A stretch of DNA of 64,000 bases from Rhodoferax sp. (GTDB lineage Bacteria; Pseudomonadota; Gammaproteobacteria; Burkholderiales; Burkholderiaceae_C), in NCBI RefSeq assembly GCF_023700745.1, contig NZ_JAMPYG010000007.1:1-64000 (forward strand), written 5' to 3'. The notes below the pieces were generated by a model. It was given only the letters and a program-made list of their open reading frames with translations. It had not been told where the DNA came from and did no database searches. Below, piece by piece: positions 1 through 64,000 of the stretch. Position 1 is the stretch's first letter. Each line of letters begins with the position of its first letter. A program made the translations under genes and the position numbers.

Positions 1-102
1 GCCCGCTTTGCGCTGGGCTTTTTCTTTCAGTTTCTCTTCTTTTTTCTTCTTCTTTGCCAGTTCTTTCTGACGCTTTTCGTAGCCGTAATTAGGTGTTGCC
101 AA
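1..102 (-). CDS. Small lysine-rich protein, N-terminal part (cut by window start)
   Basis: Only the first 34 codons are in the window and the frame runs off the left edge. The only usable start is a TTG at 102, because an in-frame stop lies four codons upstream. The visible peptide begins MATPNYGYEKRQKEL and continues as an almost purely Lys/Glu/Ala stretch, so it should be a charged helix. Small proteins with this kind of N-terminus recur in Burkholderiales as conserved hypotheticals, to my recollection; no function is known to me. The ribosome-binding site is weak. The gene would be transcribed in the same direction as the metC-ndk series upstream of it. Confidence 0.5.
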   Translation of the reverse strand, partial: MATPNYGYEKRQKELAKKKKKEEKLKEKAQRKAG

Positions 103-177
103 GTTGTGCTTTCAAGTTAATGCCCTGATTTTAGCCGCCCGGGCGAGGTTAGCCAGCATGGCAGACCACAACGAAAC

Positions 178-1383
178 TCAAACGACCTGTTGCAAGGCTT
201 GCAACAGGTCGTTTTGCAAGTCTGCTGCAGACTCCAGGCCAATGGAAAACCGAACCAGCGCGCCCCGCTCCAGATGCGCCGGCCATTTGGAACGCATGGT
301 ATCGAGCTGGTAAGGCATGACCAGACTCATGGGGCCGCCCCAACTGTAGCCAATCTTGAATAATTGCAAGGCATCGCAAAAAGCATCCACCTGGGCCTGG
401 CTGTAGTCCGGCTTGAAGATCACGCTGAACAAGCCAGCCGCCGCCCCCAGGCCGGTGCCACACAATGCCTGCCATTGCGCATGGCCGGGCGACTGCGGCA
501 AAGCCGGATGCAGAACCTGGGCAAATTCATCGCGCTTCTGGCACCAATGGGCCAGCGCACGGGTGCTTTCATCGTGCTGCCGGTAGCGCAGCGACAGGCT
601 GGGCAATGCCCGCAACACGCTCTCGGCATCGTTGGCGGCAACCCCGAGCCCGAGGCGCATGTGGCACAGCTTGAGCTGCATGTGCAAGCGTTGATCGGTG
701 GTGATGACACTGCCCATCAGGACATCGCCGCCACCGCTGGGGTATTTGGTCAGGGCGTGTACGGATATATCAACCGCCAACGGTGGCAGCTGACCCGGCT
801 GAAGGTCAAACGGCTTGAAGGCCAGACCCGCACCCCAGGTATTGTCCAGCGCACAGGGCACACCTGCCGCCTTGCACAGGCGTACCTGCGCACAAAGATC
901 AGGAAACTCCAGCGTGACCGAGCCCGCCGCTTCCAGCCACATCAATCTGGTTTGAGGCGAAATTTTGGCGGCCAGGTCGGCGGGGTCCATCGGGTCGAAA
1001 TACCGGTGACGAATGCCCCAATGCGCCAACTCGCCCTCTGCCAGGGCTTTGGACGGGCCATAGGCGTTGTCTGGAATGAGCACCTCATCACCGCTCCTGA
1101 GCAAAGCCAGGTTGACCGTCGCAATGGCCGCCAGACCACTGGGCACCAACAGACATTGGGTACCGCCCTCGAGCGTGCCAAGACGCTCTTCCAGGGTGTA
1201 GGTGGTCGGCGTGCCGTGCAAACCGTAGGTGTAGGCAGATTTGTCTTTCCACTCAAACTGGCGCATGGCAGCCACATTCGGGAAAAACACCGTGGAGGCT
1301 TTGAAAACCCCCGGCTGTGGTGCGGCGAACCCTGATGGTGGCTGGTAAGGGTGGTGAATCAGGTTGGTGGTAATGTCAGCCAT
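178..1383 (-). CDS. metC: Cystathionine beta-lyase (PLP-dependent)
   Basis: 401-residue enzyme of the Cys/Met metabolism PLP family, which cleaves cystathionine to homocysteine, pyruvate and ammonia in methionine synthesis. The PLP-binding lysine is expected at about K213 in the motif SVHALTKYPSGGGDVLMG. The upstream PSGLAAI and ALDNTWGAG motifs are also family-typical, and the length is normal. The start is ATG at 1383, 18 bp downstream of the phosphoribosyltransferase stop, so it is probably the last gene of the long minus-strand series. The last ten sense codons are folded into a perfect 15-bp inverted repeat (separate entry). A cystathionine gamma-lyase or synthase role cannot be excluded by sequence alone, but the HxLTKYxSGGxD form fits beta-lyases best. 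Confidence 0.88.
   Translation of the reverse strand: MADITTNLIHHPYQPPSGFAAPQPGVFKASTVFFPNVAAMRQFEWKDKSAYTYGLHGTPTTYTLEERLGTLEGGTQCLLVPSGLAAIATVNLALLRSGDEVLIPDNAYGPSKALAEGELAHWGIRHRYFDPMDPADLAAKISPQTRLMWLEAAGSVTLEFPDLCAQVRLCKAAGVPCALDNTWGAGLAFKPFDLQPGQLPPLAVDISVHALTKYPSGGGDVLMGSVITTDQRLHMQLKLCHMRLGLGVAANDAESVLRALPSLSLRYRQHDESTRALAHWCQKRDEFAQVLHPALPQSPGHAQWQALCGTGLGAAAGLFSVIFKPDYSQAQVDAFCDALQLFKIGYSWGGPMSLVMPYQLDTMRSKWPAHLERGALVRFSIGLESAADLQNDLLQALQQVV
181..213 (-). repeat. Perfect 15-bp inverted repeat in the 3' end of metC
   Basis: Bases 181-195 and 199-213 are exact reverse complements separated by three bases. In the metC transcript this is a 15-bp stem with a 3-nt loop ending on the base before the TGA stop codon. 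No clear uridine tract follows, so it is not a canonical intrinsic terminator. It may mark the transcript 3' end or protect it from exonucleases. Confidence 0.7.
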
Positions 1384-1401
1384 GGCAGCAAACCGTGTGG
1401 G

Positions 1402-1926
1402 TCAAACACTCCACTTTTTGATCAGTTGCTCCGGCCGCAAGCTGTCGTAGCTCTCAAAAGGCTGGTGAATCCACGGGTTGGTCGGTAAAAACTCGACCGA
1501 GTAATCGGGCGTGAACCTGGAGATCGCCTTGGTCCAGATCACCGCACTGCGCAGCTCGGTGATCGGTTTGTAATTATTTCTGAGTTGATCTATCACGGCA
1601 TGAAGCGTCAGGCCAGAATCTGCCAGGTCATCGACCAGCAACACCTTGCCGGCGATCTCGCCCTTGGGCGTGGTGATGTAGTGGGCGATGTCAAGGTTGC
1701 CCTGCTGCGTGCCCGACCCGGCACGGTAGGAACTGGTGGACATGATGGCCAGCGGCTTGTCAAAGACGCGCGACAGGATGTCGCCGGGGCGCATGCCACC
1801 GCGTGCGAGGCAAAGAATGGTGTCGAATTCCCAGCCGGACTGAAAAATCTTGATCGCCAGTTTTTCAATCAGGCCATGGTACTCGTCATAGCTCACGTAC
1901 AGGTGCTTGCCGTCTTCTGTCAACAT
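1402..1926 (-). CDS. Phosphoribosyltransferase (Gpt/Hpt-like)
   Basis: 174-residue type I phosphoribosyltransferase. The PRPP-binding motif VLLVDDLADSGLTL lies at about residues 95-108, and a CLARGGMRPGD segment at 39-49 is the pyrophosphate-binding loop region. I place the start at ATG 1926, with AAGGGG five bases upstream, rather than at a TTG 27 bases further out that lacks such a site. The family moves a ribose-5-phosphate from PRPP onto a purine base. Lying directly downstream of purA (66-bp gap), a purine-salvage role (xanthine/guanine or hypoxanthine) is the natural guess, but base specificity cannot be read from the sequence. Confidence 0.82.
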   Translation of the reverse strand: MLTEDGKHLYVSYDEYHGLIEKLAIKIFQSGWEFDTILCLARGGMRPGDILSRVFDKPLAIMSTSSYRAGSGTQQGNLDIAHYITTPKGEIAGKVLLVDDLADSGLTLHAVIDQLRNNYKPITELRSAVIWTKAISRFTPDYSVEFLPTNPWIHQPFESYDSLRPEQLIKKWSV

Positions 1927-1992
1927 AAATGCCCCTTGAATAATCGTTGTCAACGTGGATCGGATGTCAATGGAAAGGTGTCTGGTTCAGCA

Positions 1993-3381
<1,389 letters not shown>

Positions 3382-3389
3382 CTATAGTT

Positions 3390-4541
3390 TCAATGCTTGG
3401 CCTGAACAACCCAATGCCCGGCAGCTTCAATCAGCTCGCGGTCGCAATGGAACTCATCAACTTCACTCTCATGGCCTGGCAACACACAGACCACAATTTC
3501 ACCCCGTGCGCGCAACGCGGCAATCGCGGCGTTGAGACTCGCATCGTCGCGCCAGGGAGCGCGAACGGCAGCCTGCAAGGCCCGCGGCGCCACCACCGCC
3601 ACCAATGCCTTGAGGTCGAGACTGAAACCTGCCGCAGGCCGATTACGACCAAATACAGCGCCCACCTCGTCATAACGCCCCCCACGCACCAGGGCGTCGC
3701 TGGCACCTGGCGCGTACATGGCAAAACGAACCCCGGTGTAATACGCGTAACCACGCAAATCCGCCAAATCAAAGCTGAGTTTGGCAGCCGGCAGGTGCTG
3801 CGCCAATTGCCGCAAGCTTTGCAACGCGTCATACACCGCGGGCAAAGGCGGCAGGACTTTTTCAGCCTCCACCAGGACGCGTTCGTCGCCATAGAGCTGC
3901 ACCAGGGCCAGCAAGCCCTGGCGGACCTGATCAGGCAGATCGCGGGTGAGCACACGCAATTCGGCACTGTCTTTGGCAGCAAGCGCCGCGTGCACATCAG
4001 CCAGCCGGGCTGTGTTCAGACCTCCCCCTGAGAGCAGGGCCTTGACCAGTCGGGCATCTGCCAGATCGATACCCGGGGCTTGCACCTTGGCCGCCTTGAG
4101 GCAGTCAAAGGCCAGTGTCAGGATCTCGATGTCAGCTTCCAGACCTGCATGGCCGTAAATTTCCGCGCCCAATTGCAAAGGCTCGCGCGTGGCATGGGGT
4201 GCACTGGCACGCGTATGCAGCACCGGACCGCAATAACACAGGCGGGTAACCCCGGCACGATTGAGCAAATGGGCGTCGATGCGCGCGACTTGGGGCGTGC
4301 TATCGGCGCGCAAACCCATCATGCGACCCGAAAGCTGGTCAACCAACTTGAAGGTTTGCAGGTCAAGCGCGGAACCGGCACCCGTCAACAGGGATTCGAG
4401 ATGTTCCAGCAACGGCGGCATGACCAGTTCGTAGCCATAGCTGCGTGCGGTATCGAGCAAGTCGCGGCGAAGTTCTTCGATGTGACGGGCCTCGGAAGGC
4501 AGGACATCGGCAATGTGATCCGGCAGAACCCAAGCGGACAT
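3390..4541 (-). CDS. hisZ: ATP phosphoribosyltransferase regulatory subunit HisZ
   Basis: 383-residue HisRS-like paralogue that binds the short form of HisG and confers activity and histidine feedback on the first step of histidine synthesis. It contains class II synthetase-like motifs ([14 protein letters not shown], motif 2-like; GRYDEVG near the C-terminal half) but lacks the anticodon-binding domain found in hisS of this window. I choose ATG 4541 ([15 protein letters not shown]), which matches the family N-terminus. A TTG at 4583 in the same frame would add 14 residues without family support. No strong Shine-Dalgarno is visible. The partner hisG is not in the window. Confidence 0.92.
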
Positions 4542-4575
4542 GAGAAGATGAGGGGCTGTTAAATAGGTGATTTTA

Positions 4576-4591
4576 CCGGGCAAAAGCCCGG
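4576..4591 (-). other. Short GC-rich hairpin between DUF2065 gene and hisZ
   Basis: CCGGGC at 4576-4581 and GCCCGG at 4586-4591 form a perfect 6-bp stem around a 4-base loop in the 57-bp gap between the two genes. On the minus strand it is followed by TAAAAT rather than a T run. It may be an RNA processing or weak attenuation site rather than a terminator. Confidence 0.35.
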
Positions 4592-4598
4592 CATTTCT

Positions 4599-4787
4599 TC
4601 ACGCCAGCCACCAAATCAGTGCGACACCCAGCAACAGGCTGCACAAACCAAAGAATCGCAACTGGCCATCGCTGAGCTTGAGAATCTGGAGAAATGTCTG
4701 GCGCCAGGTGCCCGGCGACACGAAAGGCATGAAGCCTTCAATCAGCAGCACCAATGCCATGGCCAACCAAAAGATGGTGCTGTCCAA
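4599..4787 (-). CDS. DUF2065 (YjeT-like) small inner-membrane protein
   Basis: 62-residue protein with two predicted membrane helices (about residues 5-25 and 43-61) joined by a short loop with the family-typical GFMPFVSPGTWRQ stretch. DUF2065/YjeT proteins sit next to hflC in many proteobacteria; their function is not established. It begins 14 bp after hflC and lies before hisZ. The conserved position supports a role linked to HflKC or membrane protease control, but that is inference from neighbourhood only. Confidence 0.85.
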   Translation of the reverse strand: MDSTIFWLAMALVLLIEGFMPFVSPGTWRQTFLQILKLSDGQLRFFGLCSLLLGVALIWWLA

Positions 4788-4801
4788 ACCAGCCTCCAGC
4801 T

Positions 4802-5698
4802 TTACTTTTTAGGGCTTGCCGTCACACCACCGCGCATGGACTTGAAAAACTCGGAACTCGACGGATCGAGCACCATCACGTCGCTCTTGTTGGCAAACGA
4901 CGCTTTGTAGGCATCCAGACTGCGGTAAAACTGGGCAAACTGGGGGTCGCGGCCAAACGCATCGGCGTACAGGCGTGCCGCCTCGGCATCGCCCTCACCC
5001 TTGAACTTCTGCGCGTCACGGTAGGCATTGGCCACGGTGATCTCGCGCTGGCGGTCAGCATCGGCACGAATCTTTTCACCTTCGGCAAAGCCGGTGGAGC
5101 GCAGCTCGTTGGCGACGCGCTTGCGCTCCGCCTCCATACGACGGTACACCGATTCGGTGATGGCATCCACATAGTCCACCCGGGTGATGCGCACGTCGAT
5201 CACATCCACACCCCAGGGCTTGGCGCCACGCACCTGGCTCAAAACTTCAGCCTTGACATCGTTCATCACTTCTTCTCGCTTGGCCGACAGCAGTTCCTTG
5301 ACGGTGCGTTTGTTCACTTCTTCCTGAAAGGCGTTGCGTACCACCCGATTGAGTTGGCTGACTCCGGCCGCCTCGGTAGTGCCGACGTTGCGGATGTACT
5401 CGGTGGGTTCGGAAATGCGCCAGCGCACGTACCAGTCAATCACAACCCGCTGCTTTTCCGCGGTCAGCACCGGTTCATTGTCGGTGCTGTCGAGTGTGAG
5501 CAGGCGCTTGTCGATGTAAGAGACATTCTGAAATGGCGGCGGCAATTTGAAATTCAAACCCGGCTCGGTGATCACTTCCTTGATCTGCCCCAAGGCCAAT
5601 ACCACGCCAAACTGGCGCTGATCCACCACAAAGAGCATCGAGCTGAGAATAGCCAGCGCAAAAAGGATGCTTGAAAAAATAAATCCTACGCGGTTCAT
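4802..5698 (-). CDS. hflC: HflC, SPFH-domain membrane protein
   Basis: 298 residues: one N-terminal membrane helix (about 5-25), then a periplasmic SPFH/band 7 domain beginning near VVDQRQFGVVLALG, followed by a long helical segment rich in Ala/Glu/Arg. HflC and HflK form the large cage that surrounds FtsH and modulates proteolysis of membrane proteins. The hflK stop is 9 bp upstream, so the two are co-translated in equal dose, as expected for the hetero-oligomer. The length is close to the family norm, and no key region is missing. Confidence 0.95.
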   Translation of the reverse strand: MNRVGFIFSSILFALAILSSMLFVVDQRQFGVVLALGQIKEVITEPGLNFKLPPPFQNVSYIDKRLLTLDSTDNEPVLTAEKQRVVIDWYVRWRISEPTEYIRNVGTTEAAGVSQLNRVVRNAFQEEVNKRTVKELLSAKREEVMNDVKAEVLSQVRGAKPWGVDVIDVRITRVDYVDAITESVYRRMEAERKRVANELRSTGFAEGEKIRADADRQREITVANAYRDAQKFKGEGDAEAARLYADAFGRDPQFAQFYRSLDAYKASFANKSDVMVLDPSSSEFFKSMRGGVTASPKK

Positions 5699-5707
5699 GC
5701 CAGGCTC

Positions 5708-7120
5708 CTATCGGGTTTCACGGGTACGGTCACGCGCCGCGTCACGGGCACGTGCATCCGTAATGGCAGCGGCGGCATTGGCCGGACTGGGCGTCGACGG
5801 CACAGGCACAGCAGCCGCGTCTTGCGCCACCTGCCCGGTCATCTGAATGAGTTTGTCAAGCGGCAAGTACAGCAGATTTGACCCCTGTTTGGAGTCCACC
5901 ATAATTTTGGTCACGCTGCTGTAAATTTGTTGCATGGCATCGATGTACATGCGGTCACGCGTGACCTGAGGCGCCTTCTGGTACTCGGCGAGCACCGATT
6001 TGAAACGTTGCGAGTCACCCTGGGCCTGCGCCACGATGCGGGACTTGTAGGCGTCTGCTTCTTCTTTCAGACGGGAGGCAGCACCCACGGCGCGTGGAAT
6101 CACGTCATTGGCGTAGGCCTGGGCCTCATTTTTGGCACGTTCGCGCTCTTGGCCGGCCTTCAGCACATCGTCGAACGCGGCTTGCACCTGTTCAGGCGGG
6201 CGTACACCCCCCTGTTGCAGGTTGATACCGACCACCTCAATCCCCACCTTGTAACGGTCCAGAATGGTTTGCATCATGGTCCGCACACGTGGCGCAATCT
6301 GATCGCGCTCTTCAGATAGCGCACTGTCCATCTTCATCTTGCCAACCACTTCGCGCACCGCCGTTTCAGCGGCCTGCACCACGGCATCGGCCGGGTTTTT
6401 GCTTTCAAACAAGAAAGCACGTGCATCGTTCAGCCGGTACTGCACGGCAAATTTGATCTCCACAATGTTCTCATCCTCGGTCAACATCGCCGACTCACGC
6501 AACCCGGTGGCCTTGATGACGACGTCACGGCCCACATCCACGGACCGGATCTGGGTCACGAAAACGAGTTCATGGCGTTGAATCGGATAAGGCAGGCGCC
6601 AATTGAAACCTGCACCCACCGTTGAGTTGTACTTGCCAAACTGGGTGATGACCGCCTGCTGACCTTCCTGCACAATGAAGAAGCCGGTACCGAGCCAGAT
6701 CAGGACCGCAACAACCGCCACCAGACCCACGCCAAGACCGGCGCTTTTCATATCGGGTTGAAAGCTGCCCCCGTTGTCACCACCAGAACCACCACCGCCA
6801 CGAATCGGCATCGGCCCCCGGCTGCCGCCTTTGACATTGCCAAACAGGCCGCCCAGTTTGCGATTGAAGTCACGCCACAACTCATCGAGATCAGGCGGTC
6901 CCTGGTTGGCACCACGCTTGGGGCCATGAGGGGCCTGATTGGGGGGGGGCGCATCGGGTGCTTGCTCCGGAGGCGGCTGGGCACCTTCGGAATCAGATGC
7001 ATCCGGTTTGTCATCGGAGCGGCCCCAGCGCGGGTCGTTCAGGTTGAACATGCCACGAAGTCGGGAAGGCAATAAAGCCAGACTAATAGTCGGTCGTTGA
7101 AGTTTCATCGAATCACTCAT
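5708..7120 (-). CDS. hflK: HflK, SPFH-domain membrane protein
   Basis: 470 residues from the first ATG. The layout is a Pro/Gly/Asp-rich cytoplasmic N-terminal region, one membrane helix (about residues 127-150, ending in FFIVQEGQQAVITQFG), then an SPFH domain and helical region pairing with HflC. The family usually begins close to the LNDPRWG motif, so the real start may be ATG 7051 (MFNLNDPRWG), giving 447 residues. No Shine-Dalgarno decides between them: GGAG lies 13 bases before ATG 7120. The coding strand carries a run of nine cytosines at 6941-6949 inside a proline codon stretch. The start lies two bases from the hflX stop, indicating coupling. Confidence 0.93.
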   Translation of the reverse strand: MSDSMKLQRPTISLALLPSRLRGMFNLNDPRWGRSDDKPDASDSEGAQPPPEQAPDAPPPNQAPHGPKRGANQGPPDLDELWRDFNRKLGGLFGNVKGGSRGPMPIRGGGGSGGDNGGSFQPDMKSAGLGVGLVAVVAVLIWLGTGFFIVQEGQQAVITQFGKYNSTVGAGFNWRLPYPIQRHELVFVTQIRSVDVGRDVVIKATGLRESAMLTEDENIVEIKFAVQYRLNDARAFLFESKNPADAVVQAAETAVREVVGKMKMDSALSEERDQIAPRVRTMMQTILDRYKVGIEVVGINLQQGGVRPPEQVQAAFDDVLKAGQERERAKNEAQAYANDVIPRAVGAASRLKEEADAYKSRIVAQAQGDSQRFKSVLAEYQKAPQVTRDRMYIDAMQQIYSSVTKIMVDSKQGSNLLYLPLDKLIQMTGQVAQDAAAVPVPSTPSPANAAAAITDARARDAARDRTRETR

Positions 7121-7122
7121 AT

Positions 7123-8325
7123 TTATTTTGGCTCCATTGTGCCGAAATCAGGGTCAGCCTCATGAGTCACATGGAAATCCGGCAGCAAAACCGGTGCCGT
7201 TTCAGGCACCTGAATCTTTTCAACCAGCATCTGGCGCAACTCGGCCACGCCGTCACCCGTTTGAGCACTCAGAAAGATGCGGGGGGTCGGTATCCCCGCC
7301 AAATCGTAGACATCCTGGACCGCATGGGGTCGCAGCGCGGGTTCAACCTGATCGAGCTTGTTGAAAACCAACACCTGGGGAATATCACCCGCGCCAATTT
7401 CAGACAACACGCGCTGCACCTCGGCAATTTGCTCAAGGTAACCGGAGCTGGAAAAATCAACCACATGCAGCAACAGATCAGCATCCACGGCTTCCTGCAA
7501 GGTTGCCTGAAAGGCATTGACCAGTCCGTGCGGCAGGTCACGAATAAATCCAACGGTATCAGACAAGGAAACGACGCGCCCGAGCTCACCCAGATACAAC
7601 TGCCGGGTGGTGGTATCCAGCGTGGCAAACAATTGGTCGGCTGCATAGACACGCGCCTTCACCAGGGCATTGAACAGCGTGGACTTGCCCGCGTTGGTAT
7701 AACCCACCAGCGAGATGTTGAAGGCGTCTCGTCGCTCGCGCTGGCGGCGCTGGGTCTGCCGTTGCCGCTTGACCTTGACAAGACGCTCCTTGATGCGCTT
7801 GATGCTGTCTGCAATCATGCGTCGGTCCAGCTCGATTTGCGATTCGCCCGGCCCCCCACGCATGCCAATGCCGCCACTTTGACGCTCCAGATGAGACCAT
7901 CGCCGCACCAGACGGGTACTCAGATACTGCAGGCGTGCCAGCTCGACTTGCAGCTTGCCCTCATGGCTGCGCGCGCGCTGGGCAAAAATCTGAAGGATCA
8001 GCAAGGTGCGGTCATTGACCGGAAGCTCAAGATGACGCTCCAGATTGCGCTGTTGCGCAGGGCTCAGGCTTTGGTCAAACAAGATTTCCTGCACGCCCAA
8101 TTGATTCGCAAGTTGCTTGATTTCGTCAGCTTTGCCGCTGCCAATGAAAAGTGCGGCGTCCGGGGCCTTGCGTTTGCAAGTGATGCGCGCAACCGGCGTC
8201 AAGCCGGCAGTCTGAGCCAGCAGACCTAGTTCTTCGAGTTGAGCATCAAAAAATGGAAGACCGAAATCGACCCCCACCAGCAAGGTTGGGGTGATCTGGC
8301 GATCAGACTGCTGCAGGTTGTTCAC
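7123..8325 (-). CDS. hflX: GTPase HflX
   Basis: About 400 residues. An N-terminal HflX domain and coiled region containing [12 protein letters not shown] precede a G domain with the P-loop [13 protein letters not shown], switch [15 protein letters not shown] and NKLD. HflX binds the 50S subunit and splits or rescues stalled ribosomes. The start is uncertain. I choose GTG 8325 ([10 protein letters not shown]), which overlaps the hfq 3' end by 23 bp and would be translated by coupling. AGAGG abuts it too closely to be a normal ribosome-binding site. A TTG at 8364 is the alternative. The hfq-hflX-hflK-hflC order is the conserved proteobacterial one. Confidence 0.92.
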
Positions 8326-8551
8326 CCTCTGTCGCTGAAAAATTGACGGCCCGTCCGGGCACAATGGTGGAAATGGCGTGTTTGTAGACCATTTGTGTCA
8401 CGGTGTTGCGCAACAGGACCACATACTGATCGAACGACTCAATTTGACCTTGTAGCTTGATGCCATTGACCAGATAAATTGACACCGGAACATGCTCCCG
8501 ACGCAAAGTGTTCAGAAATGGATCTTGCAAGAGTTGGCCTTTGTTATTCAC
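8303..8551 (-). CDS. hfq: RNA chaperone Hfq
   Basis: 82-residue Sm-like hexameric RNA chaperone that pairs small RNAs with mRNAs. Sm1 ([26 protein letters not shown]) and Sm2 ([11 protein letters not shown]) are intact, with the lateral and proximal RNA-binding residues QDPFLN, Y and KH visible. The start is GTG 8551: ACGGAGAA lies seven bases upstream and the protein then begins [15 protein letters not shown], the family N-terminus. An upstream ATG at 8608 would add a 19-residue non-family extension. The short C-terminal tail ends in EGEQPAAV. Its 3' end overlaps hflX. Confidence 0.96.
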
Positions 8552-8669
8552 GATATTCTCCGTGTTTGGAAATTTAAGAAGGGGTGACGATAACACAGCA
8601 CCATCCAATATCCTGGCTTCGCGGATCTAATTCCTCACGAAGTCCAGCGCCACCCGAAAAGCAGCTTGA

Positions 8670-10007
8670 TCAGGCGACCTTGTCGGCAAACGGGTTGCTG
8701 GAAGTCTTCATCTCAATGCGCAGCGGCGTGCCCACCAGATCGAATTCCTTGCGAAAACGTCCTTCCAGAAACCGTTTGTAGGCATCGGTCACGTGCTCCA
8801 AGGAATTGCCATGGATCACGATGACCGGCGGATTCATGCCGCCCTGGTGGGCATAGCGCAATTTTGGCCGAAACATACCTGATCGTTGCGGACTTTGAAA
8901 TTGCACCGCCTCAAGCAACAAGCGTGTCAGCACCGGGGTCGACATCTTGCAGGTGGCCGCCTTGTAAGCCTGCGCAATGGAAGCCCACAAAGGCCCCAGA
9001 CCCTGGCGCTTTTGCGCCGAGATGAAATGCATATTGGCAAACTTCAAGAAAGGCAGGCGGGTCTCAACCGAGCGCTTGACCAGTTCGCGTTGGTAGTCGT
9101 CCACTGCATCCCATTTGTTGACGGCCAGCACCACAGCGCGGCCGTTTTCAAGAATATAGCCGGCAATGTGCGCGTCCTGGTCAGTGACCCCCTGGGTCGC
9201 ATCGATCAGCAGCAACACCACGTGGGCCGACTCAATCGCCTGCAGGGTCTTCACCACCGAGAATTTTTCAATGGCCTCAAAGATCTTGCCGCGCCGACGC
9301 AGGCCAGCGGTATCAATCAATTCAAACTTCTGACCATTGCGTTCAAACGGCACTGAAATCGCATCGCGCGTGGTACCCGGCAAGTCAAATGCGACCAGAC
9401 GCTCTTCGCCCAGCCAGACATTGATCAGGGTTGATTTGCCCACATTCGGCCGGCCAGCCACAGCCAGTTTGATGACACCAGGTTGCTCGGCTTCCTGGAT
9501 CTCATCTTCGCCTGGCTGCAGCGGCAACAAGGCCCGATCAAGCAACTCGCGGATGCCCTGCCCGTGGGCCGCTGACACCGCAAGAACTTCACCAAATCCG
9601 AGTTCATAAAACTCGACCAGTTGGCTGCCAGCCACCATGCCTTCGGCCTTGTTGGCAACCATGACGCAGGGTTTGCCCAGACGCCGCAGGTAGTTGGCAA
9701 TGTCGTGATCCTGCGCCGAAACACCGGCACGCGCATCCACCACAAAAATCACCACATCCGCCTCGGCCACCGCCTGGCGCGTTTGTTTGGCCATCTCCTT
9801 GTAGATACCGGCGCTGGCATCGGGCTCGAAACCACCCGTGTCAATCACGATGTATTCGTACTTGCCCAGTTTGCCATTGCCGTAATGCCGATCACGCGTC
9901 AAACCCGCAAAATCTGCCACGATGGCATCGCGCGTTTTGGTCAGACGATTGAACAACGTCGATTTGCCAACGTTGGGTCGCCCGACCAATGCCAATACAG
10001 GTTTCAT
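8670..10007 (-). CDS. der: Ribosome biogenesis GTPase Der (EngA)
   Basis: 445-residue tandem GTPase needed for 50S maturation. Two G domains are obvious: [12 protein letters not shown] near residue 8 and a second [11 protein letters not shown] near residue 180. Each is followed by DTxG and NKxD-type motifs (NKAEG, NKWD). The C-terminal KH-like domain includes [16 protein letters not shown]. Length is normal. The stop lies 118 bp before the chosen hfq start and the ATG lies 27 bp after bamB. Confidence 0.97.
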
Positions 10008-10034
10008 GCCGTGATATCCGTGAAGGAATCCGTG

Positions 10035-11171
10035 TTATTCAGGTTGGAAACCATAAACACCCCCCTGTCGCGTGACCACCACCAGGGTGTCAGCCGCCAC
10101 CACCGGCGTCACACGGATCGGCGAGCCATCCGTTGCCAGACGGGTCAATGGCGTGCCGTCGGCACGAGACAAAAAGTGCACCAGCCCCGTGGCATCACCG
10201 AGTACCACCGAGCGCCCCAACACCAGCGGTGCACTGAGGTCACGGTAGCGCAGGCGATCGGATGTCCAGACCGGTTCACCGTTGCTGCGTCGCCAGGCCA
10301 GCACGCGACCATCACCTTCCACCCCGTAAACCTGTAGTTCATCGCCCTGCAAACCCACAGCACCCGCCGCTGCACGCTTCCATATAGCGGCACCACGCTG
10401 CGTATCGACACAGCCCACGGCGGACTGGAAAGCGCGCACGCAGATCTCATTGGACTGTCGGCTGAAACCGCTCACCAGATCCACCAGTCGTTCAATGTCG
10501 TTGGTACCTCGCGGCGTGGCCAGCGCCACATCCCACACGGTGTTGCCATTGAGCGGATTCATGCCAACCAAACGACCTGACAGTCCGGCCACCAGGGTAT
10601 TGCCGACTGCCGTCAGGATGCCCGCCTGGCGCAACACCAGCGCCTCACCGGGACGCTGCTGCTGCCAAAGCTTGCGACCGCTTCTGGCATCAAATGCCGC
10701 TACGCTGCGGTCGGCACCCAGTACAAAGACCCGCTCCCCGGCCACCAGCGGTGCGGTGAAAACCTGCGTGGTCAATGCCGCACGCCAAATGACTTGGTCA
10801 GCGGCAAGCACCACCAATTCGTTGTCACGGGTGACAACGGCGTTCCAGCGACCGTCACTGCCCACGCCGGCGGCAATCGGTGCGCCGACCGGGGTACGCC
10901 ACAACACGGCGCCGCTGCGTGCATCAAGCGAAAGAACGGCACCATCCGCAGCCGCAAGAGCCACCGTGTGGCCAACGACCTTGACCTGCAAAGGAAAATC
11001 CACCGGCGCAATTTTGCTGCTCCAGGCGGTACGCACCCCGAGCAGGGCCGGGTTGGCACCCAAATCAGCCGGCTTGAGCGCATCGGTGCTGCTGGCACAG
11101 GCGGACAATACGGCCACCAGCAACACCAACAGGGTGCGCCGCAATGTCGCCACCGAATAAAGATTTGCCAT
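10035..11171 (-). CDS. bamB: Outer membrane assembly lipoprotein BamB
   Basis: 378-residue lipoprotein of the BAM complex. A signal peptide ends in the lipobox LSAC with the lipidated cysteine at about residue 25. The rest consists of repeated PQQ-type beta-propeller blades (recurring DARSG..LW and VGxG-type turns). BamB binds BamA in the periplasm and aids beta-barrel insertion. Its position between der and the YfgM-like gene is the standard proteobacterial arrangement. bamD, another complex member, is also in this window at 20.8 kb, on the other strand. Confidence 0.94.
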   Translation of the reverse strand: MANLYSVATLRRTLLVLLVAVLSACASSTDALKPADLGANPALLGVRTAWSSKIAPVDFPLQVKVVGHTVALAAADGAVLSLDARSGAVLWRTPVGAPIAAGVGSDGRWNAVVTRDNELVVLAADQVIWRAALTTQVFTAPLVAGERVFVLGADRSVAAFDARSGRKLWQQQRPGEALVLRQAGILTAVGNTLVAGLSGRLVGMNPLNGNTVWDVALATPRGTNDIERLVDLVSGFSRQSNEICVRAFQSAVGCVDTQRGAAIWKRAAAGAVGLQGDELQVYGVEGDGRVLAWRRSNGEPVWTSDRLRYRDLSAPLVLGRSVVLGDATGLVHFLSRADGTPLTRLATDGSPIRVTPVVAADTLVVVTRQGGVYGFQPE

Positions 11172-11176
11172 GATTT

Positions 11177-11854
11177 TTACTTTCCGGCCGCTGTAGCTAC
11201 TTGATCTTGGGGTCCGACATCGATACCCAGGGCGTTAAGCTTGACCTCAACCAGACGGCGATACTCGGTACGCACGTCAAACAACCGATAGGCTTTTTCG
11301 TATTCGGCAACCGCCTTGGCCTTGTCACCTTGCAAGACCAGGACATCGCCTTTGCGATCAGCCACCAGCGCTTCAAAACTGGCTGGGTACGACATGTTCA
11401 GCAGCTTCAACGCTTCTTCAAAATTTTTGGATTCCAGTGAAATGGCGGCCAGGCGCAAGCGTGCCAGGGCCTGGTAGCCGGCGTCAGAGGACTGCTCTGC
11501 CACCCAGGCCAATGCAGCTTTGGCGGCATCAGGTTTTTCCAAGGTGATGTATTGTCTGGCCACCAGCAAGCCCGCTTGCTGGGCATAGGCCGTACCACCA
11601 AACTTGTCTTTCATGTCGCTGAAAACACGGTCCATGCGCGAGGCATCCGAGGCCAGCACAGCACGGTCCACTTCATCAAACAGCGCCGCCGCCTGCTGGG
11701 CCTGACTGCGTTGCCAGTAATTGTAAAAATTCCAGCTGGCAAATGCGCCCATGACAACGATCAGCACCCAGGTGATGATATTGCCGTATTGCTTCCAGAA
11801 ATGCTTGATCTGGTCAAGCTGTTCTTGTTCTTCAAGGTCTAATTGATTTGCCAT
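11177..11854 (-). CDS. YfgM-like tetratricopeptide membrane protein
   Basis: 225 residues: a short acidic cytoplasmic N-terminus (MANQLDLEEQEQLDQIKHFW), one membrane helix at about 24-44, and a periplasmic TPR-like helical domain. YfgM in E. coli is an ancillary subunit of the SecYEG translocon working with PpiD and has been linked to periplasmic chaperone hand-over. The gene is five bases upstream of bamB and 13 bases after hisS, the conserved neighbourhood, which supports the assignment beyond the low-complexity TPR similarity. No enzymatic motif is visible. Confidence 0.88.
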   Translation of the reverse strand: MANQLDLEEQEQLDQIKHFWKQYGNIITWVLIVVMGAFASWNFYNYWQRSQAQQAAALFDEVDRAVLASDASRMDRVFSDMKDKFGGTAYAQQAGLLVARQYITLEKPDAAKAALAWVAEQSSDAGYQALARLRLAAISLESKNFEEALKLLNMSYPASFEALVADRKGDVLVLQGDKAKAVAEYEKAYRLFDVRTEYRRLVEVKLNALGIDVGPQDQVATAAGK

Positions 11855-11867
11855 AAGAGGTATTTCG

Positions 11868-13178
11868 TTAAGCGGCTGATTGTAGGGTCGTGGCCCAGGT
11901 CGTCACATCGGCAAGTGAATGCAATTGCTGCGCGGCACTTGCATCGCGCAGAGGTTTCACCGTGACCTGATGGGCCTTGATTTCATCCTGGCCAAAAATC
12001 AGGGCAAAACGTGCGCCACTGGCATCTGCGCGTTTGAATTGACTCTTCATGCTGCCCATGGCCTCGCCCGTGCTGGTGTGCATCTGCACACTGACACCCG
12101 AAGCACGCAAGGCCTGCAGCGTGGACAACACCAGCGGCATGGCCTGAGCGTCGGTGACGATGGCATACGCATCCAATTGCGGCGCCACATCGGGCAAGCC
12201 TGCTCCTTTGGCCAGGGCCAGCACCCGGTCAACGCCGAGTGCCCAGCCCACAGCGGGTGCCGGCTTGCCGCCCAACTGTTCAAACAGATAGTCATAACGC
12301 CCACCCGCACACACCGTGCCCTGCGAACCGAGACGGTCGGTGGTGAACTCAAACACGGTCAGGTTGTAATAATCCATCCCGCGCACCAATCGCGGGTTGA
12401 TGGTGTAAGCCACCCCGTTCGCTTGCAGAATGTCAGTCAGTGTCCGGAAATGTGCCAGCGATTCAACCCCCAGAAAGTCAAGCAGTTTGGGTGCCGCCTC
12501 GACCAGCGCCTGCATGGCCGGGTTCTTGCTGTCCAGGATGCGCAACGGGTTGCTGTGCAAACGCCGCCTGGCGTCTTCATCGAGCAGTTCGGTGTGTTGC
12601 TCCAGATGGGCAATCAAGGCCTGGCGATGCTCGAGCCGCTCATGCACCTGTCCCAGGCTGTTGAGCTCCAGGCGCACATCGGTCAGCCCGATTTCCTGCC
12701 ACAGGGCATGGGCCATCAGAATCAGTTCGGCATCGACCTCGGGACCGGCAAAGCCCAACGCCTCCGCGCCGATCTGGTCAAATTGCCGGTAGCGGCCTTT
12801 TTGCGGGCGTTCATGGCGAAACATCGGCCCCATGTAGTACAGGCGCTTGCCACCGTCGTACAGCAGGTTGTGCTCCAGCGCCGCACGCACCACGCCTGCC
12901 GTGGCCTCGGGGCGCAGCGTCAGCGGATCGCCATTGAGCCGGTCCTCGAAACAGTACATTTCCTTCTCGACAATGTCCGTCACTTCGCCCAATCCCCGAA
13001 TGAACAAGGGCGTGCGCTCGACGATCGGGGTGCGGATATTGCGGTAAGCGTATCGGGCCATCAGGGCACGCACCTTGGCTTCGAGCCATTCGACGGCTGC
13101 CGAGTCTGGCGGCAGCACGTCGTTCATGCCTTTGACGGCGGTCAGTTTTTCTATTTTCGGAAGGATGGGTTCGGTCAT
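11868..13178 (-). CDS. hisS: Histidine-tRNA ligase
   Basis: 436-residue class II aminoacyl-tRNA synthetase. The N-terminal [11 protein letters not shown], motif 2 ([23 protein letters not shown]), the histidine-specific [15 protein letters not shown] and [13 protein letters not shown] are all present. A C-terminal anticodon-binding domain is also intact. This separates it clearly from the shorter paralogue HisZ at 3.4-4.5 kb. It lies 11 bases after ispG, and the ispG-hisS-yfgM-bamB-der order is a widely conserved operon. Confidence 0.97.
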
Positions 13179-13189
13179 GACAATTCAAA

Positions 13190-14461
13190 TCAAGGCGTGA
13201 CGGCCGCTGGCACGCCATAGCGCTTTTCGACATAGTTTTCAACAATCACCTGAAACTCCTGGGCTATTCGATCACCGCGCAGAGTCATGTGTTTTTCGCC
13301 ATCGATGAAGACCGGCGCGGCGGGCGCCTCACCGGTACCCGGCAGGCTGATGCCGATATCGGCCTGCTTGCTTTCTCCGGGGCCGTTCACAATGCAGCCC
13401 ATGACGGCCACTTTCATCTTTTCAACACCAGGGTATTTGCTGCGCCAGACAGGCATCTGGGCGCGCAGGAAACCTTCAATCTGCTGCGTCAACTCCTGAA
13501 ATGTGGTGCTGGTGGTGCGGCCACATCCCGGGCAGGCCGTGACGCTGGGCACAAAGGAGCGGAGTTCCAGGGATTGCAGGATCTCTGACGCGATCACGAC
13601 CTCCTGGGTGCGCGACTCGCCCGGCTGCGGCGTCAAGGAGACGCGGATGGTGTCACCAATCCCCTCTTGCAACAAAATGGACAACGCCGCGGCCGATGCC
13701 ACCGCCCCTTTGGTCCCCATGCCCGCCTCGGTCAGGCCCAGGTGCAAGGCATAGGTGCTGCGCCTGGCCAGCTCCCGATAGACCGAAATCAGATCCTGCA
13801 CACCGCTGACTTTGCAGGACAGGATGATCTGGTCCGGATTCAAGCCCAGATTGACCGCCTGTTGCGCCGAATCCAGCGCCGACGTGATGAGCGCTTCGTA
13901 CATCACCGGTTTGGCGCCCCAGGGCGTGCTGCGACGGCTGTTTTGATCCATCAAGTCCGCCAGCAACTCCTGATCCAGACTCCCCCAATTAACCCCAATG
14001 CGAACCGCCTTGTTCCAGCGGATGGCCGCTTCGATCATCACGCCAAACTGGCGATCGTGCTTGTCGCCCTTGCCCACATTGCCGGGATTGATCCGGTACT
14101 TGGACAGGGCCTGGGCGCACTCCGGGTAATCGGTCAGCAGCCGGTGGCCGTTGTAATGGAAGTCGCCAACCAGGGGCACATCAATGCCCATGCGATCAAG
14201 TTGCTCGCGAATCGGCGCCACAGCCTGGGCCGCCTCGGGCGTGTTGACGGTCAGGCGGACCAGTTCTGAGCCGGCCAGGGCCAGCTCCTTGACCTGGATC
14301 GCCGTGCCAATGACGTCGACAGTATCGGTATTGGTCATGGACTGGACCCGCACTGGCGCGTCGCCGCCCACGGTCACACACCGGTTGCCCCAGACGATTC
14401 GAGCCTGACGTGAGCGACGCGGCGCTGCACCGGCCATGGCAATGGGCTGCTCTTCTTGCAT
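13190..14461 (-). CDS. ispG: 4-hydroxy-3-methylbut-2-enyl diphosphate synthase
   Basis: 423-residue iron-sulfur enzyme of the MEP isoprenoid pathway that reduces MEcPP to HMBPP. The N-terminal TIM barrel starts near [20 protein letters not shown]. The C-terminal [4Fe-4S] domain shows its cysteines in [10 protein letters not shown] and [10 protein letters not shown]. The ATG overlaps the rodZ stop by one base (TAATG), so translation is coupled. The length is at the upper end of the proteobacterial range. Confidence 0.96.
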
Positions 14462-15318
14462 TACTTCACCTCAAATCGAGCCACGTTGGCCTTGGACATG
14501 GCAGTTACATCAAGACGCTGGCCGCGAACGCTCACCTCCACCGCATCCGCTCGCCCCAGCACCACCGACAAGGGCAATGGGCCCTTCAATCGGACCTGCT
14601 CACCGGGTTCCAGTATTTTGCGCAATTGCAGTCCACCCTGGGCATCCGTGACCTCTACCCAGGAAGCGCCGCGGGATTGCAGCATCAGAATGGCGGGAGC
14701 CTCATCTGTGGCGGCCACAGGTTGCTCGGCTGGCATTGTCGCGATCTGTGCCACGGGCGAGAGTGGCGCTGGCGAGGCCACAACGGGGCTCGCGACAGGA
14801 TCGGCCACCGGTTCGATACGCAGCACATCGGGAACTGCTGGCGCCTGGTCGGTTGTCACTTCTGCAAACCTGTTTTCAGGCAAAAGAAAAAGCACCAAAA
14901 CCCCCAACAACAGCAGTGCCACCGTCAGACCCAAAGGACTGGTCAACCGGTTTTTGTGCTGCAGACCAAAGTCAACCCCAACTGTTTTGAACGTTGTATT
15001 CAATCCAGCCACATCGCTCTTGAACCGGGGGAGTTCAGAATGAGGCAAAGCCGCCATGATCGGTGCCGGATCGACCTTCAACACCCGGCACACGCTGGCT
15101 GCCAGGGCCCGTGTAAAAACCAGATCGGACAAGACCTCATGGCGATCGGCTTCCAGTGCTTCGAGCTTGAGCACTGGCACTTTCAGTGTTACAGCCAAAG
15201 CGTCGATATGCAGCCCTTGGGCCTCACGTGCAGTTTTTAGTAAAGCACCCGCCGAGGCTGTACTGAGCACAGCATCAGCGGTCTGCTGAGGTTGATCCAT
15301 CGGATATTTCTCACTCAT
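14461..15318 (-). CDS. rodZ: RodZ-like helix-turn-helix membrane protein
   Basis: 285 residues. A cytoplasmic helix-turn-helix domain (about 22-80, beginning [19 protein letters not shown]) is followed by a linker. One membrane helix (about 128-148, [17 protein letters not shown]), an Ala/Pro/Val-rich periplasmic stretch and a C-terminal DUF4115 beta domain come next ([23 protein letters not shown]). RodZ links MreB filaments to the elongation machinery and shapes the cell. Start ATG 15318 is used; a second in-frame ATG lies at 15300. It overlaps the 3' end of pilW and the start of ispG, so it is fully embedded in the operon. Confidence 0.88.
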
Positions 15319-16144
15319 CAAATGCGCCGCGTCGGTAAGCGGAAGCTTCTTTGGACTGCGGGAAACGTTTTTCCAGCTGGGTTGCCAACTGCATCATGGC
15401 GACACGGTCAGCCATTTGTTGTTCAACCTTGATACCAAGCCAAAGTGACTCCGCATTGGACCATTGGCTATTGTTGAGGCGGCGAATATAAAACTGTGCG
15501 CGTGCGAAATCAGCGTTTTGAAACAGCAGGTTCGCCAGGTTGTAGCCGGTGACGGGATTCGCGGCATCGTACTCGTAGGATTTGAGCAGGCTCTGTTCTG
15601 CGTCCCGGCGCAGCCCTGCCCTGATCTGGCACAGGCCCTGGGCCATGTAGGTTTTGGCGCGCTCACCATAATTGGGATTGGCCAAAGCCACCGAAAAATC
15701 AGCCAGGGCTTCCGGGTAGCGTGCCTGCTGGCACCTCAGCCAGCCAAGGTTGTGCAAAATATTGGGGTCGCGGGGCTGCACCGCGAGCGCCTTCAGAAAA
15801 CTGTCCTGGGCCAGTGTCAATTCGTTGAGGCGCATGTAAATCAAACCGCGCAAACTGTAGGCATCGGCAAAGCCAGGGTCGGCCGCCAACGCCAGCTTGA
15901 CTTCATCCAGCGCAATCGTGGTCTTGCCCTGCTCCAGATAACCCAGGGCCAGTTCCACCCGGATGCGCGCCCTTTTGCGCGCGCTGGTTTCATCCGAATC
16001 GGTGACCAGGTCCGGACGACTGGCGCCGGTCTGACCTGAATCCGGCGCACTGGCACAGCCCGTCAAAACTGCAATGCCGAACAGCGCCATGAGCGGCCAC
16101 AGCGGCCAGCAGCCAGGCTTCCCCAAAACACGGACACATTTCAT
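15311..16144 (-). CDS. pilW: Type IV pilus biogenesis lipoprotein PilW/PilF
   Basis: 277-residue TPR lipoprotein. The signal peptide ends at lipobox LTGC (Cys about 30), followed by about six TPR helices, for example [29 protein letters not shown] repeats. This family (PilF in Pseudomonas, PilW in Neisseria) is the outer-membrane pilotin for the PilQ secretin. In many proteobacteria it sits between rlmN and rodZ exactly as here. ATG 16144 overlaps the rlmN stop (ATGA). No other pilus gene is in the window. Confidence 0.87.
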
Positions 16145-17289
16145 ACGCTTGATCCTTCGACCTGGGCGCCTGGGGTCTGAGGAGTTGGCGCACGCAAGTT
16201 TCTGTTGCGCTCCATGCGCACCATCACCCGGGTCCGATCCTTGACGTCACCTGCCAGTTGCCCACAGGCCGCATCAATATCGTCCCCGCGGGTTTTACGA
16301 ATGGTGGTTGTGATACCGGCGTCATTCAAGATCCTGGCAAAGGCCTGCACGCGTTCCGGCCTGGAACGCAACAGACCCGAAGCCGGGAAAGGGTTAAACG
16401 GTATCAGGTTGAGCTTGCACCAAGCTCCCGGGTGGGCGTGGATACGCTCCACCAATTGGCGGGCACAGGCATCGGAATCATTCACACCATCCAGCATGCA
16501 GTACTCGAGCGTGATGAAGTCACGCGGCGCGTAAGCCAGATAGCGATGGCATGCCGCAATCAACTGCGCCAATGGGTATTTCAGGTTCAGCGGCACCAGG
16601 GTGTCGCGTAGCGCATCGTTGGGCGCATGCAAGGACACCGCGAGCGCCACCGGGCAATCTTGCGCGAGCCGGTCGATCATCGGCACAATCCCAGAAGTCG
16701 ACACCGTCACCCGACGCCGGGACAAACCGTAAGCATGGTCATCGAGCATCACGCGCAGTGCCGGAACCAGTGCGTTGTAGTTCTGCAGGGGCTCACCCAT
16801 GCCCATCATGACCACATTGGAAATCACGCGCTCATCACACTTGAGGTGCTGGCGTAAAAAATGTTCTGCAAACCAGAGCTGGGCAACGATCTCACCAGTG
16901 GTGAGATTGCGACTGAAACCCTGGTGACCGGTAGAACAAAACCGGCAGCCGACGGCGCAACCGGCCTGGGACGACACACACAGGGTGCCACGATCGGATT
17001 CAGGGATAAACACGGCCTCGACAGCATTGCCATCGCCCACGTCAAAGAGCCATTTGATGGTGCCGTCTGCCGACATGTGCTGCGAGACCACGGGCATGGC
17101 CTTGATGCACGCGACACCCTTGAGTTTTTCACGCAGCGACTTGGCCAGATCACTCATGTCATCAAACTGGCTGGCCCCTTTTTGATGTATCCAGCGAAAC
17201 AGTTGGACGGCGCGAAAACGCTTTTCCCCCAACCGCTCGCAAAAGACGGTCAAGCCTTCAAGATCGAAATCAAGCAGATTAACCGTCAT
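16141..17289 (-). CDS. rlmN: Dual-specificity RNA methyltransferase RlmN
   Basis: 382-residue radical SAM enzyme that methylates C2 of A2503 in 23S rRNA and of A37 in some tRNAs. The radical SAM cluster motif is CAVGCRFC, followed by STG. The C-terminal catalytic cysteine lies in [13 protein letters not shown] and the first catalytic Cys is expected in MLDGVND-adjacent sequence. GEPLQNY and VNDS motifs are typical. Eight bases separate it from the ndk stop. Confidence 0.96.
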
Positions 17290-17297
17290 GCCTGGTA

Positions 17298-17723
17298 TTA
17301 ACGTGAGTAAACGTTCATGCCAGCGAAGAAAAACGCGATTTCCACAGCGGCGGTTTCAGCCGCATCGGAGCCGTGCACGGCGTTGGCGTCAATGCTGTCG
17401 GCAAAATCAGCGCGGATGGTGCCGGGAGCCGCTTTTTTAGGGTCGGTCGCGCCCATCAGGTCACGGTGCCTCAAAACCGCATTTTCACCTTCCAGTGCCT
17501 GGATCATGACCGGGCCGGAAACCATGAAATCCACCAGATCCTTGAAGAAGGGACGGGCTTTGTGAACAGCATAAAAAGCCTCAGCTTCGCCACGCGACAA
17601 ATGGGCCATTTTGGCGGCCACAATTTTCAGGCCGGCTGCTTCAAAACGGGCGTAAATTTGTCCGATCACGTTTTTGGCAACGGCATCGGGCTTGATGATG
17701 GAAAGAGTGCGTTCGATAGTCAT
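17298..17723 (-). CDS. ndk: Nucleoside diphosphate kinase
   Basis: 141-residue enzyme transferring the gamma-phosphate between nucleoside triphosphates and diphosphates. The phospho-histidine lies in [12 protein letters not shown] near residue 118, and the N-terminal [15 protein letters not shown] is diagnostic. Length is normal. It is the first gene of the long minus-strand series that runs to metC. A TTGACA-containing promoter candidate lies directly upstream (separate entry) and AGGA precedes the ATG. Confidence 0.97.
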
Positions 17724-17735
17724 GATTATTCCTGG

Positions 17736-17763
17736 TAAATGTAATTTTTGAGCAATTTGTCAA
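17736..17763 (-). promoter_or_regulatory. Candidate sigma-70 promoter of ndk
   Basis: On the minus strand a perfect TTGACA (17758-17763) is followed, after 16 bases, by CATTTA (17736-17741), a poor -10. The region between is AT-rich and lies 12 bases before the ndk start. The -35 is convincing but the -10 is not, so the exact transcription start is uncertain. Confidence 0.4.
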
Positions 17764-17837
17764 ACCTTGGATGTTAACCTGATCTGGTCCATCTGGCCGG
17801 CACCACCGGGATGCATCCATGACCATTCTGGGCCAAT

Positions 17838-18995
17838 TCAACGGCCCTTGCCAATGCGTCTTGCACCTGAAGAACCGGAACCGGCACCGCGTTTGCTGCC
17901 CTGCTCCTGTCTTTGGCGGGTATAACTGTCGGCCCCGATATAGCCGAAATTCGTTTTTAGCGGATCTGGCTGGGAGTTATTGGCGGCATTGGTGCCAGCA
18001 TTGGGCTTGTTGCCGCGGCCAGTCGGGCTGCGTCCGGCTGGGCGACGACCACGCAAGGGCGGACGTGGTGTACGCTCACGCGCCATACCCTCTTCAGCGA
18101 CAGGATTTGCGGCATCTGCCAAGGCTGCAGATACAGAATTTCTTGCTTTTTGCGTCAAAGAATTGATGTCACCGGCATCCAGTTCCATCCAGGCACCACG
18201 CTTGAGTCCGCGCGGCAATACCATGGCACCGTAGCGAATCCGTATCAAACGACTCACGGCATGGCCAACGGCTTCAAACATTCGGCGCACTTCGCGATTG
18301 CGCCCCTCAGAGATAGTGACCCTGTACCAGCAGTTCGAACCCTCGCCACCGCCCTCTTCGATCGAACCAAAATTAGCCATGCCGTCATCCAGCCTGACAC
18401 CTTCCAGCAGGCGCTTTTTTTCCTCCTGATCAAGAGCACCCAGTACCCGCACGGCATATTCACGCTCCAGCCCAAAACGCGGGTGCATCAGGTTGTTGGC
18501 CAACTCACCCGAACTGGTGAACAGCAGCAGGCCTTCGGTGTTGAGGTCGAGACGGCCGACAGACTGCCATTTACCCTGAAACAGCTTGGGTAACTTGCGA
18601 AACACAGTGGGCCGGTTTTGCGGATCATCGTTGGACACGACTTCACCAGCCGGCTTGTGGTAGGCAATCACGCGTGCCGGCGGCGGCTCGATCCGGAAAC
18701 GGATCGGTTTGCCGTTCACTTTGACATGGTCACCAAATTGCACCCGTTGGCCAATATGTGCAGGCTCGTTGTTGACCGTGATGCGACCTTCCATGATCAG
18801 CTGCTCCATCTCCAGACGGGATCCCATGCCGGCCTGGGCCAACACCTTGTGCAGCTTGGGTGATTCTGGCTGAGGGGCCAGCACCCGCTTGAGGGGGTGA
18901 GCAACTGTTTGTGTGTCTTCTGCGTCAAATTGCCCCGAAACCACATCTTCGAACCGGATAACCGTGGTCTGCGGGTTTGACTCTTCGTGTTTCAT
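17838..18995 (-). CDS. rluB: 23S rRNA pseudouridine synthase RluB
   Basis: 385 residues with an S4 RNA-binding domain (about 47-95, [21 protein letters not shown]) and an RsuA-type catalytic domain whose aspartate lies in [14 protein letters not shown]. RluB modifies U2605 of 23S rRNA. A basic Arg/Gly/Pro-rich C-terminal tail of roughly 90 residues ([15 protein letters not shown] and onward) extends past the catalytic core, as in many proteobacterial RluB proteins, and probably binds RNA. The start overlaps the scpB stop by four bases (ATGA). Confidence 0.92.
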
Positions 18996-19654
18996 CTTGA
19001 TTCCTTTGACTCCAAATTCAACTCTCGCACCATGACCTCAACCGTATTGGCGTCTTCAGCCCAGTTCAACTCGGGCGTAGCAACCATGGTCTCATGGCCT
19101 TCACTTGCCTCCAGCGCACGCCCCAAGCCCTCAAAAGCCGAACCCGGTGCATCCAGCACGGGCAATTGGTCCAGTGAAGACAAACTCAGGTCATCCAGAA
19201 ACTGGCGCGTGGTGGCAAACAGCGCTGGCCGTCCGACCGTATCGCGATGGCCGATCACTTCAATCCAGCCCCGGTCTTCGAGTTGCTTGATCGTCAACGA
19301 ATTGACGGTGACGCCCCGAATGTCCTCGATATCACCCCGGGTGACCGGCTGGCGGTAGGCAATGATGGCCAGGGTCTCGAGGGTTGCACGGGCGTAGCGG
19401 GGAGGTTTTTCCGGGTACAGGCGATCCAGATAAATCCGCATTTCTGCACAACTCTGAAAGCGCCAGCCACTGGCCAGCTCCACCAGCTCAACGCCACGCT
19501 GCGACCAGTCCTGTTGCAATTGATTCAATAAAAGACGAATCTCGGCCTGGCTATGCTCCTGCTCCAAAAGAAGCTGCATGTCACGCAGGGACATGGGCTG
19601 TTGGGCACAAACCAAGGCGGCTTCAAGAATGCACTTGGCATCCAGCGTTTTCAT
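18992..19654 (-). CDS. scpB: Segregation and condensation protein ScpB
   Basis: 220-residue tandem winged-helix kleisin-partner protein of the SMC-ScpAB condensin. The core segment [29 protein letters not shown] is highly conserved in the family and is present. The tail after about residue 165 is acidic and variable. It is directly coupled to rluB, the usual scpB-rluB arrangement. scpA is not in the window, so it is either elsewhere or beyond the limits. Confidence 0.93.
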
Positions 19655-19775
19655 GGTGTCGTCGTATTGAAAATAAGATGTCCAAAGAACATCAAGGCAA
19701 AGAATGGATGACGCGTAACAAGCCGAGCGAGCTATCGGTGACGCAGACGCTGTTCAAGGCAACTGAAACCAGCGT

Positions 19776-20792
19776 TTAAATATCGCTTTGATTGTACTTG
19801 AGACCCAGGCTGCGCAGCGCCGTCGAAAAATCAGGGGGTAGATCGGAGGTAAAAGACAGCGCCTGCCGGGTGACAGGGTGCACAAAAGCGAGCCGGTACG
19901 CATGCAGGGCTTGTCTTGTCATGCCCAGGCCCATGGTGCCACCGTACAGCGCGTCGCCGAGCAAGGGATGCCTGAGTTGCATCATGTGCACCCTGATCTG
20001 ATGGGTGCGCCCGGTATGCAGGGTGCATTGCACCAGACAGGCCTGGGCGGCATTGGACAAGAGTGCAAAATCGGTGCGGGCCGGTTTACCCGGGTGGAGA
20101 TCCAGATCAACCGCTGCCATGCGCAGCCGATTCACCGGGTCACGGCCAATGGCTGCATCCACCACGCGCCTGGCGGCGCCAGACCAGGCCCCCTGGCCAA
20201 TGGCCAGGTACTGGCGTTTCACTTCCCGCGCGGCAATGGCGCGCACCAGCGCGTCCATGACCGGCCGGCTGCGCGCCACCACCATCAGGCCACTGGTCTC
20301 CTTGTCAAGGCGGTGCACAATGCCGGCGCGCGGCAGATCAAAGGCTTGGGGGTCATAAGCCAGCAGCCCGTTCATCAGGGTACCGGACCAATTGCCTGGC
20401 GCCGGATGCACCACCAGACCGGCGGGTTTGTTGATCACGAGCAAATGCGCGTCAACATAAACCACATCGAGCATCATGGCTTCTGCCTTGAAGGCCTGGC
20501 TTTGCGGGGTTGGACGCAACTCAATCAAGCCCACATCCGATACCCTGACCTTATGCGATGCCTTGACCAGCACCTGCCCGTTGACCCGGACACTGCCAGC
20601 CTCAATGAGTTGCTGCAAATAGTTGCGTGAAAACTCTGGCACCAATTCAACCAGGGCGCGATCCAATCGCATACCATGGTGGGCAACCGTAAAAACCAGG
20701 TTCCGCTGCTCTGCTTGTGGCTCCAGCACAGAGGCGCCATCGAGTTCATCCAGGGACAGGGTGCCCGATATAATTAAATCTGTTTTGTTCAA
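19776..20792 (-). CDS. rluD: 23S rRNA pseudouridine synthase RluD
   Basis: 338 residues: an S4 domain (about 40-95, MRLDRALVELVPEFSRNYLQQLI), then the RluA-type catalytic domain with the aspartate in GIVHRLDKETSGLMVVAR. RluD makes pseudouridines in helix 69 of 23S rRNA. The start is uncertain. The frame opens with TTG at 20792, 14 bases from the bamD start on the other strand. The next candidate is GTG 20729 and the first internal ATG is at residue 41. The bamD -10 element lies inside these first codons. Confidence 0.92.
   Translation of the reverse strand: MNKTDLIISGTLSLDELDGASVLEPQAEQRNLVFTVAHHGMRLDRALVELVPEFSRNYLQQLIEAGSVRVNGQVLVKASHKVRVSDVGLIELRPTPQSQAFKAEAMMLDVVYVDAHLLVINKPAGLVVHPAPGNWSGTLMNGLLAYDPQAFDLPRAGIVHRLDKETSGLMVVARSRPVMDALVRAIAAREVKRQYLAIGQGAWSGAARRVVDAAIGRDPVNRLRMAAVDLDLHPGKPARTDFALLSNAAQACLVQCTLHTGRTHQIRVHMMQLRHPLLGDALYGGTMGLGMTRQALHAYRLAFVHPVTRQALSFTSDLPPDFSTALRSLGLKYNQSDI
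20769..20774 (+). promoter_or_regulatory. Candidate -10 element of the bamD promoter
   Basis: A perfect TATAAT lies 32 bases before the bamD ATG. The -35 is poor (TTCATC at 20745-20750 with an 18-base spacer). The element sits within the first codons of divergent rluD. Confidence 0.45.
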
Positions 20793-20806
20793 GAAAGTCT
20801 TTCGCT

Positions 20807-21613
20807 ATGCCTCATGCCAAATTATCTGCCCTCTGCGTCCGGATGTTGGCGGCTGGCGTTGTTTTCCTGAGCGCTTGCGCCACCACGGTGACGGACCCCA
20901 CTGCAGAATGGAGTCCCAACAAGATTTACGCCGAGGCCAAGGACGAACTCAGCGTAGGGGCGTACGACAAGGCCGTCACCCTCTTTGAGAAACTGGAAGG
21001 CCGCGCGGCAGGAACACCGCTCGCCCAACAGGCACAACTCGACAAGGCCTATGCCCACTACAAGGCTGGCGAGCCGGTGCTGGCAATCGCCACGCTGGAC
21101 CGCTTCATCAAACTGCACCCTGCTAGTCCGGCGCTGGACTACGCCCTTTACCTCAAAGGCATTGTCAATTTCAATGATGATCTGGGTTTGTTCTCCGGTT
21201 TGACACGTCAGGACCTGGCCGAACGCGATCAGAAAGCAGCCAAGGATTCGTTTGAGTCGTTCAAGGAATTGGTGAATCGCTTTCCCGACTCGCGTTACAC
21301 CCCAGAAGCGAGCCAACGCATGAATTACATCGTGAACTCCCTGGCGCAATCAGAAGTGCACGTGGCACGCTACTATTTTGCACGCGGTGCTTATCTGGCG
21401 GCAATCAATCGGGCCCAAACCGCTCTTGCAGACTACCAGGGGGTTCCAGCCCTCGAAGAAGCCCTGTTTATCATGGTCAAATCCTATGATGCGCTGGGAA
21501 TGACCACACTGCGCGACGACAGCTTGCGTGTGCTTGAAAAAAATTACCCGCAAACCCCTTATCTGGTGCACGGTTTCAAACCCAGAAATGACCCTTGGTG
21601 GAAGATCTGGTAA
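20807..21613 (+). CDS. bamD: Outer membrane assembly lipoprotein BamD
   Basis: 268-residue essential BAM-complex lipoprotein. The signal peptide ends at lipobox LSAC (Cys about 24). The mature part contains five TPR-like repeats starting at WSPNKIYAEAKDELSVGAYDKAVTLFEKLE and including YALYLKGIVNF and FPDSRYTPEASQRM, which are BamD signatures. Start ATG 20807 is used; ATG 20843 would still leave a usable signal peptide. The gene is divergent from rluD, the usual rluD/bamD arrangement in proteobacteria. Confidence 0.95.
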   Translation: MPHAKLSALCVRMLAAGVVFLSACATTVTDPTAEWSPNKIYAEAKDELSVGAYDKAVTLFEKLEGRAAGTPLAQQAQLDKAYAHYKAGEPVLAIATLDRFIKLHPASPALDYALYLKGIVNFNDDLGLFSGLTRQDLAERDQKAAKDSFESFKELVNRFPDSRYTPEASQRMNYIVNSLAQSEVHVARYYFARGAYLAAINRAQTALADYQGVPALEEALFIMVKSYDALGMTTLRDDSLRVLEKNYPQTPYLVHGFKPRNDPWWKIW

Positions 21614-21617
21614 CTGC

Positions 21618-22382
21618 ATGAAGCCCAATGCCTACCGACTCACGGCGTCAACCGGAATTCACAAAGGAGACCGCGATTACCAGCAGGATCAGGTGACTGT
21701 GCTCAGTCATTCCCGCGTCAAAGGGTGTCTGCTGGCCGTCCTGGCGGATGGCATGGGGGGCCGCAGTGGGGGCCGCAAAGCCTCGGACCAGGTCATGATG
21801 ACCGCACGCCAGCTTTTTGAACGCTATGACCCGGCCACCGATGACCCACAGGTCATGCTGAAACAATTGCTCATCGAGGCCCATACGGTGATCAAACTGA
21901 TTGCCATTTCATCTGAGCAGGAGCCGCACAGCACCATCGCGGCTTTTCTGCTGAACCCCACAGGGGACTGTCATTGGATTCATGCAGGCGACTCCCGTAT
22001 TTACCACTTCCACGGCAACCATCTGGTCAAGCGCACGCTTGATCACTCGTACGTTCAGCTCCTAGTAGATCGCGGGGAAATCACGCCTGAGCAGGCCCAA
22101 AACCATCCAAAATCAAATATTCTGGTCAGTTGTCTGGGTTCGGACAATGCACCGTCGGTCAGCCTGCATCACATCCCGCAGATGACCCCGGGTGACATTT
22201 TGATGGCCTGCAGTGATGGCCTCTGGCATTACTTCAACGATACCGAACTGGGCGATATCCTGTCCACACTGGCACCCCGGGAGGCCTCTGAATTCCTGAT
22301 CGAAAAAGCCAGGGCTCGAGCCCGTGGCACTGGCGACAACCTGTCGATGGTGGTCGTCAAATTTGAACCCTTGCCCGGATGA
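21618..22382 (+). CDS. PP2C-family protein phosphatase
   Basis: 254-residue cytoplasmic Mn/Mg-dependent Ser/Thr phosphatase domain. Metal-binding aspartates are visible in KGDRDYQQDQV, LAVLADGMGG, MACSDGLW and GTGDNLSMVVVKF; GDSRIYHF is also typical. No kinase or regulatory domain is attached. The ATG at 21618 lies four bases after the bamD stop, so the two are probably co-transcribed. A frame extending upstream into bamD is not needed. Partners and substrates are unknown; bacterial stand-alone PP2Cs often oppose a Hanks-type kinase, and none is in the window. Convergent with the next gene. Confidence 0.88.
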   Translation: MKPNAYRLTASTGIHKGDRDYQQDQVTVLSHSRVKGCLLAVLADGMGGRSGGRKASDQVMMTARQLFERYDPATDDPQVMLKQLLIEAHTVIKLIAISSEQEPHSTIAAFLLNPTGDCHWIHAGDSRIYHFHGNHLVKRTLDHSYVQLLVDRGEITPEQAQNHPKSNILVSCLGSDNAPSVSLHHIPQMTPGDILMACSDGLWHYFNDTELGDILSTLAPREASEFLIEKARARARGTGDNLSMVVVKFEPLPG

Positions 22383-22393
22383 GCCGGCAGGTT

Positions 22394-22777
22394 TCAACGA
22401 TCTGCCGGTGGTACCAATGGGTTTGAATCCAGACCTTGGGGCCCAGTCAAACTTTTGTCCTTGATCTTGTCAAGTGCATTGTTGGCTTTGGCACGGCGCT
22501 CCAGGTCATTCAACCTCAATTCTTGACGTCGCAGCTCATCAAGTACCCGGCGGTTTTTTAAACGGATGTTGCGCTGACAGTCAAATACCGCAAATTTTTG
22601 ATAGCAGGCGGCATTGGCCAGTTCAGCCTCAGCCAGCAATTGCGTACGCACACGCTCAATGTGCAAACGCTCTTCTTGCAACTGCAATGGGGTTGCTGAC
22701 AATGGTTCGGGGACGACCTGTGCCTGCAAGGTTGACACCAGCAGGCAGACCAGGACAAAAATGATGCGCTGACTCAT
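22394..22777 (-). CDS. Putative periplasmic protein of unknown function
   Basis: 127 residues with a clear signal peptide (MSQRIIFVLVCLLVSTLQAQ, cleavage near residue 20). A helical, Leu/Glu/Arg-rich body contains two cysteines in AACYQKFAVFDCQRNIR, which could form a disulfide, and a Pro-rich tail follows. I recognise no named domain. The ATG overlaps the zapE stop (ATGA), so it is translated with zapE. Such small coiled periplasmic proteins next to zapE recur in Comamonadaceae as hypothetical proteins, to my recollection. Confidence 0.7.
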   Translation of the reverse strand: MSQRIIFVLVCLLVSTLQAQVVPEPLSATPLQLQEERLHIERVRTQLLAEAELANAACYQKFAVFDCQRNIRLKNRRVLDELRRQELRLNDLERRAKANNALDKIKDKSLTGPQGLDSNPLVPPADR

Positions 22778-23871
22778 GTCAGGCAGGTATCAACATCCCG
22801 ACGACTCAAGGCCAGGAATTCGGCGGACTGCATTTCCTGCAGACGCGACACGGTGCGAGCAAACTCATTGGCCATCAGACCCTCCGTATAAAGCTCGGTT
22901 GCGGGCACAGCCGCAGACATGATCAGTTTAACCCGTCGGTCATAAAGCACATCCACCAGCCAGGTAAAACGGCGCGCCTCGGAGGACATGCGGGGTGGCA
23001 TTTGCGGCACATTGCCGAGCAGCACCGTATGGAACTGGCTCGCAATTTCAAGGTAATCGTTTTGTGAGCGCGGTCCGCCACAGAGCGTATTAAAGTCAAA
23101 CCACACCAGACCACCGGCTTTGCGTCGGGCATGGATTTTGCGCGCCTCGATCTGCAGGGTCGGGTCTTCATCCGGTGTTTCTGCCAGTTGCTCGAAAGCG
23201 CTGCGCATGGCCTCGTCTGCCGCCTCACCCAAGGGAAAGTGGAAAAGCTCAAGTTGAGCCAGGGTTTGCCCCCGATAGTCGGTACCGTTGTCGACATTGA
23301 TCACATGGAGATGGGCCTTCAACAAGACAATGGCGGGCAAAAATCGGTCGCGATTCAAGCCGTGAAGGTACAAGTCATCGGGTTTGAAATTGGAAGTGGT
23401 GACAAAGCCCACACCTTGCTCAAACAAGGCATTGAGCAATCTGTGCAATATCATGGCATCGGTGATGTCTGACACATGAAACTCGTCAAAACAAATCAGC
23501 CGGTACTTTGCAGCAATACGTTTGGCCAAAACATTCAGCGGATTGGCCGTGCCCTGCATACTGGCCAGTTCCCGGTGCACCTCGCGCATGAATTCGTGAA
23601 AATGCAGCCTCGTTTTACGCTTCAATGGCACGGCTGTATAAAAGCAATCCATCAGGAAGCTCTTGCCCCGACCAACGCCGCCAAACATGTAGATACCACG
23701 CGGGATGGGTGGGCGGTTGATGAGCTTTTTGAGCGCATTGGAGCGCATCTCGCGAAACTTACCCCACTCGCGGGCGCAAGTCTCCAGTACCTGCACGGCG
23801 CGCAGTTGCGCCGGGTCCGCGCTGTAACCACGCGCCAGCAACTCAGCTTGGTAGATTTTTTTAACGGTCAC
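22774..23871 (-). CDS. zapE: Cell division protein ZapE (AFG1-like ATPase)
   Basis: 365-residue P-loop ATPase. Walker A is GGVGRGKSFLMDCFY and Walker B is LICFDEFHVSDITDAM. The LLG..VPQMPP and RRFTWLVDVLYDRRVKL segments are typical of the family. ZapE destabilises FtsZ filaments at the constricting ring. The start is GTG 23871. It is 72 bases downstream of lpdA but separated from it by a strong terminator, so it needs its own promoter, which I could not identify. Confidence 0.93.
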   Translation of the reverse strand: MTVKKIYQAELLARGYSADPAQLRAVQVLETCAREWGKFREMRSNALKKLINRPPIPRGIYMFGGVGRGKSFLMDCFYTAVPLKRKTRLHFHEFMREVHRELASMQGTANPLNVLAKRIAAKYRLICFDEFHVSDITDAMILHRLLNALFEQGVGFVTTSNFKPDDLYLHGLNRDRFLPAIVLLKAHLHVINVDNGTDYRGQTLAQLELFHFPLGEAADEAMRSAFEQLAETPDEDPTLQIEARKIHARRKAGGLVWFDFNTLCGGPRSQNDYLEIASQFHTVLLGNVPQMPPRMSSEARRFTWLVDVLYDRRVKLIMSAAVPATELYTEGLMANEFARTVSRLQEMQSAEFLALSRRDVDTCLT

Positions 23872-23887
23872 TTGTGACTGGCCACTG

Positions 23888-23930
23888 AAAAAATGGCTGC
23901 CTGAACTTGCCAGTCAAGTCCCTGCAGCCA
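23888..23930 (-). terminator. Rho-independent terminator after lpdA
   Basis: On the minus strand TGGCTGC (23924-23930) pairs perfectly with GCAGCCA (23894-23900). An inner ACTTG/CAAGT stem closes the loop, and six thymines follow directly. It lies 14 bases after the lpdA stop. Confidence 0.82.
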
Positions 23931-23943
23931 CCTTCATCGCGAT

Positions 23944-25371
23944 TCAAAAGTTCAGGGTACGCTTGTCAACCGCCAGGGCTGCTTCCTTGGTCGACTCACT
24001 CAAGGACGGATGCGCATGACAGATGCGTGCAATGTCTTCGCTGCTGGCACGAAACTCCATTGCCATCACGCATTCGGCAATCAGTTCGCTGGCCATCGGA
24101 CCAACAATGTGCACACCCAGAATCTCATCGGTAGCGGCATCGGCCAGCATCTTGACCATGCCTGTGGTGTCGCCCAAGGCACGGGCGCGACCATTGGCCA
24201 GGAACGGGAAAGTCCCCGCTTTGTAGGCGACGCCATCGGCCTTGAGCTGCTGCTCGGTACGACCGACCCAGGCGATCTCGGGGCTGGTGTAAATCACCCA
24301 GGGGATGGTGTTGAAGTTGACATGGCCATGCTGACCCGCAATGCGTTCGGCCACCGCAACACCCTCTTCTTCGGCCTTGTGTGCCAGCATCGGGCCGCGT
24401 ACCACGTCGCCCACCGCCCAGACGCCAGGCAGGTTGGTCTGACAGTCAGCATCGACCACAATCGCGCCGCGTTCGTCGAGCTTGAGGCCAACCGCTTCAG
24501 CATTCAGGCCGGTGGTGTTGGGTACCCGGCCAATCGAGACAATCAATTTATCAACGTCAAGCGTCTGGACCTCGCCCTTGGCGCTGGTCCAGGCCACGCT
24601 GACACCTTTTTTGCCAACCTTGACTTCACCGACCTTGACGCCCAGTTCGATCTTGAGGCCCTGCTTGACAAAAGCTTTGTGCGCTTCCTTGGCAATTTGC
24701 TGGTCGACCGCACCCAAGAACTCCGGCAGGCCTTCCAGAATGGTCACCTCGGCACCCAGACGGCGCCAGACCGAACCCATTTCCAGACCAATCACGCCGG
24801 AGCCGATCAAGCCCAGTTTTTTCGGCACGGCCGTCAATGCCAAGGCGCCTTCGTTGGACAGCACCATGGACTCGTCAAATGCCGCACCGGGCAGCGCTCG
24901 GGCATTGGAGCCGGTGGCCACAATGATCTGTTGACCGACCAGCGTTTCTTCAGCTGCGCCCGCCACCTTGATTTCATAGCCCCCCTCAACGGCCCTGGCA
25001 AACGAAGCACGACCGTGGAAGAAGCTGACCTTGTTCTTTTTGAACAGGTACAGGATGCCATCGTTGTTCTGCTTGACCACCGCATCCTTGCGCGCCACCA
25101 TCTTGGCGGCGTCCATGCTCAGGCCCTTGACCGTGATGCCATGATCGGCAAAGTGGTGGCTGGCTTGCTCAAAATGCTCGCTCGATTGCAGCAACGCCTT
25201 GCTAGGAATGCACCCCACATTGGTGCAGGTCCCGCCCGGCGCCGGTCCACCCTTGGCGTTTTTCCATTCGTCCACACAGGCCACGTTTTTGCCCAGTTGG
25301 GCGGCACGAATGGCGGCAATGTAACCGCCGGGGCCGCCGCCAATCACGATCACATCAAATTGCTTGCTCAT
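23944..25371 (-). CDS. lpdA: Dihydrolipoyl dehydrogenase (E3)
   Basis: 475-residue flavoprotein that reoxidises dihydrolipoamide in the 2-oxoglutarate dehydrogenase complex. The N-terminal FAD-binding [10 protein letters not shown], the redox-active disulfide [13 protein letters not shown], an NAD-binding [13 protein letters not shown] and the C-terminal catalytic HAHPSLSE are all present. It follows odhB by 113 bp, a gap that contains a strong terminator-like hairpin, so expression may be partly uncoupled from sucA-odhB. Confidence 0.96.
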
Positions 25372-25422
25372 TTTTTGACTTCCTATTCACTGCGGTCTGT
25401 CCCGCAAAATTATTTCAAATTG

Positions 25423-25471
25423 AAAAAACCCACCGATTACGGGCGCAGGTCGCGCGCCGTTGCGGGTGGGT
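25423..25471 (-). terminator. Terminator-like hairpin between odhB and lpdA
   Basis: On the minus strand ACCCACCCG (25463-25471) pairs with CGGTGGGT (25428-25435), with one bulge. A GC-rich inner stem forms from CGGCGCGC-like and GCGCCCG-like arms. A run of six thymines (25423-25428) follows. It sits 14 bases after the odhB stop, inside the sucA-odhB-lpdA series. Confidence 0.72.
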
Positions 25472-25484
25472 CATGCCAGATAGA

Positions 25485-26759
<1,275 letters not shown>

Positions 26760-26840
26760 AACAATTCTTTCAAAAATAATCTTGAGGGTTTGGACGACGG
26801 ACGAACGTCTGGCCAAAACGGATTGACGTGGGGTTGGACC

Positions 26841-29708
26841 TTATTTGGCCAGGACAAAACCTTTGAGCTTGCCAAAAGCGCCTTCCACCAACGCCTTTTG
26901 CTGCTCCTGGTGCAGATGCGAATAACCCACCGCCGGTGACGCCGATGCCACCCGGCCGGAGTAACCCAGCTTTTGCCCCTCAAGCATGTTCTCGTGAATG
27001 TAGTGCTGCACAAAGAACCACGCCCCCTGATTTTGCGGCTCGTCCTGCGTCCACACCACCTCGGTCGCGTTAGGGTACTTTTTCAGCTCCGTGGCAAAGG
27101 CCTTGTGCGGGAACGGGTAGAGTTGCTCGACGCGGATAATGGCCACATCGTCGCTGCCCTTTTCGTCACGTTTTTTGGCGAGGTCGTAATACACCTTGCC
27201 GGAACAGGCAATCACACGTTTGACCTTGTCACCCTTGAGCACCTTTTGATCCGGAATGATGGTCTGGAAGGAACCCTTGGTGAATTCAGTCAGCGGGGAA
27301 GCCGCATCCTTGTGACGCAACAGCGATTTGGGCGTAAAGATCACCAGCGGTTTGCGCAGGTTACGCACCATCTGACGGCGCAGCACATGGAAAATCTGGC
27401 TCGCCGTGGTCGGCTGCACCAGTTGCATGTTGGTGTCGGCCGCCAGTTGCATGAAGCGCTCGACACGCGCCGATGAGTGCTCAGGACCCTGGCCTTCATA
27501 GCCATGCGGCAGCATCATGGTCAAGCCATTGACACGCCCCCACTTGACTTCACCCGAGGCAATAAACTGGTCAATCACCACCTGGGCGCCGTTGGCAAAG
27601 TCGCCAAACTGGGCTTCCCAGATCACCAGCGTGTTGGGGTCGTTCGAGGCATAGCCATACTCAAAACCCAGCACCGCTTCTTCCGACAGGATAGAGTCAA
27701 TGACGACAAACTGCGACTGGTTTTCGGCCACATTCTGCAGCGGCACATAGGTACCCTCGTCCCACTTTTCACGGCTCTGGTCATGAATGACCGCATGACG
27801 GTGGGTAAAGGTGCCCCGGCCACAGTCTTCACCCGACAAACGCACCGGATAACCACTGGCCACCAACGACGCAAACGCCATGTGTTCACCCATGCCCCAA
27901 TCCACCGGAATATCACCGCGCCCCATGGCGGCGCGGTCATCGTAGACCTTCTTCACCAGCGGATGGGCCGTCAGGCTGGCCGGCAATGTGGTGATTTTTT
28001 CGGCCAGGCGTTTCCATTCGGCCAAAGGAATCGCCGTGTCACCCGCGTCGGTCCACTTCTTGCCCAGGAACGGTGACCAATCCACCGCGTACTTGCTCTT
28101 GAAGTTGGTCAATACCGGGTTCACGGTGTGCTTGCCCGCATCCATCGCCGCGCGGAAGGCCTTGAACATGTCATCGCCCAGCGTGGCACCCAGGCCCTGC
28201 GCAGCCAGCTTGTCGGCGTACAGCTTGCGGGTGCCGGGGTGAGCCGCAATCTTCTTGTACATGAGCGGCTGGGTCAGCGCTGGCGTGTCCTGCTCGTTGT
28301 GGCCCAGCTTGCGGAAACAGATGATGTCAAGCACCACGTCCTTGCGGAACGTCATGCGGTATTCCAGCGCCCATTGCATGGCCATCACGACGGCTTCAGG
28401 ATCATCGCCGTTGACGTGCATCACCGGCGCTTCAACGCCCTTGACGATGTCGGTGCAATACAGCGTGGAGCGGTAGTCACGCGGGTCCGAGGTGGTGAAG
28501 CCGATCTGGTTGTTGATGATCAGGTGCACGGTACCCGCCGTGGTGTAACCGCGGGTTTGCGCCAGCGCCAGGGTTTCCTGGTTGACACCTTGGCCGGCAA
28601 AGGCTGCGTCACCATGGACCAGCACCGGCAGCACCTGACGACCCGTGGGGTCGGCACGCCGGTCCATGCGGGCGCGCACCGAGCCCTCGACCACCGGATT
28701 GACAATTTCAAGGTGAGAAGGATTGAACGCCAGGCTCAGGTGCACCGGGCCACCGGGCGTGGTCACGTCGGAGCTGAAACCCTGGTGGTACTTCACGTCA
28801 CCGGCAGGCAGGTCTTCGGGTGCCGTGTGGTCAAACTCGGCAAACAAGTCGGCGGGCATTTTGCCCAGGGTGTTCACCAGCACGTTGAGGCGACCGCGGT
28901 GAGCCATGCCGATCACGATTTCCTGCACGCCCAGACTGCCGGCCTGCTGGATCAGCTGGTCCATGGCGGCAATAAAGCTCTCGCCACCTTCCAATGAAAA
29001 ACGCTTCTGACCGACATACTTGGTATGCAGGAAACGCTCCAGGCCCTCAGCGGCTGTGAGACGGTCAAGAATGTGTTTTTTCTGGTCTGCGTTGAAATTG
29101 GGCTTGCTGCGCACGCTTTCCAGCTTTTGCTGCCACCAGCGCTTTTGCGTCTGGTCGGTCAGGTACTGGTACTCTGCGCCCACGGTACCGCAGTAGGTTT
29201 CGCGCAGCGCATTGAGCAACTCGCGCAAGGGCATCTTGTCCTTGCCGAAAAACGTGTTACTGGTGTCGAACACGGTTTCCTGGTCGGCATCCTTGAAGCC
29301 GTAAAAGGCGGGGTCGAGTTCCGGAATATTCGGCCGCTCGGTGCGTTTCAAAGGGTCCAGATCGGCCCAACTGGCACCTACGTTGCGATAGGCAGCAATC
29401 AATTGCTGCACCGCCGTGCGCTTGCGGCCCATTTCGGCGTCCACACTGGCCACCACCACCTTGGTGCCACCCGCCTTGGCGCGTTGCGCGAAAGCATCGA
29501 TGACAGGCTGGTGTGCAACGTCTTTGGCATTGCTGCCGTCTACCGCCGGAACGTTTTGCAGGGAATCGAAATAGTCACGCCAGGTCTCTGGCACACTGCC
29601 TGGATTGGCCAGGTAGTTTTCATACATCTCTTCGACGTACGGGGCGTTGCCACCAAAAAGGTAGGTGTTCGCCTGATAGGCTTGATAAACCGTATTGGTC
29701 TCACTCAT
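26841..29708 (-). CDS. sucA: 2-oxoglutarate dehydrogenase E1
   Basis: 955-residue thiamine-diphosphate enzyme that decarboxylates 2-oxoglutarate in the TCA cycle. The N-terminal YLFGGNAPYVEEMYENYL (E2-binding helix region), GMAHRGRLNVLVN (thiamine site), VHGDAAFAGQG, LGHNEQDTP and the C-terminal VQPTTASQIFHVLRRQ are all typical, and the length matches the family. First gene of the sucA-odhB-lpdA series; the 183-bp upstream gap to prpE shows no promoter I could identify. Confidence 0.97.
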   Translation of the reverse strand: MSETNTVYQAYQANTYLFGGNAPYVEEMYENYLANPGSVPETWRDYFDSLQNVPAVDGSNAKDVAHQPVIDAFAQRAKAGGTKVVVASVDAEMGRKRTAVQQLIAAYRNVGASWADLDPLKRTERPNIPELDPAFYGFKDADQETVFDTSNTFFGKDKMPLRELLNALRETYCGTVGAEYQYLTDQTQKRWWQQKLESVRSKPNFNADQKKHILDRLTAAEGLERFLHTKYVGQKRFSLEGGESFIAAMDQLIQQAGSLGVQEIVIGMAHRGRLNVLVNTLGKMPADLFAEFDHTAPEDLPAGDVKYHQGFSSDVTTPGGPVHLSLAFNPSHLEIVNPVVEGSVRARMDRRADPTGRQVLPVLVHGDAAFAGQGVNQETLALAQTRGYTTAGTVHLIINNQIGFTTSDPRDYRSTLYCTDIVKGVEAPVMHVNGDDPEAVVMAMQWALEYRMTFRKDVVLDIICFRKLGHNEQDTPALTQPLMYKKIAAHPGTRKLYADKLAAQGLGATLGDDMFKAFRAAMDAGKHTVNPVLTNFKSKYAVDWSPFLGKKWTDAGDTAIPLAEWKRLAEKITTLPASLTAHPLVKKVYDDRAAMGRGDIPVDWGMGEHMAFASLVASGYPVRLSGEDCGRGTFTHRHAVIHDQSREKWDEGTYVPLQNVAENQSQFVVIDSILSEEAVLGFEYGYASNDPNTLVIWEAQFGDFANGAQVVIDQFIASGEVKWGRVNGLTMMLPHGYEGQGPEHSSARVERFMQLAADTNMQLVQPTTASQIFHVLRRQMVRNLRKPLVIFTPKSLLRHKDAASPLTEFTKGSFQTIIPDQKVLKGDKVKRVIACSGKVYYDLAKKRDEKGSDDVAIIRVEQLYPFPHKAFATELKKYPNATEVVWTQDEPQNQGAWFFVQHYIHENMLEGQKLGYSGRVASASPAVGYSHLHQEQQKALVEGAFGKLKGFVLAK

Positions 29709-29891
29709 ATTTCGCTGACTTTCATTTCCCTTGAGGAAACTTTAGCTGGTTAAAGCTGATGGTTGATTAACCTCCCGCGTCACGGCTTGACCGTTTGGCG
29801 GATGCGACAGTGGCGTTGGAAGGGCCGAATGCAGGACGGGATTGTGCCACCGAAAGGCAGAACAATCCTGACAGAAAGTTTTGACCCTAGA

Positions 29892-31787
29892 TCAGGCGTT
29901 GACTAGGTCCTTGATTTGCTGCAGGGCGGCGGGGTCGTCCATGGTGGTCAGATCACCCGGATCACGTCCCTCGCACACCGCGGTAATGGCACGGCGCAGG
30001 CACTTGCCGCTGCGCGTCTTGGGCAACACCGTGACAAAGCGCACACGAGCAGGTCGGGCCACTGCGCCCAGATCGCGATCGACCAGCTTCATGATTTCGC
30101 CTTCCAGCTTGAGCGCACTGGCTTCATCGGTCAGCAGACTGGCGTCCTTGACCACGGCAAACGCCATCGCCACCTGACCTTTGAGCTGATCCGCCACACC
30201 GACTACCGCCACTTCGGCGATATTGGGGTGCGCCGAAATGCTTTCCTCGATCTCGCGCGTGCCCAGGCGATGGCCGGCGACGTTGATCACGTCGTCAGTG
30301 CGGCCCAAAATAAAGTAGTAGCCGTCGGCATCACGCACGCCCCAGTCAAAGGTGCTGTAGACCAGCCTGCCAGGCACACTCTTCCAGTAGGTGTTGACAA
30401 AGCGCTCGTCATCACGCCACACGGTCTGCATGCAGCCGGGTGGCAGCGGGCCTTCGATGGCAACCACGCCCTTCTGGTTGGCGCCGGTCAGCTCTTCACC
30501 GGTCTGGTCGTCGAGCAATTTGACGTTGTAGCCATACACCGCCTTGCCGGGTGAGCCAAACTTGCTGACCGCTTTTTCAACGCCGTTGCACAGCGACAAA
30601 ATGGGCCAGCCGGTTTCAGTTTGCCAGTAGTTGTCGATGATCGGCTTGCCCAGACCCTCACTGATCCACTGTGCCGTGGGTTCATCCAGCGGCTCCCCCG
30701 CCAAAAACAACGCGCGCAGGCTCGACAGGTCGTATTTGGACAACAGCGCCGGGTCCTGCTTCTTGAGCACGCGCACGGCGGTGGGTGCACTGAACATCAC
30801 CGTCACCTTGTATTTTTCCACCAGACTCCACCAGATACCACCATCCGGGCGCGTTGGCAGACCTTCGTACATGATGGTCGCCATGCCGGCGATCAACGGG
30901 CCGTAAATGATGTAGCTGTGGCCCACCACCCAGCCAATGTCGCTGGTCGAAAAATAGGTTTCCCCCGCGTTGCCGGCATAAATGTGCTTCATACTGGCGG
31001 CCAGTGCCACACAATAACCGCCGGTATCGCGTTGCACCCCCTTGGGCTTGCCGGTGGTGCCACTGGTGTAGAGCGTATAGCTTGGGTGAGTAGCGTCGAC
31101 CCATTCGCATTCAACCACCGTGTCGAGGTGTTTGTTGCGCAGCGGTGCCCACAATTTGTCACGACCGGCCACCAGTGCCATCGGCACCAGACCGCGATCC
31201 ACCAGCAGGACCGACTCGGGCTTGTATTTTGAGAGACTGATAGCTTCGTCCAGCAGCGGCTTGTAGCCCACCGCCTTGCCACCGCGCGAACCGGCATCGG
31301 CACTGATGATGACCCGGGGTTCGGCGTCTTCAATACGGGAAGCCAGCGATCCAGAAGCAAAACCGCCAAAGACCACCGAGTGGATCGCGCCGATGCGCGC
31401 ACACGCCAGCATGGCAAATGCCGCTTCGGCAATCATCGGCATGTAGATCAGGACCCGGTCACCCTTGCCCACACCCAGTTCCTTCAGCACCGCTGCCATG
31501 CGCTGGACCTCGGCGTGCAGTTCACGGAACGAGTACACCTTTTCCTGATCGGTCTCGGTCGAGACAAAAATCAGCGCGGCCTGATCGGCACGGTCTTTCA
31601 GATGACGGTCTACCGCGTTGTGACACAGGTTGGTAACACCCCCCACGAACCACTTGGCAAACGGTGGCTTGCTGTAGTCGCAGATCTGGCTGGGCTGGAC
31701 CTTCCAGTCCACCAACCGGGCTTGCTCACCCCAGAAACCGTCGCGGTCAGAGAGAGATCGTTGGTGAAATTCGGCGTATGAGGTCAT
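29892..31787 (-). CDS. prpE: Propionyl-CoA synthetase (propionate-CoA ligase)
   Basis: 631-residue ANL-superfamily acyl-CoA synthetase. The AMP-binding P-loop is YTSGTTGKPKGVQRDTGG, NYWQTETGWPI is motif A5-like, and the C-terminal acetylatable lysine lies in KTRSGKCLRRAI. The PrpE subgroup, rather than acetyl-CoA synthetase, is suggested by the N-terminal SYAEFHQRSLSDRDGFWGEQA and by KGVQRDTGGYCVAL. It activates propionate to propionyl-CoA. No other propionate genes are nearby, so acetate or another short acid remains possible as substrate. Confidence 0.9.
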   Translation of the reverse strand: MTSYAEFHQRSLSDRDGFWGEQARLVDWKVQPSQICDYSKPPFAKWFVGGVTNLCHNAVDRHLKDRADQAALIFVSTETDQEKVYSFRELHAEVQRMAAVLKELGVGKGDRVLIYMPMIAEAAFAMLACARIGAIHSVVFGGFASGSLASRIEDAEPRVIISADAGSRGGKAVGYKPLLDEAISLSKYKPESVLLVDRGLVPMALVAGRDKLWAPLRNKHLDTVVECEWVDATHPSYTLYTSGTTGKPKGVQRDTGGYCVALAASMKHIYAGNAGETYFSTSDIGWVVGHSYIIYGPLIAGMATIMYEGLPTRPDGGIWWSLVEKYKVTVMFSAPTAVRVLKKQDPALLSKYDLSSLRALFLAGEPLDEPTAQWISEGLGKPIIDNYWQTETGWPILSLCNGVEKAVSKFGSPGKAVYGYNVKLLDDQTGEELTGANQKGVVAIEGPLPPGCMQTVWRDDERFVNTYWKSVPGRLVYSTFDWGVRDADGYYFILGRTDDVINVAGHRLGTREIEESISAHPNIAEVAVVGVADQLKGQVAMAFAVVKDASLLTDEASALKLEGEIMKLVDRDLGAVARPARVRFVTVLPKTRSGKCLRRAITAVCEGRDPGDLTTMDDPAALQQIKDLVNA

Positions 31788-31823
31788 GGGCTGTCTCCGA
31801 TATTTATAAAACTGAATTCATAA

Positions 31824-33116
31824 TTATGAACTTTCAGCTTGCATGGTCCTGACGTAAGTCAAAGCCCCCCGCCCCGCGCATACACCACTGGCAAGGCAAG
31901 CGGTTAACAAATACCCTCCTGTGGGGGCCTCCCAATCCAGCATTTCACCGGCGCAAAACACACCCGGCAAAGTCTCCAGCATCAATTGCCCGGTCATGGC
32001 CTCGAACAACACACCGCCAGCACTGCTGATGGCTTCGTCCAGCGGACGTGCCGCCGTCACGGTGATTGGCAGGGCCTTGATCGCCTGCGCCAACTGCCGC
32101 CCATCGGCCAATTGTTCCCTGCTCAACAACTCATACAGAATGGCCGCCTTGATGCCATCAATATGCAACCGGCTCTTGAGGTGACTTGACAATGAACGCG
32201 AGCCACGCGGATGCTGTACCTCGGCAAGTACGCGTTCAAAGGACATGTCAGGCAGCAAGTCCAGATGCAAGGTGGCTGACCCACTGGCCAGAATCTCATC
32301 CCGCAGCAAACCCGAAGCAGCATAAATCAGGCTACCCTCAACCCCCGTGGCGGTAGCGACAAACTCACCCTTGCGGACAAATTCGCGCCCCGCCGTGCTG
32401 GTGAACGCCATCGCCACGGACTTGAACGGCAAACCCGCAAAACGGCCAGCAAAGTGCGTGCTCCAACCGTTTTTCACATCAAAACCGCAATTGGCCGGCA
32501 GCAACGGGGCCACCGCCACACCTTGGGCCTTCAGCCACGGCACCCAGGCACCGGTAGAACCCAGACGCGCCCAACTGCCCCCACCCAGCGCCAGCACGAC
32601 AGCATCGGCCCGCACCTGGATGGGCCCCTGCGGCGTGTCAAAGTCCAGCAAGGTGGCTGCGGTGTCAACCCTGGTATCTGCTTTGACCGTCTTGTGCCAG
32701 CCGGTCCAGCGGTGACGCATGAAAAATGTCACTGGCAGACCCTTTTTGGGATGACGCAGACGCGTCAGCCAGGCCCGCAGCAGGGGCGCTGCTTTCATGT
32801 CAACTGGAAAAACACGCCCGGAACTACCAACAAAGGTTTCAATGCCAAGCGAAGCCGCCCAGGACCGAACCTGCCCGGCATCGAAGAACTTGAAGAGTGC
32901 CTCAATATGCTGACGGCGCTGTCCGTAACGGGCAGCAAACAAGTCGGCCGGCTCGGAATGCGTCAGGTTCAGGCCGCCTTTGCCTGCCAACAGGAATTTC
33001 CGGCCAATACTGGGCATGGCGTCGAACAAGAGCACCTGCACACCGGCGCCAGACAACACCTCAGCCGCCATCAAACCAGCCGGACCGGCACCTACCACCG
33101 CTACTTTTTTCATCAT
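31824..33116 (-). CDS. HI0933/YhiN-family flavoprotein
   Basis: 430 residues. The Rossmann FAD-binding motif is VAVVGAGPAGLMAAEVL at residues 5-21, followed by the family-specific IGRKFLLAGKGGLNLTHSEP. A C-terminal FAD segment reads GVFCAGEMLDWEAPTGGYLL. The physiological substrate of this family is not settled; it is annotated as an NAD(P)/FAD-dependent or aminoacetone-type oxidoreductase. It stands alone, divergent from trxA with a 171-bp gap. Two adjacent ATG codons begin the frame. Confidence 0.88.
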   Translation of the reverse strand: MMKKVAVVGAGPAGLMAAEVLSGAGVQVLLFDAMPSIGRKFLLAGKGGLNLTHSEPADLFAARYGQRRQHIEALFKFFDAGQVRSWAASLGIETFVGSSGRVFPVDMKAAPLLRAWLTRLRHPKKGLPVTFFMRHRWTGWHKTVKADTRVDTAATLLDFDTPQGPIQVRADAVVLALGGGSWARLGSTGAWVPWLKAQGVAVAPLLPANCGFDVKNGWSTHFAGRFAGLPFKSVAMAFTSTAGREFVRKGEFVATATGVEGSLIYAASGLLRDEILASGSATLHLDLLPDMSFERVLAEVQHPRGSRSLSSHLKSRLHIDGIKAAILYELLSREQLADGRQLAQAIKALPITVTAARPLDEAISSAGGVLFEAMTGQLMLETLPGVFCAGEMLDWEAPTGGYLLTACLASGVCAGRGALTYVRTMQAESS

Positions 33117-33287
33117 TCAACCTGATTCTCTTTGATATCCGCCAATTAGAACCGCTCCGGTGTCCTGGCAATACCGTCTCCGATTCAGCCTCTGGCCCTC
33201 AACAAGTCCATGCCTTGGAACACTGGTTTGGTTTCTGTCACAATTTCGCCACTGTATTCTTTTCAAACTATCAATTTAGGAAAAATC

Positions 33288-33620
33288 ATGGCCAGTGAAC
33301 TGATCAAACATGTGTCCGATGCATCGTTCGAAGGCGACGTCCTGCAATCCAATGTGCCCGTGCTGGTTGATTACTGGGCAGAATGGTGCGGTCCATGCAA
33401 AATGATTGCACCTATCCTCGATGAGGTATCGGCGACCTATGAAGGAAAACTGCAAATTGCCAAAATGAATGTCGATGAAAACCGCGATATTCCGGCCAAG
33501 TTTGGCATTCGTGGCATCCCCACCCTGATGATCTTCAAAAGCGGCCAATTGGCAGCCACCAAAGTGGGTGCCATGAGCAAAGCACAGCTGATTGCCTTTA
33601 TCGACCAGCAACTGGCCTGA
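33288..33620 (+). CDS. trxA: Thioredoxin
   Basis: 110-residue thioredoxin-1 type protein with the active-site WCGPC (about residues 32-36) in [20 protein letters not shown], the cis-proline in [11 protein letters not shown] and a normal length. The start is ATG 33288 with TAGGA upstream; a longer frame from 33210 is not family-like. It reduces protein disulfides and supplies ribonucleotide reductase and others. It lies before rho, the widespread trxA-rho neighbourhood, with a 208-bp gap. Confidence 0.97.
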
Positions 33621-33703
33621 TCACCGCCGCAGCGCCTGCTGCGTGCCTGCCCGCTCCAATCATCAAAAAGGGCGTCCTTTTCCTGTCATAATCCCAATTA
33701 CTC

Positions 33704-33726
33704 GCTGACCCCCATCCAGGGTCAGC
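33704..33726 (+). other. Inverted repeat in the rho leader
   Basis: GCTGACCC (33704-33711) and GGGTCAGC (33719-33726) are perfect arms around a 7-base loop, about 100 bases before the rho ATG. No T run follows directly. The leader between trxA and rho is otherwise C-rich, as expected where Rho autoregulation acts, but that is inference. Confidence 0.4.
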
Positions 33727-33828
33727 TCGAGTCAGAGGCGCAAAGCCAATGCGACTTGAACCTGCACAAGTCCGTCGCGCCACAACATTCCCCTCCTGGC
33801 AGATTCCAAACAAATACTGAACCACTCC

Positions 33829-35091
33829 ATGCATTTAAATGAACTCAAGGCACTGCACGTGTCAGAAGTCCTCAAACAAGCCGAAGATCTCGAGATTGAA
33901 AACACCGGCCGCATGCGCAAGCAGGAGTTGATGTTTGCCATCATCAAAAAGCGTGCCCGTGCCGGCGAACAGATTTTTGCCGATGGTGTGCTGGAAATTT
34001 TGCCCGACGGTTTTGGTTTTTTGCGGAGTCCTGACACCAGCTACACCGCCAGCACGGATGACATTTACATCAGTCCGAGCCAGGTACGCCGCTTCAACCT
34101 GCATACCGGCGACATGATCGAAGGCGAAGTACGCACTCCGAAAGATGGCGAACGTTACTTTGCCTTGAACAAGCTGGAAAAAGTCAATGGGGGCGGGCCC
34201 GAGGAAAACAAGCACAAGGTCATGTTTGAGAACCTGACCCCGCTCTTTCCCAACGTGCAAATGCGCCTTGAGCGCGACATGAAGGGTGAGGAAAACATCA
34301 CCGGGCGCATCATTGACATCATTGCACCCATCGGCAAAGGCCAGCGCGCGCTGCTGGTAGCACCGCCCAAGAGCGGCAAAACGGTGATGATGCAGCACAT
34401 CGCACACGCCATTTCCGCCAATTATCCCGACAGCCACATGATGGTGCTGCTGGTTGACGAGCGCCCCGAGGAAGTGACTGAAATGCAGCGTACCGTCAAG
34501 GGCGAGGTGATTGCCTCCACCTTCGACGAACCCGCTGCCCGCCACGTGCACGTGGCAGAAATGGTGATCGAACGTGCCAAACGCCTGGTGGAGCTGAAAA
34601 AAGACGTGGTGATTTTGCTGGACTCGATCACCCGTCTGGCGCGTGCCTACAACAACGTGGTGCCGTCCTCCGGCAAGGTGCTCACCGGCGGCGTTGACTC
34701 CAACGCGCTGCAGCGCCCCAAACGTTTTCTGGGTGCCGCACGCAACGTGGAAGAAGGCGGCTCCCTCACCATCATCGCCACCGCCCTGGTTGATACCGGT
34801 AGCCGCATGGACGAGGTAATTTTTGAAGAATTCAAGGGTACGGGCAACAGCGAGATTCACCTGGACCGACGCCTGTACGAAAAGCGCGTGTTCCCCTCGA
34901 TCCAGCTCAACCGCAGCGGCACCCGTCGCGAAGAACTGCTGCTGGCACCCGACATTCTGCAAAAAACACGCATCCTGCGCCAGTTTTTATACAACATGGA
35001 TGAAGTCGAATCCATGGAAATGGTGCTCAAACAAATGCGCGCCACCAAAACCAACAGCGAGTTTTTTGACATGATGCGTCGGGGCGGCTAA
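33829..35091 (+). CDS. rho: Transcription termination factor Rho
   Basis: 420-residue hexameric RNA-dependent ATPase. The N-terminal [19 protein letters not shown] domain is followed by the OSB RNA-binding fold ([13 protein letters not shown]), then RecA-like core motifs: Walker [39 protein letters not shown], the Q-loop [29 protein letters not shown], and the R-loop. No insertion is present in the N-terminal region. The trxA-rho-rpmE order is conserved in proteobacteria. Confidence 0.98.
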
Positions 35092-35113
35092 GCAAGCCAC
35101 GGCGTGGCTACAC

Positions 35114-35119
35114 TATAAT
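35114..35119 (+). promoter_or_regulatory. Candidate -10 element for rpmE2
   Basis: A perfect TATAAT follows a small AGCCAC/GTGGCT hairpin (35095-35109) just after the rho stop. No good -35 is found at the expected distance. The start codon is about 90 bases downstream. Confidence 0.42.
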
Positions 35120-35209
35120 TACTGGTTTTAGCGAAAAGTACGAACGACTTTGAATTGCGCAATGGTTTGGGCAAGGGTCGGCGCGGCTAACGCATCTGAT
35201 GGAGAAATC

Positions 35210-35467
35210 ATGAAAGACGGCATTCACCCCAACTACCGCGAAGTTTGTTTCCTGGATTCGTCCAATGGCTTCAAGTTCGTGACACGCTCTTGCGCCAACG
35301 CCAAAGAAATGATCAAAATGGAAGACGGCCGTGAGCTGCCGCTCTTCAAACTCGATACCTCCAGCGAGTCGCACCCTTTCTATACCGGCACACAAAAATC
35401 CGTCGACAACATGGGTGGCCGCGTGGAGCGCTTCCGCAACCGCTTCGGTAAAACTGCTGCCAAGTAA
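35210..35467 (+). CDS. rpmE2: Ribosomal protein L31 type B
   Basis: 85 residues from ATG 35210, preceded by GGAGAA. The sequence [21 protein letters not shown] and [26 protein letters not shown] are L31 type B. The zinc-ribbon CxxC motifs of type A L31 are absent, so this is the zinc-free (C-minus) form, often induced when zinc is scarce. Only one L31 gene is in the window. Confidence 0.95.
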
Positions 35468-35487
35468 GCAGCACTTAGCGCTTTGCC

Positions 35488-35520
35488 AAAGGCAGCCGGG
35501 TCATTCCGCGCTGCCTTTTT
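35488..35520 (+). terminator. Rho-independent terminator after rpmE2
   Basis: AAAGGCAGC (35488-35496) pairs perfectly with GCTGCCTTT (35510-35518), followed by a T-rich run. It lies 21 bases after the rpmE2 stop and ends 33 bases before the next gene. Confidence 0.85.
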
Positions 35521-35553
35521 CTTTGCGTCAACCCTTGTTTTAACATCACCCCC

Positions 35554-37290
35554 GTGGACCAACCCACACCTGCCATCGTCGCACAAGCCGGCGTCAAGCG
35601 CTTGCCGCGCCTGGCGCTGCTGCTGTTTTGCCTGGCCTATGTGCTACCTGGCTTTTTGGGACGTGCGCCCTGGAAGCGCGACGACATCACCACGTTTGGC
35701 TACATGGCCGAACTGGCCCGTGGCAACACAGATTGGTGGCGCCCGATGCTGGGCGGCATGCCGTCTGAAGTTGATGCATTGCTGCCCTATTGGTTGGGTG
35801 CCTGGGCCCTTCAATTGGCCCCTGGCTGGCTGACGCCAGAGCTGGCCGCGCGCCTGCCCTTTATGCTGCTGCTGGTGCTGGCGCTGGTGGCAACCTGGTA
35901 CGGCACCTATTACCTGGCACGCAGCCCGATGGCACAACCTGTCGCTTTTGCCTTTGGCGGTGAGGCGCAGCCGACGGATTACGCACGCGCCATTGCCGAT
36001 GGCGGACTGCTGGCCTTCATTGCCTGCCTTGGACTGGCACAACTGGCCCACGAAACCACGCCGGCACTGACACAGCTGTGCTTTGCCGCCTTGCTGTTTT
36101 ATGCCTCTGCGGCCCTGCCCTACCGCTCTTTTAACCCAGGGCTGAGCGCTGCTGTGGCACTGCTGGGACTCACACTTTCTGGCGCCCCGTCAATCGCTCT
36201 GGCTTTGGGGTTGGGCGGCACGGCACTTTACCTGCTTGCCCCGGCATCTGAAACCTCACAGAAAAAAATCAGGGCGAGTGGCCTGGCGCTGCTGTCTCTG
36301 GTCTGCGCTGTGTTGGCCAGCTATCTGGATTTGTGGCGCTGGCGCATTGACCTGCCCCACGCCAACCTGGCGGAATGGCAAAGCCTGGGCCGTCTATTTT
36401 TATGGTTTACCTGGCCAGCCTGGCCACTGGCCATCTGGACGCTTTGGCGCTGGCGCCGACAAATCTTCAACCTTCGCTTCACAGGACTTCATCTGTGGTT
36501 GCCAATCTGGTTCGTGGCGGTTGCCAGCGCCGCCACCTTGACCACCCCTGCAGCGGACCGCTCGCTGCTGCTGGCTCTGCCTGCCCTGGCGGCATTGGCG
36601 GCCTTTGCCCTGCCCACTCTGAGTCGCAGCGTGGGGGCGCTGATTGACTGGTTTGCCCTGATTTTTTTCTCCGGCTGTGCGCTGGTGATCTGGATCGTCT
36701 GGATTTCCATGCAAACGGGTTTCCCGGCACGACCGGCCGCCAATGTGGCACGGCTGGTGCCAGGTTTTGATCACAGCTTTTCCCTGATGCCTTTTTTAAT
36801 AGCGGTTGGCGCCAGTCTGGTGTGGACCTGGCTGGTTACATGGCGTGTCGGACGACACCAGGCAGCCATCTGGAAAAGTGTGGTGCTGCCTGCCGGTGGC
36901 GCCGCCCTGAGCTGGCTGCTGCTGATGACTTTGTGGCTGCCGCTGCTGGATTTTGCACGCAGCTATGCTCCGATGGTGAAACTTGTCACATCGGCCATGC
37001 CGCAGTCGCCCGGCTGTGTGGCGACACTGGGCCTGAACCGCAGTCAGATCGCAGCGTTTCAGTTTCACAGCCGACTTGAACTGCAAGTGCTTGATACGCA
37101 CAACACATGCCAGTGGCTGATCGCCGACATCGACACCGCCAGCAAGCACCCGGACCTCAGACAAGGCCCGATATGGCAGCTGCGTCGCTCGATGGGGCAT
37201 CCAGCGGAAAGAAAGGATTCGATTTGGCTGTATGAGCGTCGCTTGCAGTTGCTGCCAGTACCACCCGTTGCGACGGAAAAACAAGGCTAA
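35554..37290 (+). CDS. Multi-pass membrane protein, GT-C (ArnT-like) glycosyltransferase
   Basis: 578 residues starting at GTG 35554. The N-terminus has the ArnT/PMT-like layout: a first membrane helix followed by PWKRDDITTFGYMAEL, where the Asp pair resembles the catalytic aspartates of GT-C enzymes on the periplasmic loop. About ten further membrane helices follow, and then a C-terminal soluble domain from about 480 to 578 (GCVATLGLNRSQIAAFQFHS). GT-C enzymes move sugars from polyprenyl carriers, for example onto lipid A or proteins. The acceptor is unknown. The last 134 bases overlap phoR on the opposite strand. Confidence 0.72.
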   Translation: MDQPTPAIVAQAGVKRLPRLALLLFCLAYVLPGFLGRAPWKRDDITTFGYMAELARGNTDWWRPMLGGMPSEVDALLPYWLGAWALQLAPGWLTPELAARLPFMLLLVLALVATWYGTYYLARSPMAQPVAFAFGGEAQPTDYARAIADGGLLAFIACLGLAQLAHETTPALTQLCFAALLFYASAALPYRSFNPGLSAAVALLGLTLSGAPSIALALGLGGTALYLLAPASETSQKKIRASGLALLSLVCAVLASYLDLWRWRIDLPHANLAEWQSLGRLFLWFTWPAWPLAIWTLWRWRRQIFNLRFTGLHLWLPIWFVAVASAATLTTPAADRSLLLALPALAALAAFALPTLSRSVGALIDWFALIFFSGCALVIWIVWISMQTGFPARPAANVARLVPGFDHSFSLMPFLIAVGASLVWTWLVTWRVGRHQAAIWKSVVLPAGGAALSWLLLMTLWLPLLDFARSYAPMVKLVTSAMPQSPGCVATLGLNRSQIAAFQFHSRLELQVLDTHNTCQWLIADIDTASKHPDLRQGPIWQLRRSMGHPAERKDSIWLYERRLQLLPVPPVATEKQG

Positions 37291-38581
37291 ATACCGAGCC
37301 ACGACCCATCGTACTCGCAATGGACAAGACCGCCCCATGGCGCTGCGCCACATGCTTGACGATGGCCAGACCGAGGCCGGTGCCACCGGTTTCACGCGAA
37401 CGGCTGCGGTCCACACGATAAAAGCGTTCCGTCAGCCGGCCCAAATGCTCGGCCGCAATGCCCGGCCCCGTATCGGCCACAGAAAAGACCAGACAACCAT
37501 CTGCCCGTGGCCGGATACTGACCGTGATGTGCCCGTCGGCAGGGGTGTAGCGGACCGCGTTGCTGACAAGATTACCCATGGCGCTGAACAATTCACTGGC
37601 CGTACCTGCCAGAAAACCATCAAAATCACAGTCGAATACAAACTGATGGTCAGCTGAACCAGCCTCCCCCATTACCTGAGACAGCGACAAGGCATCCGTT
37701 TCAAGTTGACGCATCAATGCCGGCACGGACACAAGCGCGTCCACCCCAGGCGGGGCACTGCCTTCGAGTCTGGACAGCGTGAGCAAATCACTCACCAGGG
37801 ATTGCATGCGATCAGCCTGTTGCGCCATCAGCGCCAGATACTGCTGCCGTTCGGATTCACCGAGCTTAAGCGTTTGCAGGGTTTCCACAAAACCTGCCAG
37901 CACCGTCAGTGGCGTGCGGATTTCGTGCGACACATTGGCCACAAAATCACGCCGCATGGCTTCTGCCTGTTCCAGCAATGTGATGTCACGCGACAACAGC
38001 AATTTGCGTCCATCACCATAGGGATGCAGTTGAACGGACAAAGTCACCGGCCTGGAGGGGGTGCTGTCCCGCCCCGGCATGGTCATGCTGCTGCGAAAAT
38101 CACGCGCCGCCATATAGCTTGCAAAACCCGGATCACGCACCAGATTACCTATGGTCTGCATCAGGTCGCGCTTGGGGTCGAGACCGAAATGCATGGCTGA
38201 AGTCTGGTTACACCATTCGATGTGTGACCCACCATCGAGCAACATGACACCATTGGGTGAGGCCTGCATGGCAGATAAAAAATCATGCAGGCGCGCCTGG
38301 GACTCGCTGGTCTGACGTTCACGCGTCCGCAGCAGGCGTCTTACCCGGGAGGTGATATCCCCCCAGACACCAGCCTTGGGCCCGTCTTCATTGGGCTGGT
38401 CATGACGCAACCAGCTTAAGAATTGTCCGGCACGCACAATATCCTGCAGCATCCACAAGACCGCAGCCATCAGCAGCCCCCATGCCAGGGCTTGTCTTTG
38501 CGGCCAATATGTATCAAGCCAGGCCCCCAGTGCAGCCCCGGCTGACAAGCAACCGAGAAAGAAAATAAACCGGCCCAGCAT
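37157..38581 (-). CDS. phoR: Phosphate regulon sensor histidine kinase PhoR
   Basis: 474 residues: two N-terminal membrane helices (about 3-22 and 30-50), a PAS domain (about 98-200, FLSAMQASPNGVMLLDGGSHIEWCN), then HisKA with the phospho-His in FVANVSHEIRTPL (about H219) and an HATPase domain (LVSNAVRYTPADGH, DTGPGIA, GTGLGLAIVKH). It phosphorylates PhoB when phosphate is low. The stretch after VFSLVFPSQRV is a 34-residue tail unlike the family core, which overlaps the glycosyltransferase 3' end. It lies 13 bases after phoB. Confidence 0.95.
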   Translation of the reverse strand: MLGRFIFFLGCLSAGAALGAWLDTYWPQRQALAWGLLMAAVLWMLQDIVRAGQFLSWLRHDQPNEDGPKAGVWGDITSRVRRLLRTRERQTSESQARLHDFLSAMQASPNGVMLLDGGSHIEWCNQTSAMHFGLDPKRDLMQTIGNLVRDPGFASYMAARDFRSSMTMPGRDSTPSRPVTLSVQLHPYGDGRKLLLSRDITLLEQAEAMRRDFVANVSHEIRTPLTVLAGFVETLQTLKLGESERQQYLALMAQQADRMQSLVSDLLTLSRLEGSAPPGVDALVSVPALMRQLETDALSLSQVMGEAGSADHQFVFDCDFDGFLAGTASELFSAMGNLVSNAVRYTPADGHITVSIRPRADGCLVFSVADTGPGIAAEHLGRLTERFYRVDRSRSRETGGTGLGLAIVKHVAQRHGAVLSIASTMGRGSVFSLVFPSQRVVLAATASDAHTAKSNPFFPLDAPSSDAAAISGLV

Positions 38582-38594
38582 GCGCGCGCCTGTG

Positions 38595-39302
38595 TTACGC
38601 CTGTTTTGCCAGCAGTGCCTGCACCGTCAAGCGATAGCCGGCACCGCGTACGGTTTCAACCATGGAGCCGGCCTCGCCCAGCGCCTCGCGCAAGCGTTTG
38701 ACATGCACGTCCACCGTGCGTTCTTCAATAAATACATGGTCACCCCAGACCTTGTCGAGCAATTGTGAGCGGCTGTGCACACGCTCGGCGTGCGTCATTA
38801 GGTAGTGCAACAATTTGAACTCAGTCGGTCCCAGTTTCAGCGGCTGGGCTTGAAACGTGACACGGTAGGTGGCTGCATCAAGGCACAACTCACCAAGTGT
38901 CACCTGCCCCTCTGCCTGCTCGGGCGCACGACGACGCAGCACGGCACGTATCCGCGCCAGCAGTTCCTTGGTGGAAAACGGTTTTGCAATATAGTCATCG
39001 GCACCCGCGTCCAGTCCTGCCACCCGGTCGACCTCATCGCCTCGGGCTGTCAACATGATGATCGGGATCGCCTTGGTGCGGGGGTGAGCACGCCAGCGCT
39101 TGGCAAGCATCAACCCGCTCTCTCCGGGCAACATCCAGTCCAACAGAATCACATCCGGCAAAACGGATTCCAATTCGGCTTGGGCTGTGACACTGTCCAT
39201 GGCCCAGATGGGCCGGAAACCACTGTGTCGCAGGTTGACCGAAATCAGTTCGGCAATGGCGGGCTCGTCTTCAACAATCAGGACACCCGGCAAACGTCTC
39301 AT
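38595..39302 (-). CDS. phoB: Phosphate regulon response regulator PhoB
   Basis: 235 residues: a receiver domain with phospho-acceptor D55 (VILLDWMLPGESG), the conserved Thr in LTARGDE and Lys in YIAKPFS; then an OmpR-type winged helix with ERTVDVHVKRLRE as recognition region. PhoB-P binds PHO boxes, several of which are visible in this window. The ATG overlaps the phoU stop (ATGA). Confidence 0.97.
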   Translation of the reverse strand: MRRLPGVLIVEDEPAIAELISVNLRHSGFRPIWAMDSVTAQAELESVLPDVILLDWMLPGESGLMLAKRWRAHPRTKAIPIIMLTARGDEVDRVAGLDAGADDYIAKPFSTKELLARIRAVLRRRAPEQAEGQVTLGELCLDAATYRVTFQAQPLKLGPTEFKLLHYLMTHAERVHSRSQLLDKVWGDHVFIEERTVDVHVKRLREALGEAGSMVETVRGAGYRLTVQALLAKQA

Positions 39303-40000
39303 TTGACCACCGATTCAATTTGATCGATCGAGGTATGACGCACATCGGCACCCTTGACGATGTAGATGATCAGTTCGGCAATGTTTTTGGCATGGTCGCC
39401 AATGCGCTCTATCGCCTTGGCCAAAAACAGCAAATCCAGACTCGGTGAAATCATGCGCGGGTCTTCCATCATGTAGGTGATGAGTTTGCGCACAAAACCA
39501 TCAAACTCCTGGTCAATCAGGTCGTCTTCCTTGAGGATTGCCAAAGCGGCCGTGGTGTCGAGCCGGGCAAAGGCATCGAGTGCCTTGCGCAACAGGCCCG
39601 AAGCCATGTCGGAGGCCACGCGCAATTCCAGCGAAGGGAGAGAGCGCGGCGCGCCACTTTGAATGATGGAGAGCACCATGCGCGCAATTTTTTCAGCCTC
39701 ATCCCCGACCCGTTCCAGATTGGCGGTCGTTTTCGAGATGGCAATCAACAAACGCAGGTCGCGCGCAGTCGGTTGACGCCTGGCAATGATGCTGGAGAGA
39801 TCACGGTCAATCTCAACTTCCATGGCATTCACGCGCGCCTCTGCCGCAGTCACCTGATTGGCCACATCCACACTGAATTGTGACAACGCGTAAATCGCCT
39901 GGCGAATTTGCGACTCGACCAGTCCGCCAAGTTCCATCACGCGGGTTGATACGGCACTGAGTTCGCTGTCAAACTGGGACGATAAATGTTTTTCGGTCAC
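39299..40000 (-). CDS. phoU: Phosphate signalling protein PhoU
   Basis: 233-residue two-fold PhoU domain protein, all helical, with metal-binding-type motifs ERVGDEAEKIARM and ERIGDHAKNIAELIIY. PhoU links PstB transporter state to PhoR and limits phosphate uptake; its loss usually raises polyphosphate. It lies between pstB and phoB, as in most betaproteobacteria. Confidence 0.96.
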   Translation of the reverse strand: MTEKHLSSQFDSELSAVSTRVMELGGLVESQIRQAIYALSQFSVDVANQVTAAEARVNAMEVEIDRDLSSIIARRQPTARDLRLLIAISKTTANLERVGDEAEKIARMVLSIIQSGAPRSLPSLELRVASDMASGLLRKALDAFARLDTTAALAILKEDDLIDQEFDGFVRKLITYMMEDPRMISPSLDLLFLAKAIERIGDHAKNIAELIIYIVKGADVRHTSIDQIESVVK

Positions 40001-40062
40001 GATGGTGTTCCTTGAAAGAAGCGTCTGTCAAAAATGGCTTGCTACGGCAAAAAACCACTGGA

Positions 40063-40848
40063 TCAACCAAACCGGCCGGTGATGTAGTCTTCTGTTTCCT
40101 GGCGGTTGGGTTTGAAGAAAATTTGCTCGGTGGCACCAAACTCGATCAAATCACCCAGATACATGTAAGCCGTGTAATCGCTGCAGCGGGCCGCTTGCTG
40201 CATGTTGTGGGTCACGATCACAACCGTGTAGTCGGTCTTGAGCTCGATGATCAGTTCTTCGATCTTGGCCGTTGAAATCGGGTCAAGCGCCGAACAAGGT
40301 TCATCCAGCAGCAGCACCTCCGGCTTGATGGCAATGCCGCGGGCAATACACAGGCGTTGCTGTTGTCCGCCAGACAAACTGGAGCCGCTTTGCTTGAGTT
40401 TGTCCTTGACTTCCGTCCACAAGGCCGCCTTGCGCAAAGCCCACTCAACGCGCTCTTCCATATCGGTGGTGTTGAGCGACTCAAACAGCTTCACACCAAA
40501 AGCAATATTGTCAAAAATGGACATCGGAAAGGGGGTGGGTTTCTGAAACACCATGCCGACTCTGGCGCGCAACAGCGCCACATCCTGCTTGCTGGTCAGC
40601 AGGTTTTCGCCATCCAGAATCACCTCGCCCTGGGCCCGTTGCTCGGGGTACAACTCGAACATGCGGTTAAAAACGCGCAATAAAGTGGATTTGCCGCAAC
40701 CCGACGGGCCAATGAAGGCGGTGACCTTGTTTTCAGGAATTTCAAGGTTGATGCCCTTGAGCGCATGAAAATTGCCATAAAAAAAGTCAAGGTTGTTGAC
40801 CGTGATTTTCGGCTGCTCTTTTTTCTCAATGGTATTTTCAGTCTTCAT
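40063..40848 (-). CDS. pstB: Phosphate ABC transporter ATP-binding protein
   Basis: 261 residues from ATG 40848, with AAGG eight bases upstream (a GTG two codons earlier lacks proper spacing). Walker [13 protein letters not shown], signature [17 protein letters not shown], Walker [14 protein letters not shown] and the H-loop THNMQQA are intact. [16 protein letters not shown] is PstB-specific. It energises uptake through PstC and PstA. Confidence 0.97.
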
Positions 40849-40881
40849 TCTCACAACCTTTTCAAATACAACAGATGTTCA

Positions 40882-41766
40882 TCAAACCTTGGTTCGGGTC
40901 AATACCCGGGCCAGCACGTTGAGCGCCAGCACCGCCAAGGTGATCAAAAACACCCCGGCCCACGCCAGTTGCTGCCAGTTTTCATACGGACTCATGGCAA
41001 ATTTGAAAATGGTCACCGGCAAACTCGCCATGGGCTCGCTCAAATTGGAAGTCCAGAACTGGTTGCTCAAAGCGGTGAACAACAACGGCGCCGTTTCACC
41101 GGCAATGCGTGCGACAGCCAGCAGGATGCCCGTCACGACACCGGCACGGGCGCAGCGCATGGTGATACTCAAAATCACCTTCCACTTGGGCGCACCGAGG
41201 GCATAGGCGGCTTCTCGCAAACCCGCCGGAACCAGTTGTAACATGTTCTCCGTGGTCCGAATAACGACCGGAATCACGATCAAGGTCAACGCAGCAATAC
41301 CCGCGTAAGCTGAAAACGACTTGAACCGGGTCACGATCACCGCGTAGACAAACAGGCCGATCACAATGGACGGCGCCGACAACAAAATGTCATTGACAAA
41401 ACGGGTGGTCGCCGCCAAGGCGCTTTTGGGCTCAAACTCAGCCAGGTAAATGCCAGCCATCACGCCCACTGGCGTACCGACAAAAGTGGCCAGGCAAACC
41501 ATCAAAAACGAGCCATAAATGGCGTTGGCCAAACCACCTGGATCGTTGGGAGCCGGGGTCATTTCGGTCAGCACGGACCAGGTCAAGCCGGAAGCGCCCA
41601 GACGAATGGTTTCAAACAAAATCCAGAACAGCCAAAACAGACCAAAACCCATGGCCAGCAGAGATAACAACAAGGCTACCTGGTTGACGCGCTTGCGATT
41701 GGCGTAGCGTTGTTGCCGAACCTGGGCCAACTGCGACGCTTGCGTCAAAGTTTCATGGGTGCTCAT
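40882..41766 (-). CDS. pstA: Phosphate ABC transporter permease PstA
   Basis: 294 residues with about six membrane helices and the coupling EAA-like loop [40 protein letters not shown] and [12 protein letters not shown] are PstA-typical. ATG 41766 overlaps the pstC stop by four bases. Confidence 0.96.
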
Positions 41767-42794
41767 GATTTTGCGCCCTCGCCTTTTTTCAGTTGACTCA
41801 GCAGCAGCTTGGACAAACTCAGCACCACAAAGGTAATAAAAAATAACACCAGTCCCAGATACATCAAAGAGGCTTGGTGCAAACCCTCACCCGCTTCGGC
41901 GAATTCATTGGCCAGTGCCGATGTGATGCTGTTGGCCGCCTGAAACAGGCTCAGCGAATCAAGCTGGTTGAAATTGCCGATCACGAATGTGACCGCCATG
42001 GTTTCACCAATGGCGCGTCCCAACCCCAGCATGATGCCGCCAATCACACCGGTTTTGGTGTACGGCAGCACCACGGTCGACACCACCTCCCAAGTGGTCG
42101 CGCCCAAGCCGTAGGCAGACTCTTTGAGCAAGGTCGGTGTAACCTCGAACACATCACGCATGACGGCCGCAATGAACGGGATGATCATGATGGCCAAAAT
42201 GATGCCCGCCGACAAAATGCCGATACCCACGGGCGGTCCTGAAAACAAGGCCTCAAGATAAGGCACGCCTTTGAACATGGCTTGCAGTGGCTGCTGAACA
42301 TAGGTAGACAAAATGGGCCCGAACACCAACAGGCCCCACATGCCGTACACAATGGAGGGAATCGCTGCCAGCAATTCAATGGCCGTGCCCAACGGGCGCT
42401 TCAGCCAGGCTGGCGACAATTCCGTTAAAAAAATGGCAATTCCAAAACTGACCGGGACCGCAATCACCAAGGCAATGAGAGAAGTCATCAGTGTGCCGTA
42501 GATCATGACCAGGCCACCAAACTCCTCCTTCACCGGATCCCAGGTAGCCGTGGTCAGGAAACCAAGCCCGTATTGATGGATGGCCGGCCAGGCCCCCATG
42601 GTCAGTGAAGCCAGAATGGCGATCAACAAACCCAGGGTGAGCAGCGCTGCACTCTTGGCAAGCCACGCAAAAATGCGGTCAGCCCATGGGCTTGATGGGG
42701 CCAGTTTGGCTGTAGAAGCTTGAGTCATGACACGTCCAGCAGAAGTTTCGGGTGAATTTAACGACATTTCTCTGGTCGAAAGTGTAGTGGACAT
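41763..42794 (-). CDS. pstC: Phosphate ABC transporter permease PstC
   Basis: 343 residues with six to seven membrane helices; [26 protein letters not shown] and the coupling loop [20 protein letters not shown] are characteristic. The N-terminal 40 residues are an extra hydrophilic stretch, somewhat longer than usual. The start is supported by AGGAG eight bases before ATG 42794. Confidence 0.95.
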
Positions 42795-42836
42795 GACTCG
42801 CGCTCCTGAAGATCAATTTGGCCCCTCAGAAACAAC

Positions 42837-43889
42837 TTATTTCAATGCAACCGGCTTGCCTGCACTGTCCTTGACCATGCCCCAGGATTTTTCGATGGTG
42901 GCGATCACGCTGTCTGGCAACGGTACGTAGTCCAGATCAGAGGCCAGCTTATCGCCGCTCTTGAACGCCCAGGTAAAGAACTTGAAAGTTTCAGTGGCCT
43001 GCGCGGGCTTGTCCTGCTGCAAGTGCATCAGGATGAAAGTAGCCGTCGAGATGGGCCAGGTAGCTTTGCCAGGCTGGTCCGTGATGAGTTGGTAGAACGA
43101 TTTGTTCCAGTCAGCACCGGCAGCTGCCGCCTTGAAGGCTTCTTCGCTGGGAGACACAAACACACCGTCTTTATTTTTCATTTGGGTGTAAGTCATTTTG
43201 TTTTGAATGACATACGAATACTCGACGTAACCAATCGAATTGGGCAGTCGATTCACAAATGCAGCCACGCCTTCGTTACCTTTGCCACCCGCACCCACTG
43301 GCCAGTTCACCGCCGTACCTTCACCCACCTTGGTCTTCCATTCCGGGTGGACGCGGCTCAGGTAGTTGGTAAAGTTGAACGTGGTGCCCGAACCGTCGGC
43401 GCGGCGCACCGGCGCGATATCTGCATCCGGCAGTGCCAATGTCGGGTTCAGTGCCTTGATGGCGGCGTCATTCCACTTGGTGATCTTGCCCAGATAGATG
43501 TCGCCCAGCACCTGTCCATCCAGTTTCATCTGGCCAGGCTGAATACCCTTGATGTTGATCACCGGCACGGTACCGCCAATCACGGTGGGAAACTGGAACT
43601 GGCCTTTGGCTTTGAGTACTTCGTCAGTCTGAGGCATGTCTGAAGCACCAAAATCAACCGTCTTGGAGTCAATTTGCTTGATGCCGGCACCAGAACCCAC
43701 AGATTGGTAGTTCACCTTGACACCGGTTTGCTTGTTGTATTCAGCCGCCCATTTGGCATAAATGGGGGCCGGAAACGTAGCACCTGCACCGGTGATGCTC
43801 TGGGCATTGGCCAGATTGCTCACAGCCGCGACGCCAAAAAACGACACGATGGTGGTTGCCAGAATCGACTTGTAAATACTTTTGTTCAT
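42837..43889 (-). CDS. pstS: Periplasmic phosphate-binding protein PstS
   Basis: 350 residues with a signal peptide ending near ANAQ (about residue 29). Ligand-binding segments GAGATFPAPIYAKW, SVGSGAGIKQI and VDFGASDMP, together with RADGSGTTFNFTNYLS, bind the phosphate dianion. It delivers phosphate to PstCA. First gene of pstSCAB-phoU-phoB-phoR; a PHO-box promoter lies 59 bases upstream (separate entry). Confidence 0.97.
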   Translation of the reverse strand: MNKSIYKSILATTIVSFFGVAAVSNLANAQSITGAGATFPAPIYAKWAAEYNKQTGVKVNYQSVGSGAGIKQIDSKTVDFGASDMPQTDEVLKAKGQFQFPTVIGGTVPVINIKGIQPGQMKLDGQVLGDIYLGKITKWNDAAIKALNPTLALPDADIAPVRRADGSGTTFNFTNYLSRVHPEWKTKVGEGTAVNWPVGAGGKGNEGVAAFVNRLPNSIGYVEYSYVIQNKMTYTQMKNKDGVFVSPSEEAFKAAAAGADWNKSFYQLITDQPGKATWPISTATFILMHLQQDKPAQATETFKFFTWAFKSGDKLASDLDYVPLPDSVIATIEKSWGMVKDSAGKPVALK

Positions 43890-43947
43890 GGGGAAATCCT
43901 TAAATTGAATGGATCAGTTGTAAAACCTTTTTGGGTCCGACACAGGT

Positions 43948-43981
43948 AATTTACGTCAATCATGTGTCAGTAATATGACAA
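43948..43981 (-). promoter_or_regulatory. PHO box and -10 of the pst-pho operon
   Basis: Minus-strand TTGTCATATTACTGACAC (43964-43981) has two 7-base half-sites 11 bases apart, matching the known CTGTCAT direct-repeat consensus. Ten bases further is TAAATT (43948-43953), a -10-like hexamer at the spacing known for PhoB-dependent promoters. A third half-site-like TTGACGT (43953-43959) continues the 11-base phase. Confidence 0.78.
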
Positions 43982-44024
43982 ATATCTGGTTTTCAGACAT
44001 CAGGGCACAACAAATTACACCTTC

Positions 44025-44042
44025 TTGTCACCCTCTTGTCAT
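44025..44042 (+). promoter_or_regulatory. PHO box upstream of the 92-residue gene and ppk2
   Basis: Plus-strand TTGTCACCCTCTTGTCAT holds two 7-base half-sites (44025-44031, 44036-44042) in 11-base phase. A TATCCT hexamer lies at 44065-44070, 22 bases downstream, further than expected unless a degenerate third half-site is used. It drives away from the pst box on the other strand. Confidence 0.65.
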
Positions 44043-44115
44043 CAAAAAATCGAGAGGGCTGGGCTATCCTAGGCAAACAAAATGACCAGGTCCACTCAAC
44101 AATTCTGGAAAACCT

Positions 44116-44394
44116 ATGCTTGCCATCAAAAAAGCCCGCAAACTCATTGAAGCCAATCCGAGCGACCCGGCAGCCCAGATCATTGCCGCACTGGTGCTCG
44201 CGCTTGAAAGCGAGACCACCATTTCTGTTTCGCAACTCTACAAGCTCGATGACAAACGTTTCGAACTGGCACTCGAAATTTTGAACGAATGGCGACTGGA
44301 CCGACATTACGCCAGCAAACTGCGCCTGCTGGACTCAAGCAGCATGGTCCAAAGCTTGGGCGAAATGGCTGCTTCTGAATCAAGGACCATCTAA
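44116..44394 (+). CDS. Small helical protein of unknown function upstream of ppk2
   Basis: 92 residues, predicted nearly all helical, no signal peptide or membrane segment, no cysteines. It begins MLAIKKARKLIEANPSDPA and contains ALVLALESETTISVSQLYKLDDKRFELALEIL. I do not recognise a domain. It follows a PHO box by 73 bases and precedes ppk2 by 52 bases in the same direction, so it is probably induced with ppk2 under phosphate limitation. A regulatory or scaffold role for PPK2 is speculation. Confidence 0.72.
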   Translation: MLAIKKARKLIEANPSDPAAQIIAALVLALESETTISVSQLYKLDDKRFELALEILNEWRLDRHYASKLRLLDSSSMVQSLGEMAASESRTI

Positions 44395-44446
44395 ACGTCT
44401 TGATTAGTCCAGGCCGTCAGAAGTCCAGTCCACCCAGGAGTTGCTG

Positions 44447-45364
44447 TTGGATTACAACGATGAAAAACTGATTCAGCGCATCCGTCGCGATCTGGCTGAC
44501 AGTTATGACGAAGAATTTGAAATGGAGCTGGAAGACCGCAATCTTGACGAAATCTTCGGCAACGGTCTGGACATCGAGTCCGAGCAGTACAGAATCAGCA
44601 GAAAGCGGTATTTCCGCGAGCTATTCAAAATGCAGGGCGAGCTGGTCAAACTGCAAGACTGGGTCGTCAAAACCGGCCAGAAGATAGTGATCCTGTTTGA
44701 AGGGCGTGATGCCGCCGGCAAGGGCGGCACCATCAAACGCATCACACAACGGTTGAATCCGCGGGTCTGCCGTGTCGCAGCCCTGCCGGCGCCCAATGCC
44801 CGCGAGCAAACCCAGTGGTACTTCCAGCGCTATGTGGCGCACCTGCCCGGTGCCGGAGAAATGGTCTTGTTCGACCGCAGTTGGTACAACCGCGCTGGCG
44901 TCGAACGGGTCATGGGGTTTTGTTCCGACGAGCAGTATGAAGAGTTTTTTCGCTCGGTGCCCGAATTTGAAAAAATGCTGGTGCGCTCCGGCATCACCTT
45001 GATCAAGTATTGGTTTTCCATTTCGGACGAGGAACAACAAATACGTTTTCTGGGACGGATTCATGATCCACTGAAACAATGGAAACTCAGCCCGATGGAC
45101 ATGGAGTCGCGCCGCCGTTGGGAGGAATACACCAAGGCCAAGGAAATCATGTTTGAGCGCACCCACATTCCGGAATCGCCCTGGTGGGTGGTGCAGGCAG
45201 ATGACAAGAAAAAAGCCCGCCTCAACTGCATTCACCACCTGTTGAACCAATTGCCATACGAGGAATTTGAACACCCGACCATCATGTTGCCGCCTCGCGT
45301 GCACAACGATGACTATGTGCGTCTGCCCGTGCCCAATGAAATTCTGGTGCCGGAAATTTATTAA
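44447..45364 (+). CDS. ppk2: Polyphosphate kinase 2
   Basis: 305-residue single-domain PPK2 (class I-like). Walker A is FEGRDAAGKGGTIKRI, and the lid/Walker B segment is VLFDRSWYNRAGVERVMGF. KYWFSISDEEQQIRFLGRIHDPLKQWKLSPMD is family-typical. It transfers phosphate between polyphosphate and nucleoside diphosphates. I choose TTG 44447 as start because AGGAG lies six bases before it; a TTG at 44441 abuts the AGGAG. Length is normal. Confidence 0.94.
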   Translation: MDYNDEKLIQRIRRDLADSYDEEFEMELEDRNLDEIFGNGLDIESEQYRISRKRYFRELFKMQGELVKLQDWVVKTGQKIVILFEGRDAAGKGGTIKRITQRLNPRVCRVAALPAPNAREQTQWYFQRYVAHLPGAGEMVLFDRSWYNRAGVERVMGFCSDEQYEEFFRSVPEFEKMLVRSGITLIKYWFSISDEEQQIRFLGRIHDPLKQWKLSPMDMESRRRWEEYTKAKEIMFERTHIPESPWWVVQADDKKKARLNCIHHLLNQLPYEEFEHPTIMLPPRVHNDDYVRLPVPNEILVPEIY

Positions 45365-45669
45365 CGACTGACATGCTGGTTTGGCTTGCGTATTGACGCA
45401 GGGCCAGAAACAGACCCGCCAGCCTTTTCAAGGGCTGGCGGTGGTGGCGGGAACCCCGGGTCAGGTTGTCAGGCAGACACGTCTGGGGACGTTCCCATCC
45501 GTCTTGATGTCACACACCAAGACTCGATCCAATTGCTTGAATCCCCCAGCTCCGTGCTCCTACGGGCTACTTTCGCATTCCGTCCAGAACACAACCCGAC
45601 TGTAATGGTGCTGGAAATCGGGGTATTGCGAATTCTCAACTCAACAGCCGATTGGCATCGGCTTGCGTT
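45365..45669. other. Intergenic region between ppk2 and a convergent gene, with one hairpin
   Basis: About 305 bases without a convincing gene. CCGCCAGCC (45416-45424) and GGCTGGCGG (45433-45441) form a perfect 9-bp stem 51 bases after ppk2, but no T run follows. A short CAGAC/GTCTG palindrome lies near 45474. No promoter is obvious; both flanking genes point into this region. Confidence 0.5.
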
Positions 45670-46293
45670 TCAGGCTTGCTGCAGTATCCTGCTCACCTCT
45701 TCGTCTTCCACCTGCTCGAAATGCTGGTAGAACTGCCCCACAGCCCGAAAAAACGCAGGTGCATCAAGGCACACCACCTCGTCTGCCAGTTCTGCCACAG
45801 TAGCCAGCGTATCGGGTGGTGCCACCGGCACGGCGCAAATCAGTTTGGCGGGCTTTTTCGCCCGTAACCCATGCAGCGCCGAAATCATGGTGGCACCAGT
45901 GGCCAGACCATCATCCACCACAATCACAATGCGCCCGCTAGGGCTGATCGGCGGACGAATCGGTGTGTACTGGGCGCGACGCTGGCGCAGGGTTGCCATC
46001 TGGGCCTGTTTTTCGGTTGCAAGATAGTCGGCCGTACCGCCATAGGCTTGTGCATATTCGGACAGATAGGTCCAGCCGCTTTCATCAACCGAACCAATGG
46101 CCAGCTCCGGCTGCTGTGGTGCACGCAGCTTGCGTACCAATACCACATCGAGTTCACCTTCGAGCTGGTCTGCGATCACTTTGGCCATGCCCACCGCGCC
46201 ACGCGGAATCCCCAGAATGAGCGGATGCTTGCCCCGGTAGTTTTTGAGTCTGTCGGCCAGTTGCCGGGCCGCGTCAAGGCGATCACGAAACAT
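45670..46293 (-). CDS. Phosphoribosyltransferase-domain protein
   Basis: 207 residues from ATG 46293, with AGGAG seven bases upstream. The PRPP-binding motif is VIVVDDGLATGATM, and LGIPRGAVGMAKVIADQL and VVLVRKLRAPQQPELAIGSV are typical of the stand-alone PRT proteins annotated as predicted phosphoribosyltransferases, whose substrate is unknown. These often lie near stress or phosphate genes. Convergent with ppk2. It is distinct from the Gpt-like enzyme at 1.4 kb. Confidence 0.85.
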   Translation of the reverse strand: MFRDRLDAARQLADRLKNYRGKHPLILGIPRGAVGMAKVIADQLEGELDVVLVRKLRAPQQPELAIGSVDESGWTYLSEYAQAYGGTADYLATEKQAQMATLRQRRAQYTPIRPPISPSGRIVIVVDDGLATGATMISALHGLRAKKPAKLICAVPVAPPDTLATVAELADEVVCLDAPAFFRAVGQFYQHFEQVEDEEVSRILQQA

Positions 46294-46472
46294 GTTGCAT
46301 CTCCTGAGAAATTCAAAAACACACTGTGCCGCCATTCAGTTTCCCTGACTGGGTTCAACGCGCACTTGATGATTCGCAAGGCGAAGGGAGGATGTTTTTG
46401 CGTCATGCCCCAAAAGGGCTGAACCATGCGGGCTGTCAATGATTCATCGAAGATGGCCGTGCGTCGGCACTT
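46294..46472. other. Gap upstream of the phosphoribosyltransferase
   Basis: I see no gene here; with the uncertain 57-codon frame that follows, the gap to phoX exceeds 500 bases. The only element is the AGGAG site for the gene starting at 46293. Confidence 0.4.
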
Positions 46473-46646
46473 TCATTCCATCGCAGCGCGCAACTCTTGA
46501 GATGTGGCACCCAGACGACGAATGCCCATCCGTGCAAGTTCCTTCATGAAGCCGAGTGCCGCCTCGGGATACGCGCCAGACCAGGCGTTGAAAATCTCCC
46601 ATTGCAGCGTGCTCACCAGAGAAGGGGAGTTGGAAACTGAAGTCAC
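46473..46646 (-). CDS. Possible 57-residue protein
   Basis: A frame from GTG 46646 to TGA 46473 encodes MTSVSNSPSLVSTLQ, then EIFNAWSGAYPEAALGFM and a basic amphipathic helix ending in ATSQELRAAME. The composition looks protein-like and partly phasin-like. GAGGT sits only one base from the GTG, so the ribosome-binding site is poor. A TATAAG hexamer at 46664-46669 (minus) could be a -10. It lies divergently from phoX beside the PHO-box array. An alternative frame here (46444-46662) looks less natural. Confidence 0.33.
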   Translation of the reverse strand: MTSVSNSPSLVSTLQWEIFNAWSGAYPEAALGFMKELARMGIRRLGATSQELRAAME

Positions 46647-46668
46647 ACCTCAATGTTGCCAACCTTAT

Positions 46669-46736
46669 ATGTCACGAATGTGTCACAGAGAGAAAACTGT
46701 CACCAAATCATCATTCATTTTTCATGCAAGCGTCAC
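46669..46736 (+). promoter_or_regulatory. PHO-box array upstream of phoX
   Basis: ATGTCAC (46669) and GTGTCAC (46680) form one 11-base-phased pair. A second phased series starts at 46697 with CTGTCAC, followed by TCATCAT (46708), TTTTCAT (46719) and GCGTCAC (46730). All share the TCAT/TCAC end of the PHO half-site. No convincing -10 follows (CATTAA at 46744 is weak). The phoX ATG is 62 bases after the last unit. Confidence 0.65.
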
Positions 46737-46798
46737 AGTGCCTCATTAAGCTTGCAGCGCGATCATGTCGTCGCAACGAAATACCCAGGAACACCCCA

Positions 46799-49009
46799 AT
46801 GACCCAAAAATTTGATTTCAACGACGAGAACTCCAATACCAGCAACAACCCGAGCTTCGACTCAGTCCTGCAAGCGCGCTTGAGCCGCCGTGGCGTACTG
46901 CGGGGCAGCGTCGGTACCGTGATGCTCGCCAGCGTGGGCCTGAGCGCCTGCGGTGGCAGTGACGATGCCGTGGCCGCACCGACCGCGCCCTCCTCCACGC
47001 TGCTGGGGTTCACTGCCGTGTCCAAGAGCCTGACCGACGCCGTGCTGGTGCCCGCCGGCTACACCGCCAGCGTGATTTACGCCCTGGGTGACCCACTGAC
47101 AGTCAGCACGGCCGCCTACAAGAACGACGGCACCGACACCGACTATGAAAACCGCGCCGGCGACCACCACGACGGCATGGAATGGTTTGGCCTGGACGCC
47201 TCCGGCAAGCCGTCGCTGACGGCCACCGACCGTGGCCTGCTGGCGGTGAACCACGAAGCCACCACCGACGAGAAGCTCAGCTCCTTCTTTCTGCACGCCA
47301 ACGGCGGCACCAGCACGCTGCCACGCCCGGCGGCTGAAGTGGACAAGGAAACGGCCATTCACGGCATCTCGGTGGTCGAAGTCAAAAACACCAGCAGCAA
47401 GTGGGCCACAGTGCCAAGCTCGGCCTTCAACTTCCGCCTGACCTGCCTGAGCGAAGGCATCCAGCTCAACGGTCCGGCCCGTGGCAATGCCCTGATGGTC
47501 ACCAAGCACTCGACCGACGGCACCAAGACCCGCGGCACGCTGAACAACTGCGGCACCGGCAAGACGCCCTGGGGTACCTTTTTGACCGGCGAAGAGAACT
47601 GGGCGGGTTACTTCACCCGCAGTGCCACCGACGACACGACGCGCGGTGGTGCCACGACGAAAAGCGTAGTCGCGCTCAAGCGTTATGGCCGCAATGCAGG
47701 TTCGGGCAGCCGCCATGGCTGGGAAACCGGTGGCAGCGACGACAAGTACGCGCGCTGGGACATCAGCCAGGGCACAGGCACAGCCACCGACGACTACCGC
47801 AACGAACTGAACACCTTCGGCTACATCGTCGAGATCGACGCCTACGACAAGACCAAGACCGCCCGCAAGCGCACCGCGCTGGGCCGCTTCGCGCACGAGA
47901 GCGCCGCCTTCGGCAAGCCGGTGGTCGGCCAGCCGCTCGCCGTCTACATGGGTGACGACTCGCGCGGCGAGTACATCTACAAGTTCGTGTCCACCAAGAC
48001 CTGGGCCACAGCCGACGCCAACCCCACCGACCGTATCACCACCGGCGACACCTATCTGGACGACGGCAAGCTCTACGCGGCCAAGTTCAACAGCGACGGC
48101 ACGGGCAATTGGATCGAATTGACCACCAGCAACCCGCTGATCTCGGGCTACGCCAGCTATGCATTTGCCGACCAGGCCGATGTGTGCGTGAACACGCGCC
48201 TGGCCGCCGACGCGGTGGGTGCGACCAAAATGGACCGCCCCGAGTGGTGCTCCACCAACGTGGCCAACGGCGAGATCTATTTCACGCTGACCAACAACAG
48301 CAACCGCCGTGTCGAACCCACTGGCAGCCAGTTCGCAGTCGACAGCGCCAACCCGCGTGTCTACAGTGACATCAAGAACGGCAGCAGCACGCAAACTGGT
48401 AATCCGAATGGCCATGTGCTGCGCATGAAAGAAGGCGCAGCTGGCAATGCCGCCACCAGTTTCAGCTGGGACGTGTACGTGTTCGGCGCCGAGTCCAGCG
48501 CGGCACCGGGCACCGTCAATCTGTCCAGCCTGACCGACGACCAGGATTTCTCCAGCCCCGACGGTCTGGTGTTCAGCCCAGCCACCGGCATCATGTGGAT
48601 CCAGACCGACGACGGCGCCTACACCGATGTCACCAACTGCATGATGCTGGCCGCCCTGCCCGGCAGCGTGGGCGATGGCGCCAAGAAGACGCTGAGCTAC
48701 ACCAAGGCCGACAAGAGCATCTTGACCGTGGACACTTTTGTTGGCAAGACCCCCGGCGACGACAAGCTCAAGCGTTTCCTGGTCGGCCCCGTTGGCTGCG
48801 AGATCACCGGCCTGTGCGAAACCCCCGACGGCAAGGCGATCTTCGTCAACATCCAGCACCCGGGCGAAACGACCGCCATGGCCAATATTGCCGACCCGAC
48901 CAAGTACACCAGCCAGTGGCCCAGCAACGCCGGTTACGGCGCTGGCAAGCGCCCGCGCTCGGCCACCATCGTCATCACCAAGAACGACGGCGGAAAAATC
49001 GGTACCTGA
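46799..49009 (+). CDS. phoX: PhoX-family alkaline phosphatase (DUF839)
   Basis: 736 residues from ATG 46799 with AGGA nine bases upstream. A Tat signal with SRRGVLRG (Arg 30-31) leads into LSACGG, a lipobox-like Cys at 51, so export by Tat with lipid anchoring is possible. The PhoX core has NNCGTGKTPWGTFLTGEENW, YMGDDSRGEYIYKF, SPDGLVFSPATGIMWIQTDDG and CETPDGKAIFVNIQHPGE. The family hydrolyses phosphate esters using iron and calcium. GC content is visibly higher than in neighbouring genes. It has a PHO-box array upstream and a terminator downstream. Confidence 0.93.
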   Translation: MTQKFDFNDENSNTSNNPSFDSVLQARLSRRGVLRGSVGTVMLASVGLSACGGSDDAVAAPTAPSSTLLGFTAVSKSLTDAVLVPAGYTASVIYALGDPLTVSTAAYKNDGTDTDYENRAGDHHDGMEWFGLDASGKPSLTATDRGLLAVNHEATTDEKLSSFFLHANGGTSTLPRPAAEVDKETAIHGISVVEVKNTSSKWATVPSSAFNFRLTCLSEGIQLNGPARGNALMVTKHSTDGTKTRGTLNNCGTGKTPWGTFLTGEENWAGYFTRSATDDTTRGGATTKSVVALKRYGRNAGSGSRHGWETGGSDDKYARWDISQGTGTATDDYRNELNTFGYIVEIDAYDKTKTARKRTALGRFAHESAAFGKPVVGQPLAVYMGDDSRGEYIYKFVSTKTWATADANPTDRITTGDTYLDDGKLYAAKFNSDGTGNWIELTTSNPLISGYASYAFADQADVCVNTRLAADAVGATKMDRPEWCSTNVANGEIYFTLTNNSNRRVEPTGSQFAVDSANPRVYSDIKNGSSTQTGNPNGHVLRMKEGAAGNAATSFSWDVYVFGAESSAAPGTVNLSSLTDDQDFSSPDGLVFSPATGIMWIQTDDGAYTDVTNCMMLAALPGSVGDGAKKTLSYTKADKSILTVDTFVGKTPGDDKLKRFLVGPVGCEITGLCETPDGKAIFVNIQHPGETTAMANIADPTKYTSQWPSNAGYGAGKRPRSATIVITKNDGGKIGT

Positions 49010-49061
49010 TGCGTTGACAACTCAGCAGATAACTCGAAGTTGATCGCGGCCCTGCCGCTTT

Positions 49062-49092
49062 GCCCGGCCCCTGCAAGGGGACCGGGCTTTTT
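49062..49092 (+). terminator. Rho-independent terminator after phoX
   Basis: GCCCGG-CCCC and GGGG-A-CCGGGC (49062-49087) form a strong stem with loop TGCAA and one bulged A, followed by TTTTTATTTT. The T run overlaps the last codon of the convergent gene ending at 49091. Confidence 0.85.
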
Positions 49093-49873
49093 ATTTTGAA
49101 CGAGCGCCACGGGCTTTCATCTTCTTGCCAGCATCACCCTCAGCAGCCTTTTTGGCGTTGACTTGTTTTGCTTTATCGCAGTGATCCAGGCACAGCAAGG
49201 TATCGGTATAAGACGTAAACCGGTTGAGGTAATCGGGCGAGATGTCGCGCATCAACGTCAATGAGCGCAACACCAGCATGTGCGAATTGATTGGCCCAGG
49301 ATTTTTTGGCGCCTGGTCCAGTGCGTTGGCCACCTGCTTGTCAACGCTGAGCTTTGACCAGGTATTGCGGAAATAATGCATGGTTTTCAGCTCGGGGGGC
49401 GCTCCGGACGTCGCGTTGAAACCACCCGCCAGACCGGTGTCGACATGGCCGGGAGCCTGTTGCGCAAGATGTCGAAGCAAATCGCCCAAAGTGGCACCCG
49501 GCACACCGGCGTTCAGGCTCACGATGGCTCGGTGCACACCCTTGAAATCGCCGTTGGCAAAGCGCCGCTGCAGATCGGCGACGGCCTGCGGGTTTTGCGG
49601 CGCCGTGCGCGCGATGGCATCCTCTGCCGCGCCTTGTGCTGCATCGAAACGTGCGCGAAAAGCGCCCAGCGCCTGCGCCAGTTTGTCGTCAAGCAGACGT
49701 TTCACCGGACCCGGTTGGGCGTTTGCGCGATCAGCCAGCACTTGCAGGTAATGCAGGCCGACGGGATCAAACTGGTCTGCACCTGCCAGGCGCAAGACAG
49801 CGATCTGGCGACTCCCCTCCCCCGGCTGACCAAACAGCGCATCCGGTGGGCCGCTCTGGTCAACGACAGTCAT
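49091..49873 (-). CDS. DUF2894-like protein, last gene of the DUF802/OmpA cassette
   Basis: 260 residues, no signal peptide or membrane helix, mostly helical, with a strongly basic Lys/Ala-rich C-terminus. DFKGVHRAIVSLNAG, MHYFRNTWSKLSVDKQVANAL and GPINSHMLVLRSLTLMRDISPDYLNRF look family-like; I identify it as DUF2894 by memory of the cluster order, not by search. No enzymatic motif is visible. Its ATG overlaps the OmpA-gene stop (ATGA), so it is coupled to the membrane pair. Likely cytoplasmic; function unknown. Confidence 0.7.
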   Translation of the reverse strand: MTVVDQSGPPDALFGQPGEGSRQIAVLRLAGADQFDPVGLHYLQVLADRANAQPGPVKRLLDDKLAQALGAFRARFDAAQGAAEDAIARTAPQNPQAVADLQRRFANGDFKGVHRAIVSLNAGVPGATLGDLLRHLAQQAPGHVDTGLAGGFNATSGAPPELKTMHYFRNTWSKLSVDKQVANALDQAPKNPGPINSHMLVLRSLTLMRDISPDYLNRFTSYTDTLLCLDHCDKAKQVNAKKAAEGDAGKKMKARGARSK

Positions 49874-50508
49874 GGCACGGCATTTTTCAAATTGGCAGCT
49901 TTGGGCACCGGCGCCATTTCAACGCGCCGGTTTTGCGCCCGCGCCGCATCGTTGCTATTGGGGGTGACCGGCTGCTCGGCACCAAATGCCGCCGCAAAGA
50001 CCATGGACGAAGGCATGCCTTCGTCAATCAAAGTGCGCGTGACAGTCAGTGCACGCTGGGCTGACAACTCCCAGTTGTCAACAAAACGGGGATTGCCATC
50101 GCGTATCGACCGGTCATCGGTGAAGCCGCTCACCATCAGCAGTTCATCGCGCGATGCCAGATAGGCCCGCAGTGGGGTGACCAGGCTGTTGAGCAGCTCC
50201 CGGCCCTCCGGCTGCAACTGGTCGGAATTCAACGAGAACAGGACGCGGCCACTGATGCCAATGCGCCCGTTGTTGAGCGTGATCCGGCCCGTGGCCAGCG
50301 GAATCGCCAATGCTTTTTCAAGCGTCATGCGGCGCTGCTCTTCGAGCTGGCGTTTCTGGATCTCGGCTTCGAGGTGGGTTGCGAGTTCCAGCTGAACGCC
50401 CAATACGCCCACCAGAATCAGCACAAAAGCCCCCAGCAAACCCGACATCAGGTCGCCAAAAACGGCCCAAACCGGCGCGGTTTGCTCGATGCCGTCACGC
50501 TCGTCCAT
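49870..50508 (-). CDS. OmpA/MotB-like membrane protein
   Basis: 212 residues. One membrane helix at about 16-38 contains an aspartate at its start (FGDLMSGLLGAFVLILVGVLG, D19), as in MotB, TolR and ZorB ion-conducting helices. A helical linker (44-70) and an OmpA peptidoglycan-binding domain (about 85-200) follow. This domain has SGFTDDRSI, NWELSAQRALTVTRTL and AQNRRVE, the residues that hold diaminopimelate. It overlaps DUF802 (TGATG) and DUF2894. It is therefore likely the cell-wall-anchoring stator partner of the DUF802 protein. Confidence 0.82.
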   Translation of the reverse strand: MDERDGIEQTAPVWAVFGDLMSGLLGAFVLILVGVLGVQLELATHLEAEIQKRQLEEQRRMTLEKALAIPLATGRITLNNGRIGISGRVLFSLNSDQLQPEGRELLNSLVTPLRAYLASRDELLMVSGFTDDRSIRDGNPRFVDNWELSAQRALTVTRTLIDEGMPSSMVFAAAFGAEQPVTPNSNDAARAQNRRVEMAPVPKAANLKNAVP

Positions 50509-52478
50509 CAGATCACCTCTTCGGCGGACAGCGCCTGCCTGGCCGGGAACTGGCGCAGTTCTTCAAAAATCTCTTTTTGCGACATGAGGCTCAGGTCGAT
50601 GATTTCGCGCGCCTGAGCCACGTAGTAGGCCAGTTGGTCGTCACTTCTGGCCATGGATTTGTCCAGTGCACCCTCAATGCGTTGCAGATTGCCAATCAGT
50701 TTCTCATTGGCCTCATTGAACGATTTCACGGCAAAACCGAAGGTTTCACCCAGACTTGCAACTTCGATCGCGCTGCTGGTGACCTCAGCCGCATTGCGGG
50801 TGACGTGGGTGGCAATGTCGGCGAGCCTGGCGGCTTCTGTGCCGACCTGCTCGGCAAACTGGCTGCCGGTATGCTTAAGCGCCACCGCGGCAGAGGCGAC
50901 TAGCGCGTCGATGGCTGCGCGCTGCTCAACAGACGCCTGATGGGTCGCGTCAAGCAATACATTGAGCGTGGCCATGATGCGGCTGCGTTCTGCCAGCTGT
51001 TCTTTGTCGCGCGCAATACTGTTCGACATTTCCTGGCGCATTTGCCCAATGACGTCGGCCGCGGCGCGTGGCGCCTCTGACGCGATTTCAATGAGTCGTG
51101 TGATCGGGTCTTCCAGCGCACAACCCAACGTTGTCAAATGGTGGGTCAGCGCAGTTTGCAAGTCGCCCAGGCGTTCAACCGCCGCCTTTCCCCGCTGCTC
51201 TTCCTGCTCTCTGAGCGCGCCGAACTCGTGGTGCAACAGGCTGACACCGGCCTGCGCCTGCTCTGAAATTTGCTGCGCTGTGCTGGCCAGCGTGGTGCAG
51301 ACAAGCTGCTGCTGCGCATGTGTCTGCACACCAGCCTGCTGCCATTCGCGCTGAAGCGTCGCGGCCATGGTTTCCAGCGATTCCATCCACGTCGCCTGCC
51401 GTTGTTGATCCCGCAATGCCTGGTCGGCTTGCAGGCTGGCGCTGGCCTTTTCGTGGCTGGCGAGCGCCGCTGTCCACATCTCTGTGACGGTGGCAACCGT
51501 CACCCCAAGCTTGGCAGAAAGCCCGTCAAGTTGCATTTGCGCGGTATCGGTCATGCGCTGGTGCTGCAAGCTTGCTTCCTGTGCCATGCCCGTCATGGCG
51601 GCTTCGAATACCGGTTTGATGCCCTCTGCGGCGAGCTGGGCACTTTGCGTCAGGCTGGCTCTGAGCGATTGGTCCACGGATGCGGCCAGACCGGTATAAA
51701 CATCTTTGACTTCATTTTGAAAACTGATCTGGTTGCTGAGCAAACGGTCGTTCACCTGCTGGCTCAGCCGTTCCATCTGCACCATCATCGCCTGCAATTG
51801 ATCAACCACCACAGGCAGGGCCCGGGCCTGGGACTGCAGCGCTTGGTAGGCTTCCTGGCGCTGATGGGTGAGCGAAAAGCCGCGCAACACCGTGGCAATT
51901 CTGGTATCGAGCCGTTGTGCCGCCAGCATTCTTTCGCGCCGGCTGATGGCAGACATCAGGCCCAGCATGGCCGACGCCGCAACGCCTGCCACCGAGGTTC
52001 CAAAGGCCAGCCCCAGCCCCTTGATCGGTGCCGCCAGCGCAGCGCGGATCGCCTGAAGATCGGTGGTTCCTTCGAGGGAAAAGGCAGCACCGTTGAGGCT
52101 GACGACCATGCCCAGAAAAGTGCCCAGCATCCCCAGCATCACCAGCAGCCCCACCAGATAGGGCGTGAGCGCAGGACCGGGCAAGCCGATGCGCTCGCCT
52201 TCTATGCGCAGGCGCACGGGGTTCTGGAGCGAGGGATGCACCTTGTCAAGCCAGTCACCCAGGTTCGACAACGGCTCAGGAATCGCAGCCAGCGCCGCAG
52301 ACAAGGTCGAAGTGGCCTGTCGAAACTGGCGTAACTCGTGCGCGCCGAAGCCATAAACCGCGGCAATGATGGCCGTCATCACCAGCGCCAGGCCAGGGGA
52401 GTTGACAAACCCGGCGCCGACCCAGACGACCGCCATCGCGCCCAGCAAAAAGGCCCCCGTGAACAGATTTTTATACAT
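50508..52478 (-). CDS. DUF802 protein: MotA/ZorA-like membrane domain with long coiled tail
   Basis: 656 residues. Membrane helices at about 5-23 and 27-46, then 103-130 and 152-178. Helices three and four carry the MotA/TolQ/ExbB/ZorA signature: LLVMLGMLGTFLGMVVSL and IKGLGLAFGTSVAGVAASAML. Residues 185-640 are predicted to be continuous coiled coil, rich in Ala/Gln/Glu/Arg, with no catalytic motif. This is the ZorA plan (proton-channel core plus long cytoplasmic tail). Its stop overlaps the OmpA-type gene. An ion-driven, wall-anchored motor or force transducer is inferred; a chemoreceptor is unlikely because no HAMP or signalling tip is seen. Confidence 0.8.
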   Translation of the reverse strand: MYKNLFTGAFLLGAMAVVWVGAGFVNSPGLALVMTAIIAAVYGFGAHELRQFRQATSTLSAALAAIPEPLSNLGDWLDKVHPSLQNPVRLRIEGERIGLPGPALTPYLVGLLVMLGMLGTFLGMVVSLNGAAFSLEGTTDLQAIRAALAAPIKGLGLAFGTSVAGVAASAMLGLMSAISRRERMLAAQRLDTRIATVLRGFSLTHQRQEAYQALQSQARALPVVVDQLQAMMVQMERLSQQVNDRLLSNQISFQNEVKDVYTGLAASVDQSLRASLTQSAQLAAEGIKPVFEAAMTGMAQEASLQHQRMTDTAQMQLDGLSAKLGVTVATVTEMWTAALASHEKASASLQADQALRDQQRQATWMESLETMAATLQREWQQAGVQTHAQQQLVCTTLASTAQQISEQAQAGVSLLHHEFGALREQEEQRGKAAVERLGDLQTALTHHLTTLGCALEDPITRLIEIASEAPRAAADVIGQMRQEMSNSIARDKEQLAERSRIMATLNVLLDATHQASVEQRAAIDALVASAAVALKHTGSQFAEQVGTEAARLADIATHVTRNAAEVTSSAIEVASLGETFGFAVKSFNEANEKLIGNLQRIEGALDKSMARSDDQLAYYVAQAREIIDLSLMSQKEIFEELRQFPARQALSAEEVI

Positions 52479-53259
52479 TGATATGGTGTTGTGTCGTGGT
52501 TGAATTCAGGTTGAAGGCTTCAATGAGCCCCAGGGTCGGTTGCAAGCGAACGTCCAATTCTGCGAGCAGCACAGTCTGCAGCTCTTGCCCAAAGCCAGCC
52601 AGCCAACCAGCGGGTTGCATCTGCGCGCCGGGTTTGCCGGCTTGCAGCGTTTCCACCAACGCCTGCTGATGTGCGCTGCGCAATTGATGGAAGCGTTTTT
52701 CGAGCAGCGCGGGGATGGTCGAGAACAATTTGCTCTCGCGTTCACTCAGGATGGCGTCAAGTGCGGCATCCAGTGTCGCGAGCTTGCGGAGCGCGGGCGA
52801 TGACTGACCCAGCACCTCCCGCACATGGATCCGCAATGGACGCACCTTCAATTCGATGTCGCGTTGCTGTGCAAGATAGTTTCGGCGATACGGTTTATAA
52901 GTCGTGGCGTCTTCCATGTCAGCGCCAGGTTCTGGTGACGGCGGCTCCATGCGGGTCCGGTCCGCATCGAACAAGCCACACCTGGTGATTGAATTCACCA
53001 GGTTTGCCCGCACCCGGGCGTAGGCTTCGCTCAGGGCCAAGCGGCAAGCGGACTGGGCACCAGCGGGCGTGTCTGGCAGGCTTGCGGTGCTTGCGTTGTG
53101 CACCGCAGACAGGGCAATGGCGTCGGTAAATTTCACCCACAGGCCCAGCTTTTCAGCAAAATCGCCGTCCGGCGCGCGCCCATCCACCACAGCCAGGTCG
53201 GCGAGAACACGGACAAGTCTTGAGCTATGGAAGTTGGTGCGGGTCAGGGCTCGCATCAT
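52471..53259 (-). CDS. DUF3348-like protein, first gene of the cassette
   Basis: 262 residues, soluble, mostly helical. It begins MMRALTRTNFHSSRLVRVLADL and includes YRRNYLAQQRDIELKVRPLRIHVREVL. No signal peptide, membrane helix or catalytic motif. I assign DUF3348 from N-terminal resemblance and cluster order, without a search. The 3' end overlaps DUF802 by eight bases. A weak ribosome-binding site precedes the paired ATG codons. Function unknown; possibly a cytoplasmic adaptor of the membrane pair. Confidence 0.7.
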   Translation of the reverse strand: MMRALTRTNFHSSRLVRVLADLAVVDGRAPDGDFAEKLGLWVKFTDAIALSAVHNASTASLPDTPAGAQSACRLALSEAYARVRANLVNSITRCGLFDADRTRMEPPSPEPGADMEDATTYKPYRRNYLAQQRDIELKVRPLRIHVREVLGQSSPALRKLATLDAALDAILSERESKLFSTIPALLEKRFHQLRSAHQQALVETLQAGKPGAQMQPAGWLAGFGQELQTVLLAELDVRLQPTLGLIEAFNLNSTTTQHHINV

Positions 53260-53615
53260 GGCGTGGTGTGATTCAAATCGAAAAAACAGGGATCGGGGAA
53301 CTGCAAGCTCACCCCGTTATCTGCACATACGCTTGCTTCAGACAGTTGCGAGCCCGTCTGAACCACTTCGTGCGGAAACGGAATTCAAAAAGTCAACATT
53401 GGCTGCCAGCTCGTACCGGATGTCCGATAGCTACCGGACCGGGGATGGGCGTTGTTGAATGAATCGACATCCAGCGCAGCACCGGGGAACCTGCATGGTG
53501 CGGCCGAATTTTACCGCCAGAAAGCAATCGCCGTTCCCCGGTGGGCGATGTCCGTCCGATGGTATTTGGGATTCCTTTCGGGGTGGGCGGCTGTCTTAAA
53601 CTCCAGCCCTCCATC
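53260..53615. other. Divergent intergenic region with an inverted repeat
   Basis: About 355 bases between the divergent DUF3348 gene and the transporter. CACCGGGGAAC (53480-53490) and GTTCCCCGGTG (53533-53543) are perfect 11-base inverted arms 42 bases apart. TACCGGA occurs twice nearby (around 53416 and 53431). No gene and no clear promoter hexamers are seen; it must hold both promoters. The arms could be a regulator operator pair or a remnant of a short repeat element. Confidence 0.5.
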
Positions 53616-54929
53616 ATGTCACTTTTTTCCCAACAAGCCCTCCAGCCCGGCGTGCGCAAGCGCGAGGTCTTTGGCTGGGCGATGTACGACTTTGCCAACT
53701 CGGGCTACACCACGGTGGTCATCACGGCGGTGTTTGCCGCCTATTTTGTTGGCGGCGTGGCACAGGGTGCGACCTGGGCCACACTGGCCTGGACGGCTGC
53801 GCTCAGCCTGTCCAATGCCATCGTCATGCTCACCATGCCCAGCCTGGGCGCCTACGCCGACCTGCGTGCGGCCAAAAAGCGCCTGCTGGCCCTGTTCACG
53901 GCGGGCTGTGTGCTGGCCACGGCTGCGCTGGCGTTGGTCGGGCCCGGCAGCGTGGTGCTGGCGCTGGTGCTGATCGTGGTGTCCAACACCTTTTACGCCT
54001 GGGGTGAATCGATGACCGCCGCGTTTCTGCCGGAACTGGCGCGCACCGAGTCGCTGGGCAAGGTCAGCGGCTGGGGCTGGGGTTTTGGCTACTTTGGCGG
54101 CATGCTGGCGCTCGGCCTGTGTCTGGCTTATGTGCTCTGGGCGCAAGACCAGGGGCAACCCGCCTCACAATTTGTGCCGGTCACCATGCTGATCACAGCC
54201 GCCCTGTACGGTTCGGCCGCGCTGGTCACCTTTGCCCTGCTCAAGGAGCGGGCACAAGCCAACCCGACGGCGCTGGGACAAGGCGGCTTCAGGGCCGCCC
54301 TGAAACAGCTGCAACACACTTTTCATCAGGCCCGGCAATTCAGGGATTTCATGTGGCTGCTGGTCTGCGCGGTGTGTTACCAGGCCGGCGTGGCGGTGGC
54401 GATTGCGCTGGCCGCCATTTATGCCGAGCAGGTGATTGGATTCAAACAGCAGGAAACCATGGCATTGATCTTTGTGCTCAACCTGGCCGCGGCGGCGGGG
54501 GCCTTCGCCTGGGGTTACCTGCAGGACCGCATCGGCCACAAGATTGCGCTGGCCAGCACATTGCTGGGCTGGATTGCCACCTGCGTCATCGCCGCCCTGG
54601 CCACCACCAAGGGTGATTTCTGGTACGCCGCGGTCATTGCCGGCCTATGCATGGGCAGCAGCCAGTCGGCCGGGCGCGCCATGGCAGGCCTGTTTGCACC
54701 GCAACGTCAAGTGGCCGAGTTTTATGGCCTGTGGACCTTTGCCATCCGGCTCGCCAGCATCGTCGGCCCCTTGAGCTACGGCCTCATCACCTGGGCCACC
54801 GATGGTAACCAGCGCGCTGCCATCCTCAGCACCTCGGTGCTGTTTGTGCTCGGATTGTTGCTGCTGATGCCGGTGAACATGCAACGCGGACGTGCGGCGG
54901 CATTACAAGTCGATTCGACCCGTCTTTAA
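53616..54929 (+). CDS. UMF1-family MFS transporter
   Basis: 437 residues from ATG 53616 (MSLFSQQALQPGVRKREVFGW); a longer frame from 53541 is not family-like. About 12 membrane helices. The N-terminal GWAMYDFANSGYTTVVITAVFAAYF motif is diagnostic for the UMF1 (Atg22-like) group. The substrate is unknown for bacteria. It precedes sixA by 24 bases. Confidence 0.88.
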   Translation: MSLFSQQALQPGVRKREVFGWAMYDFANSGYTTVVITAVFAAYFVGGVAQGATWATLAWTAALSLSNAIVMLTMPSLGAYADLRAAKKRLLALFTAGCVLATAALALVGPGSVVLALVLIVVSNTFYAWGESMTAAFLPELARTESLGKVSGWGWGFGYFGGMLALGLCLAYVLWAQDQGQPASQFVPVTMLITAALYGSAALVTFALLKERAQANPTALGQGGFRAALKQLQHTFHQARQFRDFMWLLVCAVCYQAGVAVAIALAAIYAEQVIGFKQQETMALIFVLNLAAAAGAFAWGYLQDRIGHKIALASTLLGWIATCVIAALATTKGDFWYAAVIAGLCMGSSQSAGRAMAGLFAPQRQVAEFYGLWTFAIRLASIVGPLSYGLITWATDGNQRAAILSTSVLFVLGLLLLMPVNMQRGRAAALQVDSTRL

Positions 54930-54953
54930 ACTGTCATCTTGGGCCACTAAAGT

Positions 54954-55421
54954 ATGGCGATGGACCTGATTTTGTGGCGCCATGCAGAGGCGCAGGAATG
55001 GACACCAGGCTGTGATGACATGGCCCGGCGCCTGACCTCGCGCGGCGAAAAACAGGCGGCACGCATGGCCGGCTGGCTGGACCGCCAGTTGCCTGACAAC
55101 ACCCGCATCCTGGTCAGCCCGGCGCGCCGCGCCGAGCAAACCGCCAGCGCCCTGGATCGAAAATTCAAGGTCCGGTCTGAATTGGCACCGGGTGGCACGG
55201 TGGCGCAATTGCTGGAGATGGCGCAATGGCCAGACGCCAAGGGATGCGTGCTGGTGGTGGGGCATCAACCCACCCTGGGCCAAACCATTGCCCAGTTGAT
55301 CGGGTTGAGCGTCACCGAATGCACGGTCAGAAAAAGCGCGGTCTGGTGGCTGCGTCACCGCCAGCGGGAAACCCTCGTGCAGACCCTGGTGGTCACCGTG
55401 CAATCACCCGAAGTGCTTTGA
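54954..55421 (+). CDS. sixA: Histidine phosphatase SixA-like
   Basis: 155 residues of the histidine-phosphatase superfamily. Catalytic RHAEA with His at about residue 10; second His in VVGHQPTLG at about 104; an Arg in SPARRAEQT. SixA dephosphorylates phospho-histidine on HPt or PTS proteins. Its position before an atypical pyruvate kinase and ppx suggests phosphate-related control, but the target cannot be read. A single CTGTCAT lies just upstream, not a full PHO box. Confidence 0.88.
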   Translation: MAMDLILWRHAEAQEWTPGCDDMARRLTSRGEKQAARMAGWLDRQLPDNTRILVSPARRAEQTASALDRKFKVRSELAPGGTVAQLLEMAQWPDAKGCVLVVGHQPTLGQTIAQLIGLSVTECTVRKSAVWWLRHRQRETLVQTLVVTVQSPEVL

Positions 55422-55471
55422 AGCCGTCCAGCGGGTGCATGTCAAGACAAGGCTGGCCTGTGCTGCAGCAG

Positions 55472-55505
55472 TTTTCATGACATTGTCACGATTGGCATTT
55501 ACAAA
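55472..55505 (+). promoter_or_regulatory. PHO box and -10 upstream of the pyruvate kinase-like gene
   Basis: TTTTCATGACATTGTCAC (55472-55489) has two half-sites 11 bases apart. Exactly ten bases later TACAAA (55500-55505) is a good -10. The ATG at 55512 is only six bases after the -10, so the transcript would be leaderless or the translation start lies downstream. Confidence 0.7.
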
Positions 55506-55511
55506 TGCCAC

Positions 55512-57506
55512 ATGCGCTCCCCATCTCCTACCCCGAAAACCGCTCCGAGCCTTGGCACGCCACCCGTTGCGAAAGATGGCACTTCCCCGGACCTTGCGCT
55601 CTGCCTGAAGCTCATCGACCAGCTTGGGGCACTGCGCCAGGGCATGCTGGGCCGGGAACAGGCCATGGCTGAGGAACTCGCAAAGGTTCGGCCCGAATAC
55701 CGTGACAGTGCCCGCAACCTGATTCACTACCTGACACTGCGTCAGGTGGATATACGTCCGCAACAGGAACAACTTGCCTGGCTGGGCCTGTCGTCCCTCG
55801 GGCGTTCCGGTTCCCATGTCCTGGCCAACCTGGACAAAGTGCTTGGCTTGCTGCACCGGCTCACGAACCAGCCCTGGCAGGACACCGTGGCAGAAGAACC
55901 CGCCAGCAGCCGGGAACTTCTTAAAAAACACACGTTCAACCTACTGGGGCAGGTGCCTGCCAATCGGCCGGTACGCATCATGGTCACCCTGCCCACCGAG
56001 GCAGCGACTGATCTCAACATGGTGCGCGATCTGGTGGACGCCGGCATGGACATAGCCAGGATCAATTGTTCGCACGACAGCGCCACTGACTGGCAGCGCA
56101 TGGCTGCCAACGTGCGTCGGGCCGCGAGGGCGGCACAGCGTCCCGTCAAGCTGCTGATGGATCTGGGCGGCCCCAAAATCAGGACCGGGCAACTTGCCGG
56201 TCGGCCACCGGTATTGAAACTGAAACCGGGCAAGGACGAACTGGGGCGCGTCTATCGCCCGGCCCGCCTGCACCTGCGCCCCATCAACAGCGCCGAACTG
56301 ATGCCGGAGACAGATGCCAGCATTGGCGTCTGGGATGTCTGGCTGGCACGCCTGAAGCTCGGCACCAGCATCAATTTTTCCGATGCCCGGGGTGCCAAAC
56401 GCCACCTTCTGGTGATCCAGAACAATGAAAAAGGGGCGGTTGCAGAGAGCCTGCAAACCGCGTACCTGACACCGGAAACCACCCTCACGATCGGTGGCAC
56501 GGGCGGCAAGAAAAAGCATTCCACCCTGGTTTGCCAGATCAACAGCCAGCCCGGCGCCCTGCTGCTGCGTGCCGGCGACAGCTTGCGACTGACGAAAGAA
56601 GCAACCGGTACAACAGAAGCGCTTGAAGACGACAGCGCCGAGCCACGTCCAGAGATGGCGCAGGTGGCGGTGACCTTGCCCCAGGTGATAGACCAGGTCA
56701 AGGTAGGCGAACGCATCTGGTTTGACGATGGCCGTATTGGCGGCGTGATTCGCCACAAGGCCGATGCCTGGATTGATATCGAGATCACCCAGGCCCGTCC
56801 GGAGGGCGAAAAACTCGGCGGTGACAAAAGCATCAACCTGCCCGACAGCCAGCTGAATTTACCAGCGCTCAGCGCCAAGGACATTGAGGATTTGACGACG
56901 GTGGCGGCAGAAGCCGATATGGTGGGCCTGTCATTTGTCCAAAAACCCGATGACATTGCGCTGTTGCGCGACCATTTGCAGCGCTTGGGCCGGCAAGACA
57001 TGGGCATTGTGCTGAAGATCGAAACCCTGCAGGGTTTTGAAAATCTGCCCGAGCTCATGTTGTCTGCCATGGCGTCCCGGCTGGCGGGGATCATGATTGC
57101 GCGCGGCGATCTGGCCGTCGAATGTGGCTATGAGCGCCTGGCTGAAGTGCAGGAAGAAATCCTGTGCTGCGCGGAAACCGCCCATATGCCCGTGATCTGG
57201 ACCACCCAAGTTCTGGAATTCATGGCCAAGACCGGCTTGCCGTCACGGGCCGAAATCTCGGATGCCGGACTGGGTGTGCGCGTCGAATGCGTCATGCTCA
57301 ATAAGGGCCCGTACATTATCCAGGCCATTCGCGCACTTGATGACATCCTGAAACGCATGGTGGATCATCAGGCCAAAAAGCGCCCGCTGCTGCGAGCGCT
57401 GAGAGCCTGGGGTAGCGCCGGCAACATGGCTTCTGATGCTATGCTGGCAGCTTTGAAAACATTGAACGACGACCATGCAAAACACAACGCGTCTGGCAGC
57501 TGTTGA
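55512..57506 (+). CDS. Atypical pyruvate kinase-like enzyme
   Basis: 664 residues. An N-terminal extension of about 150 residues has no domain I recognise. The barrel starts near RIMVTLPTEAATDL, with DAGMDIARINCSH, MDLGGPKIRTG, VLKIETLQGFENLPELM (catalytic Lys), IMIARGDLAVE, WTTQVLE and SRAEISDA. The classical DTKGPEIRT lysine position is Gly here. The domain between the barrel halves is enlarged, and the C-terminal allosteric domain of normal pyruvate kinases is missing. Such long forms are annotated as pyruvate kinase but may differ in substrate or direction. It overlaps ppx by 32 bases and has a PHO box. Confidence 0.78.
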   Translation: MRSPSPTPKTAPSLGTPPVAKDGTSPDLALCLKLIDQLGALRQGMLGREQAMAEELAKVRPEYRDSARNLIHYLTLRQVDIRPQQEQLAWLGLSSLGRSGSHVLANLDKVLGLLHRLTNQPWQDTVAEEPASSRELLKKHTFNLLGQVPANRPVRIMVTLPTEAATDLNMVRDLVDAGMDIARINCSHDSATDWQRMAANVRRAARAAQRPVKLLMDLGGPKIRTGQLAGRPPVLKLKPGKDELGRVYRPARLHLRPINSAELMPETDASIGVWDVWLARLKLGTSINFSDARGAKRHLLVIQNNEKGAVAESLQTAYLTPETTLTIGGTGGKKKHSTLVCQINSQPGALLLRAGDSLRLTKEATGTTEALEDDSAEPRPEMAQVAVTLPQVIDQVKVGERIWFDDGRIGGVIRHKADAWIDIEITQARPEGEKLGGDKSINLPDSQLNLPALSAKDIEDLTTVAAEADMVGLSFVQKPDDIALLRDHLQRLGRQDMGIVLKIETLQGFENLPELMLSAMASRLAGIMIARGDLAVECGYERLAEVQEEILCCAETAHMPVIWTTQVLEFMAKTGLPSRAEISDAGLGVRVECVMLNKGPYIIQAIRALDDILKRMVDHQAKKRPLLRALRAWGSAGNMASDAMLAALKTLNDDHAKHNASGSC

Positions 57507-58968
57507 CCTCGGTTCCAACAGCTTCAGACTGGAAATTGGACGCATTGAACACGGCCAGTTTTACCGTACTGAATACCTCAAGGAAACCGTGCGTCAGGGC
57601 AATGGCCTGGACGACAACCGCAACCTGACATTGCAGGCGATGCAGCGCGGCTGGGACTGCCTGGCGCGCTTTGGCGAGCGCCTGGCAGGGTTTACCGAAA
57701 GTGAAGTGTGTGCCGTGGCCACCCAAACCCTGCGCGAGGCGCGCAACCGCGACGAATTCCTCGCCACCGGCATGCAAAAACTGGGCTTCCCGATCGACGT
57801 CATTTCGGGCCGTGAAGAGGCCCGGCTGATCTACCAGGGCGTGGCCCAGGCGCTGCCGCGCACGCAGGAGCGCCGTCTGGTGATTGACATTGGCGGGCGC
57901 TCCACCGAGATCATTCTGGGCCAGGGTCGAGAGCCCTTGCAGATGGAGTCCTACCGGGTCGGCAGCATTGCCTGGTCGATGCGTTATTTTGCCGACGGCC
58001 TGTTTACCAGACGCGCCTTCCAGACCGCCGAAATTGCCGCCAAGGCGGTGCTGGATGAAGCGCTGACCCTGTATACCCCCGACCAATGGGACATGGCTTA
58101 CGGCTCGGCCGGCACCATCAACGCCGTGGCCGACGTGCTGGTGGCGGCAGGCTGGCCCGCAGGATCGGTCACGCGCGAAGGCCTCGACTGGCTGCAGGAC
58201 AAACTGCTGGCAGCGCAAAGCACCGACCGCCTGCGCCTGGCAGGCATGCGCGACGACCGCAAACCCATCATCGGCGGAGGTCTGAGCGTACTGCGGGCAC
58301 TGTTCGATCTGCTCGGCATTGAGCGGCTGGAACAGGCCAGCGGCGGCTTGCGCCACGGGCTGCTGCAGGAGATGCTGGGCTCTGGCCAGCAGCAACACAC
58401 TGATTTGCGCGACCATGCCGTGGAGCGCCTGGCCGCCAAATTTGGGGCCGATCCGGTGCACGGCAATCGGGTTGGCCGCATTGCCAATGCACTGTTCCGG
58501 CAAATCACCGGTGGCGCCGTCAATGAGCGCGTCAGCCGCAAACTCACCTGGGCAGCCCAACTGCACGAAATTGGCGGCCACATTTCACACAGCGATTACC
58601 ACAAGCACGGTGCCTACATCCTGGACAACACCGATGTCATGGGCTTTGCACTCACCGAATTGCACAGGCTCAGCCTGCTGGTGCTGGGGCACCGTGGCAA
58701 ACTGCGCAAACTGGATACCGATTTTGAAGACCAGATGTTCATCCAGCAACTCTTGACGCTGCGCCTGGCGGTCGCGCTGTGCCATGCCCGGCGCGACCCG
58801 GACCTGACGGGCATCAGCCTGCGCCAGGATGCCAGGAATGTCCGTCAATTTGTCCTCACGGTACGCAGCAACTGGGCCGGCCTATTTCCGCAATCCGCCT
58901 ATTTACTCAACGAGGAATGCGTGGCCTGGCAAAAAACCCCATGGTCATTGCGCGTGCTTGAAGACTGA
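57475..58968 (+). CDS. ppx: Exopolyphosphatase (Ppx/GppA)
   Basis: 497 residues of the actin-like ASKHA fold. Phosphate-binding loops AAVDLGSNSFRLEIGRI and LVIDIGGRSTEIILGQG (usually GGGST; here GGRST) are visible, along with ISGREEARLIYQGV with the catalytic Glu. The C-terminal HD-like domain has HEIGGHISHSDYHKHGAY. It hydrolyses terminal phosphates of polyphosphate or pppGpp. It overlaps the upstream gene by 32 bases and converges with ppk1, overlapping it by 24 bases. Confidence 0.94.
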   Translation: MQNTTRLAAVDLGSNSFRLEIGRIEHGQFYRTEYLKETVRQGNGLDDNRNLTLQAMQRGWDCLARFGERLAGFTESEVCAVATQTLREARNRDEFLATGMQKLGFPIDVISGREEARLIYQGVAQALPRTQERRLVIDIGGRSTEIILGQGREPLQMESYRVGSIAWSMRYFADGLFTRRAFQTAEIAAKAVLDEALTLYTPDQWDMAYGSAGTINAVADVLVAAGWPAGSVTREGLDWLQDKLLAAQSTDRLRLAGMRDDRKPIIGGGLSVLRALFDLLGIERLEQASGGLRHGLLQEMLGSGQQQHTDLRDHAVERLAAKFGADPVHGNRVGRIANALFRQITGGAVNERVSRKLTWAAQLHEIGGHISHSDYHKHGAYILDNTDVMGFALTELHRLSLLVLGHRGKLRKLDTDFEDQMFIQQLLTLRLAVALCHARRDPDLTGISLRQDARNVRQFVLTVRSNWAGLFPQSAYLLNEECVAWQKTPWSLRVLED

Positions 58969-61047
58969 GCCGTCATAACGTTCCATCAGTGCGGCTTGCG
59001 CACCATGCGGCACGTTGGCAGCGTCCGGCGAAACCCGGGCGTAATGGCCATCGGGCTGCAGGTCCCAGGCATCGATACCGTCATGCAGGTAGGCCACCAG
59101 ACATTCATCGACCAGACGTTGACGTTGCTGCGGGTCAACAATGGGCCAGGCCAGCTCGACCCGGCGCATCATGTTGCGGTTCATCCAGTCGGCGCTGGAG
59201 AGGTACAGCGCATCCTCGGTGCCCTGGCGAAAATAAAACACCCGCGAATGCTCCAGAAAGCGCCCGATCACCGAACGCACCCGGATGTTGTCGGTAACCC
59301 CCGGTACTTGTGCCGGCAGCATGCAGGCGCCACGCACAATCAGATCGACCTTGACCCCCACCCTGCCCGCCCGAATCAGCGCATGAATCAAGCCCTCATC
59401 AGTCAACGCGTTCATTTTGGCCACAATGCGGCAATCCACGCCCGCGGCCGCACATGTCGCCAGGTCATCGATCCTGGCCACCATCTTGCGATGCAAATCA
59501 AATGGCGCCAGCAACACCTGGCTGAGTCTGGGCAGACGGCTGTGGCTGGCCAGGTGCACAAACACCCGCTCCATGTCCAGCGTCAGTGCCTTGTCGGCGC
59601 TCAGGTGGCTGATGTCGGTGTACAGGCGCGCCGTTTTGGGGTTGTAGTTGCCGGTGGACAAATGGCCGTAGCGCACCAGGCTGCGGCCTTCTCGACGGGT
59701 AATGAGCATCATCTTGGCGTGCGTCTTGAGGCCAATCACACCGTACACCACCTGGGCGCCAATCGATTCCAGCATCTCGGCCCAGTTGATGTTGGCCTCT
59801 TCGTCAAAGCGCGCCTTCAGTTCCACCACCACCGTCACCTCTTTGCCAAGCCGGACCGCTTCGCGCAACAAATCCATCAGCTGCGAATCACTGCCGGTGC
59901 GGTAAATCGTCTGCTTGATTGCCAGCACCTGCGGGTCATATACCGCCTCGCGTAAGAAGTCGAGCACACCGGCAAAACTTTCAAACGGCTGGTGGATAAC
60001 CACATCGCCCTGCTTGAGGCGCGCAAAGAAAGACTCCCCCGGCACCAGCTGCGTCGGGTAGCTGCCCTGATACGAGGGGAAACACAGTTCCGGGCGATGC
60101 AGCAAGTCCACCAACTGGTTCAGCCGCACCAGGTTCACCGGACCCGCCACCCGGTACAGCGCCAACTCGGGCAAATCGAACTGTTGCAACAAAAAGGCAG
60201 ACAAAAATTCGGAGCAGCCTGCTGACACTTCGAGCCGCACGGCCTGGCCATAATGCCGTGATTCCAGCCCCTGGCGCAACGCCGTGCGCAAGTTGCTCAC
60301 ATCATCTTCATCGACCGCCAGGTCTGAATGGCGCGTCACCCGGAACTGCGAGAACTGCCCCACTGAACGCCCCGGAAAGAGTTCGGACAGATGCGCCCGG
60401 ATCACGCTCGACAGAGACACAAACACATCCCCCGGGCCCGCCACCCTGGCCGCCATGCGGATCATGCGCGGCAGCACCCGGGGCACCTTGACAATGGCAA
60501 TTTCATTGGTGCGGCCAAAGACGTCCTTGCCACCCAGACGCACGATGAAATTGAGCGATTTATTGGCAACCTGCGGGAACGGGTGCGACGGGTCCAGCCC
60601 CACCGGAATCAGCAGCGGGCGTACTTCACGCTCGAAGTATTGTTTCACCCAGCGCCGCTGCTCGGCATTGCGTTCACCGTGCGAGATGATGTGAATGCCA
60701 TTTCGGGCCAGCGTCGGTGTCAGCACGTCGTTGTACAGCGCGTACTGGCGCGCCACCAGGGCATGGGCTGCTTCGGCCAATTTGACGGAGGATTTCAGGG
60801 TGTAATTGCCCTTGTCATCCTGGTTTTGAAAAGCCGACAAATGGGGTTCGGCCCGCACTTCAAAAAATTCATCGAGATTGGATGAAACGATGCACAAATA
60901 GCGCAGGCGCTCCAGCAACGGCACCTCCGGGCGATAGGCCCAGTCAAGCACCCGCGCATTGAATGCCAGAATGCTGTGGTCGCGGTCCAGCAAGACCACA
61001 TCCTGTGAAATTCTTGAAACTTTTACCTGACGCGACAGTGAGGTCAT
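58945..61047 (-). CDS. ppk1: Polyphosphate kinase 1
   Basis: 700 residues from ATG 61047 (MTSLSRQVKVSRISQD). The TTG at 61086 in the same frame coincides with the promoter -10, so it is rejected. Domains: N, head, C1, C2. The autophosphorylated His lies in RYGHLSTGNYN and the second conserved His in FLEHSRVFYF; LLIPVGLDPSHPFPQVANKSLNF is typical. It makes polyphosphate from ATP. Under a PHO-box promoter (next entry). Convergent with ppx. Confidence 0.95.
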   Translation of the reverse strand: MTSLSRQVKVSRISQDVVLLDRDHSILAFNARVLDWAYRPEVPLLERLRYLCIVSSNLDEFFEVRAEPHLSAFQNQDDKGNYTLKSSVKLAEAAHALVARQYALYNDVLTPTLARNGIHIISHGERNAEQRRWVKQYFEREVRPLLIPVGLDPSHPFPQVANKSLNFIVRLGGKDVFGRTNEIAIVKVPRVLPRMIRMAARVAGPGDVFVSLSSVIRAHLSELFPGRSVGQFSQFRVTRHSDLAVDEDDVSNLRTALRQGLESRHYGQAVRLEVSAGCSEFLSAFLLQQFDLPELALYRVAGPVNLVRLNQLVDLLHRPELCFPSYQGSYPTQLVPGESFFARLKQGDVVIHQPFESFAGVLDFLREAVYDPQVLAIKQTIYRTGSDSQLMDLLREAVRLGKEVTVVVELKARFDEEANINWAEMLESIGAQVVYGVIGLKTHAKMMLITRREGRSLVRYGHLSTGNYNPKTARLYTDISHLSADKALTLDMERVFVHLASHSRLPRLSQVLLAPFDLHRKMVARIDDLATCAAAGVDCRIVAKMNALTDEGLIHALIRAGRVGVKVDLIVRGACMLPAQVPGVTDNIRVRSVIGRFLEHSRVFYFRQGTEDALYLSSADWMNRNMMRRVELAWPIVDPQQRQRLVDECLVAYLHDGIDAWDLQPDGHYARVSPDAANVPHGAQAALMERYDGSVFKHAQ

Positions 61048-61085
61048 GATCAGCTGCACCAATTTTTTTGAAGACGATTGTTTCA

Positions 61086-61119
61086 ATTATTTGTTGGTTT
61101 CATGACAGTGTCGTGACAA
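61086..61119 (-). promoter_or_regulatory. PHO box and -10 of ppk1
   Basis: Minus-strand TTGTCACGACACTGTCAT (61102-61119) has a perfect CTGTCAT second half-site in 11-base phase. Ten bases on is AATAAT (61086-61091), five of six to the -10 consensus. The ppk1 ATG is 39 bases further. This is the best PHO-type promoter in the window. Confidence 0.8.
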
Positions 61120-61153
61120 CAGCCATGCCTGTTTTGAACCAGGTAACCAGACT

Positions 61154-61738
61154 TCAAACCAGCGCCAGAAAGTCCAGAATGTCTGCCAGATGTTGCTCAA
61201 AGTCGCTCAGTGCATGGTCGCCGGCGGGCAGCAGCTTGATGGCCGCGCCGGGGTAATGGCCGGTCATCTCGCGCCAGTCCAGCACCTCGTCGCCCCGTGC
61301 AATGACGGCAAAGTAGCGCTCCGGGCGGCTGATGCAGGCAACTTCCTGCGCCAGAAGTTCATCCACAAACGCCGGATCAAACCTGAAACTTTGCGCCGGG
61401 TCGTGCCACAGGGCATTGTCACCAACAGCGGCGGCCAGGTCGCGCGCGGGGTGCACCGCCGGATTGAGCAGCACCGCTTTGCAACCCAGGCGTTCGGCCA
61501 GCCAGGTGGCATAAAAACCACCCAGCGACGAGCCAACCACGGCCATGCTGCTGTGGGGCCAGTGGGCAATGCCCTGCAAGACTTCTTCCATGGCCAGTTT
61601 GGGCGAAGCCGCCAGTGCCGGGCACCACCAGCGCACATCGGGGTGGCGACTGGCCACCGTGGCAGCCATCAGGCGCGCCTTGTTGGAGGCGGGCGAGGAA
61701 CGAAAACCGTGCAGGTAGAGCAAGTGGGTGGTGGGCAT
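61154..61738 (-). CDS. YqiA-type alpha/beta-hydrolase
   Basis: 194 residues from ATG 61738. LLYLHGFRSSPASNKA at the N-terminus, nucleophile VGSSLGGFYATWLAERLG, Asp in ARGDEVLDW and His in GDHALSDFEQH make a complete triad for the YqiA/YcfP esterase group. The natural substrate is unknown. Lies between ppk1 and the adaptor gene; no Shine-Dalgarno is seen, so the start may shift by a few codons. Confidence 0.85.
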   Translation of the reverse strand: MPTTHLLYLHGFRSSPASNKARLMAATVASRHPDVRWWCPALAASPKLAMEEVLQGIAHWPHSSMAVVGSSLGGFYATWLAERLGCKAVLLNPAVHPARDLAAAVGDNALWHDPAQSFRFDPAFVDELLAQEVACISRPERYFAVIARGDEVLDWREMTGHYPGAAIKLLPAGDHALSDFEQHLADILDFLALV

Positions 61739-61801
61739 GGTGAAATGATCATAATGCAAGGCAGGTTGGCCCCTGCCACCTATGTCAGAGCCAGACCACG
61801 C

Positions 61802-62677
61802 CTATTTGGCCGCCGCGGTCTTGGGGCCCGAGCCCTTCGCGGCCAACTCCTGCAACGAGGGAAAGTCAATCCGGCAACGAATCCCGGCGGGCAGTTTGCC
61901 TGCTGTATTGGGCAACTCCAGCCGGGCACCAAAGGTGCCACTGGCCGAATCAAACACGCTGTCGATGACCGTCACCCTGGCGGTATAACGCCCGCCCAGC
62001 CCCTCGGGCATGACCTCGGCACTGTCCCGCATTTTGAGCTTGCCATAGGCGGCAAGCGGCAACACCACCTCAACCCGCAGCGGCTCCACCTGGGCCAATT
62101 TCAGGATCGGCTTGCGACCGGTGCCGGCCTCCGCCAGATCACCCGGATTGAGCATGCGGTCCACCACCACGCCATCGAAAGGACTGCGCAGCATGCGCCG
62201 GTTGAGCAAATCCTGCGCATGGCGATACTCGTAGCGCGCCATCTCGCTGTTTTCCTGGGCATCGCGCAATTCGGACTCGGTGATGCGTTTTTCGGCATCG
62301 GACTCGTCTCGCACCTGGGCCGAGACAAAATTCTGGGCGTGCAATTCGGCGGAGCGTGTCTGCTTCTTGCTGGCATAGTCGAAGCGGTTTTTGGCAGCGG
62401 CCAGGCGCCCCCCCGCCTCAGCGCGGTAACGCGCCATCTCCACCGCAGAACGCTCGGCTGACGACTCCAGTTGCACCAGTAGTTGCCCGGCGCGCACCCG
62501 GTCACCCCGCTTAACCATGATTTTCTCGATCACACCTTCCACCGAACTGCGGACTTCCACCGTCTGATTCGGTTCAATCAGACACTCGTACGGATTGGCC
62601 CACGCGGGTCCCGCCCCACTGGCCAGCAAAACCACAAGCGCACCAGCGGACTGGCCGGATAGATGATGCAACTTCAT
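61802..62677 (-). CDS. HlyD/RND-type periplasmic adaptor
   Basis: 291 residues with a signal peptide (cleaved about after residue 27, AWA-NPYE). A lipoyl half (EVRSSVEGVIEKIMVKRGDRVRAGQLLVQLES) precedes a coiled hairpin (about 75-150), the second lipoyl half and a beta-barrel end (VVVDRMLNPGDLAEAGTGRKPILKL). No membrane anchor remains after cleavage. Its ATG overlaps the stop of the SecA-like gene (ATGA), so the two are made together. Adaptor for an exporter that is not visible here. Confidence 0.85.
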   Translation of the reverse strand: MKLHHLSGQSAGALVVLLASGAGPAWANPYECLIEPNQTVEVRSSVEGVIEKIMVKRGDRVRAGQLLVQLESSAERSAVEMARYRAEAGGRLAAAKNRFDYASKKQTRSAELHAQNFVSAQVRDESDAEKRITESELRDAQENSEMARYEYRHAQDLLNRRMLRSPFDGVVVDRMLNPGDLAEAGTGRKPILKLAQVEPLRVEVVLPLAAYGKLKMRDSAEVMPEGLGGRYTARVTVIDSVFDSASGTFGARLELPNTAGKLPAGIRCRIDFPSLQELAAKGSGPKTAAAK

Positions 62678-64000
62678 TCGCCTGCTCCTGTAAATGCCAG
62701 CACCTGATTGAGCTGGCGGTCATGTTTGAGATGTTGCGTCCGGATGGCGGCATGGCGCCGTTCAGCCGACCCCTGCGCCAGCATCCGCAAGCCATCAAAC
62801 GCAGCCAGCGGCAAACGCACACCCAGGTCCATTGACCGGCGCAGCAAGTTGGTCAACGCCGGCGCACAGACCTCGAAAATTTCATCTTCGAGCGAAACAA
62901 TCGCCTCGCAACTCCCCGGATCCCCCTGGCGCGCGCAGCGGCCAAAAAGCTGGCGATCAACGCGCCGCGAGTCATGGTACTCGGTCAGGATAACGTGCAA
63001 GCCCCCCAAACCCGCCACGCCTGCCCCGAGCTCGATGTCGGTGCCCCGGCCCGCCATGTTGGTGGCCACCGTGACCCGGCCCGGCTGCCCGGCTGCCGCA
63101 ATGATCTCAGCCTCGGTCACGTCCTGTTTGGCGTTCAGCAGCGCATGGGCGACAGCGCGATGCGCCAGCACGGCACTGATCTGCTCAGAGGCCCGCACCG
63201 AGCGCGTACCGATCAGCACCGGGCGCCCTTCCCTTTTGGCCAGACGTTCGGCTACATCGGCCACACGCTCCCACTTGTCTGCCAGCGTCGGCAAGAACGT
63301 GACGCCCTGATGCAGCCGCTGCAGGGGCCGGTGCAGCGGTACCCGCACGACATCTAGCCCATACACCGACTTGATCTCACGCGCGGCCTCGGCCGCCGTT
63401 CCCGTCATGCCCGACAGATGCAGATAGCGTCTGAACAAACGCTGGTAAGTCAGGCGTGCCAGGGTTTCGCGCTGTGGGGTTGGTGTCAGCGACTCCTTGA
63501 CCTCGATCATCTGGTGCAGGCCGCGCTCCCAGGAGCGGTCGGGCATGACGCGGCCGGTGGACTCGTCAACGATCTGTACCTTGCCATCGGCCACCACGTA
63601 ATGCAGGTCGCGCTGGTACAGCCGCAAGGCGCTCAGGGCTTGGCGCACCAGGTCTTCACGGGCCCGCACCGAGGTCCAGGGCCCGGTATATCCTTCGGCA
63701 TGCTGGTCCAGCTTGTCGCACCCCTGGTCGGTGAGCGCGACCGAACGCTCGAACGGATTGACAACGTAATCCTCGCCGTCAACCAGCGTTCTGGCAAACG
63801 TCAGGGCGACCTCGCTGTGCGTGGCGTTGTCACTACCCGGTGCCGTTGCCGACAAAATCAGCGGCGTGCGCGCCTCGTCGACAAACACGCTGTCAGCCTC
63901 ATCGACGATGGCGAAATACAGCCCGCGCATCACCAGGGCACTTTTCGGTTCAGCATCCCCGCCCAGACGCTTGAGTGACTGGTGCAAGCGACTGTGGCGT
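62674..64000 (-). CDS. SecA-like ATPase, C-terminal part (cut by window end)
   Basis: 441 residues are visible; the frame stays open to the window edge, so the N-terminal part, including Walker A, is outside. Walker B region VDEADSVFVDEARTPLILSA, MTGTAAEAAREIKSVYGLDVV, VTVATNMAGRGTDIEL and YHDSRRVDRQLFGRCARQGDPGSCEAI match the SecA motor domains. The tail after SLEDEIFE is only about 75 residues, far shorter than housekeeping SecA and without its Cys-rich zinc end. So it is an accessory SecA-like protein, coupled to a periplasmic adaptor. Confidence 0.85.
   Translation of the reverse strand, partial: RHSRLHQSLKRLGGDAEPKSALVMRGLYFAIVDEADSVFVDEARTPLILSATAPGSDNATHSEVALTFARTLVDGEDYVVNPFERSVALTDQGCDKLDQHAEGYTGPWTSVRAREDLVRQALSALRLYQRDLHYVVADGKVQIVDESTGRVMPDRSWERGLHQMIEVKESLTPTPQRETLARLTYQRLFRRYLHLSGMTGTAAEAAREIKSVYGLDVVRVPLHRPLQRLHQGVTFLPTLADKWERVADVAERLAKREGRPVLIGTRSVRASEQISAVLAHRAVAHALLNAKQDVTEAEIIAAAGQPGRVTVATNMAGRGTDIELGAGVAGLGGLHVILTEYHDSRRVDRQLFGRCARQGDPGSCEAIVSLEDEIFEVCAPALTNLLRRSMDLGVRLPLAAFDGLRMLAQGSAERRHAAIRTQHLKHDRQLNQVLAFTGAGE

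Follow-up and report, generated by a model that had tools for sequence, protein, structure and literature searches.

The window, that is, the whole stretch of 64,000 nucleotides analysed, carries four consecutive genes on the minus strand between phoX and an MFS gene. The features of this region are as follows:

49063–49098, plus strand: GC-rich hairpin and T run after phoX, recognised by eye and common to the relatives with an empty site (flank alignments).
49099–53586 (ends ± ~10 bases), no strand: segment of ~4.5 kb that separates phoX from the MFS gene; two relatives lack it and have the empty site.
49091–49873, minus strand: DUF2894 gene, the last of the cassette, encoding a basic protein of 260 aa (Pfam PF11445, 181.2 bits; PADLOC ZorF3, 7.2e-64).
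49870–50508, minus strand: zorB of type III, encoding a MotB-like protein of 212 aa with one membrane helix containing D19 and an OmpA-type domain (PADLOC ZorB3, 1.5e-111).
50508–52478, minus strand: zorA of type III, encoding a MotA/TolQ/ExbB-like motor subunit of 656 aa with a long helical tail (PADLOC ZorA3, 833 bits).
50511–50795, minus strand: tip of the ZorA tail, residues 562–656, with a YYVAQARE motif at 618–625 (column conservation, 57 ZorA).
52471–53259, minus strand: DUF3348 gene, the first of the cassette, encoding a protein of 262 aa (Pfam PF11828, 241.6 bits; PADLOC ZorG3, 2.5e-74).

All four frames are open, and the ORF coordinates bear out the overlaps of 8, 1 and 4 bases described in the original prediction; the channel-helix motif, the long tail and D19 that it reported are likewise present. 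Its family labels were clear in Pfam for DUF3348, DUF2894 and the OmpA domain of the zorB product (63 bits), but not for DUF802, which scored 20.9 bits against a cut-off of 22.6 in ZorA and only over residues 320–353. Several close ZorA relatives carry the DUF802 name in database records; by profile, the label is borderline. One ZorA with 98% identity to this one, P0242, carries the name Rhodoferax sp. The stop codon of the DUF2894 gene (49091–49093) is located inside the T run after phoX; the hairpin and T run are absent from the pattern-scan listing. No Rfam match was obtained in 48900–53700, no tRNA in the 64,000-nt window and no clear step of base composition.

The cassette very probably represents Zorya type III in complete form, a system of anti-phage defence with an ion-driven membrane motor at its centre, in a Rhodoferax-like bacterium. 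The PADLOC models of this type match all four proteins, with 833 bits for ZorA3 (5.1e-251), 369 for ZorB3, 248 for the DUF3348 model (ZorG3) and 214 for the DUF2894 model (ZorF3). ZorA has the MotA/TolQ/ExbB core, ZorB has one membrane helix, an Asp and an OmpA-like domain, and the DUF3348 and DUF2894 genes flank zorAB. Counted against this identity, ZorA reaches 28.5 of the 100 bits needed in the NCBIfam ZorA models. Zorya type III was named in 2021 by Payne et al. for a zor pair with DUF3348 and DUF2894 genes on its two sides, with 6,401 instances, and that report describes a system from Stenotrophomonas nitritireducens that protected Escherichia coli against phages, as well as the authors' proposal that the DUF3348 and DUF2894 proteins regulate ZorAB (PMC8565338). 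The names ZorF and ZorG are exchanged between sources: DUF3348 is ZorF and DUF2894 is ZorG in the 2021 paper, and they are ZorG3 and ZorF3, respectively, in PADLOC-DB. The Rhodoferax copy has the same four families and the same flanking arrangement as the published system (PMC8565338), in another species and at another site, and by analogy with the tested relative it would confer phage defence. The view that the system was undescribed is thus refuted, as all four proteins match a type tested with phages in 2021. In the literature on DUF802/DUF3348, DUF2894 and Zorya type III, with few subscription journals covered, no worked-out mechanism was found. The cassette type is already known; new is one more member, a clean example with an empty site.

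The absence of ZorC and ZorD, also pointed out in the original prediction, was confirmed in the flanks: PADLOC at 1e-5 gave no match for any of nine flanking proteins (42837–61086), and no ZorC/ZorD or ZorE among them. This absence is not anomalous, since type III has no ZorC, ZorD or ZorE. With all nine flanking proteins free of PADLOC matches, no defence island was seen, which was counted against the defence reading.

The four genes were compared across 61 loci, fetched via ZorA or DUF3348. ZorA was present in 61 loci, ZorB in 60, DUF2894 in 60 and DUF3348 in 58, in the same order. Every missing gene falls in one of the four loci cut by contig ends, so the uncut loci are complete (57/57); as all of these hold the four genes in order, the fixed arrangement is beyond chance. 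ZorA adjoined DUF3348 in 53 of the 55 loci found through DUF3348, the exceptions being two weak matches (L006 and L007) with no ZorA alongside. The family-level survey contributed loci for its best 30 DUF3348 matches only, and L027 and L028, two contigs of one strain, were both counted. Eight of the 20 Rhodoferax loci fetched (L100–L119) entered the set; L102, L106, L107, L110, L111, L113, L115 and L116 were left out as presumed duplicates, their contigs being equal in length to that of a named locus, L101, L117 and L119 as cut by contig ends, and L112 is outside the set though all four genes are present.

A count over a phylum sample of 398 genomes, independent of the fetching by ZorA or DUF3348, gave DUF2894 in 22 genomes, DUF3348 in 20 and both in 19, the genomes listed agreeing between both searches. 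Each of the 19 shared genomes had both genes on a single contig, in the same orientation; the four genomes matched by one family alone gave weak scores (E 7e-5 to 1e-3). Among 14 control genomes DUF3348 had no match and DUF2894 had one, in Corynebacterium glutamicum, which was counted against the Zorya reading. The co-occurrence of families anticipated by the original prediction was thus found, DUF3348 and DUF2894 being together in 19 genomes and, in the 57 uncut loci, on either side of zorAB.

The cassette is accessory in the genus, where DUF3348 was detected in 21 of 89 genomes (among the 50 good ones, in 15). It was also detected in 68/250 genomes of the family and in 7/150 of the order, two of the latter weak and without ZorA. 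At the empty site, phoX and the MFS gene are adjacent in two relatives, L082, whose genome has no DUF3348, and L083, whose genome has DUF3348 on another contig. Among 265 neighbour proteins from 36 loci (the window, Rhodoferax and other genera, some short-flanked), no neighbour family was common to more than three loci. This, together with the empty site in two relatives, suggests that the cassette has been gained at many sites. No integrase-like ORF was seen in the extra segment. The flanking genes of the window include phoX, PPK2, Ppx/GppA and PPK1. These neighbours raised the idea of a housekeeping role tied to phosphate or polyphosphate, which was rejected because at most three of the 36 loci share any neighbour family and because phoX and the MFS gene also occur in the two empty-site relatives, where no cassette lies between them.

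An alternative reading of the same machine is that it serves chiefly a standing envelope role, in the sensing of wall stress or in upkeep, phage protection being a by-product or a use adopted later. Within the order, DUF3348 was present in 41 of the 43 genomes of another genus, including 40 of the 40 good ones, and in 6/6 genomes of a third. The four genes are present in all 20 loci taken from the former genus, the ZorA frame of L124 being broken. Two families of neighbouring ORFs come back in 15 and 14 of these loci; some of these ORFs may be frames opposite a real gene. Core status and recurring neighbours are unusual for a defence system and were counted against the defence reading. PMC13064858 likewise describes type III Zorya as highly conserved in Ralstonia solanacearum. 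DUF3348 had no match in 50,697 phage records and no confirmed match in viral contigs, both counted against defence; of 72,556 plasmid records, 27 contained it, and most of these are large replicons from relatives of Burkholderia. In a CRISPRi study of Burkholderia cenocepacia, knock-down of none of the predicted defence systems altered host fitness against one phage; these systems included Zorya III, whose first one or two genes changed expression (PMC12584637). This result was also counted against the defence reading. Against a chiefly envelope role stand the patchy occurrence in Rhodoferax, with an empty site and differing neighbours, and the protection of E. coli by one type III system. The envelope role as the chief function is considered improbable; nevertheless, given the core status elsewhere and the conservation in Ralstonia, a standing role beside defence may exist.

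That the Rhodoferax copy is silent or decaying is considered very improbable. A simple scan found no sigma-70-like promoter, but the same scan averages just 0.8 in shuffled sequence, so that a count of zero carries little weight, and none of the four closely overlapping frames is interrupted. Neither promoters nor terminators were in excess over shuffled sequence.

The motor pair was compared with related motors. A profile of 23 ZorA sequences had type I ZorA (8vvn_C) as its top PDB match, with E 1.1e-4 and via the channel helices; the single ZorA sequence did not retrieve type I ZorA from the PDB. The Thr/Ser positions of the ZorA core are kept, a feature that does not discriminate between proton and sodium as the driving ion. 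Over its first 60 residues ZorB could be aligned with 8vvn_B, gap-free across the helix, and D19 falls on D24. Conservation of D19 in homologues, a point by which the original prediction could be judged, was complete (60 of 60 ZorB), as was that of T130, D131, R152, N193, R194 and R195 of the OmpA domain. According to PMC11890865, D24 of type I ZorB is crucial for defence, types I and II need the binding of ZorB to the wall and the ZorA tail, the wall binding needs a His (H186 and H141), and ZorA:ZorB complexes of 5:2 have been solved for both types (PDB 8VVN and 8VVI). From homology to these types, a 5:2 assembly would be expected for the type III pair.

The cassette shares with types I and II a MotA-like, long-tailed ZorA and a ZorB with a membrane Asp and a wall-binding domain. 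It differs from them in that they have their own ZorCD or ZorE, whereas the Rhodoferax flanks have no ZorC, ZorD or ZorE among the proteins tested, and in the wall-binding His, which in type III ZorB is apparently replaced by Phe (44/60) or Tyr (16/60) at the His position of the GHTD motif, as mapped by eye. By homology, flagellar MotAB and TolQR/ExbBD are the same kind of ion-driven membrane unit; the cassette differs from these in its long cytoplasmic tail with a conserved tip and in its DUF3348 and DUF2894 partners. That it is an ordinary Mot, Tol or Exb energiser beside two hypothetical genes is scarcely credible: MotB and further OmpA-type families also match ZorB, but the MotB-type stator models do so far below their cut-offs (e.g., 78.5 of 259 bits, the highest MotB score among the best 25 matches listed, against 369 for ZorB3), type I ZorA tops the PDB matches of the ZorA profile and the four-gene unit is fixed. 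The original proposal of a Zor/Mot-type, ion-driven and wall-anchored pair with DUF3348 and DUF2894 partner genes is supported.

Conservation in the ZorA tail is good over the final 95 residues, where many columns exceed 0.9 among 57 sequences, and the middle varies. The spacing between channel motif and tip motif ranged from 361 to 1031 residues, with 41 different values, in 174 of 177 ZorA (57 from the loci and 120 others, some proteins being duplicated); no tip anchor was present in L100 and L124, whose ZorA frames are broken or end differently, or in P0295. A common period of 3.64 residues (R 0.71) fits the 41 distances; none of 3,000 random sets equalled this, the null being random lengths over the same range, and unique lengths are not independent of descent. 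For the 28 distances below 700 the period was 3.645 (R 0.81), the best between 2.2 and 8. Long tails alone did not show significant periodicity (n = 13, p 0.23; n = 12 and p 0.62 in an earlier set). The heptad period of 3.5 gave R values of 0.15 and 0.20. The single control, a loop of DUF3348, showed no periodicity (p 0.97), on the basis of 10 unique values taken from 25 proteins. An initial pairwise count of gaps multiplies shared events and was excluded as a test. The mean hydropathy spectrum of ZorA tails, which is independent of the length test, peaks at 3.67, and that of the tail in the window at 3.59, just over the top of 300 shuffles computed on a coarser grid.

Length differences between ZorA relatives thus tend to amount to complete turns of an almost straight helix. 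Changes of length by whole turns occur in coiled coils in general. Such steps would keep the angle between motor and tip along a continuous helical rod, and the data suggest that the ZorA tail is a continuous helical shaft. No earlier statement of a whole-turn rule for the ZorA tail was found in a single literature search, and the whole-turn spacing of tail length is new from this analysis.

DUF2894 has no membrane helix by hydropathy, with best 19-residue means of 0.56–0.99 in five members, compared with 2.37–2.56 for ZorB. DUF3348 probably has none by the same measure (0.78–1.72 in five members, one of which, at 1.72, is over the usual 1.6); its predicted structure is helical, with a mean pLDDT of 75. 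The predicted structures of both partners gave no informative or confident fold match, Pfam gave no nuclease or helicase family for either, and no nuclease or helicase motif was seen by eye in their conserved columns. The DUF2894 protein has a pI of 9.5 and 10 K/R in its last 35 residues, and this basic tail is general (8–10 K/R in five members). Docking of DUF3348 and DUF2894 at the conserved ZorA tip is the most likely of the options for their place of action, with chances put at about even.

On this basis, a working model is proposed in which ZorA, expected in five copies, and ZorB, expected in two, would form an ion-driven motor of the inner membrane, ZorB gripping the cell wall and supplying the aspartate of the ion path, D19. 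Disturbance of the envelope by a phage would let ion flow turn or twist ZorA, the long helical tail would transmit this motion into the cytoplasm, and DUF3348 and DUF2894 would there generate or control the output. Rotation of ZorA in the type III cassette is part of this proposal. A wider form of this model is put forward tentatively, as a possibility less likely than its opposite: type III would drive a register-locked helical shaft, whose tip would pass torque or twist to a non-nuclease output of two proteins, and would be a core chromosomal trait in some genera.

The main gain is one clean example of type III with an empty site, the kind of cassette itself being known. Type III is the one Zorya type that has no recognised nuclease, and its output is hence of interest; the conserved tip and the whole-turn rule indicate a place and a way to probe this output. 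As the cassette is core in one genus and accessory in Rhodoferax, whether it serves defence or housekeeping becomes a testable question. If the wider model is true, some genera would carry this machine as a core chromosomal trait and not as a passing defence gene.

The Zorya type III cassette was surrounded by phosphate and polyphosphate genes (window 42837–61086), which were, in order, those of a PBP-like solute-binding protein, PPK2 and PhoX, and then of a histidine-phosphatase-family protein, Ppx/GppA and PPK1. ZorA reached a maximum of 868 residues among the Rhodoferax loci and of 1229 residues in two other genera (L120–L145). ZorB (window 49870–50508) scored 366.8 bits with the NCBIfam equivalog NF006547, well over the cut-off of 194 set for that model, which NCBIfam still describes as 'hypothetical protein'.

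The labels ZorF and ZorG (window 49091–49873 and 52471–53259) conflict between sources: in the 2021 (PMC8565338) and 2025 papers ZorF is DUF3348 and ZorG is DUF2894, whereas in PADLOC-DB 2.0.0 ZorF3 is DUF2894 and ZorG3 is DUF3348.

Comparison of the flanks showed that in two other relatives, L084 and L087, the interval from phoX to the MFS gene is occupied by another gene, about 2 to 2.4 kb in length; one of these two genes, judged by eye, looks PhoX-like.

Occupants of the phoX/MFS site
49099–53586, window, corresponding segment
2412–4931, L084, alternative occupant
2981–5281, L087, alternative occupant

In a further relative, L086, the matched flanks were present and phoX was absent between them. 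These alternative occupants and the missing phoX therefore indicate that the phoX/MFS site changes often.
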